Shown here in pieces: positions 1 to 64,000 of a DNA stretch of 64,000 nucleotides. Position 1 is the first letter of the stretch. The number at the start of each line of letters is the position of its first letter. The stretch comes from an uncultured Sulfitobacter sp. (lineage in GTDB: Bacteria; Pseudomonadota; Alphaproteobacteria; Rhodobacterales; Rhodobacteraceae), in contig CAKZPD010000033.1 in the NCBI GenBank assembly GCA_937138475.1, positions 1 through 64,000 on the forward strand. The letters run 5' to 3'. The position numbers and the translations under genes are program-made. The notes under the pieces are model-generated. The model saw only the letters and a program-made list of their open reading frames with translations. It searched no databases and was not told where the DNA came from.

Positions 1-68
1 ACCTTGCCCAAAACACCGGGTTTGCGCTGGGCGAGATCCAGAACGTTTTCAGAGATCTTACGCAATAA
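1..68 (+). CDS. C-terminal end of an unidentified protein (partial)
   Basis: Frame 3 is open from the window edge to a TAA at 66-68 and encodes the last 21 residues of a protein, ending GEIQNVFRDLTQ. The stop is directly followed by a perfect hairpin at 69-90, which supports a real gene end. The family cannot be recognised from so short a piece. It converges on glyA. Confidence 0.5.
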   Translation, partial: LAQNTGFALGEIQNVFRDLTQ

Positions 69-90
69 AACGGCGCCTCATGGCGCCGTT
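61..90 (-). terminator. Intrinsic terminator of glyA, probably bidirectional
   Basis: Perfect 9-bp stem AACGGCGCC (69-77) and GGCGCCGTT (82-90) with a TCAT loop. Read on the minus strand, after glyA, the stem is followed by TTTTATTGCG, a usable U tract. On the plus strand it is followed by the weaker TTCTGTGTT, so it may also end the partial gene at 1-68. Confidence 0.8.
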
Positions 91-111
91 CTGTGTTGGA
101 GGGTGGACCAG

Positions 112-1407
112 TTACAGGTTCGGATAGATCGGGAAACGTGCGCAGAGGTCTGCGACTTCGGCCTTGACCTTGGCTTCGACGGCGCCGTTGCCGTCTTCGC
201 CATTGGCAGCCAGGCCGTCGACCACTTCGATGATCCAGTCGGCGATCTGGCGGAATTCGACCTCGCCGAAGCCGCGGGTGGTGCCGGCGGGCGACCCCAG
301 TCGGATGCCCGACGTGATGGTCGGCTTTTCGGGATCAAACGGCACGCCGTTCTTGTTGCAGGTGATATGCGCCCGGCCCAGAGCCTTCTCGGTGGCGTTG
401 CCTTTCACCCCTTTGGGGCGCAGGTCGACCAGCACCACATGGGTGTCGGTGCCGTGGGTCACCGTGTCCAGACCGCCCTTGATCAGCTGATCCGACAGCG
501 CCTGCGCGTTGGCGATCACCTGCTTGGCATAGTCCTTGAACTCGGGCCGCAGGGCCTCGCCAAAGGCCACGGCCTTGGCCGCGATCACATGCATCAGCGG
601 GCCGCCCTGAATGCCGGGGAAGATGGCCGAGTTCACTTTCTTGGCGATATCTTCATCATTGGTCAGGATCATGCCGCCGCGCGGGCCGCGCAGGGTCTTG
701 TGGGTCGTCGTGGTCGCCACATGCGCATGGGGGAAGGGGCTGGGATGCTCGCCCGCCGCCACCAGACCGGCGAAATGCGCCATGTCCACGTGCAGATAGG
801 CGCCCACCATATCGGCGATCTGACGCATGCGGGCAAAGTCGATCTGGCGCGGGATGGCCGAGCCACCGGCGATGATCAGCTTGGGCTGGTGCTCTTTCGC
901 CAGCGCCTCGACCTGATCATAGTCCAGCATGTTGTCCTGCTGGCGCACGCCGTATTGCACCGCGTTGAACCACTTGCCCGACTGGTTCGGGCGGGCTCCG
1001 TGGGTCAGGTGGCCACCGGCATCCAGGCTCATGCCCAGAATGGTGTCGCCGGGCTTGATCAGCGCCTGAAACACGCCCTGATTGGCCTGAGAGCCGGAAT
1101 TGGGCTGCACATTGGCGAATTCACAGCCGAACAGCTGCCTGGCGCGGTCGATGGCCAGGTTTTCGGCAATGTCGACAAACTGGCAACCGCCGTAATAGCG
1201 CCGTCCGGGATAGCCTTCGGCGTATTTGTTGGTCATGATCGACCCCTGCGCCTCAAGCACGGCGGCCGAAACGATGTTTTCGCTGGCGATCAATTCGATC
1301 TCATCGCGCTGGCGGCCCAGCTCTGAGGTGATCGACGCAAAAAGTTCGGGGTCGCTGCTGGCCAGCGTATCGGTGAAAAAACCGGGGGCGCGATGTTGGG
1401 CGTTCAT
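112..1407 (-). CDS. glyA: Serine hydroxymethyltransferase
   Basis: PLP enzyme interconverting serine and glycine while loading tetrahydrofolate with a one-carbon unit; cytosolic. The 431-residue length is normal for bacterial GlyA. Visible motifs are the N-terminal ELIASEN segment (38-44), HVDMAHFAG (206-214) and the PLP-lysine motif [14 protein letters not shown] with Lys237. The ATG has AGGAG about 10 nt upstream. The gene diverges from nadK across a 164-bp region that contains a repeated 12-mer, and it ends at a strong terminator. A monocistronic unit is likely. Confidence 0.97.
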
Positions 1408-1440
1408 GGATGTGCTCCTGACTCAGGTTGCTGATTTCTG

Positions 1441-1568
1441 CGGTTTCGTATCGGAAACCGGGGCACGGGGAAAGACGGGAATGCGACCTGTTGACTTAAT
1501 CTTGCGGCAATGCTGGCAGTTCTGGAAAGAATGTGCTTGTTTCGGCGCATTCCTTGCGTATCGGAAAC
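1441..1568. promoter_or_regulatory. glyA-nadK divergent intergenic region with repeated 12-mer
   Basis: CGTATCGGAAAC occurs twice here in the same orientation, at 1447-1458 and 1557-1568. The first copy overlaps an inverted repeat (CGGTTTC 1441-1447, GAAACCG 1454-1460). The second ends 3 nt before the nadK ATG. Both lie between divergent start codons, so a shared regulator site is possible. No matching regulator was identified and no clear -35/-10 pair was found. Confidence 0.3.
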
Positions 1569-1571
1569 ATT

Positions 1572-2333
1572 ATGTCGCTTCAGATTGCCTTCACCGCAAG
1601 CCGCACCGATGTGGCCCAGACCGCGCGCGCGGTGCTGGTGACGCGCTATGGCAACGCGCCGTTGGATCAGGCCGACGTGATTGTGGCGCTGGGCGGCGAT
1701 GGGTTCATGCTGCAAACGCTGCACGCGACGCAACATCTGAACACACCGGTCTATGGGATGAACCGCGGAACAATCGGGTTCTTGATGAACACCTATTCCG
1801 AAAGCGATCTGCCACAACGCCTAAGCGAGGCGGAACAGCAGTCGCTGAACCCGTTGGCGATGCAGGCCACGCAGATGGATGGCACGCAATCCCATGCGCT
1901 GGCCATCAACGAGGTGTCCTTGCTGCGCGCCGGTCCACAAGCGGCCAAGCTGCGGGTGACGGTGGATGGGCGCCTGCGGATGCAGGAATTGGTTTGCGAT
2001 GGGGCGTTGGTGGCAACGCCGGCCGGATCAACGGCCTATAACTACTCGGCGCATGGTCCGATTATCCCCATCGGCGCCGAGGTTCTGGCCCTGACCGCGA
2101 TGAGCGCCTTTCGCCCCCGGCGCTGGCGCGGGGCGCTGTTGCCCAAGACGGCTCTGGTGCGGTTCGACGTTCTTGAGCCGGACAAGCGCCCGGTCATGGC
2201 CGATGCTGATGCGCGATCCTTTCGCAACGTCGCCAGCGTGGAAATCCGGTCAGAGCCAAGCATCGAACATAAGATCCTTTTTGATCCCGGCCATGGCCTT
2301 GAAGAACGGCTGATTTCCGAACAGTTCACATAA
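1572..2333 (+). CDS. nadK: NAD kinase
   Basis: ATP-dependent phosphorylation of NAD to NADP. The 253-residue product has the NAD-kinase hallmarks: the GGDGFML motif near residue 40, NRGTIGFLMN, a catalytic-site Asn-Glu pair in ALAINEVSL and the ATPAGSTAYNYSAHGP loop. The ATG at 1572 is preferred over an upstream in-frame TTG at 1533 because the Rossmann-like MSLQIAFTAS start fits the family. The ribosome site is weak (GGAAAC) and overlaps one copy of the intergenic 12-mer. It is divergent from glyA. Confidence 0.93.
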   Translation: MSLQIAFTASRTDVAQTARAVLVTRYGNAPLDQADVIVALGGDGFMLQTLHATQHLNTPVYGMNRGTIGFLMNTYSESDLPQRLSEAEQQSLNPLAMQATQMDGTQSHALAINEVSLLRAGPQAAKLRVTVDGRLRMQELVCDGALVATPAGSTAYNYSAHGPIIPIGAEVLALTAMSAFRPRRWRGALLPKTALVRFDVLEPDKRPVMADADARSFRNVASVEIRSEPSIEHKILFDPGHGLEERLISEQFT

Positions 2334-2368
2334 GATCCGCAACAGACCGGCATTTCGTGCTAGGATTG

Positions 2369-2398
2369 CCCCCTTTCAAGGTGATTTGGTTAAGGGGG
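2369..2398 (+). promoter_or_regulatory. Hairpin that would bury a ribosome-binding site
   Basis: CCCCCTT (2369-2375) pairs perfectly with AAGGGGG (2392-2398) across a 16-nt loop. The right arm is the only Shine-Dalgarno-like sequence for the gene whose ATG is at 2403 (spacing 4 nt). The fold would therefore hide the ribosome site. The structure is seen in the sequence; regulation through it is inferred. Confidence 0.4.
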
Positions 2399-2402
2399 TC
2401 TT

Positions 2403-3437
2403 ATGGCGTTTTACCGCTCTCTCATGAATGAACAACTTTATCCGCGCGGGACACAGCGACCGGGGCAGGCGGGGTGGATCGCCAACAAGCTGCTTGGCCT
2501 GCGCCAAGCGCTCAGGGTGCAGATCACCGCGCAGCGCAAAGCCAATTCATTGATTCTGGGATCGTGGAACATCCGTCATTTTGACGGTGGTCGCCTGCGC
2601 CTGCCTGAAAGCTATCATTACATCGCCGAGATCATTGACCATTTCGATATCTGCGCCATCCAAGAGGTCAAAGACCTGCGCGCCATGGACCGGCTGGTGG
2701 GGTTGTTGGGGCCGAACTGGCGCTATTTTGTCAATGACAGCACGGGCGGCGGGCGCGGTAATCACGAACGCATGGCCTTTGTCTATAACCGCGACAAACT
2801 GCGATTTCGCAATCTGATCGGTGAACTGGTGCTGCCGCAGGGGGCGCTGCCGGGCGGGGAACAGATTGGCCGAACACCCTTTTTTGCCGCCTTTCAGGCC
2901 GGTTGGTTCCGTTTTACCCTGTGTTCGGCCCATATTGTGTTCAAAGAGGTCAAGAACCGTCCGCAGCGCCATCAGGAAATCAGCCAGATCGCACAGGTTC
3001 TGGCCAGCCGCGCCCAAGCCGATGACGAGGTGCATATATTGCTGGGCGACATGAATATCGTCAATCGCAGCGATGCCGGGTTTCGCGCGTTGACTGAAAA
3101 CGGGTTCACGGTGCCCGACATCGGGCCGACCGCGTTGTCGGGGGGCAAATACTATGATCAGATTGCTTTTGCCGGGCCGCAGGATGTAACGCATATGCTG
3201 GCGCACGGGGTGGTGCACTGGCAAGATCATGTGTTCCGCGACGACGAGGCCGAGGATTATCACGATATCGCGGCAACCATTCGCAGCGCCCCGAACACCG
3301 GCAAGCCCTATGGCAACTGGGCGCGCAGCTTCAAAAGCTGGCGCACCCATGAAATGTCGGACCACCTGCCGATCTGGATCGAGCTTGAGGTGGATTATTC
3401 CGACGACTATCTGCGGCGCATCGCGCGCCCGGCTTAG
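2403..3437 (+). CDS. Endonuclease/exonuclease/phosphatase-family protein
   Basis: A 344-residue member of the DNase I-like EEP superfamily of metal-dependent phosphodiesterases. The active-site series is present: SWNIRHF (Asn near residue 56), AIQEVKD (metal Glu near 81), LLGDMNI (Asp/Asn) and the C-terminal MSDHLPIWIEL (Asp-His). There is no signal peptide or membrane segment, so it is probably cytosolic. The substrate (nucleic acid, phospholipid or other phosphodiester) cannot be told from sequence. It follows nadK by 69 bp and overlaps convergent prpE by 4 nt. Confidence 0.85.
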   Translation: MAFYRSLMNEQLYPRGTQRPGQAGWIANKLLGLRQALRVQITAQRKANSLILGSWNIRHFDGGRLRLPESYHYIAEIIDHFDICAIQEVKDLRAMDRLVGLLGPNWRYFVNDSTGGGRGNHERMAFVYNRDKLRFRNLIGELVLPQGALPGGEQIGRTPFFAAFQAGWFRFTLCSAHIVFKEVKNRPQRHQEISQIAQVLASRAQADDEVHILLGDMNIVNRSDAGFRALTENGFTVPDIGPTALSGGKYYDQIAFAGPQDVTHMLAHGVVHWQDHVFRDDEAEDYHDIAATIRSAPNTGKPYGNWARSFKSWRTHEMSDHLPIWIELEVDYSDDYLRRIARPA

Positions 3438-5329
3438 CCGGATTTGGCAAAGCCAAGGGTTTGCAGCGCGCCGCGGATTTCATCCAAAATCGCCGGATCG
3501 TCGATGGTGGCAGGCATCTTAAAGCTTGCGCCATCGGCGATTTTGACCATGGTGGCGCGCAAAATCTTGCCCGACCGGGTTTTGGGCAGGCGGTCCACCA
3601 CCACGGCCAGCTTGAACGCGGCCACCGGGCCGATTTTTTCGCGGATCAGTTTGACACATTCGGCGGTGATGTCGGCATGTGGGCGATTGACGCCCTTGGT
3701 CAAACAGACAAATCCGACGGGCGCTTGGCCTTTCAGCGCGTCTGACACCCCGATCACCGCGCATTCTGCGACGTCGGGATGATTGGCCAGCACTTCTTCC
3801 ATTGCGCCCGTGGACAAACGGTGGCCGGCGACATTGATCACATCATCTGTGCGCGCCATGATGTACAGATAGCCGTCCTTGTCGATCATCCCCGCATCGC
3901 CGGTTTCATAATAGCCGGGAAAGGTCTGAAGATAGCTTTTGCGAAAACGCTCGGGGGCATTCCAAAGGGTTGGCAACGTGCCCGGCGGCAGCGGCAGTTT
4001 GATCGCGATGGCGCCCAATGTGTCCGGGGGCAGGGCATGGCCTGCGTCGTCCAGTATCTTGATGTCATATCCGGGCATCGCGACCGAAGGGCTGCCGACC
4101 TTGACGGGCAGGGGATCCAGCCCCATCGGGTTGGCCGCAATGGAATAGCCGGTCTCGGTTTGCCACCAGTGGTCGATGACCGGAATGTTCAGCAAATCCT
4201 GTGCCCAATGGATGGTGTCCGGGTCGGCGCGTTCGCCGGCCAGATACAGCGTGCGCAGGCAGCTGATATCGTATTTGGCCTTTTCCAGCCCCTTGGGGTC
4301 TTCGCGTTTGACCGCGCGGATCGCGGTTGGCGCGGTGAAAAAGCTGCGCACGTTATGTTCGGAAATTACCCGCCAAAAGGTGCCGGCATCCGGGGTGCCA
4401 ACGGGTTTGCCTTCGAAAACGATGGTGGTGTTGCCATGCACCAGCGGCCCATAGCAGATATAGGAATGCCCCACGACCCACCCCACATCAGACGCGGCCC
4501 AGAACACGTCGCCCGGATCGACGTTATAGATGTTCTTCATCGTCCAGTTCAGCGCAACCAGATGTCCGCCGGTGTGGCGCACGACCCCCTTAGGCGCACC
4601 GGTGGTGCCGGATGTGTAAAGGATATAGGCCGGATGATTGCCTTCGACCGGGACACAGGCGGCCGGGGCGGCCTTGGCAGTTTCGCTTTGCCAATCCAGA
4701 TCGCGCCCCGGTATCATCGTGGCGCTGGCTTGGGGGCGCTGCAAGATCAGGCAGACATCGGGCTTGTGCGCGGCCAGATCAATCGCCCCGTCCAGCAATG
4801 GCTTGTATTCCACCACCCGGCCCGGTTCCAACCCGCACGAGGCCGCAAGCACCGCCTTGGGTGCGCAATCATCTATCCGCACGGCCAGTTCGCTGGCGGC
4901 AAAGCCGCCGAACACGACCGAATGCACCGCGCCAATGCGCGCACAGGCCAGCATCGCTTCAAGGGCTTCGGGGACCATGGGCATATAGATGATAACCCGG
5001 TCGCCTTTTGTGACCCCATTGGCAACCAAAGCACCGGCCAGCCGCGCCACCTTGTCTTGCAGTTGCGCAAAGCTTAGTGATGATTTGGTGCCGGTGATCG
5101 GGCTGTCGTGAATAATCGCCAGCTGATCGCCGCGGCCGTTCTCCACATGGCGATCGACGGCGTTATAGCAACCATTGACCATGCCGTCAGCGAACCATTC
5201 ATAAAGATCATCGCCAAGATCAGACAGGGCGCGACTGGGCGTGCGATCCCAGGAAATCGCCTTGGCGGCGTCCATCCAAAAGGTCTCGGGGTCCGTCAAA
5301 CTGGCGGAATAGATGTCTTGATAGCTCAT
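3434..5329 (-). CDS. prpE: Propionyl-CoA synthetase
   Basis: AMP-forming ligase activating propionate (or acetate) to its CoA thioester. The 631-residue protein has the adenylate-forming signature YTSGTTGAPKGV, the A5-type HWWQTETG motif, YYETGDAG, and the C-terminal acetylation-regulated lysine motif PKTRSGKILR. The N-terminal DPETFWMDAA segment and the overall length match PrpE better than Acs. It lies downstream of maeB on the same strand (116-bp gap). The 3' end overlaps the convergent EEP gene. It would feed propionyl-CoA to the methylmalonyl-CoA route; those genes are not in this window. Confidence 0.92.
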   Translation of the reverse strand: MSYQDIYSASLTDPETFWMDAAKAISWDRTPSRALSDLGDDLYEWFADGMVNGCYNAVDRHVENGRGDQLAIIHDSPITGTKSSLSFAQLQDKVARLAGALVANGVTKGDRVIIYMPMVPEALEAMLACARIGAVHSVVFGGFAASELAVRIDDCAPKAVLAASCGLEPGRVVEYKPLLDGAIDLAAHKPDVCLILQRPQASATMIPGRDLDWQSETAKAAPAACVPVEGNHPAYILYTSGTTGAPKGVVRHTGGHLVALNWTMKNIYNVDPGDVFWAASDVGWVVGHSYICYGPLVHGNTTIVFEGKPVGTPDAGTFWRVISEHNVRSFFTAPTAIRAVKREDPKGLEKAKYDISCLRTLYLAGERADPDTIHWAQDLLNIPVIDHWWQTETGYSIAANPMGLDPLPVKVGSPSVAMPGYDIKILDDAGHALPPDTLGAIAIKLPLPPGTLPTLWNAPERFRKSYLQTFPGYYETGDAGMIDKDGYLYIMARTDDVINVAGHRLSTGAMEEVLANHPDVAECAVIGVSDALKGQAPVGFVCLTKGVNRPHADITAECVKLIREKIGPVAAFKLAVVVDRLPKTRSGKILRATMVKIADGASFKMPATIDDPAILDEIRGALQTLGFAKSG

Positions 5330-5445
5330 TTCGGCGCTCCCTTATTGGTCCCGGCGGGCAGGTTTGCGCCATTTATGCGCGGCGACGGCAAGGGCGCAAG
5401 GCCGGTTTGCCCGGTTCTGGCGGGCAAATCGACGCAATTGGGGGG

Positions 5446-7719
5446 CTAGCCGTAATGGGCGACGGGGGTTCCGGCGATGGCGCTCATGTTCAAAAGACCG
5501 CGCGCGGTGATCGACGGGGTGACGATATGCGCCCGGTTGCCCATGCCCATCAGGATTGGGCCGACCTCAAGCCCGTTTGCCTTGACTTTCAGGATGTTGC
5601 GGACACCGCTGGCCGCATCGGCATGGGCAAAGATCAACACATTCGCCGGCCCGTCCATCCGGTTGCACGGCAGGATGCGCGCGCGCAGTTCGGGATCAAG
5701 GGCGGCGTCGATATTCATTTCGCCCTCATAGCAGAAATCGCGGGGCGTGCTGTCCAGCAGGGCCATTGCCTCGCGCACCCGTTTGCCAGAGCCATCGGAT
5801 TGATTGCCAAATTGCGATTGCGAACACAGCGCGACCTTGGGTTCGATGCCGAACCGGCGCACATGGCGCGCGGCGCCAATGGCGATATCGGCCAGCTGTT
5901 CTGGTGTGGGCCGGGAATGCACATGGGTATCGGCGATGAACAATGGCCCGTCCTCAAGGATCATCATCGACAACCCGCCGCTGGGGCGCAAGGCGTCGGT
6001 GCCCAGAACTTGGGTGACATAGTTCAAATGCCAGCGGAATTCGCCAAAGGTGCCGCAGATCAGGCTGTCGGCCTCTTGCCGGTGCACCATGACGGCGCCG
6101 ATCGCGGTGGTGTTGGTGCGCATGATCGCGCGGGCCAGATCAGGCGACACGCCGCGCCGGGCCATCAGGGTATGATAGGTGCCCCAATAATCGCGATAGC
6201 GCGGATCGTTTTCGGGATTGACCAAATCGACATCTTGGCCAAGGCGGATTGTCAGGCCGGCCCGCTCGATCCGGCTTTCGATGACATCGGGGCGACCAAT
6301 CAGGATCGGCCTTTCGGTTGTTTCCTCAAGCATCGCCTGCGAGGCGCGCAGCACGCGTTCGTCTTCGCCTTCGGCAAAGACAATACGGCGCGCGGTGGCC
6401 CGCGCGGCCTGAAACACCGGCCGCATCAGCATGGCGGATTTGAACACCGATCCATCCAGCTTGTGGCGATAGCCCTCAAGATCGGCGATGGGCCGTTTGG
6501 CAACGCCGGTTTCCATCGCGGCCCGCGCCACGGCCAGAGATACGACCCCGACAAGGCGGGGATCAAAAGGCTTGGGGATCAGATAATCCGCACCAAAGGT
6601 CAGCTGTTCGCCCTGATAGGCGGCGGCGGCCTCGGCGCTGGTGGTGGCGCGCGCCAGTTCGGCGATGGCGTCAACGCACGCCAGCTGCATTTCCGTGTTG
6701 ATCGTCGTCGCCCCCACATCCAGCGCACCGCGGAAAATGAACGGAAAACACAGCACGTTGTTGACTTGGTTAGGGAAATCAGACCGACCCGTGGCAATGA
6801 TCGCATCTGGGGCGACCGCGCGTGCCAGATCGGGCAGGATCTCGGGTGTTGGGTTGGCCAGGGCAAAAATGATCGGGCGTTGGGCCATCTGTGCGACCAT
6901 TTCTTGCGATAACACGCCCGGCCCTGACAGGCCCAAAAACAGATCGGCATCTGGGATCACATCGCCCAGGCTGCGCAGATCGCTGTCTTGGGCGAATTCG
7001 GACTTGATCGGGTTCATGTCGATCTCGCGGCCCGTATAGACCAGCCCGTGAATGTCGCACAGCCAGATATTTTGCCGCTTGACCCCCATTTTGACCAACA
7101 TATTCAGGCAAGCAATCCCCGCCGCCCCGCCGCCGGTCGAGACGATCTTGATGTCTTCAAACCGCTTGCCGGCGACGTGCAGCGCGTTCTTGACCGCCGC
7201 CCCGACAACGATGGCGGTGCCGTGCTGATCGTCGTGGAACACCGGAATGTTCATCCGCTCGCGGCAAATTCGTTCAACGGTAAAGCAATCTGGCGCTTTG
7301 ATATCTTCAAGATTGATCGCCCCAAAGGTCGGTTCCAGCGCACAGACCAGATCAGCCAGCTTTTCCGGGTCGCTTTCGTTCAATTCGATGTCAAAGCAAT
7401 CAATGCTGGCGAATTTCTTGAACAAAACCGCCTTGCCTTCCATCACCGGTTTGGAGGCCAGGGCGCCAATGTTACCCAACCCCAGCACAGCCGATCCATT
7501 CGACACGACGCCGACCAGGTTGCCACGGCTGGTGAAACGCGCGGCGTTTTCGGGATCGGCTTTGATTTCAAGGCAGGCCTCGGCGACGCCGGGGGAATAG
7601 GCGCGCGCCAAATCACGCCCATTGGCCAAGGGCTTGGTTGCGCGCACTTCCAGCTTACCGGGTTTGGGGAATTCGTGATATTCTAAGGCGGCATTTCGTA
7701 GCTTGGATGTATCGGTCAT
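5446..7719 (-). CDS. maeB: NADP-dependent malic enzyme with phosphotransacetylase-like domain
   Basis: Decarboxylates malate to pyruvate with NADP reduction, an anaplerotic and gluconeogenic node. The 757-residue protein has the two-part MaeB build. An N-terminal malic-enzyme domain (about 1-420) contains [21 protein letters not shown] and the [10 protein letters not shown] segment. A C-terminal phosphate-acetyltransferase-like domain (about 430-757) is usually regulatory rather than catalytic. ATG at 7719 is chosen over an in-frame TTG 18 nt upstream because AAGGG sits at proper spacing before it. A 20-bp palindrome at 7739-7758 lies in the promoter. Confidence 0.95.
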
Positions 7720-7738
7720 GATCTGGCCCTTGTTCAAT

Positions 7739-7758
7739 ATAGTTTAGCGTTAAACTAT
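7739..7758 (-). promoter_or_regulatory. Palindromic operator upstream of maeB
   Basis: Perfect inverted repeat ATAGTTTA (7739-7746) and TAAACTAT (7751-7758) around GCGT, with a central CG step as is typical of LacI-family operators. It lies 20-39 nt upstream of the maeB start. The core TTAGCGTTAA resembles the TTAGCG-type site described for CceR, the LacI-type regulator of central carbon metabolism in Rhodobacter sphaeroides. Assignment to CceR is inference. Confidence 0.5.
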
Positions 7759-7901
7759 TTTTGCGCGCAGGCCAAGCCGAAGTTTTCCTGGCCGGGTGCG
7801 CTGTGGCAAAATCTTGCAGGGGCCCCTGGGGTTTGGCTTGTCAAAGCCCGCAGTGGCGCGCAGTATCGCCATTGGTGACATGCGAAGGAAAATGAGCATT
7901 T

Positions 7902-8996
7902 ATGAGTCAGATCAAGGCCGAAATGCGCCTGCCCACCCAAGAGCTGCGCGAAGATATTCCCTTTTATACCAAAGTGTTGGGGATGCGAATGGACAGCATC
8001 TATCCGGCGGATGATCCGCAGGTTGCGGTGTTTTCGGGCCACGGGCTGCGGGTGCGGATCGAAAAAGGCGCCCCCGAGGCGCCGGGAACGCTGCGGATAT
8101 TGACCGACGATCCAGACGGGTTTGCAGGCGGTGCGCGCCGGCTTGAGGCGCCCAACGGCACCATCGTTGAGATCGCCCCCCTTAATGCCCCGCTTTACCT
8201 GCCGCCCACGGCCCACAGCTTTGTGGTGCGACGTCTGGCAGATCAGGCCCCTTGGGTCATTGGGCGCGCGGGGATGCATTACCGGGATCTGATTCCTGAC
8301 CGGCTTGGCGGTTCGATCATCGCCAGCCACATTCGCATACCTGACGGCGGGCCGGTGCCGGATATGGTGCATTACCATACGGTCGGGTTTCAGTTGATAT
8401 TTTGTTACCGGGGCTGGGTGGATTTGGTCTATGAGGATCAGGGCGATCCGTTCCGTCTTTATGCCGGGAACTGCGTTATTCAGCCGCCCGAGATACGCCA
8501 CAAGGTCTTGTTTGCCAGCGACAATATCGAAGTGATCGAAATCGGCGTGCCGGCCGAGCATGTGACCACGATTGACCATGATATGGTTTTGCCCAACGGG
8601 CCGGCCAACCCGGACCGTGTATTTCAGGGCCAAAAGTTCGTGCATCACCGGGCCGATGACGCAATTTGGAAGCCGTTTCGTCTGGCCGGATTTTCTGCGC
8701 GCGACACCTTGATCGCCGAAAATACCGGCAATGTCGCGGGGGTGCATGTGGTGCGCCCCGATGGGCACCCCACAAGTTGGAGCACGCACAGCGGCGATAT
8801 TCTCTTTACCTTTGTGATGCAGGGCGCGATGACGCTTGAGGGCGAAGGGCGCGACCCCCATGATCTGGCGCCCGGCGATGCCTTTGTGATCCCGCCTGGT
8901 ATGTCGGTGCGTTATGGCGCGCCCAGCGACGATCTTGAGCTGCTTGAGGTGTCGCTGCCGGGGGTGTTTGAAACCGCACAAAGGGGGCACCTATGA
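7902..8996 (+). CDS. VOC-like plus double-cupin protein of unknown function
   Basis: A 364-residue protein. Residues 1-95 look like one glyoxalase/VOC module (ELREDIPFYTKVLGMRMDS, then AVFSGHGLRVRIEK). Residues 140-235 form a cupin half (MVHYHTVGFQLIFCYRGW, then AGNCVIQPPEIRHKV). Residues 270-360 form a second half (GDILFTFVMQGAMTLEG, then APGDAFVIPPGMSVRY). It starts the deo-type operon and overlaps cdd by ATGA, so expression with nucleoside catabolism is likely. A sugar-phosphate isomerase or sensor role is conceivable, but nothing in the sequence proves it. The start is ATG at 7902; no classical ribosome site is clear. Confidence 0.75.
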   Translation: MSQIKAEMRLPTQELREDIPFYTKVLGMRMDSIYPADDPQVAVFSGHGLRVRIEKGAPEAPGTLRILTDDPDGFAGGARRLEAPNGTIVEIAPLNAPLYLPPTAHSFVVRRLADQAPWVIGRAGMHYRDLIPDRLGGSIIASHIRIPDGGPVPDMVHYHTVGFQLIFCYRGWVDLVYEDQGDPFRLYAGNCVIQPPEIRHKVLFASDNIEVIEIGVPAEHVTTIDHDMVLPNGPANPDRVFQGQKFVHHRADDAIWKPFRLAGFSARDTLIAENTGNVAGVHVVRPDGHPTSWSTHSGDILFTFVMQGAMTLEGEGRDPHDLAPGDAFVIPPGMSVRYGAPSDDLELLEVSLPGVFETAQRGHL

Positions 8997-9391
8997 TGAG
9001 CCAAGATTTACAAACCGCCGCGACCCAGGTGCGCGAACGGGCCTATGCGCCGTATTCGGGGTTCAAGGTTGGCGCTGCGGTGCGGGCCGCTTCGGGGGCG
9101 GTCTATGTGGGCTGCAACGTCGAGAACGTGGCCTATCCCGAGGGCACCTGCGCCGAGGCAGGGGCCATTGCCGCCATGATCGCCGCGGGGGACAGCCAAC
9201 TGACCGAAGTTTTTGTGATCGCAGACAGCCCCGAGCCGGTAACGCCCTGTGGCGGGTGCCGTCAAAAGCTGGCGGAGTTTGGCGGCGGGGATGTGCCCGT
9301 CACGATGGCCACGCTGGGCGGGGTGCATGTGACACGCCCCCTGGCCGATCTGTTGCCGGGCGCCTTTTCCGCCCACCACATGGAGGCCTGA
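8993..9391 (+). CDS. cdd: Cytidine deaminase
   Basis: Zinc enzyme deaminating cytidine and deoxycytidine to uridine and deoxyuridine. The 132-residue length fits the small tetrameric type. The zinc and catalytic motifs CAEAGAI (Cys-Ala-Glu) and PCGGCRQ are intact, with YAPYSGFKVGAA at the N-terminus. It overlaps the preceding VOC-bicupin gene by 4 nt and deoA by 1 nt (TGATG), indicating translational coupling in a pyrimidine-salvage operon. A second ATG 3 nt downstream is an equally possible start. Confidence 0.96.
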   Translation: MMSQDLQTAATQVRERAYAPYSGFKVGAAVRAASGAVYVGCNVENVAYPEGTCAEAGAIAAMIAAGDSQLTEVFVIADSPEPVTPCGGCRQKLAEFGGGDVPVTMATLGGVHVTRPLADLLPGAFSAHHMEA

Positions 9392-10698
9392 TGGACGCGC
9401 GCACCCTGTTGTCCAAGCTGCGTCACCAACAGGCGCCATCGGCCGGTGAACTGGTCTGGGCGGCTGGGGCGTTGGCTGATGGCACCCTCAGCGATGCCCA
9501 GGCCGGGGCCTTGGCCATGGCGATCTGCCTGAACGGGCTGGATGGGCCGGGGCGGGTGGCCCTGACCCTTGCCATGCGCGACAGCGGCGATGTGCTGGGC
9601 TGGGATCTGGGCGGGCCGGTGCTGGACAAGCATTCCACTGGCGGTGTGGGCGATTGCGTTTCGCTTGTGTTGGCCCCGGCCTTGGCGGCCTGTGGGGCTT
9701 ATGTGCCGATGATCTCGGGGCGGGGCTTGGGGCATACGGGCGGGACGCTGGACAAGCTTGAGGCGGTTCCAGGCGTCAGCACCCAATGCGATACCCCCCA
9801 GTTGCGGGCCATGGTGGGCCAGATCGGTTGCGCCATCGTTGGGGCCAGCGCCCAGATCGCCCCGGCTGATCGGCGCCTTTATGCGGTGCGCGATGTGACG
9901 GGCACTGTCGACAGTATTGATCTGATCACCGCGTCTATTTTGTCCAAAAAGCTGGCCGCCGGGCTTGATGGGTTGGTGCTGGACGTCAAGCTGGGCAGCG
10001 GCGCATTCATGAAAGACCCCGCCGCGGCGCGAAAGCTGGCGCAAAGCCTGTGTGAAACGGCATCCGCTGCGGGATGCCCGGCAACGGCGCTGATCACGGA
10101 TATGTCTGAACCGGCGGCGCCCGCCATCGGCAATGCGCTTGAAATGGTTGAGGCAATGCACACCCTCTCGGGCGCCGCCAGGGGCACGCTCTCCCAGCTC
10201 AGCTGCGCTTTGGGCGGCGCTTTGCTGGCCCAGGGTGGTCTGGCACAAGATCCAGAGGCGGGGGAACAGATGATTGCCCGTGCCATTGCATCGGGCGCGG
10301 CGCTTGATCGCTTTGCCCGGATGATTGCCGCGCTGGGCGGGCCGCGCGATTTTGACATCCGCTGGGCCGATCATCTGCCCCAGGCGCCGGTGGTTCACGC
10401 CGTGCCGTCTTTGACCAGCGGTGTCGTGTGTTCCATGGATGGTCAGGCCCTTGGGCTTGCCGGGATCGCGCTTGGCGCCGGGCGACAGGTGGAAACCGAC
10501 CGGATCAACCCGGCAACCGGCCTGTCCCGGATTTGCCGTCTTGGCAGCGCCATCGAGGTTGGCCAGCCGCTGGCTTTTGTGCATGCCGCCAATGACACAG
10601 CGGCGCAGCAGGCGGCGGGGATGGTCCAGCGGGCCATTGCCCTGGGGCCGCGTCGGCCGCAAGCGCAGCCCTTGATTATGGAAAGGATATCGGGATGA
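9391..10698 (+). CDS. deoA: Thymidine phosphorylase
   Basis: Phosphorolysis of thymidine or deoxyuridine to the base and deoxyribose-1-phosphate. The product is 435 residues, the usual size. It shows the family signature KHSTGGVGDCVSL, the SGRGLGHTGGTLDKLE motif and the KLGSGAFMKD segment. The open frame extends upstream through cdd, but the ATG at 9391 gives the family-typical N-terminus and overlaps the cdd stop by 1 nt. It overlaps deoB by 4 nt. Together cdd, deoA and deoB convert pyrimidine nucleosides to base and pentose-5-phosphate. Confidence 0.96.
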   Translation: MDARTLLSKLRHQQAPSAGELVWAAGALADGTLSDAQAGALAMAICLNGLDGPGRVALTLAMRDSGDVLGWDLGGPVLDKHSTGGVGDCVSLVLAPALAACGAYVPMISGRGLGHTGGTLDKLEAVPGVSTQCDTPQLRAMVGQIGCAIVGASAQIAPADRRLYAVRDVTGTVDSIDLITASILSKKLAAGLDGLVLDVKLGSGAFMKDPAAARKLAQSLCETASAAGCPATALITDMSEPAAPAIGNALEMVEAMHTLSGAARGTLSQLSCALGGALLAQGGLAQDPEAGEQMIARAIASGAALDRFARMIAALGGPRDFDIRWADHLPQAPVVHAVPSLTSGVVCSMDGQALGLAGIALGAGRQVETDRINPATGLSRICRLGSAIEVGQPLAFVHAANDTAAQQAAGMVQRAIALGPRRPQAQPLIMERISG

Positions 10699-11876
10699 GC
10701 CGGGCCTTTCTAGTGGTGATGGATTCTGTCGGGATCGGCGGGGCGCCGGATGCGGGCCTGTATTTCAATGGCACGGTGCCCGACACGGGCGCCAACACCC
10801 TGGGCCATATTATCGCCGGGTTTCCCGCCGCTGCCGGGCGCCCGCTGGCGTTGCCGCATCTGCGGGCGCTGGGGCTTGGTGCGGCGCTTGAGCTGGCATC
10901 AGGTATGCGCGATCCGGCACCGCAACCGGAATTGGTCGGGCAATGGGGCGTCGCAAGCGAAACCTCGCGCGGGAAAGATACGCCTTCGGGGCATTGGGAA
11001 TTGGCCGGGCTGCCGGTGCCCTGGGAATGGCATTACTTTGAAAAGACCGAGCAATCCTTTGATGCCGACCTGATCGCGCATGTCTGTGCCAAGGCCGGGG
11101 TCGACGGGATATTGGGCAATTGCCACGCGCCTGGGACGGCAATCATTGAACGGCTGGGCGCGCAGCATATGCAAAGCGGTTGGCCGATTTGCTATACGTC
11201 GGCGGACAGCGTGTTTCAGATCGCCGCCCATGAGGAAAGCTTTGGCCTGGCGCGCTTGATCCAGCTGTGTGCCGATGTGGCGCCGTATTTGCATCGCATG
11301 CGCGTGGGGCGGGTGATTGCCCGGCCCTTCACCGGATCTGAGGGGGCGGGGTTCATCCGCAGCCAAAACCGTAAGGATTTCGCCATTGCCCCGCCGGGGC
11401 CAGTGTTGACCAATTGGCTGCAAGATGCCGGGCATCCGGTGATCGCGCTGGGCAAGATTGGCGATATTTTCTCGATGCAGGGGATTGATGTCGTTCTGAA
11501 GGGATCTGATGCTCAGTTGATGGGGCATTTGCAGGACCAGGTGGATGCGGCGCCGGACGGGGCGTTGGTTTTTGCCAATTTTGTCGAATTTGACAGCCTT
11601 TACGGGCATCGCCGCGATCTGTTGGGCTATGGCCATGCGCTGGAATGGTTTGACGCACAGATCGGTCAGGTGCAGGCCGCGATGCGCCCTGGGGATTTGC
11701 TGTTGCTATGTGCCGATCATGGCAATGATCCAAGTTGGTGTGGCACAGACCACACCCGCGAGCGGGTGCCGGTGTTGATTGCCGGGCGCGGGGCGGGCGG
11801 CCTTGGCCATATGGGGTTTACATCGGTGGCAGATATTATCGCGGCGCATTTGGGGGTGTCTGGGCCAGGCGCGTAA
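10695..11876 (+). CDS. deoB: Phosphopentomutase
   Basis: Metalloenzyme interconverting (deoxy)ribose-1-phosphate and -5-phosphate, the step after deoA. The 393 residues belong to the alkaline-phosphatase superfamily: MDSVGIGGAPDA at the N-terminus holds the first metal Asp, TPSGHWEL the nucleophile Thr, and LCADHGNDP and DHTRERVPVL the remaining metal ligands. It overlaps deoA by 4 nt. No deoC aldolase is present in the window, so deoxyribose-5-phosphate cleavage must be encoded elsewhere. Confidence 0.96.
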   Translation: MSRAFLVVMDSVGIGGAPDAGLYFNGTVPDTGANTLGHIIAGFPAAAGRPLALPHLRALGLGAALELASGMRDPAPQPELVGQWGVASETSRGKDTPSGHWELAGLPVPWEWHYFEKTEQSFDADLIAHVCAKAGVDGILGNCHAPGTAIIERLGAQHMQSGWPICYTSADSVFQIAAHEESFGLARLIQLCADVAPYLHRMRVGRVIARPFTGSEGAGFIRSQNRKDFAIAPPGPVLTNWLQDAGHPVIALGKIGDIFSMQGIDVVLKGSDAQLMGHLQDQVDAAPDGALVFANFVEFDSLYGHRRDLLGYGHALEWFDAQIGQVQAAMRPGDLLLLCADHGNDPSWCGTDHTRERVPVLIAGRGAGGLGHMGFTSVADIIAAHLGVSGPGA

Positions 11877-11930
11877 GGGGCAGCCGGGATCGGGCCGCAC
11901 CGGGCGGGATGCGCGGCCGGTGCTGGGGTG

Positions 11931-11963
11931 CCTCCGGCGGGGATATTTAAGAACAAAAGAAAG
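11931..11963 (+). repeat. Intergenic 33-bp repeat, copy 1
   Basis: Core CCTCCGGCGGGGATATTTAA followed by an A-rich tail (GAACAAAAGAAAG). It lies 54 bp after the deoB stop and before upp. The flank is GGTG where other copies have GGAG. See the finding on the repeat family. Confidence 0.8.
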
Positions 11964-12056
11964 CCGGGGCGAGGATTTCGCCGGCTTGGCCTTGGCCTTG
12001 TGGGGCGCGGCGCATAGGGTTGCGAGGTGGATTCGCATCGGTGAGGGAGTTTGTTT

Positions 12057-12689
12057 ATGACGGAGCATTTGACGGTCGTTGATCATCCGCTTGTGCAGCA
12101 CAAGTTGACAATCATGCGCGACAAGGAGACGCCGACGGCGGTGTTTCGGCAGTTGTTGCGTGAGATCAGCCAGCTTTTGGCTTATGAGGTGACGCGTGGT
12201 TTGCCGATGACGCTCAAGCGGATCGAGACGCCAATGCAGCCAATGGATGCGCCAACCCTGGATGGCAAGAAGTTGGCGTTGATATCCATTCTGCGGGCCG
12301 GAAACGGCTTGTTGGATGGGGTATTGGAGCTGATCCCGTCGGCGCGGGTTGGGTTTGTCGGGCTTTATCGCGACGAGGAAACCTTGCAGCCGGTGCAGTA
12401 TTATTTCAAGGCCCCCGAGGGGTTGGAGGACCGTTTGGTGATTGCGGTCGATCCGATGTTGGCGACGGGCAATTCGTCGGTTGCGGCGATTGATTTGCTG
12501 AAGGCGCAAGGCGCGCGCAACATTCGCTTTTTGTGTTTGCTGGCGGCGCCTGAAGGGGTGGCGCGGATGAAGCAGGCCCATCCGGATGTGCCGATTGTGA
12601 CCGCCGCGCTGGATGATCATTTGAATGCGTCGGGCTATATTGTGCCGGGGCTAGGCGATGCCGGCGATCGGATGTTCGGCACGAAATAG
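12057..12689 (+). CDS. upp: Uracil phosphoribosyltransferase
   Basis: Converts uracil and PRPP to UMP, salvaging the base released by deoA. The 210-residue product is close to the usual 208-210. It shows [10 protein letters not shown] at the N-terminus, the [13 protein letters not shown] segment, the PRPP loop DPMLATGNS and the C-terminal uracil-binding [16 protein letters not shown] at 12057 is preferred over an in-frame TTG 6 nt upstream; GAGGGAG lies upstream. It is separated from deoB by 180 bp containing a repeat element, so it may have its own promoter. Confidence 0.97.
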
Positions 12690-12707
12690 GGGCGGCGCCC
12701 CCCGAAT

Positions 12708-12723
12708 GGGGCGGGTTCGCCCC
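12708..12723. terminator. Possible hairpin between convergent upp and the M48-like gene
   Basis: GGGGCG (12708-12713) and CGCCCC (12718-12723) with a GGTT loop, located between two convergent stop codons. No U tract follows on either strand, so intrinsic termination is uncertain. Confidence 0.35.
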
Positions 12724-12733
12724 GTGCGGGTGG

Positions 12734-13747
12734 TCAACCGCCGCAGATGTTTTGCAGGCGCAGCCAGTCGGCATCGGCCATTATCATCGCCGGGGCGTGG
12801 GCGGAGGCCGGATCGCCTTCGATCAACGGCAGCACGCTTTCGCCTGTGACATCAAGGGCATAGGCATAGGGCGCGGCGCTGATCTTGGCGCGCGCGAATT
12901 GCGCCAAGAGCGGATCGGTCGCAGGGGCGCTGCGCGGGGCGGTCATCAGATATTGGGCGTATTGTGCCAGATCATTGGGCGGCAGGTCGCCGGTGGTCAG
13001 CAGGCGAAATGTCGACCAGACCCCGGCATAGCGCAGCAGATCGCGCAGGGGGTCACTGGCCTGGGCCTGGGTCAGCTCGGCCAGGGCAAAGCCGGCGGCG
13101 ACGCTGGGGTCTTCGAAGTCTTCGACCAGATCGCGGCGCAGCAAGATGCGCCCACCGGGCAAATGCAGGCTGATCTGGCCGGTGGCGGGCATCACCGAAA
13201 GCGGGCCGCTGCCGATGCGCTTGCGCAGCAGCTGTAGCGAGCGCAGCCCGGAGGGGGCGTTGCAGCGTAACCCCGAGAGGCGCTCTATCCGAGTGAGCAA
13301 TGTGTCACCGATGGCCACGCGTTTGGCGACGGGCACGACGCTGACCGCGTGGTTGACCAAGGCGCCAGGCAACCAAAGCAACAGCAGTGCCGCCACCAGC
13401 GCCGCCGAGGTCAGCGCCCCGACCGACCGGACCCGCCCCGGATGTGGCCGGGCCTTGTCAACGGCGCGGCGCAGGGTTTCGATGGCCTCGATCATGTTGT
13501 CTTCGCCTGCGGCCAGTTCAAGCGTTTCGCCGGGATCGCCATCGGGGCTGTAGATTGCCGGCTGTTTGCCCGGATTGACCCGGTCAAGCGCCGCCAGCGA
13601 CCAATGGGTGATCGGGCGGTCTTTCATGTCGCTGATCAGCAAGGTCGCATCGCCCATGGAAATAATGACTTCGCGGCGCTGCTCGCCGGGGGCGGGACGC
13701 CAAAGCGCGCTGGCTTCGATCCGGTCATATTTGCGAAGGGCGGTCAT
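12734..13747 (-). CDS. Membrane-anchored degenerate M48-like peptidase homologue
   Basis: A 337-residue protein. Residues 1-100 resemble the N-terminal region found in some M48 proteins (a beta-rich module ending in a WSLAALDRV-like segment). One hydrophobic helix spans about 109-130. The C-terminal part aligns by eye with M48 metallopeptidases (RCNAPSGLRSLQLL, LPGGRILLRRDLVED). The zinc motif HExxH is replaced by AELTQ at 223-227, so protease activity should be lost. A scaffold or regulatory role in the inner membrane is possible. Its function is unknown. It is convergent with upp and lies downstream of the acyl-CoA synthetase. Confidence 0.65.
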   Translation of the reverse strand: MTALRKYDRIEASALWRPAPGEQRREVIISMGDATLLISDMKDRPITHWSLAALDRVNPGKQPAIYSPDGDPGETLELAAGEDNMIEAIETLRRAVDKARPHPGRVRSVGALTSAALVAALLLLWLPGALVNHAVSVVPVAKRVAIGDTLLTRIERLSGLRCNAPSGLRSLQLLRKRIGSGPLSVMPATGQISLHLPGGRILLRRDLVEDFEDPSVAAGFALAELTQAQASDPLRDLLRYAGVWSTFRLLTTGDLPPNDLAQYAQYLMTAPRSAPATDPLLAQFARAKISAAPYAYALDVTGESVLPLIEGDPASAHAPAMIMADADWLRLQNICGG

Positions 13748-13840
13748 TGGGATTGCTCTTGTGGATTTGGCGCAGGATATCCCGCGCGGACGGGCGCGAA
13801 AACCAGGCGTGCGATGACATTTGGGCCCTGTCTAGCGGGG

Positions 13841-15463
13841 TTATCCGGTTTGCGCCAGTTTGCGCAGTTCAAACTTTTGGATTTTCCCGGTCGATGTCTT
13901 GGGCAGTTCGATAAAGATCACCTGTTTGGGGGCTTTGAAACCGGCCAGGGTCAGCCGCGAAAAGGCAATCAGTTCGGCCTCGGATACGGTCGCGCCGGGC
14001 TTGAGTTCAATGAAGGCGCAGGGGACTTCGCCCCATTTCTCGTCAGGCTTGGCAACCACAGCCGCCAAAGACACCGCGTCATGGCCCATCAACACGCCTT
14101 CGACCTCGACCGAGCTGATGTTCTCGCCGCCGGAAATGATGATATCTTTGGCGCGGTCCGCGATCTGTATATAGCCGTCGTCATGCTGAACGGCCAAATC
14201 TTCTGAGTGAAAATAGCCCCCGGCAAAGGCCTTGGCCGTTGCGGCCGGATTTTTGTAATACCCCTTCATCACCGCATTGCCGCGAATAAGGATTTCGCCC
14301 TGGTGCTGACCATCGCGGGGCACCGCTTTGCCTTGGGTGTCTGCCACGGTGATATGCTCCATCATCGGGAAGGCCACGCCTTGGCGGGCTTTGATGGCGG
14401 CGCGGTCGGTTTGGTCCAAACCGTCCCAATCGTCGCTACGCCAGATACATTCGGTGACATGGCCATAGGTTTCTGTCAGCCCGTAAACCTGGGTAACGTT
14501 AAAGCCCAGGGCCTCGATCTTGGCCAGGGTGGCCGGGGCGGGCGGGGCGCCTGCTGTAAACACTTCGACCGTGTGGTCAAACTGGCGCCGGTCTTGGGCC
14601 GGGGCGTTGACCAACATGTTCAACACGATCGGGGCGCCGCCAAAATGGGTGACACCTTCATCGGCGATGGCGTCATAAATTGCCTGTGCGGTGATGTCGC
14701 GGCAGCACACCAAGGTGCCGCCGATCAGCGGCATCATCCAGGTGTGGTTCCATCCATTACAGTGGAAAAGCGGTACGATCTGCATGAAAACCGGGTGCAG
14801 CACCATCCGCCAAGATATCACAGTGCCCATAGTCATCAAATAGGCGCCGCGGTGATGATAAACCACGCCTTTGGGGCGGCCAGTCGTGCCTGATGTGTAA
14901 TTCAACGCCAGGCTTTCCCATTCATCCTGGGGCAGAATCCACTGAAAATCAGGGTCGGCATTGGCCAACAGGTCTTCGTATTGCAGGTGTTCTGGGCTGG
15001 CTGGCAGGCCGGCGTTTGGATCGTTGACCTCGATGATGATCGGTGTGCTGCGGGTGCCTTTTGCGGCAAGGGCGAGGGCCAGGATTTCGCTGTCCACCAG
15101 CACGGCTTTGGCATCGCCGTGCTCAAACACATAGCGCACGGTGTCCATGTCCAGCCGGGTGTTGATCGTGTTGAGCACCGCCCCGCAAGCCGGCACGCCA
15201 AAGTGGGCCTCGGCCTGGGCGGGCAGGTTGGGCATCAACGTCGCAACCACATCCCCAGGCTGGATGCCCAACGCCGCCAACCCCGAGGCCAGCCGGGTGC
15301 AGCGGTCGTAATACTGGGCATAGCTGACGCGGTGGGCGCCATAAACAACCGCTGTGCGATTGGCAAAAACATCCGCCGCACGGCGCAGGTGCGACAGCGG
15401 GCTGAGCGGGACATGATTTGCCGCGCATTTGTCCAATCCGGTTTCATCTTGCATCCAGCCCAT
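13841..15463 (-). CDS. AMP-dependent acyl-CoA synthetase (medium/long-chain type)
   Basis: Fatty acid or related carboxylate activation to acyl-CoA with ATP. The 540-residue enzyme carries NYTSGTTGRPKGV (P-loop-like), YGLTETYGHVTE, the HSEDLAVQHDDGY hinge region and the C-terminal lysine motif PKTSTGKIQKF. ATG at 15463 is chosen because AGGGGAAG precedes it by a few nucleotides and the longer frame adds 57 atypical residues. The AlkK/DmdB-like class is the nearest family. The substrate is not determined; DMSP-derived methylmercaptopropionate is one option for this lineage. It diverges from an EamA transporter. Confidence 0.88.
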   Translation of the reverse strand: MGWMQDETGLDKCAANHVPLSPLSHLRRAADVFANRTAVVYGAHRVSYAQYYDRCTRLASGLAALGIQPGDVVATLMPNLPAQAEAHFGVPACGAVLNTINTRLDMDTVRYVFEHGDAKAVLVDSEILALALAAKGTRSTPIIIEVNDPNAGLPASPEHLQYEDLLANADPDFQWILPQDEWESLALNYTSGTTGRPKGVVYHHRGAYLMTMGTVISWRMVLHPVFMQIVPLFHCNGWNHTWMMPLIGGTLVCCRDITAQAIYDAIADEGVTHFGGAPIVLNMLVNAPAQDRRQFDHTVEVFTAGAPPAPATLAKIEALGFNVTQVYGLTETYGHVTECIWRSDDWDGLDQTDRAAIKARQGVAFPMMEHITVADTQGKAVPRDGQHQGEILIRGNAVMKGYYKNPAATAKAFAGGYFHSEDLAVQHDDGYIQIADRAKDIIISGGENISSVEVEGVLMGHDAVSLAAVVAKPDEKWGEVPCAFIELKPGATVSEAELIAFSRLTLAGFKAPKQVIFIELPKTSTGKIQKFELRKLAQTG

Positions 15464-15584
15464 GGTCTTCCCCTGTTCGTCTTTTTGGTTTTGGTCTTGT
15501 GGTTTTGTTCTTGGCAAAGTCTTGCATTGCGCGCGCATCACGATATGGATTTCCGGGCGCAAGAAAAGAGCGAAGTTGCCTGAC

Positions 15585-16499
15585 ATGAATCCCAATGCCC
15601 CCCAAACGCGTCCGGCGGTTGCCGCGCTGAACATGATTGGCGCGATGCTTTTGTTGGGGTTCGTCGATATTTATGTGGCCGTGATCGCGCAAAGCATCAG
15701 CGTCTGGCAGTTTTTATGCTGCCGGGGGGTGCTGGCGATGGCGCTGGTTTGGGCGATGTCGCGCGCCGGTCTGGGCAGGTTGCGGCCGCAGCGGATCTGG
15801 GCCGTGGCGCTGCGCAGTGCGCTGATTGCAATCGGGATGACGTTCTATTTCGGTGCCCTGGCCTTTATGCCAATCGCACAGGCGTTGGCGGGGCTGTTTA
15901 CATCGCCGATTTTTGTGATGCTGATTTCCGGGTTTGTGCTGCGGGCGCCGATTGGCCCGTGGCGTGTGGTGGCGGTGTTGATCGGCTTTGCCGGTATCTT
16001 GACGGTTCTGGGGCTGCAAGACGGGTTGGCGGGATGGATCATGTTGATGCCGGTGGCGGGCGGGTTGTTTTACGCCTGCGGATCGGTCGCAACACGGGTG
16101 CTGTGCGCGCAAGAAGACACGCTGAGCATGTTGCTGGGGATATTGCTGGTGCAAACGCTGTTGGGGGCGGGGGCGCTGATGGTGATTGCCGGGCTGGGGA
16201 TTGAGGGCGCAGCGGGGGCGGGCGGGTTCTTGACCCGCGGCTGGGTCTGGCCGATGGGATCGGCGCTGTGGTTGGTGGCGCTTCAGGCGGTGGTGTCGGT
16301 TCTGGGGGTTGGGTTGCTTATTCGCGCCTATCAACTGGGCGAGGCCTCGCAGGTTTCGGTGTTGGAATACACCATCATGATTTTCGGCCCGTTTTTTGGT
16401 TGGTTGTTGATGGGGCAGATGATCAGCATGGCCCAAGCTTTTGGCATCGGGCTGATCGCCGTTTCAGGGGTGATCATTGCCTTGCGCAGCCGATCCTGA
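15585..16499 (+). CDS. EamA/DMT-superfamily transporter
   Basis: A 304-residue integral membrane protein with about ten hydrophobic helices in two EamA repeats, the fold of drug/metabolite exporters. Examples of helices are LNMIGAMLLLGFVDIYVAVIA and the C-terminal GIGLIAVSGVIIALR. The ATG at 15585 gives a short charged N-terminus before helix 1; a longer upstream frame is not credible. The substrate is unknown. It diverges from the acyl-CoA synthetase and ends at a terminator shared with fadJ. Confidence 0.85.
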   Translation: MNPNAPQTRPAVAALNMIGAMLLLGFVDIYVAVIAQSISVWQFLCCRGVLAMALVWAMSRAGLGRLRPQRIWAVALRSALIAIGMTFYFGALAFMPIAQALAGLFTSPIFVMLISGFVLRAPIGPWRVVAVLIGFAGILTVLGLQDGLAGWIMLMPVAGGLFYACGSVATRVLCAQEDTLSMLLGILLVQTLLGAGALMVIAGLGIEGAAGAGGFLTRGWVWPMGSALWLVALQAVVSVLGVGLLIRAYQLGEASQVSVLEYTIMIFGPFFGWLLMGQMISMAQAFGIGLIAVSGVIIALRSRS

Positions 16500-16520
16500 A
16501 ACGGCCTGTTGCGAAAAGGA

Positions 16521-16543
16521 AAAGGGGCCTGGTCGGCCCCTTT
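16521..16543. terminator. Bidirectional intrinsic terminator
   Basis: Perfect 9-bp stem AAAGGGGCC (16521-16529) and GGCCCCTTT (16535-16543) with a TGGTC loop, between the convergent EamA gene and fadJ. The plus-strand tail is TTTGCTGTATT. The minus-strand tail is TTTTCCTTTTCGC, so both genes can terminate here. Confidence 0.85.
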
Positions 16544-16549
16544 GCTGTA

Positions 16550-18748
16550 TTATGCCGCGTGTTGCTGGCCGAACCTTTCATAAAAGCTTTGGCCTTTTGC
16601 GGCCATGTCGCGCAGCAGAGCGGGGCAGGCAAAGCGATCGCCGTAACGGGCGGCAAGCGCATCGCAGCGTTCAGCGGCATAGGGCGCGCCGATCATATCC
16701 AGCCAGCTGAACGGGCCACCGGACCAGGGGGCAAAGCCCCAGCCAAGGATGGCGCCCACATCGCCTTCGCGGATATCCATCAAGACGTTCTCTTCCAGGG
16801 CGCGCACCGCTTCGAGCACCTGCGAGAACAGCAAGCGGTGTTGGACCTCGATCAGTTCGGGCTGCTCTGGGGCAGGGGGGTATTGCGCGGCCAGCCCGTC
16901 CCATAGGCCCAGGCGTTTGCCTTTGTCGTCATAGGCGTAAAAGCCGCCCTGGGCTTTGCGGCCCATGCGTCCCAGACCTTCGAGCCAGAAGATCACATCG
17001 TCCGACGGGCTTTCGGGATAGGCGTTGCCCATGGCGGCCTTGGTGGCGCGGGCAATCTTGGCGCCCAGGTCAATCGCGGTTTCGTCGGTCAGCTGCAATG
17101 GCCCCAGCGGCATTCCGACAAGTTTGGCGGCGTTTTCGATCAGGGCCGGTTCCACGCCTTCGGCCACCATGCGGACCCCTTCGTTGATATAGGGAATGAT
17201 GCAGCGGTTGGCATAGAAAAACCGCGCGTCGTTGACCACGATCGGCGTTTTGCGGATCTGGCGCACATAATCAAGCGCCTTGGCAACCGCGCGGTCACCG
17301 GTGTTGGCGCCCTTGATGATCTCCACCAGGGCCATTTTTTCCACCGGAGAGAAAAAGTGAATGCCGATGAACTGGTCCTGCCGCCCGGAGGCCTGGGCCA
17401 GACCGCTGATCGGCAGGGTCGAGGTGTTCGAGGCAAAGATGCAATCTTGGGGGATCACCGCCTCGACGCGTTTGGTGATATCGGCCTTGACGGCAGGGTC
17501 TTCGAACACCGCTTCGATGATCAGATCACAGCCTTGCAGCGCCTTGAGATCGGGCGTCGCGGTGATGCGGGCCAGCAGGGCATCCTTTTTTTCAGCCGTG
17601 GCCTTTTTGCGGGCGATGCCCTTGTCCATGAAGCTGGCGCTATAGGCTTTGCCCTTGTCGGCGGCTTCTTGGGTTTGGTCGATCAGCACAACCTCGATCC
17701 CGGCCTGGGCCGAGACCAGCGCGATACCAGCCCCCATCAGGCCAGCCCCCAGAACGCCCAGCTTTTGCACGCGCTGATCGGCGATGCCTTGCGGCCGCAC
17801 CGCGCCTTTTTCCAGCGCTTCTTTGTTCAGGAACAAGGATCGGATCATCGCCGAGGACGATGGGTTCATCAAAACGCTGGTGAACCAGCGGGCTTCGATC
17901 CGCAGGGCCGTGTCAAAGGGAACCAAGGCCCCTTCGTAAACCGCGCTGAGCAGGGCCTTGGCGGCAGGATAAACCCCTTGGGTCTTGCCGTTGACCATGG
18001 CGTTGGCACCGACAAAGGTCATGAAGCCCGCCGGATGATAGGGGGCGCCGCCGGGCATTTTGTATCCTTTTTGGTCCCATGGCTTGACCAGATCGGCGTC
18101 TTTGGCCGACAGAACCCAGGCGCGGGCCGCCGCCAGCGGATCGGCGCAGACTTCGTCGATGATCCCGGCGGCCTTGGCGGCGGCGGGGGCGACCATCTTG
18201 CCCTCAAGCAGGAAGGGGCTGGCGCCCATGGCGCCCAGTTTGCGCGCCAGACGGGTGGTGCCCCCGGCGCCGGGGAAAATGCCGACCAAAATTTCTGGCA
18301 GGCCCAGCCGCGCCTTTGGGTTGTCGGCGACAAAAATCCGGTGGGTGGCCAGAGGCAGTTCCAGCCCGATCCCGGCCGCCGTGCCGGGCAAGGCCGCGGC
18401 AATCGGCTTGCCGCCCTTGTTGGTCTTGGGGTCCATCCCTGCGCGTTCAATCTTGCGCAGCAGGTGGTGCATCTGCATCGTGCCCTCGAACAGGCCCCTG
18501 GCCGGGTCGTCGCCGGCGTCTTCTTTCAGCTTGGCCAGCAGGTTCAGATCCATCCCGCCAGCAAAGGATCCCGCCTTGCCCGAGGTGATCACCACCCCCT
18601 TGACCGCAGGGTCGGCAAGCGCGCCGTCGATCAGCGCATCCAGATCGCGTAGCCCGTCAAAAGACATGACGTTCATGGATTTTCCGGGCACGTCCCAAGT
18701 GATAATGGCAACGCCATCGGCGTCTGTGATCATGGTGAAATCGGTCAT
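16550..18748 (-). CDS. fadJ: Multifunctional enoyl-CoA hydratase / 3-hydroxyacyl-CoA dehydrogenase
   Basis: Carries the middle two steps of beta-oxidation: hydration of enoyl-CoA and NAD-dependent oxidation of 3-hydroxyacyl-CoA. In the 732-residue chain, residues 1-200 are crotonase-like (GSFAGGMDL oxyanion loop, LPEILVGIFPGAGGTTRLAR). The Rossmann dehydrogenase begins near 320 (LGVLGAGLMGAGIALVSA) with SNTSTLPIS, GIHFFSPVEKM and ARFFYANR. ATG at 18748 is chosen for its GGAGAG ribosome site. It is the last gene of the fadA / NTF2-like / fadJ set. The symbol follows the family; a fadB assignment is equally defensible. Confidence 0.93.
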   Translation of the reverse strand: MTDFTMITDADGVAIITWDVPGKSMNVMSFDGLRDLDALIDGALADPAVKGVVITSGKAGSFAGGMDLNLLAKLKEDAGDDPARGLFEGTMQMHHLLRKIERAGMDPKTNKGGKPIAAALPGTAAGIGLELPLATHRIFVADNPKARLGLPEILVGIFPGAGGTTRLARKLGAMGASPFLLEGKMVAPAAAKAAGIIDEVCADPLAAARAWVLSAKDADLVKPWDQKGYKMPGGAPYHPAGFMTFVGANAMVNGKTQGVYPAAKALLSAVYEGALVPFDTALRIEARWFTSVLMNPSSSAMIRSLFLNKEALEKGAVRPQGIADQRVQKLGVLGAGLMGAGIALVSAQAGIEVVLIDQTQEAADKGKAYSASFMDKGIARKKATAEKKDALLARITATPDLKALQGCDLIIEAVFEDPAVKADITKRVEAVIPQDCIFASNTSTLPISGLAQASGRQDQFIGIHFFSPVEKMALVEIIKGANTGDRAVAKALDYVRQIRKTPIVVNDARFFYANRCIIPYINEGVRMVAEGVEPALIENAAKLVGMPLGPLQLTDETAIDLGAKIARATKAAMGNAYPESPSDDVIFWLEGLGRMGRKAQGGFYAYDDKGKRLGLWDGLAAQYPPAPEQPELIEVQHRLLFSQVLEAVRALEENVLMDIREGDVGAILGWGFAPWSGGPFSWLDMIGAPYAAERCDALAARYGDRFACPALLRDMAAKGQSFYERFGQQHAA

Positions 18749-18796
18749 GTTTTCTCTCCGAACTTCTGTGTGTGTGGTGGGCACATGGCCCGAAAA

Positions 18797-19669
18797 TCAG
18801 TCAATTTGTGGTGGCAATACCTGGGTGTGGCTGTGGGGGCGATCGATTGCAAAGGCCCGCCAGAACCCGCTGCAAAGCCGGAAATGCGCACGCTCTTGCC
18901 ATGGCGGCACGGCATAGCGACCGTTTCTAAGCATATGGGCCCGAAAGGTGATGATCATGGTGGTTTCGTCAGGGCGTTCGACCTGTTCGACCTTGCGCAG
19001 GCAGTCGGTGATCGCACTGTCGCGCATTTCTAGCATGGTGGCATCGTATTCGTCGTAAACATCCTGACGCGTTTTCAGCACCTTGTGCCCGTTTGCCGAT
19101 TGGATCCGAAAGGGCAGCAAGAACAAATGCATCCATCCGCTGACATCGCCGCTTAGGAAAACCTGATCGACGCTGTCCATCAGGGCCTGCGCCAGCTTTT
19201 CGTCTTCTTGCGCGGGGGTCAGATTGCGTTCGCTATATCCATCAAACTGCGCGGCGCGCGCTTGGGTAAAGCGCCGCGTTGTGGTGGACACATCCGATTT
19301 GGCAACGCGCCATTTGCCATCGCTGTTCTTGTGCAGCGTCCATTTGACCTCCAATCCGGGGGAGGGCACGTTATTTTCATCGAAATGCTGCACAGTGTGA
19401 TAACCAATGATCGTCACCGGGTCGGTTTGACGCGCCACGATGCAATCGCGCTGGATGCGCACGATCCCTTGTGCCGTCAAGGCATCGACAAAATCGAACA
19501 TGCCCTTGCGAAACGCCTCGGGGGTGTCAATCAAAAGCCGGCCATCTGTCGTGGTGATCAAGAACGGCGATGACATTTGGGCCATCCATGTATCGCTATC
19601 CCGCTCAAACAACGCTTTTTGCGTTGTCTCAAGCAGGGTTTGATAAATGGCTTTGGCGTCAACTGACAT
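18797..19669 (-). CDS. Protein with two NTF2/SnoaL-like halves in a beta-oxidation operon
   Basis: A 290-residue protein of unknown function, apparently two NTF2-like halves. Half one is about 1-125, with the pattern [18 protein letters not shown] and ending [15 protein letters not shown]. Half two is about 160-290, with [21 protein letters not shown] at 19669 starts 7 nt after the thiolase stop, and the stop is 48 nt before fadJ, so it is co-transcribed with both. It has no signal peptide. A ligand-binding, CoA-thioester-handling or assembly role in fatty-acid oxidation would fit, but none is demonstrated. Confidence 0.75.
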
Positions 19670-19676
19670 CGGTTGG

Positions 19677-20888
19677 CTATACCCGCTCAATGATGGTTGC
19701 TGCACCCATTCCTGATGCGATGCACAGCGTCGCCAGGCCGACCTCTTTATCGCTCCGCTCCAGCTCATCCAAAAGCGTGCCGATGATCATGGCGCCGGTC
19801 GCCCCCAGCGGATGCCCCATGGCAATCGAGCCGCCGTTGACGTTGACCTTGGAATGATCGACATCAAAGGCCTGCATAAACAGCAACACAACGGCGGCAA
19901 ATGCCTCGTTTACCTCGAAAAGATCAATATCGCTGATGGCCATGCCGTTCTCTGCCAGGATTTTTTGCGTCGCAGGCACGGGGCCGGTCAACATGATGGT
20001 CGGGTCGGTGCCAATCTTGGCAGTGGCGCGAATACGGGCGCGCGGCTTCAACCCGTTTTGTTCGCCAAATGCTTTCGACCCGATTAACACCGCGGCCGCG
20101 CCATCGACGATCCCGCTCGAGTTTCCAGCGTGGTGGATGTGGTTGACCCGTTCCAGATGCGGGTATTTCATCAAGGCGACCCGATCAAATCCGGGCATAA
20201 CCTCGCCCATGGCCTGAAACGCCGGGTTCAAGGCGCCAAGGCTTTGCATATCGGTCGACGGTCGCATGTATTCATCATGCTCAAGAATGCTCAGCCCGTT
20301 TTGATCGCGCACCGGGATCACCGATTTGGCAAACCGGCCCGCGTCCCAGGCCATCTTTGCCCGGCGTTGCGATTCAACAGCAAAAGCATCGGCATCGGCG
20401 CGGGAAAATCCGTATTGGGTGGCGATGATATCGGCGCCGATCCCCTGCGGGGCGAAATATTGCTCCATCGCGATGGAAGGATCCGCCGCGATGGCCGCCC
20501 CGTCCGCCCCCATGGCGACGCGGCTCATCATCTCAACGCCGCCGGCGATATAGGCCTGGCCCGCACCGCCGCGCACCTGATTGGCCGCCAGGTTTACCGC
20601 CTCCATCCCCGAGGCACAAAACCGGTTGATTGCCAGCCCCGGAATGCTTTCGTCCAGATCCGACGCCAAAACAGCCGAGCGCGCCAAACATCCGCCCTGT
20701 TCCATCACCTGTGTGACATTGCCCCAAATCACATCCTCAACCGCGTGGCCGGCAAGGTTGCTGCGCTCTTTGATGGCATTCAGCGTCAGCGCACTAAGCC
20801 GCAAAGACGTCACCTCGTGCAAAGATCCGTCGGCACGTCCCTTGCCACGCGGTGTGCGCAGCGCATCGTAAATATAGGCTTCGGTCAT
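19677..20888 (-). CDS. fadA: Acetyl-CoA C-acyltransferase (3-ketoacyl-CoA thiolase)
   Basis: Thiolytic cleavage closing each beta-oxidation cycle. The 403-residue protein has the acyl-accepting cysteine in [29 protein letters not shown], the His in [22 protein letters not shown] and the second catalytic Cys in [16 protein letters not shown] at 20888 is chosen because AAAGGATGGG precedes it and [15 protein letters not shown] is the family-typical start. It leads the fadA / NTF2-like / fadJ operon on the minus strand. Confidence 0.95.
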
Positions 20889-21039
20889 TGTTCCCATCCT
20901 TTCGGCGAATAATCGATCATCTATGGGGGCGCGGCCCCCGCAATTGTTCAAAACGGTGCGCACATCAGCGCGGCACCTGATCCCGTCGCGCCCGGTCAAG
21001 ACCCGGTTCAGACCCAATTCGGGGCCGGGCCTTGACCGT

Positions 21040-21678
21040 TCAGGCCCGGTCGGCCGGCGATCCAGGCATCAAATCATAAGGCGCCTTCCAACCCGGCGTT
21101 TGCGACAGACGCGTCAACCAGGCATCAATATGCGGCCAGTCGGCCCGCTCAAACCCGAACTTCTCAGGATAATACAAATACCCACAACAGCTCAGATCCG
21201 CATTGCTAAGCGCGTCGCCGACGATCCAATCGCGCCCGGCCAAATGGGCGTTCAGCACCTCGTAAACTCCCTTCAACCGGCCTTGATTAAAGGCAATCAC
21301 CTCGGCCGGGCGCTTGTCCTCGGGCAAAAAGTTCATCAAAAACCGCGTCATGCCGGCCACGCCGCTCAGCTTGTGATTGTCCCACAGCACCCAGCGCAAA
21401 ATCTCGCGCCGTGTCTGCGGATCGGCGCCGCCAAACTTGCCGGATTTCTCGGAAATATAATCCTGGATCACCCCCGATTGCGTCAAGGTCAGATCGCCAT
21501 CGACCAAAACCGGCGCCTCGCCCATCTCGTTCACCGTGGCGCGATACGCCGGGGTCCGGGTTTCCCCGCCAAAGAAATCAACCTTGACCGGCTCCCATGC
21601 CAACCCCGACAACTCAAGCGCCAAGGCCGCCTTATAGGCATTGCCGCTCTCGCCAAAACAATACAGCTTCATCGTCAT
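21040..21678 (-). CDS. Glutathione S-transferase family protein
   Basis: A 212-residue two-domain GST. The N-terminal thioredoxin-like half contains MKLYCFGESGNAYK and the GSH-binding cis-Pro segment EMGEAPVLVDGDLTLTQS. The C-terminal helical half contains the WIVGDALSNADLSCCGY N-capping region. It lies within the beta-oxidation locus, after the acyl-CoA dehydrogenase and before the thiolase, with a repeat element upstream. It may detoxify electrophilic enoyl intermediates, which is inference from position. An alternative start lies 6 nt downstream. Confidence 0.88.
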   Translation of the reverse strand: MTMKLYCFGESGNAYKAALALELSGLAWEPVKVDFFGGETRTPAYRATVNEMGEAPVLVDGDLTLTQSGVIQDYISEKSGKFGGADPQTRREILRWVLWDNHKLSGVAGMTRFLMNFLPEDKRPAEVIAFNQGRLKGVYEVLNAHLAGRDWIVGDALSNADLSCCGYLYYPEKFGFERADWPHIDAWLTRLSQTPGWKAPYDLMPGSPADRA

Positions 21679-21706
21679 CTTATTCCCCGTTCCGGCCGCT
21701 TCCGGC

Positions 21707-21739
21707 CTTTCTTTTGTTCTTAAATATCCCCGCCGGAGG
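21707..21739 (-). repeat. Intergenic 33-bp repeat, copy 2
   Basis: Minus-strand copy with the same core (CCTCCGGCGGGGATATTTAA on that strand) and A-rich tail. It begins 8 nt after the acyl-CoA dehydrogenase stop and precedes the GST gene. GGAG flanks the core as in copies 3 to 5. Confidence 0.8.
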
Positions 21740-21747
21740 CTCCCGCA

Positions 21748-22905
21748 CTAAAGGGCGCGCGCCACCAGCTCTTTCATGATCTCATTGGTGCCCCCATAAA
21801 TGCGCTGCACCCGCGCATCGGCCCACATTTCGGCCACGGCATATTCCTGCATGAACCCATACCCGCCATGCAATTGCACACATTCATCCAAGACATCGCC
21901 TTGGGTGTCGGTCAGCCAAAACTTGGCCATTGCGGCCTTCTCGACACTCAGGGCGCCGCGCAGATGCTCGCTGATGCAGGCATCCAGAAAGGCGCGCGCT
22001 ACGGTGGTCTTGGCCTTGCACTCGGCCAATTTGAAACGGGTGTTCTGAAACTGGGTCAGCGGCCCGCCAAAGGCCTCGCGCTCTTTGCAATAGGTGATGG
22101 TCCGCTCCAACGCGCCCTCCATCGCCCCCACAGCCCCGCACCCGATGATGAGACGCTCTTGCGGCAATTGCTGCATCATCTGGTAAAATCCTTGCCCCTC
22201 GGCCTGGCCAAGAATGTTTTCGGGGGCGATTTCGATATTGTCAAAAAACAGCTCGGACGTATCGGCGGCGTGCAGCCCGACCTTGTCCAGGTTCCGCCCA
22301 CGGCTAAAGCCTTCGGCGCCGTCGGTTTCCACAACCACCATCGACACCCCCTTGGCGCCTTCGCCGGGGTCGGTCTTGGCGGCAACAATGATCAGATTGG
22401 CGTGTTGCCCATTGGTGATGAATGTCTTTTGACCGCTCAGCCGATAGGCATTTCCCTCGCGCACCGCCTTGGTCTTGATCCGCTGCACGTCCGATCCGGT
22501 CGAAGGTTCGGTCATCGCCAACGCGCCGACCAATTCGCCGCTGACCATTTTGGGCAACCAGCGTTTCTTTTGGTCTTCGGTGCCATAGGCCAGGATGTAA
22601 TGCGCCACGATGCCCGAATGAATGCCATGGCCCCAGCTGGCCAAATTGGCGCGCGACCCTTCAATCAAGATGGCCGCTTCGTGCCCGAAATCACCGCCCG
22701 GTCCGCCGTATTCTTCCGGCACGGACGGGCACAAAAGGCCCAGTTTGCCAGCCTCGGCCCAGGTGCTGCGGTCCATTTGCCCCTGTTTGCGCCATTTCTC
22801 GAACTTGGGGGCCCATTCGGTGGTGATGAACTGTGCGGTCATATCGGCCAGCATCTTGTGTTCATCGGTCATCCAGCCCGCGCCGGCGCTGTCAAATCCT
22901 GTCAT
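21748..22905 (-). CDS. Acyl-CoA dehydrogenase
   Basis: FAD enzyme making trans-2-enoyl-CoA from acyl-CoA. The 385-residue chain has [14 protein letters not shown] (FAD/substrate loop), [16 protein letters not shown], the helical-domain QTRFK-like QNTRFKLAE motif, and the C-terminal [11 protein letters not shown] and [13 protein letters not shown]. The last includes the usual catalytic-Glu position. ATG at 22905 has GGGAGAG upstream. It follows the long acyl-CoA dehydrogenase by 43 bp in the same operon, giving the locus two dehydrogenases that probably differ in chain length. Confidence 0.93.
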
Positions 22906-22948
22906 AGTGCTCTCCCGTGGCCGCGCCTTTGGCATGCAGCCCCTTTTC

Positions 22949-24730
22949 TCAAAATGCCTCAGCGTCCAGGGCCATGACGGTCTGCGCGCCGGATTCGATC
23001 CGGGTCAGATGCAAGGCGGTCGCTGGAAGCTGTCGTGCCATATAGTAGCGCGCAGTGGCCAGCTTGGTCTCATGGAACGTGGCGTCACCGCTGCCCGCGC
23101 TCAGCGCTTTTTGCGCGGCAAGCGCCATCTTGGCCCACATCAAGCCCAGACAGACGTGCCCGAACATATGCATGAAATCATTCGATCCGCTTAAGGCATT
23201 ATTGGGGTCTTTCACCCCGTTTTGCATGAAATACATCCCGGCGGCCTGCAAATCTTTTGACGCCCGCTTAAGAGGATCGAAAATCGTCGCATCCAAGGTT
23301 GCGTCCTGGCCGGCGTTTTCTTTCAGAAAGGTTTTGACCATCTCAAAAAAGGCCATCACATGTTTGCCGCCATCTTGGGCCAGCTTGCGGCCCACCAGAT
23401 CCAGCGCCTGAACCCCGTTGGCCCCCTCATAGATCATGGCGATCCGCGCATCGCGGGTGAATTGCGACATGCCCCATTCTTCGATATAGCCATGACCGCC
23501 GTAAATCTGCTGGGCTTTGACCGTCATGTCATAGCCCTGATCGGTCAGAAACCCTTTGATCACCGGCGTCAGCAGGGACACCAGCCCATCGGCCGCCGCA
23601 TCATTGCCGCGATGGGCCGCATCAATCAACGTGGCCGACCACAAAATGAAGGCCCGCGCCCCTTCGGTAAAGCTTTTTTGGTCCATCAACGCCCGGCGCA
23701 CATCGGGGTGAACAATCAGCGGATCGGCCGGCCCGTCGGGGTTTTTTGTTCCGGTCACGTCCCGGCCCTGAAGGCGATCTTTGGCATAGGCCAGCGCGTT
23801 CTGATAGGCAGCATCGGCCTGTGCCAGCCCTTGCATCCCAACGCCGATGCGCGCTTCGTTCATCATCGTGAACATCGCCCGCATACCTTTATGGGCCTCG
23901 CCCAGCAGGTATCCGGTTGCCCCGTCATAGTTCATCACACAGGTCGAGTTGCCGTGGATGCCCATCTTTTCCTCGATCTTGCCGCAGGCCGCACCATTGC
24001 GCGCGCCCAAAGACCCGTCTTCGTTGATCAGGAACTTGGGGACGATAAACAGGGACACGCCCTTGATCCCGGCAGGCCCGCCTGGGATCTTGGCCAGGAC
24101 CAGGTGGATGATATTGTCGGCCAGATCGTGCTCTCCCGACGAGATAAAGATTTTTTGCCCGGTTACCCGATAGCTGCCGTCGTCTTGGGGCTCGGCTTTG
24201 GTGCGCATCATCCCCAGATCGGTGCCGCAATGCGGTTCGGTCAGGTTCATCGTGCCGGTCCATTCGCATGTGACCATTTTGGGCAGAAATTGCTGTTTTT
24301 GGGCCTTGGTGCCATGGGCCAAGATCGCCGAGGCAGCGCCATGGGTCAGCCCCTGATACATGGTAAAGGCTTGGTTCGACGCGGAAAAAAGCTCTCCCAC
24401 TGCGGTGCCCAGCACATAGGGCATGTTTTGCCCGCCATATTCTTCGGGCATGTCAAGGCCGGGCCAACCACCCGCCTTGACCTGTTCAAAGGCGTCCTTG
24501 AACCCGGTCGGTGTGCGCACAACCCCGTTCTCAAAGCGGCAGCCCTCTTGGTCGCCCACGGCATTGAGCGGCGCCAACACCTGAGAGGTCAGCTTGCCGG
24601 CCTCGTCAAGCACGGCTGCGGTGAAATCGGCCTCAAGTTCAGCATAACCGGGAATGTCGCTTTGGCTGACGTTCAGCACGTCATGCAGGACAAATTGCAA
24701 ATCTTTAACGGGTGCGGTGTAACTGGGCAT
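22949..24730 (-). CDS. Long acyl-CoA dehydrogenase (DmdC/FadE-like, about 600 residues)
   Basis: A 593-residue flavoprotein of the long class with an added C-terminal domain, the same family as 3-methylmercaptopropionyl-CoA dehydrogenase (DmdC) and FadE5-type enzymes. Visible are [54 protein letters not shown] and [17 protein letters not shown] (catalytic Glu in YEG). It sits directly behind merR and ahead of a second dehydrogenase, so general fatty-acid oxidation is more likely than DMSP demethylation here. DmdC function cannot be excluded. Confidence 0.9.
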
Positions 24731-24774
24731 CTGGGAAACCTTTGGACTATGTTTATATTTGAATGGGTTGGGCG

Positions 24775-25173
24775 TTATTCAGCGGCGCGCAAGTGACCGC
24801 GGGCGGAAATCATCTTTTCGCCCCATTTGATCTGTTCTTTCAGATCGTCGATTGCTTCGGTCAGGGTGTCGCGCTGGCGCTCAAGATCGGCAAGCCGCTC
24901 GCAGGCGATATCATAGGCGCGATTGAACTGGGTCTGTTGCTGATCGTCGACATGGTAAAGGTCCAGCAACTGGCGGATTTCCTCAAGGCTAAAGCCAAAG
25001 CGCTTGCCGCGCAGGATCAGCTTGAGCCGCGCCCGGTCGCGCTTTGTGAACAAACGTTTCTGGCCGTCCCGAATGGGGAAAAGCAGCTCTTTTGCTTCGT
25101 AAAACCGCAGGGTGCGGGCGGTAACGTCAAAGGCGTCACACATTTCGCGAATGGTCATGATCTGGTCTGTCAT
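24775..25173 (-). CDS. MerR-family transcriptional regulator (beta-oxidation operon)
   Basis: A 132-residue MerR protein. The N-terminal winged HTH ([20 protein letters not shown], ends near 75) is followed by a coiled-coil dimer helix rich in Glu, Gln and Arg. No metal-binding cysteine cluster is present. That fits the fatty-acid/branched-chain (LiuR/PsrA-like) regulatory role rather than metal sensing. ATG at 25173 has AAAGGATC upstream. It leads the operon of two acyl-CoA dehydrogenases, and a perfect dyad at 25242-25265 lies upstream of its start, suggesting autoregulation. Confidence 0.88.
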
Positions 25174-25241
25174 CGTGATCCTTTGCCTCTTGGTTGAAAG
25201 AAACTGGGGTCTTGATGAAGATATATAACCTGCAAACAAGT

Positions 25242-25265
25242 TGACGTAAGGGGGACGTTACGTCA
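25242..25265. promoter_or_regulatory. Inverted repeat, candidate MerR operator
   Basis: TGACGTAA (25242-25249) and TTACGTCA (25258-25265) form perfect 8-bp arms 8 bp apart, 69 nt upstream of the merR start. The TACGT-type half-site resembles operators reported for LiuR-like MerR regulators of acyl-CoA catabolism. It lies between the two merR genes, so either could bind it. Confidence 0.55.
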
Positions 25266-25328
25266 CTTGGCGGGATCGGCGGAAAACCACCCGCACCTTG
25301 GCTGGGGGCGCGCGCTGTGATATGGGGT

Positions 25329-25697
25329 CTAGCCCAGCTCTTTGGCGACGTTGTTGCGCAGCGTTTGCAGCTCGTTCAGGGCCTCGTCCAGCTGCACGCG
25401 CTGATCGGCCAATTCGTCCAATTGCTTGTCGGCCATGGTGACCCAGGCTTGCATTTGCGCCTGGGTGCCTTCGTTTTCATAGATCAAAAGCCACTGTCGG
25501 ATATCTTCCAACTGAAAGCCGAACTTGCGGCCACGCAGAATCAGCTTCATGCGTGCCCGTTCGCGTGCGCCATAAAACCGGGCGCGGCCTTCGCGATCAG
25601 GTTGCAGCAATTCGATATATTCATAATAGCGCAAAGTGCGCGGGGTAACATCGAAGGCGGCGCACATTTCTTTGAAGGTCAGGCGATCTTGGGTCAT
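25329..25697 (-). CDS. Second MerR-family regulator
   Basis: A 122-residue paralogue of the neighbouring MerR, with a near-identical HTH region (LTFKEMCAAFDVTPRTLRYY, then RARMKLILRGRKFGFQLEDIRQ) and a C-terminal coiled coil. It again has no cysteine sensor cluster. ATG at 25697 has a purine-rich GAAGAGAAG upstream. It points the same way as the first merR, 155 bp upstream, and diverges from the thioesterase pair. A tandem duplication is likely; it may control the divergent thioesterase/MATE genes, the beta-oxidation operon, or both. Confidence 0.85.
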   Translation of the reverse strand: MTQDRLTFKEMCAAFDVTPRTLRYYEYIELLQPDREGRARFYGARERARMKLILRGRKFGFQLEDIRQWLLIYENEGTQAQMQAWVTMADKQLDELADQRVQLDEALNELQTLRNNVAKELG

Positions 25698-25822
25698 GGC
25701 TTCTCTTCTTGCTGTTATCGCAAGGTTAGGCGGCAAATGCTGCAAGTGCAACATGCTCTCTTGCGCTTTGGGGGCGGCTGGGGGGATAAAGGCGGCAATG
25801 TGTCATCGCGGAAAGGGTCGGT

Positions 25823-26245
25823 ATGACGGACAGGTCACAGATAGCGCGTCAATTCCTTGAGGCGCTGCCTCATGCCCATGCGCTGGGCATGAAACTGCTT
25901 GAGCTTGAGAACGGCCTGGCGCGGATTGAAATGCCGTATGATGCAAAATTCATTGGCGATCCTGACACCGGGGTCTTGCATGGCGGGGCTGTTTCGTCGC
26001 TGATCGACACCTGTTGCGGTGCGGCGGCGCTGTGTCACCCGTCAAACCGGGGCAGCACGGCGACGCTGGATTTGCGGATCGAATATATGCGTGCTGCCAC
26101 GCCCGGCCAGACGGTGGTCGCGCGGGCCGAATGTTATCATGTGACCCGCAACGTGGCTTTTGTGCGCGCCACCGCAACGGATGATGACCAAGACAACCCG
26201 GTTGCCAGTGCCAGCGGCACCTTTGCTGTCGAGGCCCGAACATGA
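25823..26245 (+). CDS. PaaI-family acyl-CoA thioesterase
   Basis: A 140-residue hotdog-fold protein. The pattern HGGAVSSLIDTCCGAAAL is the family's active-site helix, and TATLDLRIEYMRAATPGQTVVARAE is the central strand pair. It hydrolyses acyl- or aryl-CoA esters; the substrate is unknown. It overlaps the following thioesterase gene by 4 nt. It is probably linked to the adjacent fatty-acid oxidation locus, preventing CoA trapping. Confidence 0.88.
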   Translation: MTDRSQIARQFLEALPHAHALGMKLLELENGLARIEMPYDAKFIGDPDTGVLHGGAVSSLIDTCCGAAALCHPSNRGSTATLDLRIEYMRAATPGQTVVARAECYHVTRNVAFVRATATDDDQDNPVASASGTFAVEART

Positions 26246-26760
26246 CCGCACATCGCAAAAAGCCCGAGCCGATGCAGGTGGTCAAGCAGCGCCGCGATGC
26301 AATGCTGCGCGCGTTGGTGGGATCGGTTCCCTATATTCAATACCTTGGCATCGAATTTGAGCGCCGCGGAGATGAGCTGACCTGTGTCTTGCCGTTCAAG
26401 GACAACCTGATCGGCAATCCGATCTTGCCGGCGCTTCATGGTGGGGTGACGGCGTCACTGCTTGAGGTCACTGCGATCATCACCCTCAGCTGGACGTCCC
26501 TGTGGGACGATATCGAAAGCGGGGCGCTGGATGTTCAAGACCTGACCAATGGGTCACGGCGATTTCTTCCCAAAACCATCGCATTTTCAACCGACTATTT
26601 GCGGTCTGGCCTGCCGCGCGATGCCTATGCGCGGGCGCGGGTAAACCGGTCTGGGCGGCGCTATGCGTCGGTCTATGTCGAAGCATGGCAAGACAACCGC
26701 GCCAAACTGTTTGCTCAGGCCAACGGGCATTTCTTGATGCCACAAAACCGCGATGCCTGA
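26242..26760 (+). CDS. Second PaaI-like thioesterase
   Basis: A 172-residue hotdog-fold protein in the same operon, with a longer N-terminus. The active-site region reads LPALHGGVTASLLEVTAI, followed by KTIAFSTDYLRSGLPRDAYARARV. Both ends overlap neighbours: 4 nt with the first thioesterase and 8 nt with the MATE gene. It may form a heteromer with the first protein, as paired hotdog proteins often do; this is inference. Substrate not identifiable. Confidence 0.85.
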   Translation: MTAHRKKPEPMQVVKQRRDAMLRALVGSVPYIQYLGIEFERRGDELTCVLPFKDNLIGNPILPALHGGVTASLLEVTAIITLSWTSLWDDIESGALDVQDLTNGSRRFLPKTIAFSTDYLRSGLPRDAYARARVNRSGRRYASVYVEAWQDNRAKLFAQANGHFLMPQNRDA

Positions 26761-28069
26761 AACGATTACACATCGCAGGGTGCTGCACATTGCCGTTCCG
26801 ATTGTGCTGTCAAATGCAACGGTGCCGATCTTGGGGGCGGTGGATACAGGTGTGGTTGGGCAAATCGGCTTGGCCGCTCCGATCGGGGCGGTGGGCATCG
26901 GGGCGGTGATCCTCAGCGCGCTTTACTGGATCTTTGGGTTCTTGCGCATGGGAACGGTGGGGCTGACATCACAGGCCGCCGGTCGTCGCGACACGCCCGA
27001 GGTCAGCGCCCTTTTGACCCGCGCGCTGTTTGTCGGGGCCGGGGCCGGAGCGCTGATGGTTCTGGCGCAGGTGCCGCTCTTTTGGGCTGCGTTCCGGTTG
27101 TCACCCGCCAGCCCCGAGGTGGAATCCCTTGCCCGCACCTATATGGGTATTCGCATTTGGTCCGCCCCTGCGGCGATATCGCTGTATGGGATCACCGGTT
27201 GGCTGATCGCGCAGGAGCGCACCCGGTCGGTTCTGGCGATCCAGCTGTGGATGAACGGATTGAATATCGGGCTGGACCTGCTGTTTGTGCTTGGCCTTGA
27301 CATGGGCGTCAGCGGTGTCGCCATCGCCACCTTTATCGCAGAATGGAGCGGCGCCGCCCTGGGTCTGTGGCTGTGCCGCGCGGCGTTCAGCGGGCCGGCC
27401 TGGCGCGATTGGCTGGTGGTTTTTGACCGGGTCAAGTTGCGACGGATGGCCGCGCTGAACAGCGATATCTTGATCCGCTCGTTGCTGCTCGAAGCGGTGT
27501 TCGTATCCTTTTTGTTTCTTGGCGCGGGCTTTGGCGATATAACCTTGGCCGCCAACCAGGTGTTGCTGCAATTCTTGATGATAACCGCCTATGGTCTGGA
27601 CGGCTTCGCCTTTGCCGCCGAGGCGCTGGTCGGACAGGCCATGGGCGCGGGCAATGTGGCGCGGCTGCGGCGGGGGGCTGTTCTGGCCTCGGTTTGGGGG
27701 GGGCTTTCGTGCCTTGGTCTGGCCATCGTCTTTGCGGTGTCAGGCGGGGCGATCATTGATCTGATGACAACCAACCCCGAGGTGCGCGGGGCTGCGCGGG
27801 TCTATCTGATGTATATGGTGGCGGCGCCGGTGGTTGGCGTGGCCGCGTGGATGCTGGATGGTATTTTCATCGGGGCGACCCGCTCGCGCGATATGCGCAA
27901 TATGATGATCGTGTCTTTTGTCATCTATGCGGCGGTGGCTGCGGTTTTGGTGCCGTTGCTGGGCAACCATGGGCTTTGGCTGGCGCTTTTGGTGTCGTTC
28001 GTTGCGCGCGGCGTCACGTTGGGCTTGCGCTATCGGGCGCTAGAGGGCGCAGCCGGCGCCGGGCACTAA
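26753..28069 (+). CDS. MATE-family efflux transporter (DinF-like)
   Basis: A 438-residue inner-membrane protein with about 12 hydrophobic helices in two related halves, the MATE fold. It includes the [11 protein letters not shown] segment near helix 1 and an [12 protein letters not shown] motif typical of the DinF branch in the second half. Such proteins export organic cations or drugs by Na+ or H+ antiport. It is translationally coupled to two thioesterases and convergent with pyrD, overlapping it by 4 nt at the stops. Confidence 0.9.
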
Positions 28070-29109
28070 AGCCAATCGGCGCGGCCGGTGCCGCAGGCCT
28101 CGGCGACTGTGGCAAAGCCGTCGCGCGCCAGCAGGGCATCCAGATCGCGGGCGATGGTGCCGGCCAGCGACAAACCGCCAAATACCAGCGCGGTATACAG
28201 CTGCACGGCGCTGGCTCCGGCGCGGATCTTGGCATAGGCTTGGGCCGCGTTGCTGATGCCGCCGACCCCAATCAGCGGGATATCAGTCCGGGCAGACAGT
28301 TTGGCCAGGACGCGGGTGGATTTCTCGAACACCGGCTGGCCGGACAGCCCGCCCGCCTGATCGCGGTGTGGTGATTGCAACCCATCGCGGTCCAATGTGG
28401 TGTTGGTGGCGATGATCGCGTGAATACGGGCATTTTGGGCAACGGCGGCAATATCGCTGATTTCGCTGTCGCTTACGTCGGGCGAAATCTTAAGAAAGAC
28501 CCGCGCGGCCCCGCGCACCGCCATGACCCCATCCAAAAGCGCGGCCAGCGCATCCGCCCCTTGCAGATCGCGCAGCTTTTCGGTGTTGGGCGACGACACA
28601 TTCACCGTGGCGAAATCCACATCCGCATGGCAATGGGCCATCACGGCGGCAAAATCGGCGGCGCGGTCCGGGCTGGTTTTATTGGCACCAAGGTTCAGCC
28701 CCAGCGGAAAACCACTTGGCCGGGTGGCCAGACGTTTCTGAATGACCTGCATCCCGTCGTTGTTAAAGCCAAAGCGGTTGATTGCGCCTTGATCTTCGGT
28801 CAGGCGGAACAGGCGCGGGCGCGGGTTGCCCGGTTGCGGCAAGGGGGTGGCGGCCCCAACTTCGGCAAACCCGAAGCCGGCCCGCGCGAGCGGGGCAATC
28901 ACCTGTGCATTCTTGTCAAACCCAGCCGCCAAACCGATCGGGTTGGCCAGGCCAAGCCCGGCGATCGTGCAGGCCAGCCGATCGGATGTCACCGGCCCGC
29001 GCCCATGTCCCAGACCGGCCCGCAGCGCCACAAGCGCCAGGCGATGCGCCTGCTCGGGGTCGCATTTATGCAGCAGTTTCAGGCCAAATTGTTCCAATGT
29101 CGGTGTCAT
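28066..29109 (-). CDS. pyrD: Dihydroorotate dehydrogenase (quinone), class 2
   Basis: Oxidises dihydroorotate to orotate in pyrimidine synthesis, passing electrons to quinone at the inner membrane. The 347-residue protein has the class-2 N-terminal helix region ([17 protein letters not shown]), [23 protein letters not shown], the catalytic-Ser loop [14 protein letters not shown] and the C-terminal phosphate loop [18 protein letters not shown] at 29109 has AAGGGA upstream and overlaps the previous gene's stop by ATGA, so the two are coupled. Confidence 0.96.
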
Positions 29110-29867
29110 GCAAACTGTCCCTTGGCGGTTGCGGGCGCACAACGGATCAACCGCGAGGTTTCGACCGCGGCCTGCCGGTGCTGCACGGCGGATTTGTAAA
29201 GTGGATCATTGATCATATCCAAGAACGCGTGGGCGCTGGGGTATCGGGCAATGAAAAGCGCATCCCATGTTTCGTCGCCGGGGCCAATCAACGTGCCGGC
29301 AAACTGTCCGCGCCACAGGATTTCACCGCCAACACGCGCCAGGGTTTCAGCGCTTTGTGCGCCATAGCGGCCATAGGCTTCGGCGCCGCTCAGGCCGCTT
29401 TGGGCGAGGGGGTGATCCTGTGGATAGACCGCCGCAGGGCGAAACCGCACCAGATTAAGCATCTCGATCGGGGTGCTGCGGTCCAGCGCCTTAAAGGCGT
29501 CAAACTGCGCGCGCGCCGGGTCGATGTACCCCAATACCCCGACCGGAAACCGGTGCTGTGCCCCGACCAAGGGCAATTCGGCGATCCATTCGATGTCTTC
29601 ACGCCGCAGCGCCCGGTAAAGATGCGGGAACAGCTGCCCGCCGCGCGACGGCTCCCAGATCAGCTTGTCGCCCAGGGCCAGCGCGTTCACAGCCAGCAGA
29701 AACAGATTGTCTTCGCCTTTGAAGTGGCGGGCGGCGGTTTCAGCGGCCTGGGCGGCGGTTGAAAAATGCACAAAGCCGTCTTGCACATCAATCGGTGCGC
29801 CTGCGGTTTGCCCATCGGCCTGAAGCTGCGCCCATTCAGCGGCGCGAAAGATTTTATAGATCAGCAT
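29106..29867 (-). CDS. DUF952-DUF1330 fusion protein
   Basis: A 253-residue protein with two recognisable domains. Residues 1-112 are DUF952-like: [12 protein letters not shown], the [16 protein letters not shown] motif, then [18 protein letters not shown] with Ile for Leu. Residues 130-250 resemble DUF1330 ([15 protein letters not shown], then [19 protein letters not shown]). ATG at 29867 begins the DUF952 domain; the upstream open frame is not credible. It is coupled to pyrD by a 4-nt overlap. DUF952 proteins are usually stand-alone and about 110 residues. The function of both domains is unknown. Confidence 0.8.
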
Positions 29868-30015
29868 AAAGGCGTGATGCCCCGCACAGGCCACGCGGGT
29901 CAAGGGCAATTGGCGCGGGGCTTTGCTTATTGTTTGCCGCGCGGCAGGCAACCTTTGACAGAAAGGCAAGCCGGGTTCACCATAAGATTTTATATCTCTG
30001 ACAGGGAGAGAGAGA

Positions 30016-31572
30016 ATGAAACGATTCCTTTGCGTTTCGGCGGGTCTGATGATGACAACATCCATGGCTTGGGCCGATTATGCTTTGACGATATTGCACA
30101 CCAATGATTTTCACGCCCGATTTGAACCGATCAGCAAATATGACAGCGGATGCAGCAGCCAAGACAACACCGAAGGCAAATGCTTTGGCGGCACCGCGCG
30201 GTTGATCAATGCGGTCAAGGCGGCGCGCGCGCGGTCAGAAAATGCGATCTTGGTCGATGGCGGCGATCAGTTCCAAGGCACGCTGTTTTACACCTATTAC
30301 AAGGGTGCATTGGCCGCCGAGATGATGAACTTGCTGGGCTATGACGCCATGACAGTCGGCAATCATGAATTTGATGACGGCCCCGAGGTTCTGGCCAGCT
30401 TCATGAGCGCGATAAACTTTCCGATCCTGATGTCCAATGCCGATGTCACCGCCGAGCCATTGTTGGCAGGCAAACTGGCCAAATCCACAGTGATTGAGCG
30501 CGGCGGCGCCAAGTTGGGCTTGATCGGTCTGACGCCGCAAGACACGGACGAGCTGGCCTCGCCGGGGCCGGGGGTGGTTTTTGGCGATCCCATTGCCGCC
30601 GTCCAGGCCGAGGTTGACCGGCTAAGCGCCGAGGGCATCGACAAGATCATAGTGCTGAGCCATTCGGGCTATGGGCTGGATCAGCAAATCGCCGCCCAAA
30701 CGACCGGCGTTGATGTCATTGTCGGTGGGCACAGCAATTCGCTGTTGTCCAACAGCAATGACCGCGCCGATGGGCCTTATCCGACCATGGTCGGGGATAC
30801 CGCAATCGTGCAGGCCTATGCCTATGGCAAATATCTGGGTGAATTGAACGTGCTGTTTGATGACGCCGGCAAGGTAATCAAAGCCGAAGGTGAGCCGGTC
30901 TTGATCGACGCCGCGGTGCCCGAAGATCCGGCGACCCTTGCCCGCATCGCCGAGGCGGCCGCCCCGCTTGAGGCCATTCGCAACAAGGTGGTTGCCGCCG
31001 CAGCCGATACCATTGATGGCGATCGGGGCAATTGCCGGGCGCGGGAATGTGCCATGGGTAATCTGGTTGCCGATGCCATGCTGGCGCGGGTCAAATCACA
31101 AGGAATCGAGGTCGCAATCGCCAACAGCGGCGGTTTGCGGGCGTCGATTGATGCAGGCGATGTCACCATGGGCGAGGTGCTGACCGTCTTGCCATTCCAA
31201 AACACCCTGTCGACCTTTTACGTCAAGGGCGCGGTGTTGATCGAAGCCTTGGAAAACGGCGTCAGCCAGCACGAAGAGGGGGCAGGCCGCTTTCCGCAGG
31301 TGGCGGGTCTGAGCTTTGCGTTTGATATCAAGCAACCGGCCGGTGCGCGGGTTTCGGATGTTATGGTCGGCGCCGTGCCCATCGACCGGGACAAAGTTTA
31401 TGGCGTTGTTTCCAACAATTATGTGCGCAATGGCGGGGATGGGTATGCAATGTTCAAATCTGCCCAAAATGCCTATGATTTTGGTCCGGATCTGGCCGAT
31501 GTAACGGCCGAGTATCTTGCGAAATCAGGGCCTTACAAGCCGTATCTTGATGGGCGCATAACGATGAAGTGA
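30016..31572 (+). CDS. Exported 5'-nucleotidase / metallophosphatase (UshA-like)
   Basis: Periplasmic nucleotide phosphohydrolase releasing nucleosides and phosphate. The 518-residue precursor starts with a signal peptide (MKRFLCVSAGLMMTTSMAWA). The metallophosphatase domain follows with ILHTNDFHARF, VDGGDQF, TVGNHEFDDG and VGGHSN. The C-terminal 5'-nucleotidase domain shows the MGNLVADAML and NSGGLRASI motifs and SNNYVRNGGDGY. A purine-rich GGGAGAGAGAG ribosome site precedes the ATG. The released nucleosides could feed the deo/upp operon. Confidence 0.93.
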   Translation: MKRFLCVSAGLMMTTSMAWADYALTILHTNDFHARFEPISKYDSGCSSQDNTEGKCFGGTARLINAVKAARARSENAILVDGGDQFQGTLFYTYYKGALAAEMMNLLGYDAMTVGNHEFDDGPEVLASFMSAINFPILMSNADVTAEPLLAGKLAKSTVIERGGAKLGLIGLTPQDTDELASPGPGVVFGDPIAAVQAEVDRLSAEGIDKIIVLSHSGYGLDQQIAAQTTGVDVIVGGHSNSLLSNSNDRADGPYPTMVGDTAIVQAYAYGKYLGELNVLFDDAGKVIKAEGEPVLIDAAVPEDPATLARIAEAAAPLEAIRNKVVAAAADTIDGDRGNCRARECAMGNLVADAMLARVKSQGIEVAIANSGGLRASIDAGDVTMGEVLTVLPFQNTLSTFYVKGAVLIEALENGVSQHEEGAGRFPQVAGLSFAFDIKQPAGARVSDVMVGAVPIDRDKVYGVVSNNYVRNGGDGYAMFKSAQNAYDFGPDLADVTAEYLAKSGPYKPYLDGRITMK

Positions 31573-31603
31573 CCAAAGGCACGCGGCCCCAGTCATTGGT
31601 GCT

Positions 31604-31942
31604 CTAATCATTCAGGGGCGGCGTGCCAAAGCTGATCTGGCCGGTGATTTCCTGTGCCAGATCACCATAAAAGACCCCTTCGCCCATAGACGGAACAACG
31701 ATCAGCGCCTCGGCGGCGCTGGCGATCTCGCCGGTGGTCCACAGCCCGCCTGCGGCGGTGACGGTCAGGGCCGTGTCGCTTTCATTGATAAAGCGCAAAG
31801 TGTCGCCCGCGTCGACATAAGACACGGTTGGGAAAAACGACGAGCCAAGCATTATGATCTCGTGTTCGGCGGCCGTTACCGGGGTGGCCCCTATGCCGAT
31901 CAATATGCCAAGGGCGCCAAGCTGTGAAAAGGTGGCTGTCAT
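31604..31942 (-). CDS. Small exported cupredoxin-like protein lacking copper ligands
   Basis: A 112-residue protein with a signal peptide (about 1-25, ending VTAA) and a cupredoxin-like beta-barrel pattern: EIIMLGSSFFPTVSYVDAGDTLRFIN, then TALTVTAAGGLWTTGEI. In true cupredoxins the second segment carries a His and the C-terminal loop carries Cys, His and Met. Here these read Leu, and Gly, Ala and Ile (FYGDLAQEITGQI), and the protein has no cysteine. AGGAG precedes the ATG. It is convergent with the 5'-nucleotidase. The periplasmic role is unknown. Confidence 0.7.
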   Translation of the reverse strand: MTATFSQLGALGILIGIGATPVTAAEHEIIMLGSSFFPTVSYVDAGDTLRFINESDTALTVTAAGGLWTTGEIASAAEALIVVPSMGEGVFYGDLAQEITGQISFGTPPLND

Positions 31943-32020
31943 GCTTTTGCTCCTGCTTGTTGCGCCTTGGTCTAGGGCTGGCGTGGGGCGAAATTATGGC
32001 AACAGTCGGGCAGGGGCGGT

Positions 32021-32911
32021 TCAATCGCCTAAAGATTGCTGTGCCAGCCAGCTGCGAAACGAGGTCAGCGGCCCGCTTTCGGTGCGGGCCTGCGGCCAGA
32101 CCAGGTAATAGCTGCCGATGCTTTCCGACGCCCGGTCCGAGGCAAGGACCAATTGTCCATCAGCCAGATAAGGTTCGGCAAAGAAGGTTGGCAACAGCGC
32201 GATCCCCAGTCCGTGGATGGCGGCCTGTGCCATGGTCGAAAACTGATCGAACACCATGCCCTCGGGCGGCTGAACGTCGATATCAAGCGCCCGCAACCAT
32301 CGCAGCCACCCTTTTGGGCGGGTCTCAAGGTGCAGCAGGTCGAACCGCAGGATATCGCGGGGGGTGGCCAAAGGCCCCGGTATCAGGCCGGGGGCGCAGA
32401 CCGGCACCACCGTTTCGGGCATCAATGGCAGGAAATTCACCCCATCCCAGTCTTCCCGGCCAAAGTGGATGGCGGCGTCAAACCGCGAGGTGCGAAAATC
32501 AAAAGGTTGCAGCCGGGTGGACAAATTTACCGTGACTTCTGGATGGCGACGGGCAAAATCCCGCAGGCGCGGCGCCAGCCAGTGCATGCCAAACGCGGGC
32601 AAAATGGCCAGGTTCAGGCTGCCCCCGGCGGGGTTGGCCCGCACGGAAACCGACGCCTGTGCCAATTGCTGCAAAATTTCGCGCACTTTGGGGACATATT
32701 CCGTTCCCGCAGGTGTCAGGGCCAGCGCACGCCCCTGTTTCACCACCAAAGCCACATCCAGCTGCTGTTCAAGGGTCTTGATTTGCCGGCTGACCGCGCT
32801 TTGGGTCAGGGCCAGCTCGGCTGCGGCCATTGTCGCGCTGCCCAAGCGGGCGACTGCCTCAAAGGCCAGCAAAGACGGCACAGAGGGCAAATATCGGCGC
32901 GGCGCAATCAT
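32021..32911 (-). CDS. LysR-family regulator, likely of glutaryl-CoA dehydrogenase
   Basis: A 296-residue LTTR of the GcvA-like branch. The N-terminal HTH is LLAFEAVARLGSATMAAAEL plus TQSAVSRQIKTLE. The effector domain runs about 90-296, with the FDAAIHFGREDW and GLGIALLPTFFAE segments. It diverges from gcdH across 106 bp, the standard arrangement for a local regulator. A dyad ATGAG-N5-CTCAT lies 3 nt upstream of its start, so self-repression is plausible. The inducer is probably glutarate or a related acid, by context only. Confidence 0.9.
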   Translation of the reverse strand: MIAPRRYLPSVPSLLAFEAVARLGSATMAAAELALTQSAVSRQIKTLEQQLDVALVVKQGRALALTPAGTEYVPKVREILQQLAQASVSVRANPAGGSLNLAILPAFGMHWLAPRLRDFARRHPEVTVNLSTRLQPFDFRTSRFDAAIHFGREDWDGVNFLPLMPETVVPVCAPGLIPGPLATPRDILRFDLLHLETRPKGWLRWLRALDIDVQPPEGMVFDQFSTMAQAAIHGLGIALLPTFFAEPYLADGQLVLASDRASESIGSYYLVWPQARTESGPLTSFRSWLAQQSLGD

Positions 32912-32913
32912 CT

Positions 32914-32928
32914 ATGAGTTTTTCTCAT
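32914..32928. promoter_or_regulatory. ATGAG-N5-CTCAT dyad, putative LysR site
   Basis: ATGAG (32914-32918), TTTTT, CTCAT (32924-32928): a perfect 5-bp inverted repeat in the lysR-gcdH divergent region, just upstream of the lysR start codon. Its size and spacing fit an LTTR recognition site. Confidence 0.5.
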
Positions 32929-33017
32929 GCGTTCTAGGATAAACCATCGTTAGAGTTTCTTGCCAATCTTTGCAATACTGCGCCGCAACTGCTGTAAACG
33001 AATGCAAAGGACACGCC

Positions 33018-34241
33018 ATGAACGCCCAAACGCCCGCCCTCAAAGCAAAAGATGCCCCGGACCTGGGGAAATTCGACTGGCAAGACCCTTTCCGTTTGTC
33101 CGCCCAGCTGAGCGAGGACGAACGCATGATCGCAGACAGCGCCCGTGCCTATGCGCAGGAAAAGCTGCAACCGCGGGTGATTGATGCCTTTGCGAATGAA
33201 ACGACCGACCCGGATATTTTCCGGGAAATGGGCGATATGGGGTTGCTGGGTGTGACTTGCCCCGAAGAATACGGCGGGCTGGGCGGTTCTTATGTCAGCT
33301 ATGGCCTGGTCGCCCGCGAGGTCGAGCGGGTCGACAGCGGCTATCGGTCGATGATGTCTGTTCAGTCCAGCTTAGTGATCTATCCGATTTATGCCTATGG
33401 ATCGGAAGAACAACGCAAGAAATACCTGCCCAAACTGTGCGCCGGTGAATGGATCGGCTGTTTTGGATTGACCGAACCGGATGCGGGTTCAGATCCGGCC
33501 GGTATGAAGACCCGCGCCGTCAAGACCGCCTCTGGATATCGGATCAGCGGGTCAAAGATGTGGATTTCCAATGCGCCAATTGCGGATGTTTTCGTGGTCT
33601 GGGCCAAATCCGAGGCCCACGGCGGTAAAATTCGCGGCTTTGTTTTGGAAAAGGGCATGGCTGGCCTGTCGGCGCCCAAGGTCGGGAACAAGCTGTCGCT
33701 GCGCGCGTCAATCACCGGCGAAATCGTCATGGACAGCGTTGAGGTTGGCGAGGACGCCCTGCTGCCGCATGTTGAGGGGCTTAAGGGGCCGTTTGGGTGT
33801 CTGAACCGGGCGCGTTATGGCATCAGCTGGGGGGCCATGGGCGCTGCTGAATTTTGCTGGCATGCAGCGCGTCAATACGGGCTGGATCGTCACCAGTTCG
33901 GCAAGCCGCTGGCCGGCACCCAGCTGTTCCAGAAAAAGCTGGCCGATATGATGACCGAGATTTCGCTGGGGCTGCAAGGATCGTTGCAAGTGGGTCGCCT
34001 GATGGACAGGGCCGAGGCCGCCCCAGAAATGGTCAGCATTGTGAAGCGCAACAATTGCGGCAAGGCGCTGGACATCGCGCGGATGGCGCGGGATATGCAC
34101 GGCGGCAACGGGATCAGCGGGGAATTTCAGGTGATCCGTCACATGATGAACCTTGAAACCGTCAATACCTATGAAGGCACCCATGATGTGCATGCGCTGA
34201 TCCTTGGCCGTGCGCAGACCGGGCTGCAGGCATTTTTCTAA
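33018..34241 (+). CDS. gcdH: Glutaryl-CoA dehydrogenase
   Basis: FAD enzyme that oxidises and decarboxylates glutaryl-CoA to crotonyl-CoA in lysine and glutarate catabolism. The 407-residue product shows [20 protein letters not shown], the [14 protein letters not shown] segment typical of [20 protein letters not shown] and the catalytic-Glu region [20 protein letters not shown] at 33018 has AAAGGA 6 nt upstream. It is followed by a fused E1 gene after 23 bp, so both are probably one operon under the divergent LysR. Confidence 0.94.
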
Positions 34242-34264
34242 TCCAGCCCGGAGGCTGAACGTCT

Positions 34265-36445
34265 ATGGATCGCGCACAGATCGTGCATGAAAATTTCCTG
34301 CGCCGGGTTGCGGCGCAGGATTTTCCCGTTGGAAAGGCCCCGTCTGGCGATCTGCCTGCCGCCGAGGCGCTGGCGCTGTTTCAGGCGCAGGTGCTCAGCC
34401 GGGCGTTGGATTTGCAAAGCCGTGAAATGCAGCGGGCCGGGCAGGGGTTTTATACCATCGGGTCATCGGGCCACGAAGGCATGGCGGCTGTGGCGCATGC
34501 GCTGCGCGTGGATGACATCGCGTTCCTGCATTACCGGGATGCGGCGTTTCAGATTGCCCGTTCATATCAGGCCAAGGGGCAGGACATGATGCGCGATATG
34601 CTGCTGTCTTTTGCCTGTTCTTCGGACGATCCGGTCAGCGGTGGCCGCCACAAGGTGCTGGGGTCGCGGTCCTTGATGATCCCGCCGCAGACGTCGACCA
34701 TTGCCAGCCACTTGCCCAAGGCCTTGGGCGCGGCCTATTCGATCGGCCTTGCGCGGCGGCGGCCACCAGAACACAGGCTATTGCCTGATGATGCGATTGC
34801 GATTGCCAGCTTTGGCGATGCTTCGGCCAATCATTCGACGGCGCAAGGCGCAATCAATGCCGCCGGCTGGACAGCGGTTCAGGGCGCGCCCCTGCCGCTG
34901 TTGCTGGTGTGCGAGGACAACGGCATCGGGATATCGACCAAAACGCCGGCGGGCTGGATCAAGGCGTCAATGCAGCATCGCCCCGGCCTGCGGTATTTTG
35001 AGGCGGACGGGCTGGACCTGTTCGAAACCTATCATGTCGCGAAAGAGGCCGCTGATTTTGTCCGCGCCACCCGCAAACCGGCGTTCTTGCACCTGCGCAC
35101 GGTGCGCCTTTATGGGCATGCGGGGGCAGACGTGGCCACCAGCTATTTGCCAAAGGCCGAGGTCGAGGCAGACGAGGCCAATGACCCCTTGCTGCATTCG
35201 GCGCGGCTTTTGTGTGCAGCCGGTGCGGCACAAGCATCTGATCTGATTGATATCTATAATGAAACCCGCGACCGTGTGGCCCAAGAAGCCGCGAGCGTCG
35301 CGCAGCGCCCGCACCTTGTGACCGCCGCTGACGTGATGCAAAGCCTGATCCCGCCCAAACGCGACTGCGCGCGGCGCAATGCCCCGTCTGATGCGGACCG
35401 TGCGGCTGTGTTTTCAGGGGATGTCGCGCAAATGGACAAACCCCAGCCCATGTCGCGGCTGATCAACTGGGCGCTGCATGATTTGATGTTGGCGGCCCCC
35501 GAAACCGTCTTGATGGGCGAGGACGTCGGCCGCAAGGGCGGCGTTTACGGGGTGACGCAGAAACTGCAAAGCAGGTTCGGCCCTGATCGGGTCATTGATA
35601 CGCTGCTGGATGAACAAAGCATCCTGGGGCTGGCCATCGGGATGGCGCATAACGGCTTTGTTCCCATGCCCGAGATCCAGTTCCTGGCCTATCTGCATAA
35701 TGCCGAGGACCAGCTGCGCGGCGAGGCGGCAACCTTGCCGTTTTTCAGCAGGGGGCAGTGGACAAATCCCATGGTGCTGCGAATTGCCGGCCTTGGGTAT
35801 CAAAAAGGCTTTGGCGGACATTTCCACAATGACAATTCGCTGGCGGTGCTGCGCGATATTCCGGGCATCATCATTGCCTGCCCGTCGAGCGGCGCCGATG
35901 CGGCCAAAATGCTGCGCGAATGTCACCGTCTGGCCCGCGAGGAACAGCGGGTGGTGGTGTTCGTTGAACCTATCGCGCTTTATCCGATGCGCGATCTTCA
36001 CGCGGAAAACGATGGGGCGTGGATGTGTCAATACCCTGCGCCGGATGAGCGGATCGCCCTGGGGGAAATTGGCGTCCATGGCACCGGGACAGATGTTGCG
36101 ATCGTCACCTATGGAAACGGGCATTACCTGTCGCGGCAGGCACAGCAGCGCCTGTCGGATCAGGGGATCAACCTGCGGGTGATTGATTTGCGCTGGCTTG
36201 CGCCCTTGCCCGAAACCGCGCTGTTGCAGGCGATCAGGGGCTGCGATCATGTGCTGGTGGTTGATGAATGCCGCGCAACGGGCGGGCAAGCCGAAGGGAT
36301 CATGACCTTGCTGGCCGAACATGGCACCGCCAGTTTTGCACGCCTTGCCGCCCAAGACAGCTTTATCGCCACGGGGCCGGCCTATGGCGCGACATTGCCG
36401 TCACGCGACGGCATCATAAAGGCGGTTCAGGCGTTGCTGGCTTAG
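34265..36445 (+). CDS. Fused alpha-beta E1 of a 2-oxoacid dehydrogenase
   Basis: A 726-residue thiamine-diphosphate enzyme fusing both subunits of a branched-chain/pyruvate-type E1. The alpha part (about 1-330) has FLHYRDAAFQIARSY and the ThDP/Mg motif with GDASAN at 184-189. The beta part (about 395-726) has ETVLMGEDVGRKGGVYGVT, PMPEIQFLAYLHNAEDQLR and VVDECRATGGQAEGI. No E2 or E3 gene is nearby. Position 23 bp behind gcdH suggests it makes or consumes a C5/C6 acyl group, for example from 2-oxoadipate. That is inference. GGAGG precedes the ATG. Confidence 0.88.
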   Translation: MDRAQIVHENFLRRVAAQDFPVGKAPSGDLPAAEALALFQAQVLSRALDLQSREMQRAGQGFYTIGSSGHEGMAAVAHALRVDDIAFLHYRDAAFQIARSYQAKGQDMMRDMLLSFACSSDDPVSGGRHKVLGSRSLMIPPQTSTIASHLPKALGAAYSIGLARRRPPEHRLLPDDAIAIASFGDASANHSTAQGAINAAGWTAVQGAPLPLLLVCEDNGIGISTKTPAGWIKASMQHRPGLRYFEADGLDLFETYHVAKEAADFVRATRKPAFLHLRTVRLYGHAGADVATSYLPKAEVEADEANDPLLHSARLLCAAGAAQASDLIDIYNETRDRVAQEAASVAQRPHLVTAADVMQSLIPPKRDCARRNAPSDADRAAVFSGDVAQMDKPQPMSRLINWALHDLMLAAPETVLMGEDVGRKGGVYGVTQKLQSRFGPDRVIDTLLDEQSILGLAIGMAHNGFVPMPEIQFLAYLHNAEDQLRGEAATLPFFSRGQWTNPMVLRIAGLGYQKGFGGHFHNDNSLAVLRDIPGIIIACPSSGADAAKMLRECHRLAREEQRVVVFVEPIALYPMRDLHAENDGAWMCQYPAPDERIALGEIGVHGTGTDVAIVTYGNGHYLSRQAQQRLSDQGINLRVIDLRWLAPLPETALLQAIRGCDHVLVVDECRATGGQAEGIMTLLAEHGTASFARLAAQDSFIATGPAYGATLPSRDGIIKAVQALLA

Positions 36446-36481
36446 GGCGCGATTCGAAACGGCATCGCTGATGCGCGAAAC

Positions 36482-36501
36482 GCCGCAGGCAATCCTGCGG
36501 C
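36482..36501 (+). terminator. Hairpin after the E1 gene
   Basis: Perfect 8-bp stem GCCGCAGG (36482-36489) and CCTGCGGC (36494-36501), loop CAAT, 36 nt after the E1 stop. A second short CCCC/GGGG pairing follows. No U tract, so termination may need Rho. Confidence 0.45.
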
Positions 36502-36565
36502 CCCATGCCTTTGGGGAATTGTCGGAAAGCCGATGTAAAAACCACCATTAAACAGAGGTTTGGAC

Positions 36566-36589
36566 TTTTTTGCACACGAGTGCAAAAAA
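36566..36589 (+). promoter_or_regulatory. Perfect palindrome, likely LacI-family operator of the catabolic operon
   Basis: Arms TTTTTTGCAC (36566-36575) and GTGCAAAAAA (36580-36589) are separated by ACGA, giving a central CG step as in LacI-family operators. It lies 73 nt upstream of the first ABC gene. The operon encodes its own LacI regulator at 44771-45787, the natural candidate ligand-responsive repressor. The symmetry is seen directly; the pairing with that protein is inferred. Confidence 0.65.
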
Positions 36590-36662
36590 CGCTTGCGAAA
36601 ACCATCTGCTGGGCTTTACCGTAGGGAAATCTCGCGTGTGGCGGGGCAACAGCGGGGGCACT

Positions 36663-37718
36663 ATGGCCGAAATTCAGCTTCGCAATCTCAACAAGCGTTG
36701 GGGCAATTTTGTCGGTGTAAACGACTTTAACCTGACCATCGCAGATCAAGAGTTTCTGGTGCTGCTGGGGCCATCGGGCTGTGGCAAGACCACCACGATG
36801 CGCATGGTTGCGGGCCTTGAGGATGCGACCGAAGGCGATATTCTGATTGACGGAAACCGCATCAACGATCTGGAGCCAAAAGACCGCGACGTGGCGATGG
36901 TGTTCCAAAGCTATGCGCTGTATCCGAACATGAATGTTTATGAAAACATTCGTTTCCCGCTGAAAGTGCGGGGCATTGATCCCGCCGAGCATCATGACCG
37001 CGTCATGCGCGCCTCTGCGATGGTTGAGCTGGATGAATTCCTTGAGCGCCGCCCGGCGGAATTGTCCGGCGGTCAGCGCCAGCGCGTGGCCCTTGCGCGG
37101 GCGATTGTGCGCAAGCCCAAGGTGTTCTTGATGGATGAACCCTTGTCCAACCTGGATGCCAAGCTGCGGGTATCGACGCGCGCGCAGATCAAGAACCTCT
37201 CGCATGAGCTGGCCGTAACCACCATTTATGTGACCCATGACCAGATCGAGGCCATGACCCTTGCCGACCGTGTGGTCGTGATGAAAAAGGGCGTGGTGCA
37301 GCAGGTCGGCACCCCGGTCGAGATTTATGACACGCCGGCCAATACCTTTGTCGCCAGCTTTATCGGCAATCCCGCCATGAACCTGATGGACGGCACGGTC
37401 AAAGACGGTGCCTTTGAGGCGGCCAACGTGCGTATTGCAGGCATAGATCTGCCCGATGGTCCTGTTACGCTGGGCTTTCGCGCCGAAGATGCGTCCATTG
37501 CCCAGGACGGGCAGGGGGCGATCACTGCGCCGATCTATACGATGGAATTGCTGGGCGACGCGACCATGGTCAGCGTCCGCGTGGGCGGCGCCTTGGTCAG
37601 CGTCAAGGCCGACAAGGCCTATCGCGCCGAGATCGGCGAGACTGTTTCGCTGAACGTGCCTGCTGAAATCTGCCACCTGTTCGAAGCTGGAACAGGGGCG
37701 CGTATCGAAGGGAAGTAA
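36663..37718 (+). CDS. ABC transporter ATPase, carbohydrate (MalK/UgpC) type
   Basis: Energises the importer encoded by the next three genes. The 351-residue protein has Walker A GPSGCGKTT (36-44), the signature LSGGQ (134-138), Walker B VFLMDEP and the switch His in YVTHDQIEAMTLADR. The C-terminal TOBE-like domain begins near 240, as in MalK/UgpC. ATG at 36663 gives the family-typical start MAEIQLRNL; the longer frame overlaps the operator region. It leads a 13-kb co-directional operon. Confidence 0.93.
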   Translation: MAEIQLRNLNKRWGNFVGVNDFNLTIADQEFLVLLGPSGCGKTTTMRMVAGLEDATEGDILIDGNRINDLEPKDRDVAMVFQSYALYPNMNVYENIRFPLKVRGIDPAEHHDRVMRASAMVELDEFLERRPAELSGGQRQRVALARAIVRKPKVFLMDEPLSNLDAKLRVSTRAQIKNLSHELAVTTIYVTHDQIEAMTLADRVVVMKKGVVQQVGTPVEIYDTPANTFVASFIGNPAMNLMDGTVKDGAFEAANVRIAGIDLPDGPVTLGFRAEDASIAQDGQGAITAPIYTMELLGDATMVSVRVGGALVSVKADKAYRAEIGETVSLNVPAEICHLFEAGTGARIEGK

Positions 37719-37790
37719 CCCTTCTTTTTTCCCGCGTTTGCGGGGTCCACCGTGCACAAAGCTGCACATACGAACACAGGGAGAGAATTA

Positions 37791-39017
37791 ATGTTTTTCA
37801 AGAAAGTGGCTATGGCCAGCGCGATGGCAATCGCGGCTGGAACCGCCTATGCCGATTGCAGCATTTCGGGACGTGTCAACGTGGTTGGCAACGAATTCCC
37901 GGCCATCCAGGCGGTGGGTGCTGCGGCGCAAGAATGCACCGGCGGCGAGGTCAAGTTGAACCTGACGGCAGATCACCAAAAGGTCAACGTTGCGGGCATG
38001 ACCGGCAACCCCGCCGAATATACATCGGCGATCATCGCCAACTCGTCCATCGTGGCGTTGATGAACGAAGACGTGATCCGTCCGCTGGATGATCTGGTCG
38101 CCCAGTATGGCCAGGGTCTGAAAAAGAACCAGCTGATCACCATCGACGGCAAGGTCATGGCCGTTGCCTTTATGGCCAACGCGCAGCACCTTGTTTACCG
38201 GGCCGACATTCTTGAGCAGGCTGGCGTTGAAGTGCCAACCACATATGAGGAATTGCTGGCAGCGGCCAAGGTCATCAAAGAAAAGGGCCTGATGGAAAAC
38301 CCAGTGGGTGGCCCGTTCAAGGCAGGTTGGAACCTCGCGCAGGAATTCAACAACATGTATATCGGTCATGGCGGTGAATTCTTCAAGACAGGCACACCCG
38401 AGGTGTCGATCAACAACGAAAAGGGCATCGCCACGCTTGAGATGATGAAAGCCCTGTCGGAATATATGAACCCCGACTTCTTGACCCATGATTCAAACGC
38501 CACCAACGCCGAATATCGTGCCGGCAACGTGGCACTGATGCACATGTGGGGATCGCGCGCAGCGACCATGACCGCGGCCGAGGGCGTATCGGATGAGGTC
38601 AAGAACGGCTTTGCCATTGCCGGTCCGCTGACCGTTGCAGGCGGCGACACACCGGCAACCACCCTGTGGTGGGATGGCTGGACCGTGTCCAAGAACATCT
38701 CGGACGAAGACGCAGCTGCGACCTTCCAGGCGCTGACCCACGCGATCCGCCCCGAGATGCTGAACGACGAAACATCGTCGTTGGCGGTATGGTTGATCGA
38801 CGGATATGAGCCAACAGAGGCGGCCAAGGGCGTCTTTGCTGCGGCGAATTCCGGATCGGTTCCATACCCAATGCTGCCCTACCAGGGTCTGCTGCATTCG
38901 GCGCTGGGCACCGAGCTGGCCGACTTTATGCAAGGCAAAGAAGATGCCGCCACAGCACTGGCGGACGTCGAAGCGGCCTATACCGCTGCGGCCAAAGAAA
39001 AAGGCTTTCTGCAGTAA
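37791..39017 (+). CDS. Extracellular solute-binding protein of carbohydrate ABC importer
   Basis: Periplasmic receptor, 408 residues. A signal peptide covers about residues 1-22 (MFFKKVAMASAMAIAAGTAYA), followed by a family-1-type binding protein with ADILEQAGVEVPTTYEELLAAA and a GNVALMHMWGS segment. GGGAGAG precedes the ATG at 37791. The ligand is unknown. Family-1 receptors usually bind sugars, polyols or glycerol derivatives, which with the HpsN-like dehydrogenase suggests a polyol-like or sulfonated polyol ligand (inference). A stem-loop follows the gene. Confidence 0.92.
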   Translation: MFFKKVAMASAMAIAAGTAYADCSISGRVNVVGNEFPAIQAVGAAAQECTGGEVKLNLTADHQKVNVAGMTGNPAEYTSAIIANSSIVALMNEDVIRPLDDLVAQYGQGLKKNQLITIDGKVMAVAFMANAQHLVYRADILEQAGVEVPTTYEELLAAAKVIKEKGLMENPVGGPFKAGWNLAQEFNNMYIGHGGEFFKTGTPEVSINNEKGIATLEMMKALSEYMNPDFLTHDSNATNAEYRAGNVALMHMWGSRAATMTAAEGVSDEVKNGFAIAGPLTVAGGDTPATTLWWDGWTVSKNISDEDAAATFQALTHAIRPEMLNDETSSLAVWLIDGYEPTEAAKGVFAAANSGSVPYPMLPYQGLLHSALGTELADFMQGKEDAATALADVEAAYTAAAKEKGFLQ

Positions 39018-39030
39018 GCAGGCCTGATTA

Positions 39031-39059
39031 TCTGCGGGGGGCGATCGGTTCCCCGCAGA
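39031..39059 (+). other. Intra-operon stem-loop after the binding-protein gene
   Basis: TCTGCGGGG (39031-39039) pairs perfectly with CCCCGCAGA (39051-39059) over an 11-nt loop, followed by a C/T run. Placed between binding-protein and permease genes, such structures commonly protect the upstream mRNA and cause partial termination. That gives excess binding protein; this role is inferred. Confidence 0.6.
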
Positions 39060-39096
39060 CCCCCCCTCTTTTCACACACATCTTGGGTTCGGACAC

Positions 39097-40122
39097 ATGA
39101 AGCACAAGACTTTCTTCTGGTTTATCCTGCCCACGGCATTGGCGATGCTGCTGTTTATTGCGCTGCCGATTGTGTCTGTGATCACGCAGTCCTTGTTCAC
39201 CCCGCATGAACAGGTTTTCAAAACCGTCGAAAACTGCACGCCTTTCAAATGCACCCAGTCGACAACCATCGACCAGGAGGCAACCGAAGCCCTGCGCGAG
39301 GCCCAGCCCCTGGGCCGGTTTGTCGGGCTGAGCATCTATCTGGATCGCGGGCACCTGGCCTTTGGCGAGGTGGCGCAGGCCTGGCAAAGCCGCGACGGTT
39401 TCGGAGACTTTTTCAACAAGATCGGCAACCTGCCGTTCTATCGGGCCATGGCCTTTACACTGTCCTATACCTTTGTCGTGACGCCGCTGCTGATCATACT
39501 TGGGTTCATGATTGCGGTCGCTGTCAATTCCCTGCATCGGCACCTTAAGGGGTTGGTGATCTTCTTTTCCCTGCTGCCGATGATCGTATCGCCGCTGATC
39601 GGGTCGCTTGTCTTGTTCTGGATGGTCGACAGTCGCGGCGTGCTGGGCACGGGGCTGCAATGGCTGCTGTCTAATCCTGATCTGTCTCTCAAGGCGTCAA
39701 CCGGGCTGACCTGGATCATGTTGATGGTCTATGGGGTCTGGCATTCCGCGCCCTTTGCTTTTGTTGTCTTTTACGCCGGGCTTCAGACTTTGCCCAAGGA
39801 CACGCTCGAAAGCGCGATGATCGACGGGGCCACGCGCTGGCAGCAGATCCGTTATGTGGTGATCCCGCATCTGATGCCGCTGGTGACATTCGTGGCGCTT
39901 ATTCAGCTGATGGACAACTTCCGCGTGTTCGAACCAATCGTTGGCTTTAACGCCGAGGCGCATGCGCAATCGCTGTCGTGGTTCATCTTTAACGATCTGG
40001 GCGGCGAGACCCGTCTGCTGTCATCGGCCTCGGCGTCTTCGGTGCTGACCATCCTTGGTGTGGCCATTCTTTTGTCACCGGTGCTGATCCGCACCTGGCG
40101 CGACTTTAACTCAAAGGGCTGA
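39097..40122 (+). CDS. ABC transporter permease 1
   Basis: A 341-residue inner-membrane permease of the MalF/UgpA class. There are six or so helices (first: FFWFILPTALAMLLFIALPIV), a long periplasmic stretch between helices 1 and 2 (about 35-105), and the ATPase-contact EAA-type loop ESAMIDGATRWQQIRYVVIPHL. It is followed 3 nt later by the partner permease. The large periplasmic loop with two cysteines (47 and 52) is a distinctive feature. Confidence 0.92.
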   Translation: MKHKTFFWFILPTALAMLLFIALPIVSVITQSLFTPHEQVFKTVENCTPFKCTQSTTIDQEATEALREAQPLGRFVGLSIYLDRGHLAFGEVAQAWQSRDGFGDFFNKIGNLPFYRAMAFTLSYTFVVTPLLIILGFMIAVAVNSLHRHLKGLVIFFSLLPMIVSPLIGSLVLFWMVDSRGVLGTGLQWLLSNPDLSLKASTGLTWIMLMVYGVWHSAPFAFVVFYAGLQTLPKDTLESAMIDGATRWQQIRYVVIPHLMPLVTFVALIQLMDNFRVFEPIVGFNAEAHAQSLSWFIFNDLGGETRLLSSASASSVLTILGVAILLSPVLIRTWRDFNSKG

Positions 40123-40125
40123 TCC

Positions 40126-41007
40126 ATGTCTTCTAAAGCATTCAAGCAACCCTGGACCCTTCGGACGGCGTCGTCGGTCTTTGTGATCGCCTGGCTGATC
40201 CTCGCGGCCTTTCCGTTCCTGTGGACCCTGTGGGGCAGCTTCAAGGTCGAACTGGACTTTTTCTCAAAGGCCGATTGGCGCAACGCCCTGACCGGGGCGC
40301 GCACTATGGCCGAGCATGGCAGCTCCTTTACGGGCAACGGTTATAGCGGCGCCTGGGTGCAGGAAGAATTCTGGCGCGCGGTGTTCAATACGGCAATCGT
40401 GTGCTTTTTCACCGTTGCGATTTCCCTGACCATTGGCACGCTGGGCGGCTATGCGCTGTCGCGGTCGTCTTATCGCTATACTTTTTGGCTTTTGATCACG
40501 GCGCTGATCTTTCGGGCGATGCCGCCCATCACGCTGGTGGCCGGGTATCTGTTGCCGTTTTTCGAATGGAACCTGTGGGGGATCTTGCCAACCACCATCG
40601 TGGTTCTGGTCGCGATCAACCAGCCCTTTACCCTGTGGATGCTGCACAGTTTCTTTCAGAAGATCCCCAAAGAGCTGGACGAAAGCGCCAAGGTGGATGG
40701 CTGCACGCAATTCCAGGCGTTTCGCCACGTCATCATTCCGGTCATGTGGCCGGGGGTGATCACCACGGGGCTGTTCAGTTTCCTGCTGGCGTATAATGAT
40801 TTTGCGGTCACCTCCATGCTGCTCGAAAAAGAGAACCAGACCATGGTGCCCAAGATCGCCAGCTTTCTTGGCACCACGCAGACCGAAGGCAACGTGATGT
40901 TTGCCGTGGCTGCGGTGGTATCGGCAACGGCGCCGCTGTTCATTCTGGTGATGTTCTTTCAGCGTCAGATTGTATCGGGATTGACCCAAGGGGCGGTCAA
41001 AGGATGA
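40126..41007 (+). CDS. ABC transporter permease 2
   Basis: A 293-residue permease of the MalG/UgpE class. The EAA loop is DESAKVDGCTQFQAFRHVIIPV, and multiple helices include the C-terminal VSATAPLFILVMFFQRQIV. It completes the importer with the ATPase, receptor and permease 1. AAAGGGC lies upstream of the ATG. A 10-bp stem-loop separates it from the first enzyme gene, marking the transporter/enzyme boundary in the operon. Confidence 0.93.
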   Translation: MSSKAFKQPWTLRTASSVFVIAWLILAAFPFLWTLWGSFKVELDFFSKADWRNALTGARTMAEHGSSFTGNGYSGAWVQEEFWRAVFNTAIVCFFTVAISLTIGTLGGYALSRSSYRYTFWLLITALIFRAMPPITLVAGYLLPFFEWNLWGILPTTIVVLVAINQPFTLWMLHSFFQKIPKELDESAKVDGCTQFQAFRHVIIPVMWPGVITTGLFSFLLAYNDFAVTSMLLEKENQTMVPKIASFLGTTQTEGNVMFAVAAVVSATAPLFILVMFFQRQIVSGLTQGAVKG

Positions 41008-41008
41008 T

Positions 41009-41057
41009 CCTGCCCCGGCCCCCCTCCCGCCCACCCACCCCGGTGGTCCGGGGCAGG
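41009..41057 (+). other. Long-stem intercistronic hairpin at transporter/enzyme boundary
   Basis: CCTGCCCCGG (41009-41018) pairs perfectly with CCGGGGCAGG (41048-41057) around a 29-nt C-rich loop. There is no U tract; the next gene's GGAGAAG ribosome site follows after 14 nt. Likely an mRNA-processing or stabilising element rather than a terminator. Confidence 0.5.
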
Positions 41058-41083
41058 GCGCTGGTACAAATTGGAGAAGACAG

Positions 41084-41626
41084 ATGAAGGGTTCACGTCC
41101 CGAGCAGGCAGAGCTGAGCCGCGATACCGATATGTCCAAGACCGAGGCCACCCGCGCCGTGATCGAGGGCATGGTGGATGGGCTGAATGATCACCGCATC
41201 GACGATATCGGCGCGTTTTTCGCCGATGGGTTCCGGTGGATGGGCAACCAGGGCTGCGGCACCAAGATCGGGTTGCAGGCCTTTCAGGACAATTGGCAAC
41301 GCCCGTTCCAGGCCGCCTTTTCCGATAAGGTCTGCGTTGATGAAGCGCGCCTTTTCATGGGGGAATGGGCCGCCGCCTTTGGCCGGCAAGAGGCCACCCA
41401 CAGCGGCCCCTTCATGGGTGTTGCCCCGACAGGCAAGCGGGTCGAGATCCGCTATATGGATTTTTGGAAAGTGGAGGACGGCAAGATCACCGACAATTGG
41501 GTGATGGTCGATTTTCCTCATGTGTTGGCTCAGCTTGGCGTCGATGTGTTCGGCGGCGAAGGCTGGGAAAGTTATGACCGGGGCGACAAGACCGCGCCCC
41601 GCCCGGATCAGGAAGGACAAGTTTGA
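41084..41626 (+). CDS. NTF2/SnoaL-like protein 1
   Basis: A 180-residue single NTF2-like domain, with the cone-fold pattern [25 protein letters not shown] and the terminal [21 protein letters not shown]. SnoaL-like proteins act as cyclases, isomerases or dehydratases on small polar substrates; the reaction here is unknown. GGAGAAG precedes the ATG. It overlaps the HpsN-like gene by 1 nt. The APTGK and DFW.VE.GKI pattern recurs in NTF2-like protein 2 of the same operon, indicating shared ancestry. Confidence 0.8.
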
Positions 41627-42954
41627 TGGCTGTGCAATATCTCAAGACAGGTAAACCGGAAACGGAGCGGGCCGAGGATGACGCCAAGACGCGGGCGTCG
41701 GTTGAAAGCATCCTGGCGGATATCGAGGCGCGCGGCGATGCCGCCGTGCGCGAGCTGTCGGAGAAATTCGACAAATATTCCCCCCCGTCGTTCCGTCTGA
41801 GCCAGGGTGAAATCGACGCGCTGATCGCGCAGCTGTCGCCGCAGGAAATGGCCGATATCCAGTTCGCCCAGGAACAGGTGCGCAATTTTGCACAGGCGCA
41901 ACGGGATTCGATGCTCGATATCGAGGTGGAAACCCTGCCGGGTGTCATCCTTGGCCACAAGAACATCCCCGTTCAATCGGTCGGGTGCTATGTGCCGGGG
42001 GGCAAATTCCCGATGGTGGCCAGCGCGCATATGTCGGTTGCCACCGCATCTGTTGCCGGTGTGCCGCGGATCATCGCCTGCACCCCGCCGTTCAACGGCA
42101 AGCCGAACCCGGCTGTGATTGCCGCCATGCATCTGGGCGGCGCGCATGAGATCTATGTCATGGGCGGCATCCAGGCGGTTGGCGCCATGGCGCTTGGCAC
42201 CGAAACCATTGACCCGGTTCATATGATCGTCGGTCCCGGCAATGCCTTTGTCGCCGAGGCCAAGCGCCAGCTGTTTGGCCGCGTCGGGATCGATCTTTTC
42301 GCTGGACCCACCGAAACCATGGTCATTGCCGACGAAACCGTGGATGCCGAGCTGTGCGCGACCGATCTGCTGGGCCAGGCCGAGCACGGCTATAATTCGC
42401 CCGCCGTTTTGCTGACCAACTCTCGCAAGCTGGCCGAGGACACCTTGGCGGAAATCGACCGCATCCTTGATATCCTGCCCACGGCGGGCACCGCCCGGAT
42501 CAGCTGGGAAGAATACGGCGAGGTCATCCTGTGCGACACCTATGACGAAATGCTGGCGGTGGCCGATGATATCGCCAGCGAGCACGTTCAGGTGATGACC
42601 GACCGCGACGATTGGTTCCTTGAGAACATGACCTGCTACGGGGCGCTATTCCTTGGGGCGCGGACCAATGTGGCCAACGGGGACAAGGTGATTGGCACCA
42701 ATCACACCCTGCCCACCAAAAAGGCGGGCCGCTATACCGGCGGGCTTTGGGTTGGCAAGTTCCTGAAAACCCACAGCTATCAAAAGGTCACAACCGACGA
42801 GGCCGCCGCCATGATCGGCGCCTATGGATCGCGTCTGTGCATGCTCGAAGGGTTTGTGGGCCACGCCGAACAATGCAACATCCGCGTGCGGCGCTATGGC
42901 GGGGTGAACGTGCCCTATGGCGAGGGCGCCCCTGCCCCCGTCGCGGCGGAATAG
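41626..42954 (+). CDS. HpsN/histidinol-dehydrogenase-like NAD-dependent dehydrogenase
   Basis: A 442-residue homologue of histidinol dehydrogenase, closest by motif to sulfopropanediol 3-dehydrogenase (HpsN). HpsN oxidises an alcohol to an acid in two NAD-dependent steps. Seen: [19 protein letters not shown], zinc ligands Gln251 and His254 in GQAEHG, catalytic Glu319-His320 and His413. The HisD zinc-ligand Asp position appears as Lys378 in [10 protein letters not shown], a segment typical of the HpsN branch. No his genes are nearby, so histidine synthesis is unlikely. No sulfolactate lyase (suyAB) is seen, so the substrate is open. ATG at 41626 is chosen over TTG at 41623 for its AAGGA spacing and coupling. 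Confidence 0.82.
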
Positions 42955-42960
42955 GGCACC

Positions 42961-44016
42961 ATGGCGATGGACAGGCATTCTGAGCACAAGGCGCTTTTGG
43001 CGCCGCTGCGGGCGGCGATGTATGATTTCGACATGGATGCGCTGCGCGCGGTCATGGATGATATCTGCGCCCCCGATTGCGTCTTTCATCTGGCCTTTCC
43101 GTTTGAGACCACGCAAGGCGCGCGGGCCTATCTGGATAAGGTCTTTGGGCCGCTTGTCCGGGCGGTTCCCGACCTTGAGCGCCGCGACTATATCGTCACA
43201 GCCGGCGGCACCCCCGAGGGGGCCGATTTCGTCGGCTGCGGCGGGTATTATACGGGAACCCATCAAAACCCTTGGCTGGATATTCCGGCGACCGGGCACA
43301 TGATGCACATGCGCTTTCATGAATTTTACGAATTCAAGGATGGCAAAATTGTCCAGATGCAGGCGCTTTGGGATATCCCCGAGGTGATGATGCAGGCCAA
43401 TGCCTGGCCCCTAAGCCCAAGCCTGGGCCGGGAATGGCATGTGCCGGCGCCGGCAAGTAATGATGGGATTGTTCCCGGCCCACATGATGCGGCCCAAGCC
43501 CAGACCACCTGCCAATTGATTATTGATATGTTGACCCATATGACGCGTCACCCTTTGCAGGGCGGCCCGGATGTGATGGAAATGGACCGGTTCTGGCACC
43601 CAAAGATGAGCTGGTATGGCCCGGCGGGGATTGGCACGGCGCGGGGGATCTCGGGCTTTCGCAACTGGCACCAGATCCCATTCCTTTCGGCCATGCCCGA
43701 CCGGGGGCAATACCCGGACGAAATCGAACACCATTTCTTTGGCGATCAGAATTATGCGGCGGTGACCGGTTGGCCGGATATGTGCCAGACGCTGTCCGGT
43801 GGGGGCTGGCTTGGCATTGCCCCCACGGGCCAAAAAATCACCATGCGCAGCCTTGATTTCTGGCGGGTTGAAAACGGCCTGATCCGGGAAAACTGGGTGC
43901 TGGTGGATCTGCTGCATATGTATGATCAGATCGGCGTCGATGTGCTGGCCCGGATGCGGGAATTCAACAAGGTCCGAACCGGGTTTGATCCAGAAACCGG
44001 GAGGGCCCTGACATGA
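42961..44016 (+). CDS. Double-NTF2/SnoaL-like protein 2
   Basis: A 351-residue protein with two NTF2-like domains. Residues about 1-150 contain LAPLRAAMYDFDMDALRAVMDD and KDGKIVQMQALWDIPEVM. Residues about 185-335 contain MDRFWHPKMSWYGPAGIG and PTGQKITMRSLDFWRVENG. The C-terminal domain resembles NTF2-like protein 1. It starts 6 nt after the HpsN-like stop and overlaps the SDR by 4 nt. No recognised catalytic triad; it may be a polyketide-cyclase-like isomerase or a binding protein for the pathway intermediate. Confidence 0.78.
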   Translation: MAMDRHSEHKALLAPLRAAMYDFDMDALRAVMDDICAPDCVFHLAFPFETTQGARAYLDKVFGPLVRAVPDLERRDYIVTAGGTPEGADFVGCGGYYTGTHQNPWLDIPATGHMMHMRFHEFYEFKDGKIVQMQALWDIPEVMMQANAWPLSPSLGREWHVPAPASNDGIVPGPHDAAQAQTTCQLIIDMLTHMTRHPLQGGPDVMEMDRFWHPKMSWYGPAGIGTARGISGFRNWHQIPFLSAMPDRGQYPDEIEHHFFGDQNYAAVTGWPDMCQTLSGGGWLGIAPTGQKITMRSLDFWRVENGLIRENWVLVDLLHMYDQIGVDVLARMREFNKVRTGFDPETGRALT

Positions 44017-44771
44017 CGTTACCGCAACTGCCGCCCTTTGACCTAAGCGGCAAGCGCGCGCTGGTGACCGGGGCATCGTCGGGGATCGGTCTGGCTTGCG
44101 CGGCGGGGCTGGCGCAGGCCGGGGCGCATGTGGTCTGCGCGGCGCGCCGGGCGCATCTGCTTGAGGACGCCGTGGCCCAGATGCAGGACGCCGGCCAATC
44201 CGCCGAAGCGCTTGCCATGGATCAAAGCGATCTGACCGCGCTGAACGCTCTGTTTGAAACACCCTTTGACGTGGTGATCAATTCTGCGGGCATGGCCCGG
44301 CATTCTGCGGCGGTTGAAACCCAGCCGGATGATTTCGATGCCGTGATGGATCTGAACCTGCGCAGCGCCTATTTCCTGTCTGTTGCAGCGGCCAAGGCGC
44401 TGATGCAGGCCGGGCGCGGCGGCAGCATTATCCACATCAGCAGCCAGATGGCCCATGTGGGCGGCATTGACCGCGCGCTTTATTGTGCCTCCAAACATGG
44501 GCTTGAGGGGATGATCAAGGCCATGGCCATCGAATGGGGCAAGGCCGGTATCAGGATCAATTCGATCTGCCCGACCTTCATCAGAACGCCGCTGACCGAA
44601 TCCACCTTTGCCGATCCCGAACGCCGGGCCTGGATCATGGACAAGATCAAGCTGCCCCGCGTGGGCGAGGTTCAGGATATCATGGGCGCGGCGGTTTATC
44701 TGGCCTCCGAGGCTTCGGCGATGGTCACGGGCACGTCGCTGCGTGTAGATGGCGGCTGGACCGCTGAATAA
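44013..44771 (+). CDS. Short-chain dehydrogenase/reductase
   Basis: A 252-residue classical SDR using NAD(P). TGASSGIG (19-26) binds cofactor, NSAG is at 90-93, and the catalytic set is Ser143/144, Tyr157 and Lys161 (YCASK). The C-terminus ends VTGTSLRVDGGW. It overlaps both neighbours (4 nt and 1 nt). A second alcohol oxidation or keto reduction in the catabolic pathway is likely. The position after Arg41 (CAARR) suggests possible NADP preference, which is weak inference. Confidence 0.9.
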   Translation: MTLPQLPPFDLSGKRALVTGASSGIGLACAAGLAQAGAHVVCAARRAHLLEDAVAQMQDAGQSAEALAMDQSDLTALNALFETPFDVVINSAGMARHSAAVETQPDDFDAVMDLNLRSAYFLSVAAAKALMQAGRGGSIIHISSQMAHVGGIDRALYCASKHGLEGMIKAMAIEWGKAGIRINSICPTFIRTPLTESTFADPERRAWIMDKIKLPRVGEVQDIMGAAVYLASEASAMVTGTSLRVDGGWTAE

Positions 44772-45787
44772 TGGCCAAGGTCACCTCAGTCGATGTGGCC
44801 AACAAGGCCGGGGTCAGCCGCTCAGCGGTCAGCCGGGTGTTTACGCCCGGCGCCTCGGTCAGCAAATCCACGGCTGAAAAAGTGCGCGCCGCTGCGCACG
44901 CCTTGGGGTATCGGCCCAATGTTCTGGCGCGGTCCTTGATCACCGGGCGCAGCCGGATCATCGGGTTGGTGGTGGCCTATCTGGAAAATCAATTCTATCC
45001 CGAGGCCATCGAACGTTTGTCGCGGCAATTGCAACAGCAGGGATATCATGTGTTGGTGTTCATGGCCTCGAACGATGACGGCGCCACCCAGCAGGTCATC
45101 GACGAATTGCTGGATTATCAGGTGGATGGGATTATTGCCGCCTCGGTCGGTCTGTCGAATACCCTGACGCAACGCTGCGAAGACCTGGGCATTCCGATTG
45201 TGCTGTTCAACCGGCGTCAGCGCGATGAACGCCTGTCCAGCGTCACATCAGACAATATCGCAGGTGGCCGCAAGCTGGCCGAGTTCCTGATCCGGGGCGG
45301 GCATCAGCGCATCGCCCATATTGCCGGCTGGGAAGGGGCGTCAACCCAGATCGACCGCGAGGCCGGATTTGTTCAGGGGCTGGCCCAAGGCGGGCAATCC
45401 TTGTTCGCGCGCGGCATGGGGAATTTTGACTATGCGACGGCGCAGCAGGCCGCCCGCGATATGTTCAGCACGCCGGATCGCCCCGACGCGGTGTTTGTGA
45501 CCAATGATCACATGGCCTTTGCGGTGATGGATGTGCTGCGCTTTGAGCTGGGCCTGAGCGTTCCCCAGGACGTGTCGGTGGTGGGCTATGACGATGTGAC
45601 CCTGTCCCACTGGCCCAGCTATGATTTGACCACTGTGCGTCAACCGGCGAACCGGATGGCGGCGGAAACAGTTCGTATATTGATGGATCGGTTGAACACC
45701 GGCCACAATTCACCGCAAAGCGTGGCGCTTGATGGCCCGCTGATTACGCGCTCGTCAGCGCGCAAACCCCAAGGATGGACGACATGA
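44771..45787 (+). CDS. LacI-family transcriptional repressor of the operon
   Basis: A 338-residue LacI/GalR protein. The N-terminal HTH (VTSVDVANKAGVSRSAVSRVF) and hinge helix (RPNVLARSLITGRS) precede a periplasmic-binding-like effector domain (about 62-338) that ends in the usual sugar-type fold. It overlaps the SDR by 1 nt and NTF2-like protein 3 by 4 nt, so it is expressed from inside the operon it should regulate. The LacI-type palindrome at 36566-36589 is its probable site. Confidence 0.9.
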   Translation: MAKVTSVDVANKAGVSRSAVSRVFTPGASVSKSTAEKVRAAAHALGYRPNVLARSLITGRSRIIGLVVAYLENQFYPEAIERLSRQLQQQGYHVLVFMASNDDGATQQVIDELLDYQVDGIIAASVGLSNTLTQRCEDLGIPIVLFNRRQRDERLSSVTSDNIAGGRKLAEFLIRGGHQRIAHIAGWEGASTQIDREAGFVQGLAQGGQSLFARGMGNFDYATAQQAARDMFSTPDRPDAVFVTNDHMAFAVMDVLRFELGLSVPQDVSVVGYDDVTLSHWPSYDLTTVRQPANRMAAETVRILMDRLNTGHNSPQSVALDGPLITRSSARKPQGWTT

Positions 45788-46752
45788 AAGGTTTTTCAAA
45801 CCGCTTTACCGATTTCCCCGATTACATCATCGGGATCACCAAGGAAATCTGGGAAGACCGCGGCATTGCCACGCTGCATGATTACTATAGCGACGACATT
45901 GTCGTGCGCTCTCCGGCCTCGGTCGTGGTGGGCAATAAATCGGTGATCGGCGCAACCATGGCCACATTGGCCGAATTCCCTGATCGCACCCTGTTGGGCG
46001 AAGACGTCATCTGGTCCGGCACCCCAGAAGAGGGCATGCTGTCGTCCCACCGCCTGCTGTCAACGGCGACCCATGTGCACAGCGGCATGTATGGCGAAGC
46101 GACGGGCAAAAAGCTGGTTTATCGCATCCTCGCCGATTGCCATGCGATCAACAACCAGATCAACGATGAATGGCTGATCCGCGATCAGGGTGCGATCGTG
46201 CGGCAGATGGGATGGGATCCCAAGGCCTATGCCGCCGACCTGATCGAACGCGAGGGCGGCTTTGAGGCCTGCGTGAAACCCTTGACCCCTGAAAACGATA
46301 TCGAAGGCCCCTATAAGGGACGCGGAAATGACAATGAATGGGGCGAGAAATACGCCGATATCCTGACGCGGATCATGGGGGCCGACATGGCCGTGATCGG
46401 TAAGGAATACGACCGGGCGGTGCAGACCGAATACCCCAGCGGCGAAACCGGCCACAGCTTTGGGTCGGCGGATCAATTCTGGATGGGGCTGCGCGCCTCT
46501 TTCCCGAATGCCAAATTCCAGATCGATCACCAGATCGGCCGCGACGATCCGCTGATGCCGCCCCGCGCGGCGGTGCGCTGGTCGCTGACCGGCACCCATG
46601 ACGGCTGGGGCCGCTTTGGCGCACCCACCGGCAAACAGGTCTATCTGCTGGGCATCAGCCACGCCGAATTCGGGCCATGGGGCCTGCGCCGTGAATACAC
46701 GCTGTTTGACGAAACTTCCGTGTGGAAACAGATCCTGCTGCAAACCGGTTAA
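45784..46752 (+). CDS. Double-NTF2/SnoaL-like protein 3
   Basis: A 322-residue protein with two NTF2-like halves. The first (about 1-135) has ITKEIWEDRGIATLHDYYSDDIVV and the second (about 195-320) has FWMGLRASFPNAKFQIDHQI and GAPTGKQVYLLGISHAEF. ATG at 45784 overlaps the lacI stop by 4 nt. With proteins 1 and 2 it brings the operon to five NTF2 folds. SnoaL-like esterase, isomerase or cyclase activity is possible but unproven. Confidence 0.78.
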   Translation: MKGFSNRFTDFPDYIIGITKEIWEDRGIATLHDYYSDDIVVRSPASVVVGNKSVIGATMATLAEFPDRTLLGEDVIWSGTPEEGMLSSHRLLSTATHVHSGMYGEATGKKLVYRILADCHAINNQINDEWLIRDQGAIVRQMGWDPKAYAADLIEREGGFEACVKPLTPENDIEGPYKGRGNDNEWGEKYADILTRIMGADMAVIGKEYDRAVQTEYPSGETGHSFGSADQFWMGLRASFPNAKFQIDHQIGRDDPLMPPRAAVRWSLTGTHDGWGRFGAPTGKQVYLLGISHAEFGPWGLRREYTLFDETSVWKQILLQTG

Positions 46753-46781
46753 CGAATTCATTTCTCAAGAAAGACACAGAT

Positions 46782-47753
46782 ATGACACCTGAACAAATGG
46801 AACAGCGCATCGTCCGTTACGGCGATCTGCGCCCCTGCAAAACCGCCTTTATCGACGCCCATACCCCCGGCTCGAACCAAAAGGAAAACTTTACCATCAT
46901 CGGCGGCGGCGTCTCCGAAAGCCCCGATCAGCACGTCCACATCACCATTCCCCATGGGTTCAACATCGGCGCGGCGGGGCAGCCCCCCAAATGCCGCAAT
47001 TCGATGCACAACCACCGCACCGCCGAGGTGTTCTTTATCCTGTCCGGGCGCTGGCGGTTCTTTTGGGGTGAAAAGGGCGACGCAGGCGAGGTGATCCTTG
47101 AGCAGGGCGATATCTTTAACATCCCCACCAACATCTTTCGCGGGTTTGAAAACATCGGCACCGATTACGGCATGATCATGGCCGTTCTGGGCGGCGATGA
47201 TGCCGGCGGCGGCGTGATCTGGGCGCCGCATGTGATCGAAGACGCCAAGGCCCATGGCCTGGTGCTGGGCGACAATGGCAAGCTTTATGACAGCAAAAAG
47301 GGCGAAACCCTGCCGGCTGGCGTTGCCCCCATGCCGCTGTTGACCAAAGAAGAGCTGGCGCGCGTCGATTGCCCCACATCCATGCAGGTGGTGGGCGGTT
47401 ATGTGCGGCGCTATCTGGATATGGTGGCGCTGTCCAATGACGGCCCCGTCAAGGTGATCGGCGAAACCGGCATTATCCGCGACAAGCCGGGCTTTGAAAT
47501 CGACTTTATCACCCGTCAGAACGCGACCGAAACCAAACACAGCCATGACCGCCCGTCGGTCCTGATGCCGGTCAAAGGCCACTGGCGCGTCGATTGGGAT
47601 GGTGGCAGCGCGACGCTGGCCCCCGGTGACACCATGAGCGTGCCAGAAAACCTGGCCCATTGCGCCGTGCCCTCGATGACGGGCGAAGCGGCAATGTATC
47701 ATGTGGTTGCAACCGATGATCCGGCCGGTAAAACCTGGACCGGCAACAGCTAA
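46782..47753 (+). CDS. Bicupin protein (dioxygenase/isomerase-like)
   Basis: A 323-residue protein with two cupin domains. Cupin 1 has SMHNHRTAEVFFILSGRW, giving His76, His78 and Glu82, but the usual fourth ligand His is Arg120 (PTNIFRGFEN). Cupin 2 has TKHSHDRPSVLMPVKGHW with His253, His255 and His293 (VPENLAHCA) but lacks the Glu. The layout resembles gentisate dioxygenase/quercetinase-type bicupins with altered metal sites, so metal binding needs direct test. ATG at 46782 has AAGAAAG upstream. It is co-directional with the MetE-like gene 9 nt later. Confidence 0.8.
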   Translation: MTPEQMEQRIVRYGDLRPCKTAFIDAHTPGSNQKENFTIIGGGVSESPDQHVHITIPHGFNIGAAGQPPKCRNSMHNHRTAEVFFILSGRWRFFWGEKGDAGEVILEQGDIFNIPTNIFRGFENIGTDYGMIMAVLGGDDAGGGVIWAPHVIEDAKAHGLVLGDNGKLYDSKKGETLPAGVAPMPLLTKEELARVDCPTSMQVVGGYVRRYLDMVALSNDGPVKVIGETGIIRDKPGFEIDFITRQNATETKHSHDRPSVLMPVKGHWRVDWDGGSATLAPGDTMSVPENLAHCAVPSMTGEAAMYHVVATDDPAGKTWTGNS

Positions 47754-47762
47754 GGAAAAATC

Positions 47763-48890
47763 ATGACCGTCAAGACAACTCATGTCGGCAGCCTGCCCCG
47801 CAGCCAAGAGGTGGTTGATTTCATCTTCGCCCGCGAACATGAAAAACCATATGATTCAGCGGCCTTTGATGCCTGCATGAGCCAGGCGGTCATGGACACG
47901 GTGGCCAAGCAGGTGGCCGCCGGGGTCGATATCGTCAGCGATGGCGAAACCTCCAAAATTTCCTACGCCACCTATGTCAAGGATCGCTATACCGGCTTTT
48001 CCGGCGACAGCCCGCGCAACGCCCCCGGCGATCTCAAGCTGTTTCCCAGCTTTCTCAAACGCTTGGCGGATGACGGTGGCACGCCTCAATATGCCCGCCC
48101 CATGTGCACATCGCAGGTAACCTCCAAGGGCAGCGACGCGCTGGACAAGGATATCGCCAACCTCAAATCCGCAATGCAGGCCAATGGGGTCGAACGCGGC
48201 TTTATGAATGCGGCCAGTCCGGGGGTGATTTCCCTGTTCTTGCAAAATGATTTTTATCCCACACGCGACGCCTATCTCGCGGCGCTGGCCGATGTGATGA
48301 AGCAAGAATACGAAACCATCGTCGCCTCGGGTTTGGATCTGCAACTGGATTGCCCGGATCTGGCGCTGTCGCGTCACATGCTGTTTGCCGATCTCAGCGA
48401 TGCCGAGTTCCTGAAAATCGCCGCCAGCCACGTCGAGGCCCTGAACCATGCGCTGCAAAACGTGCCCCAGGACCGGGTGCGCATCCACATCTGCTGGGGC
48501 AATTACGAGGGGCCGCATGTGTGTGACATCGGCATGGACAAGGTGTTTGACACCTTGATGAGCGCCAAGGCCCGCTATGTGCTGTTCGAAACCTCGAACC
48601 CCCGCCACGCCCATGAATGGACCGTGTTCCGGGATCGCAAATCGGACATCCCCGATGACAAGGTGCTGGTGCCCGGCGTCGTCGATACCACCACCAATTT
48701 TGTCGAACACCCGATGCTGGTGGCCCAGCGGATCGAACGGTTCACCGATATCGTCGGGATGGACCGGGTGATCGCCGGCAGCGATTGCGGCTTTGGCACC
48801 TTTGCGGGATTTGGCGCGGTCGATCCTGATATCGCCTATGCCAAGCTGTCGGCCCTGGCCGAAGGCGCAGCCATGGCGGGGGGCAACTGA
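47763..48890 (+). CDS. Short MetE-like zinc enzyme (cobalamin-independent methionine synthase II family)
   Basis: A 375-residue TIM-barrel protein matching only the catalytic C-terminal half of MetE. The zinc ligands are all visible: His242 and Cys244 (IHICWGN), Glu276 (VLFETSNP) and Cys342 (AGSDCGFGTF). The N-terminus has TTHVGSLPRS. It is too short for folate-dependent methionine synthesis. Relatives such as epoxyalkane:CoM transferase use the zinc to activate a thiol. A thiol-dependent alkyl transfer or cleavage in the catabolic pathway is therefore inferred. It overlaps the RraA-like gene by 1 nt. Confidence 0.85.
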   Translation: MTVKTTHVGSLPRSQEVVDFIFAREHEKPYDSAAFDACMSQAVMDTVAKQVAAGVDIVSDGETSKISYATYVKDRYTGFSGDSPRNAPGDLKLFPSFLKRLADDGGTPQYARPMCTSQVTSKGSDALDKDIANLKSAMQANGVERGFMNAASPGVISLFLQNDFYPTRDAYLAALADVMKQEYETIVASGLDLQLDCPDLALSRHMLFADLSDAEFLKIAASHVEALNHALQNVPQDRVRIHICWGNYEGPHVCDIGMDKVFDTLMSAKARYVLFETSNPRHAHEWTVFRDRKSDIPDDKVLVPGVVDTTTNFVEHPMLVAQRIERFTDIVGMDRVIAGSDCGFGTFAGFGAVDPDIAYAKLSALAEGAAMAGGN

Positions 48891-49585
48891 TGGATCACCT
48901 GCTTTTGGATGTTCTGCGCAAGGTGGACACCCCCACGGTGTGCAACGCCATCGAAGTGGCCCAGGGCGCGCGCGGCTTTAATGCCTTTACCCGCGGCACG
49001 ATGCTGTGCTCTGACCCGGATGGCGGCGCGATGGTCGGCTATGCCCGCACCGCGCGGATCCGGGCGCTGACCCCGCCGACCGAGGCACCCGATGTGATCA
49101 AGGCCCGCCGCATGGCCTATTACGAATATATGTCGCAAGGGCCGCGCCCGGCGGTCTGCGTGATCGAAGACGTGGATTACCCAAACGCCATCGGCGCCTA
49201 TTGGGGCGAGGTCAACACCAACATCCACAAGGCCTTCGGCCTGTCGGGCGCGCTGACCAATGGGGTGATGCGCGATCTGGGCGATCTGCCGGATGGCTTT
49301 CCCGTGGTGGCCGGCTCCATCGGACCCAGCCACGGGTTTGTGCATGTGGTGGATTTTGACGCCCCCGTCCAGGTTTTCGGGCTAACGGTCGCCCCCGGCG
49401 CGCTGGTCCACGCCGATCGCCACGGCGCGGTTGTGGTGCCAGATGATGTGTTGCCCAAACTTGGCGATGCTATTGCCCAACTGATGGCTTCGGAACAGAT
49501 CGTATTTGCCGCCGTCAAAGGCAAGACAATCACCTTTGCTGAGTTTCAGCAGGCCTGGGCCGCGTTCGAAGCGGCGCGAACCTGA
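48890..49585 (+). CDS. RraA-like / HMG-aldolase-family protein
   Basis: A 231-residue member of the RraA fold family, which includes 4-hydroxy-4-methyl-2-oxoglutarate aldolase and oxaloacetate decarboxylase. The substrate/metal motif appears as ALTNGVMRD with Arg128-Asp129, after GAYWGEVNTNIHKAFG. The distal APGALVHADRHGAVVVP is well conserved. As the last gene of a catabolic operon, a terminal aldol cleavage or decarboxylation of a 2-oxo acid is more likely than RNase E inhibition. It ends 58 nt before a strong terminator. Confidence 0.82.
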   Translation: MDHLLLDVLRKVDTPTVCNAIEVAQGARGFNAFTRGTMLCSDPDGGAMVGYARTARIRALTPPTEAPDVIKARRMAYYEYMSQGPRPAVCVIEDVDYPNAIGAYWGEVNTNIHKAFGLSGALTNGVMRDLGDLPDGFPVVAGSIGPSHGFVHVVDFDAPVQVFGLTVAPGALVHADRHGAVVVPDDVLPKLGDAIAQLMASEQIVFAAVKGKTITFAEFQQAWAAFEAART

Positions 49586-49643
49586 GGGCACGAACCCAAG
49601 GGCATGGCCTTGGATCGGATACGGACATGGGAAAATTACGGGG

Positions 49644-49674
49644 GGCGCCGGGGGATCCGGCGCCATTTTCTTGT
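49644..49674 (+). terminator. Intrinsic terminator of the catabolic operon
   Basis: Perfect 8-bp stem GGCGCCGG (49644-49651) and CCGGCGCC (49657-49664), 5-nt loop, followed by ATTTTCTTGT. It lies 58 nt after the RraA-like stop and before convergent irr. Confidence 0.85.
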
Positions 49675-49748
49675 GAGTTACGCGGTTTTGCCACCGGCCT
49701 TTGGCATATGTGGCCCAAGGGTTGCGCGGTGCCTTTGAAACCGAACCC

Positions 49749-50171
49749 TTAGGATTTGCGGCGCAGGCGAATCACGACATCAACGGATGCGATTTCCGCC
49801 CCGGCGGGCGCATTTGGCACCTGGGCAATCACCAGCTGGTCCGATGGCGCATCGGTCAGATAACCGTCATCTTCCCAATAGAAATGTGGGTGGTCATGGG
49901 TGTTGGTGTCAAAATAGCTTTTTGACCCATCGACCGTCACCTCTTGGATCAGCCCGGCATCGCAAAAGGCGCGCAGGGTGTTGTAAACCGTGGCCAAAGA
50001 CACCGCGTCGCCGGTGGTTTTTGCGGCTTCGAACAGGCTTTCGGCTGTGACGTGGCGATGTTGGCCATCCCCGACCAAAAGATTGGCCAGGGCCAGACGC
50101 TGGCGGGTTGGGCGCAGACCGCCCTTGGAAAGCCAGGCGGTAGGGCCGGTGGTGCAATGCTGTGTCGTCAT
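49749..50171 (-). CDS. irr: Fur-family iron response regulator
   Basis: A 140-residue Fur-superfamily protein. The winged helix is GLRPTRQRLALANLL and VSLATVYNTLRAFCDAGLI, and the dimer/metal region is DTNTHDHPHFYWEDDG. It lacks the C-terminal CxxC zinc sites of classic Fur. Its position divergent to fabA is characteristic of irr in Rhodobacteraceae. Irr integrates heme/iron status in alphaproteobacteria. No obvious iron control element palindrome was seen in the 177-bp divergent region. Confidence 0.88.
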   Translation of the reverse strand: MTTQHCTTGPTAWLSKGGLRPTRQRLALANLLVGDGQHRHVTAESLFEAAKTTGDAVSLATVYNTLRAFCDAGLIQEVTVDGSKSYFDTNTHDHPHFYWEDDGYLTDAPSDQLVIAQVPNAPAGAEIASVDVVIRLRRKS

Positions 50172-50348
50172 CCAAGCCTCAATTCACTTGTGATATGTAT
50201 AAGGTCACTTGGGCGGGTGTTTCAATTGATAATTGCGCGGCGAAGTCGTTGGTGCACATGGGCAAATGGTCAACGGCCCTTGCAGGATGGCTAGGCGCGG
50301 TGCTAGACCCGAAGCGAATTCAAAAAGACGAGCAGGAGACGCGCCAAG

Positions 50349-50858
50349 ATGGCCCCATACCCCACCAGTTTTGACAAGGAAGATCTGTTGAAATGCGCGC
50401 GCGGAGAGCTGTTCGGCCCGGGCAATGCGCAACTGCCGGCGCCGCCCATGCTGATGATGGACCGGATCACGGATATTTCCGGCGATGGCGGCGAACATGG
50501 CAAAGGCCATGTGGTGGCGGAATTCGATATCACCCCGGATCTGTGGTTCTTTGATTGCCATTTCCCCGGCAATCCGATCATGCCCGGATGCCTTGGCCTG
50601 GACGGGTTGTGGCAGCTGACCGGCTTTAACCTGGGCTGGCGCGGCTGGCTGGGGCGCGGCTATGCGCTGGGCGTTGGTGAGGTCAAGCTGACCGGCATGG
50701 TGCGCCCTGATCGCAAGAAACTGACCTATTTCGTGGATTTCACCAAGGCCATCCAGACCCGCCGCCTGACCATGGGCGTTGCCAATGGGCGCGTCGAGGC
50801 CGATGGCGAAACCATCTATCAAGTCACCGATATGAAAGTGGCCCTGTCCGAAACCTGA
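50349..50858 (+). CDS. fabA: 3-hydroxydecanoyl-ACP dehydratase/isomerase
   Basis: Dehydrates beta-hydroxydecanoyl-ACP and isomerises it to the cis-3 form, the branch point for unsaturated fatty acids. The 169-residue hotdog protein has the catalytic His in [14 protein letters not shown] and Asp in [13 protein letters not shown], with the conserved MLMMDRI helix. A purine-rich GAGCAGGAG ribosome site lies upstream. It starts the fabA-fabB-fabI operon, divergent from irr. Confidence 0.96.
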
Positions 50859-50893
50859 CCCCCCAAGCGGGATCGCATCAAAAGGAGATCGCC

Positions 50894-52123
50894 ATGCGCC
50901 GTGTCGTCGTGACAGGAATGGGCATCGTATCGTCGATTGGAAATAACACGGCCGAGGTTCTGACCTCGCTCAAATCCGGCACCAGCGGGATCGAAGCCTG
51001 CCCGGTCATGGCCGAACACGGCTTTCGCAGCCAGGTGGCCGGAACGCTCAAGATCGACCCGGCGGATCACATCGACAAACGGGCGCTGCGGTTCATGGGG
51101 CCGGGCGCGGCCTATGCCCATATCGCCATGGGCCAGGCCATACAGGATGCAGGGCTTGAGCCGGGCGATATCGTAAACCCCCGCACCGGGCTGATTGCCG
51201 GATCGGGCGGGCCGTCCACATCGGCGATGCTGACCGCGCATCAGACCGTTCTGGAAAAAGGCGCCCCCAAGCGGATCGGGCCGTTTTCTGTTCCCAAATG
51301 CATGTCCTCGACGGTTTCGGCCAATCTGAGCACCGCCTATCAGATCAAGGGGATCAACTATTCCATCACATCGGCCTGTTCGACCAGCCTGCATTGCATC
51401 GGCAACGCGGCCGAACAAATCATGATGGGCAAACAAGACGTGATGTTCGCCGGCGGCGGCGAGGAACTGGACTGGACGCTCTCGTGCCTATTTGATGCCA
51501 TGGGCGCCATGAGCAGCAAATACAACGACGCCCCGCAGACCGCTTCAAGGGCCTTTGACGCCGATCGCGACGGGTTCGTGATTTCGGGCGGCGGCGGGAT
51601 CGTGGTGCTCGAAGAGCTGGAGCACGCGCTGGCGCGCGGAGCAAAAATCTATGCCGAGGTGACCGGCTTTGCCGCGACCTCGGATGGTCATGACATGGTG
51701 GCCCCTTCGGGCGAGGGCGGCGAACGGGCCATGCGCCTTGCGCTGCAATCGCTGCCTGAGGGGCGCCGCGTGGGCTATATCAATGCCCATGGCACATCGA
51801 CGCCGGTGGGCGATGTGGGCGAAATCGAAGCGGTGCGCCGGGTGTTCGGACAGGGCAGCACACCGCCCGTCAGTTCCACCAAATCCATGACGGGCCACGC
51901 CCAGGGGGCGGCTGGCGCGCTCGAGGCGATTTTCTCGCTGCTGATGCTCGACAATGACTTTATCGCCAAATCGATCAACGTCGCGACGCTGGACCCGGCC
52001 TTGGATGCGTCAGAAATCGCCTTGCAGCGGGTGGACAACGCCGGGCTTGACAGCGTGATGACCAACTCCTTTGGGTTCGGTGGAACCAACGGGTCGATGA
52101 TCTTGTCGAAATATCTGGGCTGA
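50894..52123 (+). CDS. fabB: 3-oxoacyl-ACP synthase I
   Basis: Condensing enzyme elongating unsaturated acyl-ACPs with malonyl-ACP. In the 409-residue chain the triad is visible: Cys in TSACSTSLHC, His in YINAHGTSTPVGD and His in STKSMTGHAQGAAG. The C-terminal NSFGFGGTNGSM glycine-rich loop is intact. AAAGGAGATC precedes the ATG. It pairs with fabA 35 bp upstream as in other FabA/FabB-type bacteria. Confidence 0.96.
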   Translation: MRRVVVTGMGIVSSIGNNTAEVLTSLKSGTSGIEACPVMAEHGFRSQVAGTLKIDPADHIDKRALRFMGPGAAYAHIAMGQAIQDAGLEPGDIVNPRTGLIAGSGGPSTSAMLTAHQTVLEKGAPKRIGPFSVPKCMSSTVSANLSTAYQIKGINYSITSACSTSLHCIGNAAEQIMMGKQDVMFAGGGEELDWTLSCLFDAMGAMSSKYNDAPQTASRAFDADRDGFVISGGGGIVVLEELEHALARGAKIYAEVTGFAATSDGHDMVAPSGEGGERAMRLALQSLPEGRRVGYINAHGTSTPVGDVGEIEAVRRVFGQGSTPPVSSTKSMTGHAQGAAGALEAIFSLLMLDNDFIAKSINVATLDPALDASEIALQRVDNAGLDSVMTNSFGFGGTNGSMILSKYLG

Positions 52124-52132
52124 GGGGCGCAT

Positions 52133-52924
52133 ATGTCAGGGCTGTTACACGGAAAACGCGGGCTGGTCATGGGGGTGGCGAATGAACGCTCCATCGCTTG
52201 GGGCATCGCCAGGGCCATGGCCGATGCCGGTGCCGATCTGGCCTTTACCTACCAGGGCGAAGCCTTTGGCAAACGGCTTGAGCCACTGGCGGCCTCGGTC
52301 GGGTCGGATTTCATGGTGGATGTGGATGTCACCGATGACGCATCGCTCGACCGGGCTTTTGACCAATTGGCGGCCCGCTGGCCGACCATCGACTTTGTCG
52401 TGCACGCCATTGCCTATTCGGATAAATCCGAACTGACCGGACGGTTCCTGAACACCAGCCGCGAGAATTTCAAACATTCGTTGGATATTTCCGCCTATTC
52501 CTTCATTGAGGTTGCCCGGCGCGCCCATCCGATGATGGTGGAGAACGGCGGAACCCTCATGACGCTGACCTATCAGGGCAGCAACCGGGTCGTGCCCAAT
52601 TACAATGTGATGGGGGTTGCCAAGGCCGCTCTGGAAAGCGCGACGCGGTATCTGGCCAATGATCTTGGCCCCGAGGGCATCCGGGTAAACGCCATTTCCC
52701 CCGGCCCGATGAAAACCCTTGCCGGGGCGGCCATCGGCGGCGCGCGGAAGACCTATAAGCACACGGATATGAACGCGCCCTTGCGATCGAACGCCACGCT
52801 TGAGGCGGTTGGGGGAACGGCGGTTTACCTGGCCTCGGATGCTGGGGCCTGCACAACGGGTGAAATCATCCGCGTGGATGGCGGGTTTCATGTGCTGGGC
52901 ATGCCGCAGGCCGACAACCTGTAG
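52133..52924 (+). CDS. fabI: Enoyl-ACP reductase (NADH)
   Basis: Final reduction of each fatty-acid elongation cycle. The 263-residue SDR-type FabI has the diagnostic GVANERSIAWGIA cofactor segment. The Tyr-x6-Lys catalytic pair is in NYNVMGVAKAALES, and SPGPMKTLAGAAI is the substrate-binding loop. It follows fabB by 9 nt and ends the operon. Such FabI proteins are the usual target of triclosan-type inhibitors. A repeat element follows the stop. Confidence 0.95.
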   Translation: MSGLLHGKRGLVMGVANERSIAWGIARAMADAGADLAFTYQGEAFGKRLEPLAASVGSDFMVDVDVTDDASLDRAFDQLAARWPTIDFVVHAIAYSDKSELTGRFLNTSRENFKHSLDISAYSFIEVARRAHPMMVENGGTLMTLTYQGSNRVVPNYNVMGVAKAALESATRYLANDLGPEGIRVNAISPGPMKTLAGAAIGGARKTYKHTDMNAPLRSNATLEAVGGTAVYLASDAGACTTGEIIRVDGGFHVLGMPQADNL

Positions 52925-52993
52925 CGGCGGTGTTGGTTGGGGCGGCGATCTGCGCGCCCTGACATAAGGCCGATTGCGCCGCAGAGGCAGGAG

Positions 52994-53026
52994 CCTCCGG
53001 CGGGGATATATAAGAACAAAAGAAAG
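52994..53026 (+). repeat. Intergenic 33-bp repeat, copy 3
   Basis: Plus-strand copy 69 bp after fabI, between convergent fabI and the FKBP gene. It carries ATATATAAG where the consensus has ATATTTAAG. The GGAG flank and A-rich tail are conserved. Confidence 0.8.
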
Positions 53027-53062
53027 AAGGGGCGCGGCGCATTGGGGCCGCGCCCGTTTTTG

Positions 53063-53500
53063 TCAGGCGGCGTGGTCGATCCGGATGATTTCGAAATCAA
53101 AGGTCAGATCTTTTCCGGCCAGCGGGTGGTTGGCATCGAGGGTGACGGTGGTTTCGTCGGCTTCAACCACGGTGACGGGCAGGGCCTGGCCGTCGGGCGT
53201 TTGCATTTGCAGCTGGGTGCCGAGGTCAAGCGGGATATCCTTGGGGATGCCGTCGCGGGGGATGGCCTGGCGCAGATCCGGGTTCAGGGCGCCGTAGGCT
53301 TGTTCGCATTCGATCGCGACGGTCTTGCGTTCGCCCAAGGTCATGCCGGGCAGGGCGCTGTCCAGACCGGGGATGATGTGGCCCGAGCCGACGGTGAATT
53401 CCAGCGGGTCGCGGCCGTCCGATGTGTCGAAGACGGTGCCATCGTCGAGGGTGCCGGTATAGTGAATGGCGACGGTATCGCCGGTTTTGACTTGGGTCAT
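53063..53500 (-). CDS. FKBP-type peptidyl-prolyl isomerase (SlyD-like)
   Basis: A 145-residue cytosolic prolyl isomerase/chaperone. The FKBP core is VAIHYTGTLDDGTVFDTSDG and IIPGLDSALPGMTLGE. It is interrupted by the SlyD-type insert-in-flap region (about 70-125), then TLDANHPLAGKDLTFDFEI. The histidine-rich metal tail of E. coli SlyD is absent. ATG at 53500 is chosen for the family-typical start MTQVKTGDTV; an in-frame ATG 15 nt upstream is possible. It diverges from the HAD gene. Confidence 0.92.
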   Translation of the reverse strand: MTQVKTGDTVAIHYTGTLDDGTVFDTSDGRDPLEFTVGSGHIIPGLDSALPGMTLGERKTVAIECEQAYGALNPDLRQAIPRDGIPKDIPLDLGTQLQMQTPDGQALPVTVVEADETTVTLDANHPLAGKDLTFDFEIIRIDHAA

Positions 53501-53674
53501 TTCATGTCCGATCATGTAAGGGGGATGTGTGGGGCAAGGCCGCGTATCTGCGCAGGTTCTTGGCTGGGGGTAATTTGGCCCGCATTGGGCCGGGTGTAAA
53601 CCCGTGGGGGCAAATCTTTTGCCCTTTTCGCCGCAGCTCAGCCATGCCAAGCTGTTGCAAAATGGGGGCAGGCG

Positions 53675-54361
53675 ATGACAATCACCACATGTATTTTTGA
53701 TGCCTATGGCACGTTATTTGATGTCACTGCGGCGGCGCGGCAGGCCGCGGCCGAGCCGGCATTTGCCGATATCGCGCAGGACTGGCCGGTCTTGGCGGAA
53801 TATTGGCGGCAAAAGCAGCTGCAATATACATGGCTTCGGGCGGTCACGGGGGCACATGACGATTTTTGGACTGTTACGCAGCAGGGGCTGGATTGGGCGC
53901 TTGAGAAGACCGGGCATCAGGGGAATGCGGCGTTGCGCGCCCGGCTTTTGGCGCTTTATTGGGAGTTGGAAGCCTTTGGCGAAGTGCCCCAGATGTTGCA
54001 GCGCTTGAAGGCGGGCGGGCTGAACACGGCGATTTTGTCGAATGGATCGCGGGCGATGCTGGACGGGGCGGTGAAATCAGCCGGCATCGCGGGGCATTTG
54101 GATGATGTGTTGTCGGTCGATGCCGTGGGTATCTTTAAACCCAGCGCTTTGGTCTATGAGATGGTTGGCCAGCGGTTTGGCTGTGCGCCGGGGCAGGTGC
54201 TGTTTGTGTCGTCGAATGGATGGGACGCGGCGGCGGCCACTGGCTTTGGCTTTGAAACGGCCTGGGTTAATCGCGGCCAGGATCCGGTTGATCGCTTGCC
54301 TTGGATCCCGGCGCATGTGCTGGGCGATCTGACCGGCATTCCAGCATTGGCGGGGGTTTGA
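53675..54361 (+). CDS. Haloacid dehalogenase type II-like hydrolase
   Basis: A 228-residue HAD-superfamily protein of the L-2-haloacid dehalogenase type. The nucleophile Asp is in IFDAYGTLFD (motif I), motif II Ser is in ILSNGSRAML, Lys is in GIFKPSALVYEM, and motif IV is FVSSNGWDAAAATGFG. The ASN-type VSSNGWD loop matches true 2-haloacid dehalogenases more than phosphatases. The gene overlaps the alpha/beta hydrolase by 1 nt. The physiological substrate is unknown. Confidence 0.88.
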   Translation: MTITTCIFDAYGTLFDVTAAARQAAAEPAFADIAQDWPVLAEYWRQKQLQYTWLRAVTGAHDDFWTVTQQGLDWALEKTGHQGNAALRARLLALYWELEAFGEVPQMLQRLKAGGLNTAILSNGSRAMLDGAVKSAGIAGHLDDVLSVDAVGIFKPSALVYEMVGQRFGCAPGQVLFVSSNGWDAAAATGFGFETAWVNRGQDPVDRLPWIPAHVLGDLTGIPALAGV

Positions 54362-55188
54362 TGGCCAGTTTTACCACCTCGGACGGGCTTGAAATCTTTT
54401 TTTCTGACAGTGGTGCCGGGGTGCCATTGTTGTGTTTGCCGGGGCTGACGCGCAGCACGGTGGATTTTCAATATGTCAGCCCGCATTTGCCCGGTTGCCG
54501 GTTGATCAAGATGGATTACCGCGGGCGTGGTCAATCACAGTGGGACAGCGACTGGCGCAATTATTCGCTGGCGGTCGAGGGGCGCGACGTGCTGGAATTG
54601 CTTGACCATCTGGGCCTTGCCCAGGTGGCGATCTTGGGCACATCGCGCGGCGGGCTGAACGCCATGGGTTTGGCCAAGATCGCCAAGGCGCGCCTGTTAG
54701 GGGTTGCGCTGAATGACATTGGCCCGGTGCTTGAGCCTGCCGGCCTTGCCGGGATCGAGACCTTTATCGGACGCAACCCCGCCGCGCGCACCCATGCCGA
54801 GGCCGCCAGCGGCTTGGCCCATATCATGACCGGGTTTCAGGACGTACCCGAGGGGCGTTGGCTGCAAGAGGCCAAAACCCATTTCAAGACATCGCCGCAG
54901 GGCGGGCTTGAGATCACCTATGATCCGTGTTTGCGCGATGCGGTGCTTGCGCAGGGGCAAAAGGGTTTGCCCGATTTATGGCCGTTTTTCGATGCGATGA
55001 AGGGTTTGCCGCTTGCGTGTATTCGGGGGGAAAACTCGGATCTTTTGTCGGATCAGACCCTGCGTGAGATGGCGCGCCGCCGCCCGGATATGGTGGTGGC
55101 GACCGTGCCGGGGCGCGGCCACATTCCGTTTTTGGATGAACCTCAATCCGTGGCGGCGCTGCACCGCTGGTTGGAGCAACTGCAATGA
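54361..55188 (+). CDS. Alpha/beta hydrolase
   Basis: A 275-residue alpha/beta-fold hydrolase. PLLCLPGLTRST forms the oxyanion region, the nucleophile Ser is in ILGTSRGGLNAM and the catalytic His in GRGHIPFLDEP. ATG at 54361 overlaps the HAD stop (TGATG), and the 3' end overlaps the dehydratase gene by 4 nt. These three genes therefore form a coupled unit. An esterase or C-C/C-O hydrolase role is possible; the substrate is not determinable. Confidence 0.87.
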   Translation: MASFTTSDGLEIFFSDSGAGVPLLCLPGLTRSTVDFQYVSPHLPGCRLIKMDYRGRGQSQWDSDWRNYSLAVEGRDVLELLDHLGLAQVAILGTSRGGLNAMGLAKIAKARLLGVALNDIGPVLEPAGLAGIETFIGRNPAARTHAEAASGLAHIMTGFQDVPEGRWLQEAKTHFKTSPQGGLEITYDPCLRDAVLAQGQKGLPDLWPFFDAMKGLPLACIRGENSDLLSDQTLREMARRRPDMVVATVPGRGHIPFLDEPQSVAALHRWLEQLQ

Positions 55189-56150
55189 ACATAGAGATGA
55201 TCCGCGCCGCACAGGCCCGGCTGGATGGTCATGTCCGGCGCACGCCTTTGTTGCGTTCGGCCTTTTTGGATGACATCGCCGGGCGGCGGGTTTGGATCAA
55301 ACCCGAGTGTTTGCAACATACCGGCAGTTTCAAGTTTCGGGGGGCCTGGTCGGCGGTTTCGGGCCTTGATCCGGCGGCGCGGGCGCGCGGGGTGATTGCC
55401 TTTTCCAGCGGCAACCATGCCCAAGGCGTGGCATTGGCGGCGCAGGCACATGGGGCGCCAGCGGTGATTGTCATGCCCGATGACGCACCGCGCCTTAAGA
55501 TTGAAAACACGCGGGCGCTGGGCGCCGAGGTGGTGCTTTATGATCGCAATCACGAGGACCGCGATGCCATTGGCGCGGCGCTTGCGGCGGAACGCGGGCT
55601 GAGCCTGGTGAAACCTTTTGATGACCCGGCGGTCATTGCCGGGCAGGGGACGTGCGGGCTTGAGATCGCCGAGGATGCAGCGCAAGCGGGGATCGGTCAG
55701 GCCGATGTGATCGTGTGTTGCGGCGGTGGCGGGTTTGCATCGGGCATCGCGCTGGCGCTTGAGGCGCAGGCACCGCAGCTGCGGGTGCGCCCGGCAGAGC
55801 CCGAAGGCTTTGATGATATGGCCCGGTCGCTTGCCGGCGGCAAGATCGTGCGCAACGCCCGCCTGTCGGGCAGCCTGTGTGACGCCATCATCACCCCGCA
55901 GCCGGGCGATCTGACCTTTCCCATTTTGGCGCGGTTGGCGGGGCCGGGCCTGGTGGTCAGCGATTCAGATGCTTTGCGCGCCATGGCTGCGGCCTTCTTG
56001 CGCCTGAAACTGGTGGCCGAGCCGGGCGGCGCTGTGGCCTTGGCTGCGGCCCTTTATCAGCCCGATCAAATAGAGGGCACCGATGTGATTGTCACCATAT
56101 CGGGGGGCAATGTTGATCCGGATGTTTACGCTCGGGCGTTGGCGGGCTAA
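55185..56150 (+). CDS. Threonine/serine dehydratase-like PLP enzyme
   Basis: A 321-residue fold-type-II PLP enzyme. The Schiff-base lysine is in HTGSFKFRGAW, the FSSGNHAQGVALAA loop is conserved, and the phosphate-binding glycine loop is CCGGGGFASG. It lacks the C-terminal ACT regulatory domain of biosynthetic IlvA. That favours a catabolic threonine/serine dehydratase, or a serine racemase/hydroxyaspartate dehydratase-like function, which is common in marine alphaproteobacteria. It is last in the HAD/hydrolase/dehydratase unit. Confidence 0.88.
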   Translation: MNIEMIRAAQARLDGHVRRTPLLRSAFLDDIAGRRVWIKPECLQHTGSFKFRGAWSAVSGLDPAARARGVIAFSSGNHAQGVALAAQAHGAPAVIVMPDDAPRLKIENTRALGAEVVLYDRNHEDRDAIGAALAAERGLSLVKPFDDPAVIAGQGTCGLEIAEDAAQAGIGQADVIVCCGGGGFASGIALALEAQAPQLRVRPAEPEGFDDMARSLAGGKIVRNARLSGSLCDAIITPQPGDLTFPILARLAGPGLVVSDSDALRAMAAAFLRLKLVAEPGGAVALAAALYQPDQIEGTDVIVTISGGNVDPDVYARALAG

Positions 56151-56223
56151 GGATTGGGCGGAACATGTCAGGCGCCGGCTCGGGCCTTCCGACGGGGCGC
56201 TGATCAAACGCAAAGGAAAGCGG

Positions 56224-57012
56224 ATGAAGCTGGCTGACGTAGGTGATGTGCGACTGCACTATCGGATTGACGGGCCCCAAGATGGCGCCCCGGTTGTTTT
56301 TGCCAATTCGCTTGGCACCGACATGCGGCTGTGGGATCCCATCATGCCGCTGTTGCCCAAGGGGTATAAGTATATCCGCTATGACAAACGCGGCCACGGG
56401 CTGAGCACCTGCCCGCCGGCGCCATATTCGATGGGCGCGCTGATCACCGATGCTGAGCGGCTTTTGGATGGGCTGGGCGTCAAGGATTGTGTTTTTGTCG
56501 GCCTGTCGATTGGCGGCATGATCGCCCAGGGTCTGGCCGTCAAACGCTTGGATCTGGTGCGGGCGATGGTGTTGTCGAATACCGCCGCCAAGATCGGCAA
56601 CCCACCGCTTTGGGATCAGCGTATTGAACAGGTGCGGCGCCACGGGATCGAAAGCCTGGCCGACGCGGTGATGGAGCGCTGGTTCTCGGCCGGATTTCTT
56701 GCCAGCCCCGAGCTTGAGCTGTGGCGCAATATGTTGGTGCGCCAAAAAGACCAGGGGTATATGGGATGTTGCGCTGCGATATCCGGCACGGATTTCTTTA
56801 CCCCGACCAGCGGTCTGCGCCTGCCGACCCTGGGCATCGCCGGAAGCGAGGATGGATCGACCCCACCGGATTTGGTGCGTGAAACCGTCGATTTGATTCC
56901 CGGAAGCCAGTTTGAATTGATCCGCAAGGCCGGGCATTTGCCTTGTGTCGAACAACCCCAGGCCTTTGCCGAAAAGCTTGGGGCGTTTCTTGCACAAGTC
57001 GGCCACGGCTGA
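56224..57012 (+). CDS. pcaD: 3-oxoadipate enol-lactonase
   Basis: Hydrolyses 3-oxoadipate enol-lactone to 3-oxoadipate in the protocatechuate branch of the beta-ketoadipate pathway. The 262-residue alpha/beta hydrolase has FANSLGTDMRLWD, YDKRGHGLS, the nucleophile motif GLSIGGMIAQGLA and the C-terminal AGHLPCVEQPQAF. ATG at 56224 has AGGAAAG upstream; the longer frame begins inside the dehydratase gene. It is followed 127 bp later by pcaB. The other pca genes (C, H, G, Q) are not in this window. Confidence 0.9.
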   Translation: MKLADVGDVRLHYRIDGPQDGAPVVFANSLGTDMRLWDPIMPLLPKGYKYIRYDKRGHGLSTCPPAPYSMGALITDAERLLDGLGVKDCVFVGLSIGGMIAQGLAVKRLDLVRAMVLSNTAAKIGNPPLWDQRIEQVRRHGIESLADAVMERWFSAGFLASPELELWRNMLVRQKDQGYMGCCAAISGTDFFTPTSGLRLPTLGIAGSEDGSTPPDLVRETVDLIPGSQFELIRKAGHLPCVEQPQAFAEKLGAFLAQVGHG

Positions 57013-57139
57013 TCTGTTGCGGGTGCATGGGGCCGCGTATCGGGCCCGGTGTTAATCGGATGCCTTGCACGCATTCGCTGTTTGTTGCTGAACCGGCCGG
57101 GCGGGCGTGCCTGGTCGATGCAGCTGTGAAAGGATAATC

Positions 57140-58468
57140 ATGGCCGCCAGCCTGTTCGACAGCCCGCTTTATACCCAGCTTTTCCCAACCAAGGACTGTG
57201 GGCGCCTGTTTTCCGACAGCGCGGCCCTGCGTGCGATGCTGTTGGTCGAAGGGGCCTTGGCCAAGGTGCAGGGGGAATTGGGCGTGATCCCGGCCGAAAG
57301 CGCCGCGGCCATTCATCGTGCCAGCCTTGAAATTCAGATTGATCCGGGGGCCTTGGCACAATCCGTCGGGCAAAATGGTGTCTGCCTTCCGGGGCTTTTG
57401 TCGGCGTTTCGCAAGGAAATGAACGCGCCAGAACATGCACAATTCGTTCATTGGGGCGCGACCTCGCAGGATATCATGGACAGCGGGCTGATGTTGCGAT
57501 TGCGCCAGGCGCTGGTTCTGGCCGAAGCAGATCTGCGGCGGTTGATTGCCCTGTTGGCAGCTGCGGCGGATGTTCACGCCAATCAGGTGATGGCCGCGCG
57601 CAGCTATGGTCAGCTGGCCACCCCGACCAGCTGGGGCGCGGTTCTGGCCAATTGGGGCATGCAAGCCATTGATGCGCTTGAGGAGCTTCCGGCTTTGCGG
57701 GCCGGGGCATTGTGGGTGTCCTTGTCCGGGGCGGCGGGAACCGGTGCGGCGCTGGGGCCGCAAGCAGGGCAAACCCGCGCCGGTTTGGCCCAGGCCCTGG
57801 GCCTGGGCGATCCGGGCCGTTCGTGGCACACGGATCGCGGCCCGATTATGCGTATTAGTGACTGGATGGGCCGCAATGTGACTTTGATGGCCGGTTTTGG
57901 GCAAACGTTGATTGATTTGGCCGCCAGCGGCATCCAAGAGGTTCGCTTGGGCGGTGGCGGTGGGTCTTCGACCATGCCGCAAAAGCAAAACCCCGTGCAG
58001 CCATCGGTTCTGGTGGCACTTGGCCATCAGATGGCCGGCGTGCGCGCGGGATTGGCACTGGGCGGCGCCCAACGTCATCAACGCGACGGAGCAGCCTGGT
58101 TCACCGAATGGCTTTTGCTGCCGCAAATCTGCCTGACCCATGCCAGCGCCTTGGCGCAATCTATTGATATTGCAACATCCTTGGCACCAGATGCCGGGCG
58201 CATGGCCCACACGCTGACCCAAAGCCAGGGTCTTGTCCACGCCGAGGCCCTCAGCTTTGCCTTAAGCCAGAAGATGGCCCGCCCCCTGGCGCAAGACGAA
58301 ACCAAATCCTTGTGCCACAAGGCCCTCGAGACCGGCAGCAACCTTGAGGATATTGCCCGTGCGCGCCACCCGGATTTGCCGGGTGACCTGTTCAAAGATC
58401 ACAGTCAGATGGGCCAGGCCCCTGATGCGGCGCGGGCCTTTGTCGCGCGTGCCAAGGCGCTTGGCTGA
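57140..58468 (+). CDS. pcaB: 3-carboxy-cis,cis-muconate cycloisomerase
   Basis: Lactonises carboxymuconate in protocatechuate breakdown. The 442-residue fumarase/aspartase-superfamily protein has VHWGATSQDIMDSG, the HTDRGPIMRISDW region and the superfamily signature GGSSTMPQKQNPVQPS. ATG at 57140 is preceded by AAAGGA at good spacing. In the same frame the stop is followed by about 35 sense codons with protein-like composition before the next stop, which may be a decayed extension. Confidence 0.92.
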   Translation: MAASLFDSPLYTQLFPTKDCGRLFSDSAALRAMLLVEGALAKVQGELGVIPAESAAAIHRASLEIQIDPGALAQSVGQNGVCLPGLLSAFRKEMNAPEHAQFVHWGATSQDIMDSGLMLRLRQALVLAEADLRRLIALLAAAADVHANQVMAARSYGQLATPTSWGAVLANWGMQAIDALEELPALRAGALWVSLSGAAGTGAALGPQAGQTRAGLAQALGLGDPGRSWHTDRGPIMRISDWMGRNVTLMAGFGQTLIDLAASGIQEVRLGGGGGSSTMPQKQNPVQPSVLVALGHQMAGVRAGLALGGAQRHQRDGAAWFTEWLLLPQICLTHASALAQSIDIATSLAPDAGRMAHTLTQSQGLVHAEALSFALSQKMARPLAQDETKSLCHKALETGSNLEDIARARHPDLPGDLFKDHSQMGQAPDAARAFVARAKALG

Positions 58469-58655
58469 CGGGCCGGCCTGATCCCACAACCGATTGATGT
58501 CGGGCATAAGGGCCTTGATCGGGCCGCTTTGGCCCAAAATGCCGCAGCGGTTGAAATTTATCAAAAATTCCGGCGCCCCTGTTGAAATCGCCGCTTGCAG
58601 CGCCGCGCCGCCCGCGTCAGCATGTGCAAAACACAAAACCCAACAGGACCATTCC

Positions 58656-59750
58656 ATGCAAACCATCAAAGCCGCCGTCTGCCATGCGTTCAATGAACCG
58701 CTGGTGATCCAAGATATCTTGCTGCGCGCCCCCGAGCAGGGCGAAGTCGAAGTAACGTTGGATGCTGTGGCGATCTGCCATTCCGATATCTCCTATGCGG
58801 AAGGTGCCTGGGGTGGATCCCTGCCGGCGGTCTATGGCCACGAAGCGGCCGGGCGCATCACCGCCATGGGCGATGGGGTGCGCGGGCTTGCCCTGGGGGA
58901 CAGCGTGGTGGTGACATTGATTCGCGCCTGCGGCACCTGCGGCAGTTGCGCCGGCGGCGCGCCGACCCAGTGCGAAACCCCCTATGATGGCGATCACGGT
59001 CCGATCAAAACCGCTGCGGGCGGCAAGCTGCATCAGGCGATGGCAACCGGCGCCTTTGCTGAAAAGGTCGTGGTGGATCAAAATCAGGTGGTGCGGATCA
59101 GCGCCGATATCCCCAAGGATGCCGCCAGTTTGATCGCTTGTGGGGTGATCACCGGCGTCGGGGCGGTGGTCAATGCCGCCGGGTTGCGCGCCGGTCAGGA
59201 TGTGGTGGTGATCGGGGCCGGGGGGGTCGGGTTGAATGCGATCCAGGGCGCGCGAATCGCCGGGGCACGCCGGATTGTCGCGATAGACCTCAGCGAAGAA
59301 AAATTGGCCATCGCCAAAGAATTCGGTGCCACACACGGCGTTTTGGCCACGGGGGACAAGCCCTGGCGCGACAGCTTTCAGGCGCTGGGCGGGCGCGGCG
59401 CCGATGCGGTCATTGTCACCGTCGGGGCGATCCCGGCCTATGACGCGGCGCCGAAATACCTTGCCCGCGGCGGCAAGGTGGTGATGGTCGGGATGCCCCA
59501 TTCCGGGGCAATGGCCAGCTTTGAACCGGTTATGCTGGCGGCGGTGGGGCAGGGGATGGTTGGCTCCAAGATGGGGGATGTGGTGATCCAACGCGACATC
59601 CCTTGGATGGTTGATCTGTATCAACAGGGGCGGCTGCACCTTGATCAGCTGATCTCGGGGCGCTGGCGGCTGGACCAGATCAACCAGGCCATCGCCGACA
59701 CCAAGGCCGGATCGGCCAAGCGCAACGTGATCTTGTTTGATCCGCAATAA
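58656..59750 (+). CDS. Zinc-dependent alcohol dehydrogenase
   Basis: A 364-residue class-III-like medium-chain dehydrogenase. The catalytic-zinc Cys is in AICHSDISYAEG with GHEAAG. The structural-zinc lobe is ACGTCGSCAGGAPTQC (four cysteines), and the Rossmann motif is VIGAGGVGLNAIQ. ATG at 58656 has AGGA upstream. It starts 187 bp after pcaB, in a gap with no clear promoter, and precedes the enolase-superfamily dehydratase by 12 nt, suggesting a paired sugar-acid or alcohol oxidation pathway. Confidence 0.9.
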   Translation: MQTIKAAVCHAFNEPLVIQDILLRAPEQGEVEVTLDAVAICHSDISYAEGAWGGSLPAVYGHEAAGRITAMGDGVRGLALGDSVVVTLIRACGTCGSCAGGAPTQCETPYDGDHGPIKTAAGGKLHQAMATGAFAEKVVVDQNQVVRISADIPKDAASLIACGVITGVGAVVNAAGLRAGQDVVVIGAGGVGLNAIQGARIAGARRIVAIDLSEEKLAIAKEFGATHGVLATGDKPWRDSFQALGGRGADAVIVTVGAIPAYDAAPKYLARGGKVVMVGMPHSGAMASFEPVMLAAVGQGMVGSKMGDVVIQRDIPWMVDLYQQGRLHLDQLISGRWRLDQINQAIADTKAGSAKRNVILFDPQ

Positions 59751-59762
59751 AAGGGGCCTCAG

Positions 59763-60992
59763 GTGAAACTAACCGACCTTGAGATCATCGTGACCGCGCC
59801 GCCGGCCCCCGGTTGGGGCGGCCGCTATTGGATATTGGTCAAGCTGCGTACCGATACAGGGATCACCGGATGGGGCGAATGCTATGCCTCAAGCGTTGGC
59901 CCGGTGGCCATGCGCGCGGTGATCGAAGATGTGTTTGACCGACATATGCGCGGCGAGAACCCCGAAAACATCGAATTGATGTTTCGGCGGGCCTATTCCT
60001 CGGGCTTTACCCAGCGGCCCGACCTCAGCGTCATGGGGGCCTTTTCCGGGCTTGAAATCGCCTGCTGGGATATCCTCGGCAAGGCGCGCGAACGTCCGGT
60101 TTATGCGCTGCTGGGGGGGCGGATAAACGACCGCATTCGCGCCTATACCTATCTTTATCCACTGCCGCATCACGATTTGGCCGCCTTCTGGACTTCGCCC
60201 GATATGGCCGCCGAGGCGGCGCTGGATGCCGTAAACCGGGGCTATACCGCGATCAAATTTGACCCGGCCGGCCCCTATACGCTGCGCGGCGGCCACATGC
60301 CGGGGATGCGCGATATTTCCCTGTCGGTCGCCTTTTGCAAAGCAATCCGCCAAGCGGTGGGGGATCGCGCTGATCTGCTGTTTGGCACCCACGGCCAATT
60401 TACAACAGCCGGGGCGATCCGGCTGGGCCAGGCGCTGGAACCCTATGCCCCGCTGTGGTTCGAAGAACCCATTCCCCCTGACACGCCTGACGAAATGGCC
60501 AAGGTGGCCGCCGCTGTCCGTATCCCCGTCGCCACGGGCGAGCGCCTGACAACCAAGACCGAATTCCACACCGCCTTGCAAAAAGGCGCGGCAACAATTC
60601 TGCAACCGGCGCTCGGCCGCGCCGGCGGTATTTCCGAAGCAAAGAAAATCGCCACCATCGCCGAGGTATATAACGCCCAAATGGCACCACATCTTTATGC
60701 CGGCCCGGTGGAATGGGCGGCAAATGTCCAGCTGGCGGCGTCCATTCCGAACTTGCTCATGTGCGAAACCATCGAAACCCCGTTCCACAGCGCCCTGATC
60801 AAAGGCGGCCTAAAGGTGGAAGACGGCTTTATCGTCCCGCCCTCACGCCCCGGCCTGGGCATCGACATCGACGAAGCATTGGCCAAGGCGCATCCCTATC
60901 TGGGCTCGGCGCTGCACCTGCAAATGCAAGAGGCGCCGTGTGATTATGAAACCGGTAACGCATTCGAGGGCGGCGCGCCGGCGCCCCGCTGA
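59763..60992 (+). CDS. Enolase-superfamily mandelate racemase/muconate-lactonizing enzyme
   Basis: A 409-residue protein with the capping domain (1-125, TDTGITGWGECYAS) and TIM barrel. Metal ligands Glu in WFEEPIPPD and Glu in ATGERL are present, as is the C-terminal APHLYAGP with His. The third-strand motif reads FGTHGQF: the His is kept but the usual metal-ligand Asp of acid-sugar dehydratases appears as Gly. Sugar-acid dehydration is the family expectation; the exact substrate is unknown. It is linked to the alcohol dehydrogenase 12 nt upstream. Confidence 0.85.
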   Translation: MKLTDLEIIVTAPPAPGWGGRYWILVKLRTDTGITGWGECYASSVGPVAMRAVIEDVFDRHMRGENPENIELMFRRAYSSGFTQRPDLSVMGAFSGLEIACWDILGKARERPVYALLGGRINDRIRAYTYLYPLPHHDLAAFWTSPDMAAEAALDAVNRGYTAIKFDPAGPYTLRGGHMPGMRDISLSVAFCKAIRQAVGDRADLLFGTHGQFTTAGAIRLGQALEPYAPLWFEEPIPPDTPDEMAKVAAAVRIPVATGERLTTKTEFHTALQKGAATILQPALGRAGGISEAKKIATIAEVYNAQMAPHLYAGPVEWAANVQLAASIPNLLMCETIETPFHSALIKGGLKVEDGFIVPPSRPGLGIDIDEALAKAHPYLGSALHLQMQEAPCDYETGNAFEGGAPAPR

Positions 60993-61000
60993 CCGCCGCC

Positions 61001-61033
61001 CCTTCTTTTGTTCGTAAATATCCCCGCCGGAGG
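61001..61033 (-). repeat. Intergenic 33-bp repeat, copy 4
   Basis: Minus-strand copy between two plus-strand genes, 8 nt after the enolase-superfamily gene stop and upstream of miaB. It is the only copy oriented against the gene before it. It reads TTCG where the consensus complement has TTCT. Confidence 0.75.
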
Positions 61034-61183
61034 CTCCGACCTGAACGCCCTTCGGCGCAGATTGCGGTTGGCACGGCTTGGCGGCGGCCTGGCTGACGCG
61101 GCGCCAGGTGCGGCAATGGATTGCCAGCGGGCATGGGGGCTGCTAGGCACGCGCGCAAATCCCGCCAGAACTGGACCCTGCCC

Positions 61184-62503
61184 ATGACCGCGCCCAAAAA
61201 GCTTTTCATCAAGACCTATGGCTGCCAGATGAACGTCTATGACAGCGAACGCATGGCCGAGGCCCTGGCCGATCAGGGCTATCAGGAAACCCAAACCGCT
61301 GATGACGCGGATATGATTTTGCTGAACACCTGCCACATTCGGGAAAAAGCCGCCGAGAAAATCTATTCTGAGCTGGGCCGGCTCAAGCCGCTCAAAGCGT
61401 TGAACCCGGATTTGAAAATCGGAGTGGCCGGATGTGTGGCCCAGGCCGAAGGCGCCGAGATCATGCGCCGCCAGCCGGCGGTTGATTTGGTGGTGGGGCC
61501 TCAATCCTATCACCGCCTGGCCGAGATGGAACAGCAGGTGCGCAGCGGCAAAAGCGCGCTTGATACCGATTTCCCTGAGGAAGATAAGTTCGAGCATCTG
61601 AAATCCCGGCCCAAGGCGGCCCGCGCCCCGGCGGCCTTCTTGACCGTCCAAGAAGGCTGCGACAAGTTCTGCGCCTTTTGCGTGGTGCCCTATACACGCG
61701 GCGCAGAGGTTTCTCGCCCGGCGACGCGGGTGATTGAGGAAGCCCGCCAACTGGTCGACCGAGGGGTGCGCGAAATCACTTTGTTGGGGCAAAACGTCAA
61801 CGCCTATCATGGCGCTGGGGCGCACAAGGATCTCACCCTTGCCGAACTGATCTGGGAGCTGAGCGAGATCAACGGGCTTGAGCGCATCCGCTTTACCACC
61901 TCGCATCCCAATGACATGCAGGACGATCTGATCGAAGCCCACCGCAGCTGTGCCAAGCTGATGCCATATCTGCACCTGCCGGTGCAGTCGGGATCGGATC
62001 ACATCCTTAAGCGGATGAACCGCAGCCATACGGCGCAAAGCTATCTTGAGCTGATCGAGCGCATTCGTGCGGCCCGGCCTGATATCATGTTGTCGGGTGA
62101 CTTTATCGTCGGCTTCCCCGAAGAAACGGATGCAGATTTTCAAGCGACGCTGCGTTTGATCGAGCAGGTAAAATATGGGTATGCCTATTCGTTCAAATAT
62201 TCCACACGGCCGGGCACCCCGGCGGCCGAGCGCGGGCAGATCGACGACGCCATCGCCAATGACCGGTTGGCGCAGATCCAGGCGCTGATCACCCGGCATC
62301 AGCGCGAGATCCAGGAAAGCATGGTGGGTAGAGAACTGAGCGTGTTAATCGAAAAGCCGGGCCGCCTTGCCGGGCAGATGGTTGGCAAGTCTGAATATCT
62401 GCATGCTGTGCATATTGACGCGTGTAGCGCGGCGGTTGGTGATATCGTGCGCGTGCGCGCAACCGAGGCCAAGAGCAATTCACTGGCGGCGCTGTTGGTC
62501 TAG
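61184..62503 (+). CDS. miaB: tRNA-2-methylthio-N6-dimethylallyladenosine synthase
   Basis: Radical-SAM methylthiotransferase adding the 2-methylthio group to i6A37 of tRNAs. The 439-residue enzyme has the N-terminal UPF0004 cluster cysteines (TYGCQMN, NTCHIRE, GCVAQ), the radical-SAM motif CDKFCAFC and a C-terminal TRAM domain (about 370-439). ATG at 61184 gives the family-typical [15 protein letters not shown]; the upstream extension is not conserved-looking. Next to phoH and ybeY it forms a common RNA-maturation cluster. Confidence 0.96.
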
Positions 62504-62541
62504 GTGTCGATGCGCGGTTTGGGTGCGGCGCAGTTGGGGAG

Positions 62542-62574
62542 CCTCCGGCGGGGATATTTAAGAACAAAAGAAAA
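62542..62574 (+). repeat. Intergenic 33-bp repeat, copy 5
   Basis: Plus-strand copy 38 nt after the miaB stop, upstream of phoH. The core is identical to copy 1; the last base of the A-rich tail is A instead of G. The GGAG flank is present. Confidence 0.8.
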
Positions 62575-62694
62575 GCACCGTGCGCCGTGTTTGTAGTATT
62601 TGTTTCTTTTGCGTGAATACGGGGCGGGATGGCTTGCGCCGGGGCTTTGAACTTGGCACGGTAAAATAAGGTATTAGCGCATAAGGAGTAGGTC

Positions 62695-63705
62695 TTGGCA
62701 CCAAGTGACCAGACACCGACGCTCGTTTCTCGGGCCTTGCCGGCGGGGACGGTAGAATTTCCAGACAATCGGCTTTTGATTGAGTTATGTGGCCCTTATG
62801 ACGCCAATTTGGCGCTGATTGAGGCGGCATTGACCGTGCAGATCGTGCGGCGCGGCAATCAATTGGTGGTGATCGCAGAGCCCGGCCCGCAGGCCGATGC
62901 GATGCGGGTGTTGCATGCGCTTTATGCCCGGCTTGAGGGGGGGCGCAGCGTCGAGACCGCTGATGTTGACCGCGAGTTGCGTATGGGGCCGTTTGCGCCG
63001 GCTGCGCCTGCCCAGGATCAGCTTGAGATGGAAATTGGCGACCGCGTCGAAATCCAGACCCGCAAGAAACGGGTGGAGCCGCGCACGGAAGCGCAGAAGG
63101 CCTATGTGCGGTCGCTGTTTGACAATGAGCTTGCCTTTGGCATTGGGCCTGCGGGCACGGGCAAGACCTATTTGGCGGTTGCGGTCGGGGTTTCGATGTT
63201 TGTCACCGGGCAGGTGGACAAGATCATCCTGAGCCGTCCGGCGGTCGAGGCCGGCGAGCGCCTTGGCTTTTTGCCGGGGGACATGAAGGATAAGGTCGAT
63301 CCTTATATGCAGCCGCTTTATGATGCGTTGAATGATTTTCTGCCGGGCAAGCAGCTGGCCAAGCTGATCGAGGAAAAGCAGATCGAGATCGCACCCTTGG
63401 CGTTCATGCGCGGGCGCACGCTGTCCAATGCGTTTGTGGTTCTGGACGAGGCGCAGAACGCCACCACCATGCAGATGAAGATGTTCTTGACCCGTCTGGG
63501 CGAGGGGTCGCGGATGGTGATCACCGGGGACCGGACGCAGATTGATTTGCCGCGCGGTGTGCCTTCGGGGTTGGCGGATGCGGAGCGGTTGTTGAAATCC
63601 ATTCCCAAGATCAGTTTCAACTATTTTACTTCGCGCGATGTGGTGCGCCATCCTTTGGTGGCCGCGATCATCGAGGCCTATGAAGCCGATCCGGGTGCGG
63701 GCTGA
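62695..63705 (+). CDS. PhoH-family ATPase (YbeZ-like)
   Basis: A 336-residue PhoH/YbeZ P-loop ATPase that partners YbeY in RNA metabolism. Walker A is GIGPAGTGKTYLAVA, Walker B is FVVLDEAQNATTMQMKMFLTR, and the downstream MVITGDRTQIDLP is intact. It uses a TTG start: AAGGAG (62683-62688) lies 6 nt upstream of TTG at 62695, and no in-frame ATG occurs before the conserved domain. It precedes ybeY by 6 nt. Confidence 0.93.
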   Translation: MAPSDQTPTLVSRALPAGTVEFPDNRLLIELCGPYDANLALIEAALTVQIVRRGNQLVVIAEPGPQADAMRVLHALYARLEGGRSVETADVDRELRMGPFAPAAPAQDQLEMEIGDRVEIQTRKKRVEPRTEAQKAYVRSLFDNELAFGIGPAGTGKTYLAVAVGVSMFVTGQVDKIILSRPAVEAGERLGFLPGDMKDKVDPYMQPLYDALNDFLPGKQLAKLIEEKQIEIAPLAFMRGRTLSNAFVVLDEAQNATTMQMKMFLTRLGEGSRMVITGDRTQIDLPRGVPSGLADAERLLKSIPKISFNYFTSRDVVRHPLVAAIIEAYEADPGAG

Positions 63706-63711
63706 GCGGGG

Positions 63712-64000
63712 ATGGAGCTTGATGTTCTGTGTGAGGATCCGCGTTGGGCCGGTGTCGATCTTGAGGCGCTGACCCAGCGCGCGGCGGATGCGGCCTTGGC
63801 CTATCTGGGGATGGATGGGCAATTGGCAATGTTTTCGGTGCTGGGCTGTGATGACGCACGGATTTCGGTGTTGAACGGTGAATTCCGCGGCAAGCCGTCG
63901 CCGACAAATGTGCTGAGCTGGCCGTCTGAGGATTTGGCCGCCGCCCAGGACGGGGGCGCACCACAGGCGCCTGTGCTTGACTATAGCGGGTATTTCGATT
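63712..64000 (+). CDS. ybeY: Endoribonuclease YbeY, N-terminal part (cut by window end)
   Basis: The frame from ATG at 63712 is open to the window edge (96 codons). It contains the YbeY hallmark LNGEFRGKPSPTNVLSWP, with the conserved Arg-Gly-Lys-x5-NVLS segment that precedes the zinc His motif; the His motif itself is beyond the edge. YbeY is a zinc RNase for 16S rRNA 3'-end maturation. Its position 6 nt after phoH is the usual arrangement. Confidence 0.92.
   Translation, partial: MELDVLCEDPRWAGVDLEALTQRAADAALAYLGMDGQLAMFSVLGCDDARISVLNGEFRGKPSPTNVLSWPSEDLAAAQDGGAPQAPVLDYSGYFD

Follow-up and report, generated by a model that had tools for sequence, protein, structure and literature searches.

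In the window, i.e. the whole stretch of 64,000 nucleotides under analysis, the MetE-like protein encoded at 47763-48890 is tentatively proposed to be a pathway-dedicated methyl(alkyl)transferase of the core-MetE type, which would move its group from a catabolic intermediate to homocysteine, while the RraA-like protein encoded next to it would act as an aldolase at a separate step; a probability of roughly 0.38 is given to this reading. The two genes close a run of 13 genes on the plus strand, at about 36.7-49.6 kb, the spacing and common strand of which suggest a single operon, and ten of the 13 proteins were covered by a Pfam scan. The genes are as follows:

36663..37718, plus strand, ABC ATPase (ORF, named by eye; similar ORF in related loci)
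37791..39017, plus strand, solute-binding protein of the ABC importer (ORF, named by eye; similar ORF in related loci)
39097..40122, plus strand, ABC permease 1 (ORF; similar ORF in related loci)
40126..41007, plus strand, ABC permease 2 (PF00528)
41084..41626, plus strand, single-domain SnoaL-like protein, SnoaL1 (PF07366)
41626..42954, plus strand, histidinol-dehydrogenase-like (HDH-like), HpsN-type dehydrogenase (PF00815; closest solved chain HpsN 8v35, E 8.3e-116)
42961..44016, plus strand, two-domain SnoaL-like protein, SnoaL2 (PF07366/PF12680)
44013..44771, plus strand, SDR oxidoreductase (PF13561)
44771..45787, plus strand, LacI-family regulator (PF00356 and PF13377)
45775..46752, plus strand, two-domain SnoaL-like protein, SnoaL3 (PF07366/PF12680)
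46782..47753, plus strand, bicupin, 323 aa (Cupin_2; upstream of the metE-like gene in 77/78 usable loci)
47763..48890, plus strand, MetE-like (core-MetE-type) protein, predicted zinc methyl/alkyltransferase, 375 aa (PF01717, zinc and homocysteine-site residues, AlphaFold model)
48890..49585, plus strand, RraA-like protein, predicted metal-dependent pyruvate-type aldolase, 231 aa (PF03737; profile alignment to 3noj)

As envisaged here, the cluster, controlled by its LacI regulator, would import and break down a polar compound from outside the cell, with the MetE-like protein as a stand-alone zinc enzyme that would hold homocysteine in the activated, zinc-thiolate form. A methyl group (or a different small alkyl) would then pass from a pathway intermediate to homocysteine, giving the demethylated intermediate and methionine (or S-alkyl-homocysteine). 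The metal-dependent RraA-like aldolase would act at a different step, probably a later one, and release pyruvate or a keto acid like it. Homocysteine as the acceptor, the methyl donor and the order of the steps are what we infer, and neither a methyl donor nor a corrinoid protein nor a methylated substrate could be identified in the cluster. The bicupin gave weak profile matches against the PDB (best E 1.4e-4). Within this one catabolic-looking cluster, SnoaL-like proteins are encoded three times (41084-46752), twice in a two-domain form. As for the flanks, read by eye from the ORF list, a 726-aa ORF resembling a fused alpha/beta 2-oxoacid dehydrogenase E1 follows an acyl-CoA dehydrogenase gene at 34265-36445, and a minus-strand gene for a Fur-like regulator and a plus-strand run resembling fabA-fabB-fabI lie 3' of the cluster at 49749-52924.

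The earlier note had described, between 47763 and 49585, a complete MetE-type zinc site in a 375-residue protein devoid of an N-terminal half, the gene of which shares 1 nt with an RraA-like gene, and this observation on the gene pair is confirmed. The ORF 47763-48890 encodes a protein in which Meth_synt_2 is the sole Pfam family found (PF01717; residues 168-346, E 1.7e-11, 44.5 bits for a cut-off of 21), and its TGA (48888-48890) ends in the A with which the rraA ATG begins, a single base being shared with the ORF 48890-49585. Upon alignment to the solved MetE and MesD chains, H242, C244, E276 and C342 fall on the zinc-ligand positions. All four are invariant in an alignment of 17 sequences, the other members of which are 45-87% identical to the window protein; a broader collection of 125 rows, with relatives at 25-39% identity among them and some genes entered twice, has H242, C244 and C342 in 125/125 and E276 in 120/125, the exceptions being three Pro, one Ala and one Asp. 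On the strength of these ligand residues, the protein presumably binds zinc.

Besides the zinc site, the MetE-like protein retains the triad that binds homocysteine or methionine, since S10, E62 and D196 are invariant in the 17 aligned sequences, down to 45% identity. In E. coli, Ser433, Glu484 and Asp599 have their side chains near the amino and carboxyl groups of the amino acid (homocysteine, methionine or selenomethionine), and their equivalents in 3RPD are Ser22, Glu73 and Asp188, as given in an excerpt of PMC7857596. S10 aligns with the Ser of the MetE 'GS', and the correspondence of E62 to Glu73 and of D196 to Asp188 was counted along the alignment with an offset of 3, taken to reflect the tag in the deposited chain. 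Regarding the fold, the AlphaFold model (mean pLDDT 89.1, pTM 0.90) finds in the PDB, by Foldseek, MesD 3rpd as its best match (TM 0.70 on the query, 0.76 on the target) and MetE 1t7l as the next one (TM 0.74 on the query). A canonical MetE has two domains, more than 670 aa and an N-terminal Meth_synt_1, whereas the window protein has 375 aa and PF01717 alone. Like the core methionine synthases (MesA-D type), it consists of one catalytic domain that carries the HCEC zinc ligands, together with the equivalents of Ser433, Glu484 and Asp599. Of the curated methionine synthase models of NCBIfam, PRK04326 scores best, at 85.9 bits where 406 would be required. The MesX profile (PF08908) has no match in the window's genome, but the 14 control genomes gave none either; no MesX domain occurs among the ten cluster proteins scanned.

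The RraA-like protein contains PF03737 as its sole Pfam family (E 4.1e-16). Its profile alignment to the HMG/CHA aldolase 3noj places E107, R128 and D129, which are invariant in 14 RraA-like sequences, on positions 102, 123 and 124, of which 102 and 124 have a metal role. The residues expected of an RraA-family class II pyruvate aldolase of the HMG/CHA type, i.e. Arg123 and acidic residues at 102 and 124, are found, with Glu in place of Asp at 102; the ligK_PcmE equivalog of NCBIfam scores 23.5 bits for a cut-off of 304.5. HpcH/HpaI enzymes and HMG/CHA aldolases both make pyruvate-type cleavages, and because HpcH/HpaI-type genes stand in at some loci, the RraA-like protein is read as an aldolase. 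Such a gene accompanies the set in three loci (L114, L181 and L182; PF03328 in the L181 copy, which was scanned), and weaker HpcH matches (28% and 38%) lie 3' of the metE-like gene in L210 and L214. In the P. putida aldolase, the R123K substitution lowers kcat 181-fold, according to an excerpt of PMC5065237. RraA-like enzymes are not aldolases alone, an RraA-like KDGR dehydratase/decarboxylase being described in a portion of PMC8563752.

A scan of GTDB species genomes gave 515 stretches encoding a MetE-like relative, of which the best 80, closely related to one another, were kept; the cluster recurs in these best 80 of 515 loci, mostly from marine Rhodobacteraceae, and the source organism of the window is itself probably marine. 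Of the 77 close loci usable for the count, i.e. with at least 1.6 kb downstream of the metE-like gene, 69 carry rraA 3' of it, on the same strand and within 2.5 kb. An alpha/beta hydrolase gene lies between the two in 54 of the 69; the remaining 15 show a 1-nt overlap (six loci), a 4-nt overlap (four), an 18-nt spacing (three) or longer gaps (two), so that the 1-nt overlap of the window is a minority arrangement. Gene calls in the fetched loci were made with an ORF finder of our own and BLAST to the proteins of the window and of other loci, and these junction lengths are approximate because starts were trimmed to the match. On the 5' side, the cupin gene precedes the metE-like gene in 77 of the 78 usable loci. 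Some related clusters contain extra genes, either for a GMC oxidoreductase adjoining the dehydrogenase (L041:1941-3455), for a PNPOx-like protein (L060), or for an amidase-like protein together with a second HDH (L071, L197 and L210).

The co-occurrence of the MetE-like and RraA-like families, which the earlier note had put forward as a check, is borne out in 147 genomes, one per genus, where 21 contain both, 12 the MetE-like gene alone, 2 the RraA orthologue alone and 112 neither (Fisher p = 5e-15, the genomes being treated as independent). Taken gene by gene, 33 genomes carry the MetE-like gene (at least 66% identity), 23 the RraA orthologue (at least 336 bits) and 34 the cupin (at least 451 bits), these thresholds having been set after the lists were viewed. 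The counts leave aside eight genomes with weaker MetE matches alone, one partial cupin match (G035) and six genomes with RraA matches of 224-263 bits, among which G123 carries the MetE-like gene. The cupin accompanies 30 of the 33 MetE bearers (Fisher p = 1e-23), and the bicupin is a tighter partner of the MetE-like gene than RraA is; all these p values overstate the case because the genomes are related. Within the 21 genomes having both, the MetE-like and RraA genes lie within about 1 kb of each other in 16 and elsewhere in five. The proposed coupling to RraA thus stands in that the two co-occur in a conserved cluster, but not as an obligate unit, 12 of the 33 MetE genomes being devoid of this RraA orthologue. 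An exclusive MetE-RraA unit of two enzymes is rejected, given the hydrolase gene in between in 54/69 loci and the absence of RraA, or its replacement by HpcH, at several loci. It is also contradicted by two loci with cupin, hydrolase and RraA but no MetE-like gene, i.e. L198, where the whole cluster is otherwise retained, and L197, where no SnoaL match occurs either. A third locus, L199, retains the cupin with no MetE or RraA match nearby. As the MetE-like gene is missing from these otherwise similar clusters (L197-L199), its step is dispensable or replaceable there, a point against the preferred reading.

Beyond the close loci, a profile search at E <= 1e-60 finds the MetE-like family in 73/386 genomes of the class and 29/397 of the phylum, counts that include the genome and family of the window. 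Among 60 distant neighbourhoods, 21 contain parts of the cluster and 39 have no BLAST match to cupin, HDH, SnoaL or RraA, some of these apparently solitary loci being cut by contig ends; with 39 of 60 distant loci lacking cluster genes, the MetE-like enzyme has uses outside the cluster, which likewise counts against the preferred reading. In two 1.4-Mb genomes, at 50% identity, rraA lies directly 5' of the metE-like gene, with cupin and SnoaL3 beyond (L160 and L164), and this reversed adjacency supports the pairing; L161 resembles this arrangement, without an rraA match.

Some neighbours concern one-carbon metabolism. A SAM-dependent methyltransferase gene lies directly 5' of the metE-like gene in 17 of the 80 close loci, as identified from a scan of the L034 copy. 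In family f13, possibly sphingomonads, an O-demethylase homologue lies at most about 5 kb from the MetE-like gene in four of the eight loci fetched (L176, L177, L178 and L183), the scanned L183 copy reaching 852 bits on the NCBIfam syringate O-demethylase model (cut-off 800). The same four loci have a FolD-type gene near the MetE-like gene (L183 copy scanned), and L176-L178 also an MTHFR-like gene (L178 copy scanned); the MetE-like fragments of two f13 loci, L124 and L125, were kept outside the neighbour comparison. Together, the O-demethylase, FolD, MTHFR-like and methyltransferase neighbours point to methyl chemistry, as a suggestion rather than a proof. The f13 association comes from related genomes and is missing in the other four of the eight loci, and it may be a coincidence.

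The HDH-like dehydrogenase provides a further handle on the substrate. The specificity of HpsN for DHPS is tied to a G-R-Y-A/S-H motif, the His126 of which meets the sulfonate, as set out in part of PMC11382572. Instead of GRY(A/S)H with His126, the window protein has GKFPM, a motif kept in 110 of the 117 related HDH genes that are at least 66% identical, a count in which six loci enter twice and two genes are unparsed. DHPS (sulfonate) catabolism is accordingly rejected as the role of the cluster: the sulfonate-binding His of HpsN is replaced by Met, and the cluster should therefore not be labelled as such. In its own right, GKFPM is a third active-site motif next to GRY(A/S)H of HpsN and GSAPL of HisD, and the gene is likely to be misannotated as histidinol or sulfopropanediol dehydrogenase.

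Regarding methionine synthesis in the window's genome (G000), the MetE-like gene is the only one with PF01717. A PF02574 protein encoded on G000:C3 passes the betaine--homocysteine methyltransferase model (574.6 bits; cut-off 338) and lies beside an MtgC-like corrinoid protein (194 bits, under the cut-off of 370), and two PF00809 proteins are present, one of which may be an ordinary dihydropteroate synthase. Together they are consistent with a methionine synthase of the split corrinoid type, of which they would be candidate parts; PF02965, the activation domain of MetH, has no match in this genome. P. inhibens has a core-MetE homologue, not necessarily orthologous to the window gene, and is nevertheless a methionine auxotroph when mtgCDE is mutated, as reported in an excerpt of PMC12478193. 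With such candidate parts at hand and a homologue apparently insufficient in P. inhibens, housekeeping methionine synthesis is judged an unlikely role for the MetE-like protein, in agreement with the earlier note.

Several other readings have to be weighed against transfer to homocysteine within the pathway. That the protein is a MetE-fold lyase, hydrolase or decarboxylase acting on an intermediate, with no group transferred to a thiol, is unlikely. Its model also matches uroporphyrinogen decarboxylase in Foldseek, more weakly, further residues invariant in the 17 sequences outside the known sites (W245, Y248, P251, H252, H282, H284, W286 and H316) suggest a distinct pocket, and the loss of E276 in distant relatives (L117-L120) indicates that the wider family drifts; against this, none of the 17 sequences has lost either the zinc or the homocysteine site, and uroporphyrinogen decarboxylase is not known to have such a site. 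Homocysteine-site residues can persist after a functional change, which is a point against the preferred reading. Somewhat more doubtful is the reading of the earlier note, in which a zinc-activated thiol (the intermediate, glutathione or another small thiol) would alkylate or cleave the substrate and homocysteine would be uninvolved. The complete zinc site and the conserved cluster membership agree with it, and a precedent exists in epoxyalkane:coenzyme M transferase, a zinc thiol alkyltransferase of the MetE superfamily, but an amino-acid-binding triad would be unneeded for a thiol that is not an amino acid; with this triad invariant, and some relatives found beside methyl-metabolism genes, the exclusion of homocysteine is not supported.

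An auxiliary methionine synthase serving under cobalamin limitation, whose place in the cluster would be fortuitous or regulatory, is improbable: the zinc and homocysteine residues are kept, and cobalamin limitation is named as a possibility for such homologues by the authors in an excerpt of PMC12478193, but the P. inhibens auxotrophy, the conserved position with a LacI regulator and an importer, and scores far under the methionine synthase cut-offs all argue otherwise. As to the substrate, an O-methylated cyclitol-like compound (gadusol, mycosporine) is a very remote candidate. The HDH would oxidise the C5 hydroxymethyl, the cupin would cleave the diketone ring, the MetE-like enzyme would take the O-methyl and RraA would cut the ring-opened product, a 4-carboxy-4-hydroxy-2-oxo acid; the chemical logic of the aldolase family, of the diol-oxidising HDH type and of the bicupin fits on paper, but no catabolic gene set for such compounds is among the literature matches listed.

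To come back to the preferred transfer from a pathway intermediate to homocysteine, a methyl transferase dedicated to the pathway would extend into catabolism a family of enzymes known for making methionine. It would also mark the substrate as methylated, thereby narrowing the search for an algal compound. A stricter version, decidedly speculative, is a demethylase independent of both folate and cobalamin, in which the core-MetE enzyme would move a methyl from a small catabolic intermediate directly to homocysteine, the donor being for example a methoxy-enol such as that of gadusol or a mycosporine; if true, it would link the breakdown of marine algal metabolites to methionine supply in roseobacters. 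The HDH with its third motif gives a second handle on the pathway and warns against DHPS annotation of the cluster. The literature matches listed, with most subscription journals outside their scope, include no description of the gene set, and the terms 'histidinol', 'SnoaL', 'methionine synthase' and 'LacI' are all absent from the main text of PMC9870897.

Compared with known systems, the MetE-like protein resembles the core methionine synthases MesA-MesD/core-MetE (PMC7857596, PMC7005905) in having the MetE catalytic domain alone, HCEC and the homocysteine-site residues, MesD being 18% identical in structural alignment, and differs from them in that its gene belongs to a catabolic-looking cluster. 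Likewise, the RraA-like protein shares its family and the aligned positions 102/123/124 with the HMG/CHA aldolase (3NOJ; PMC5065237), unlike which it has Glu for Asp102 and a ligK_PcmE score far under the cut-off. HpsN, the (R)-DHPS 3-dehydrogenase (8v35; PMC11382572), is the closest solved relative of the cluster HDH, in which GKFPM takes the place of GRY(A/S)H and its sulfonate-binding His126. The likeness to epoxyalkane:coenzyme M transferase is one of superfamily, both being linked to zinc and thiol alkyl transfer, and the homocysteine triad of the MetE-like protein argues for an amino-acid thiol.
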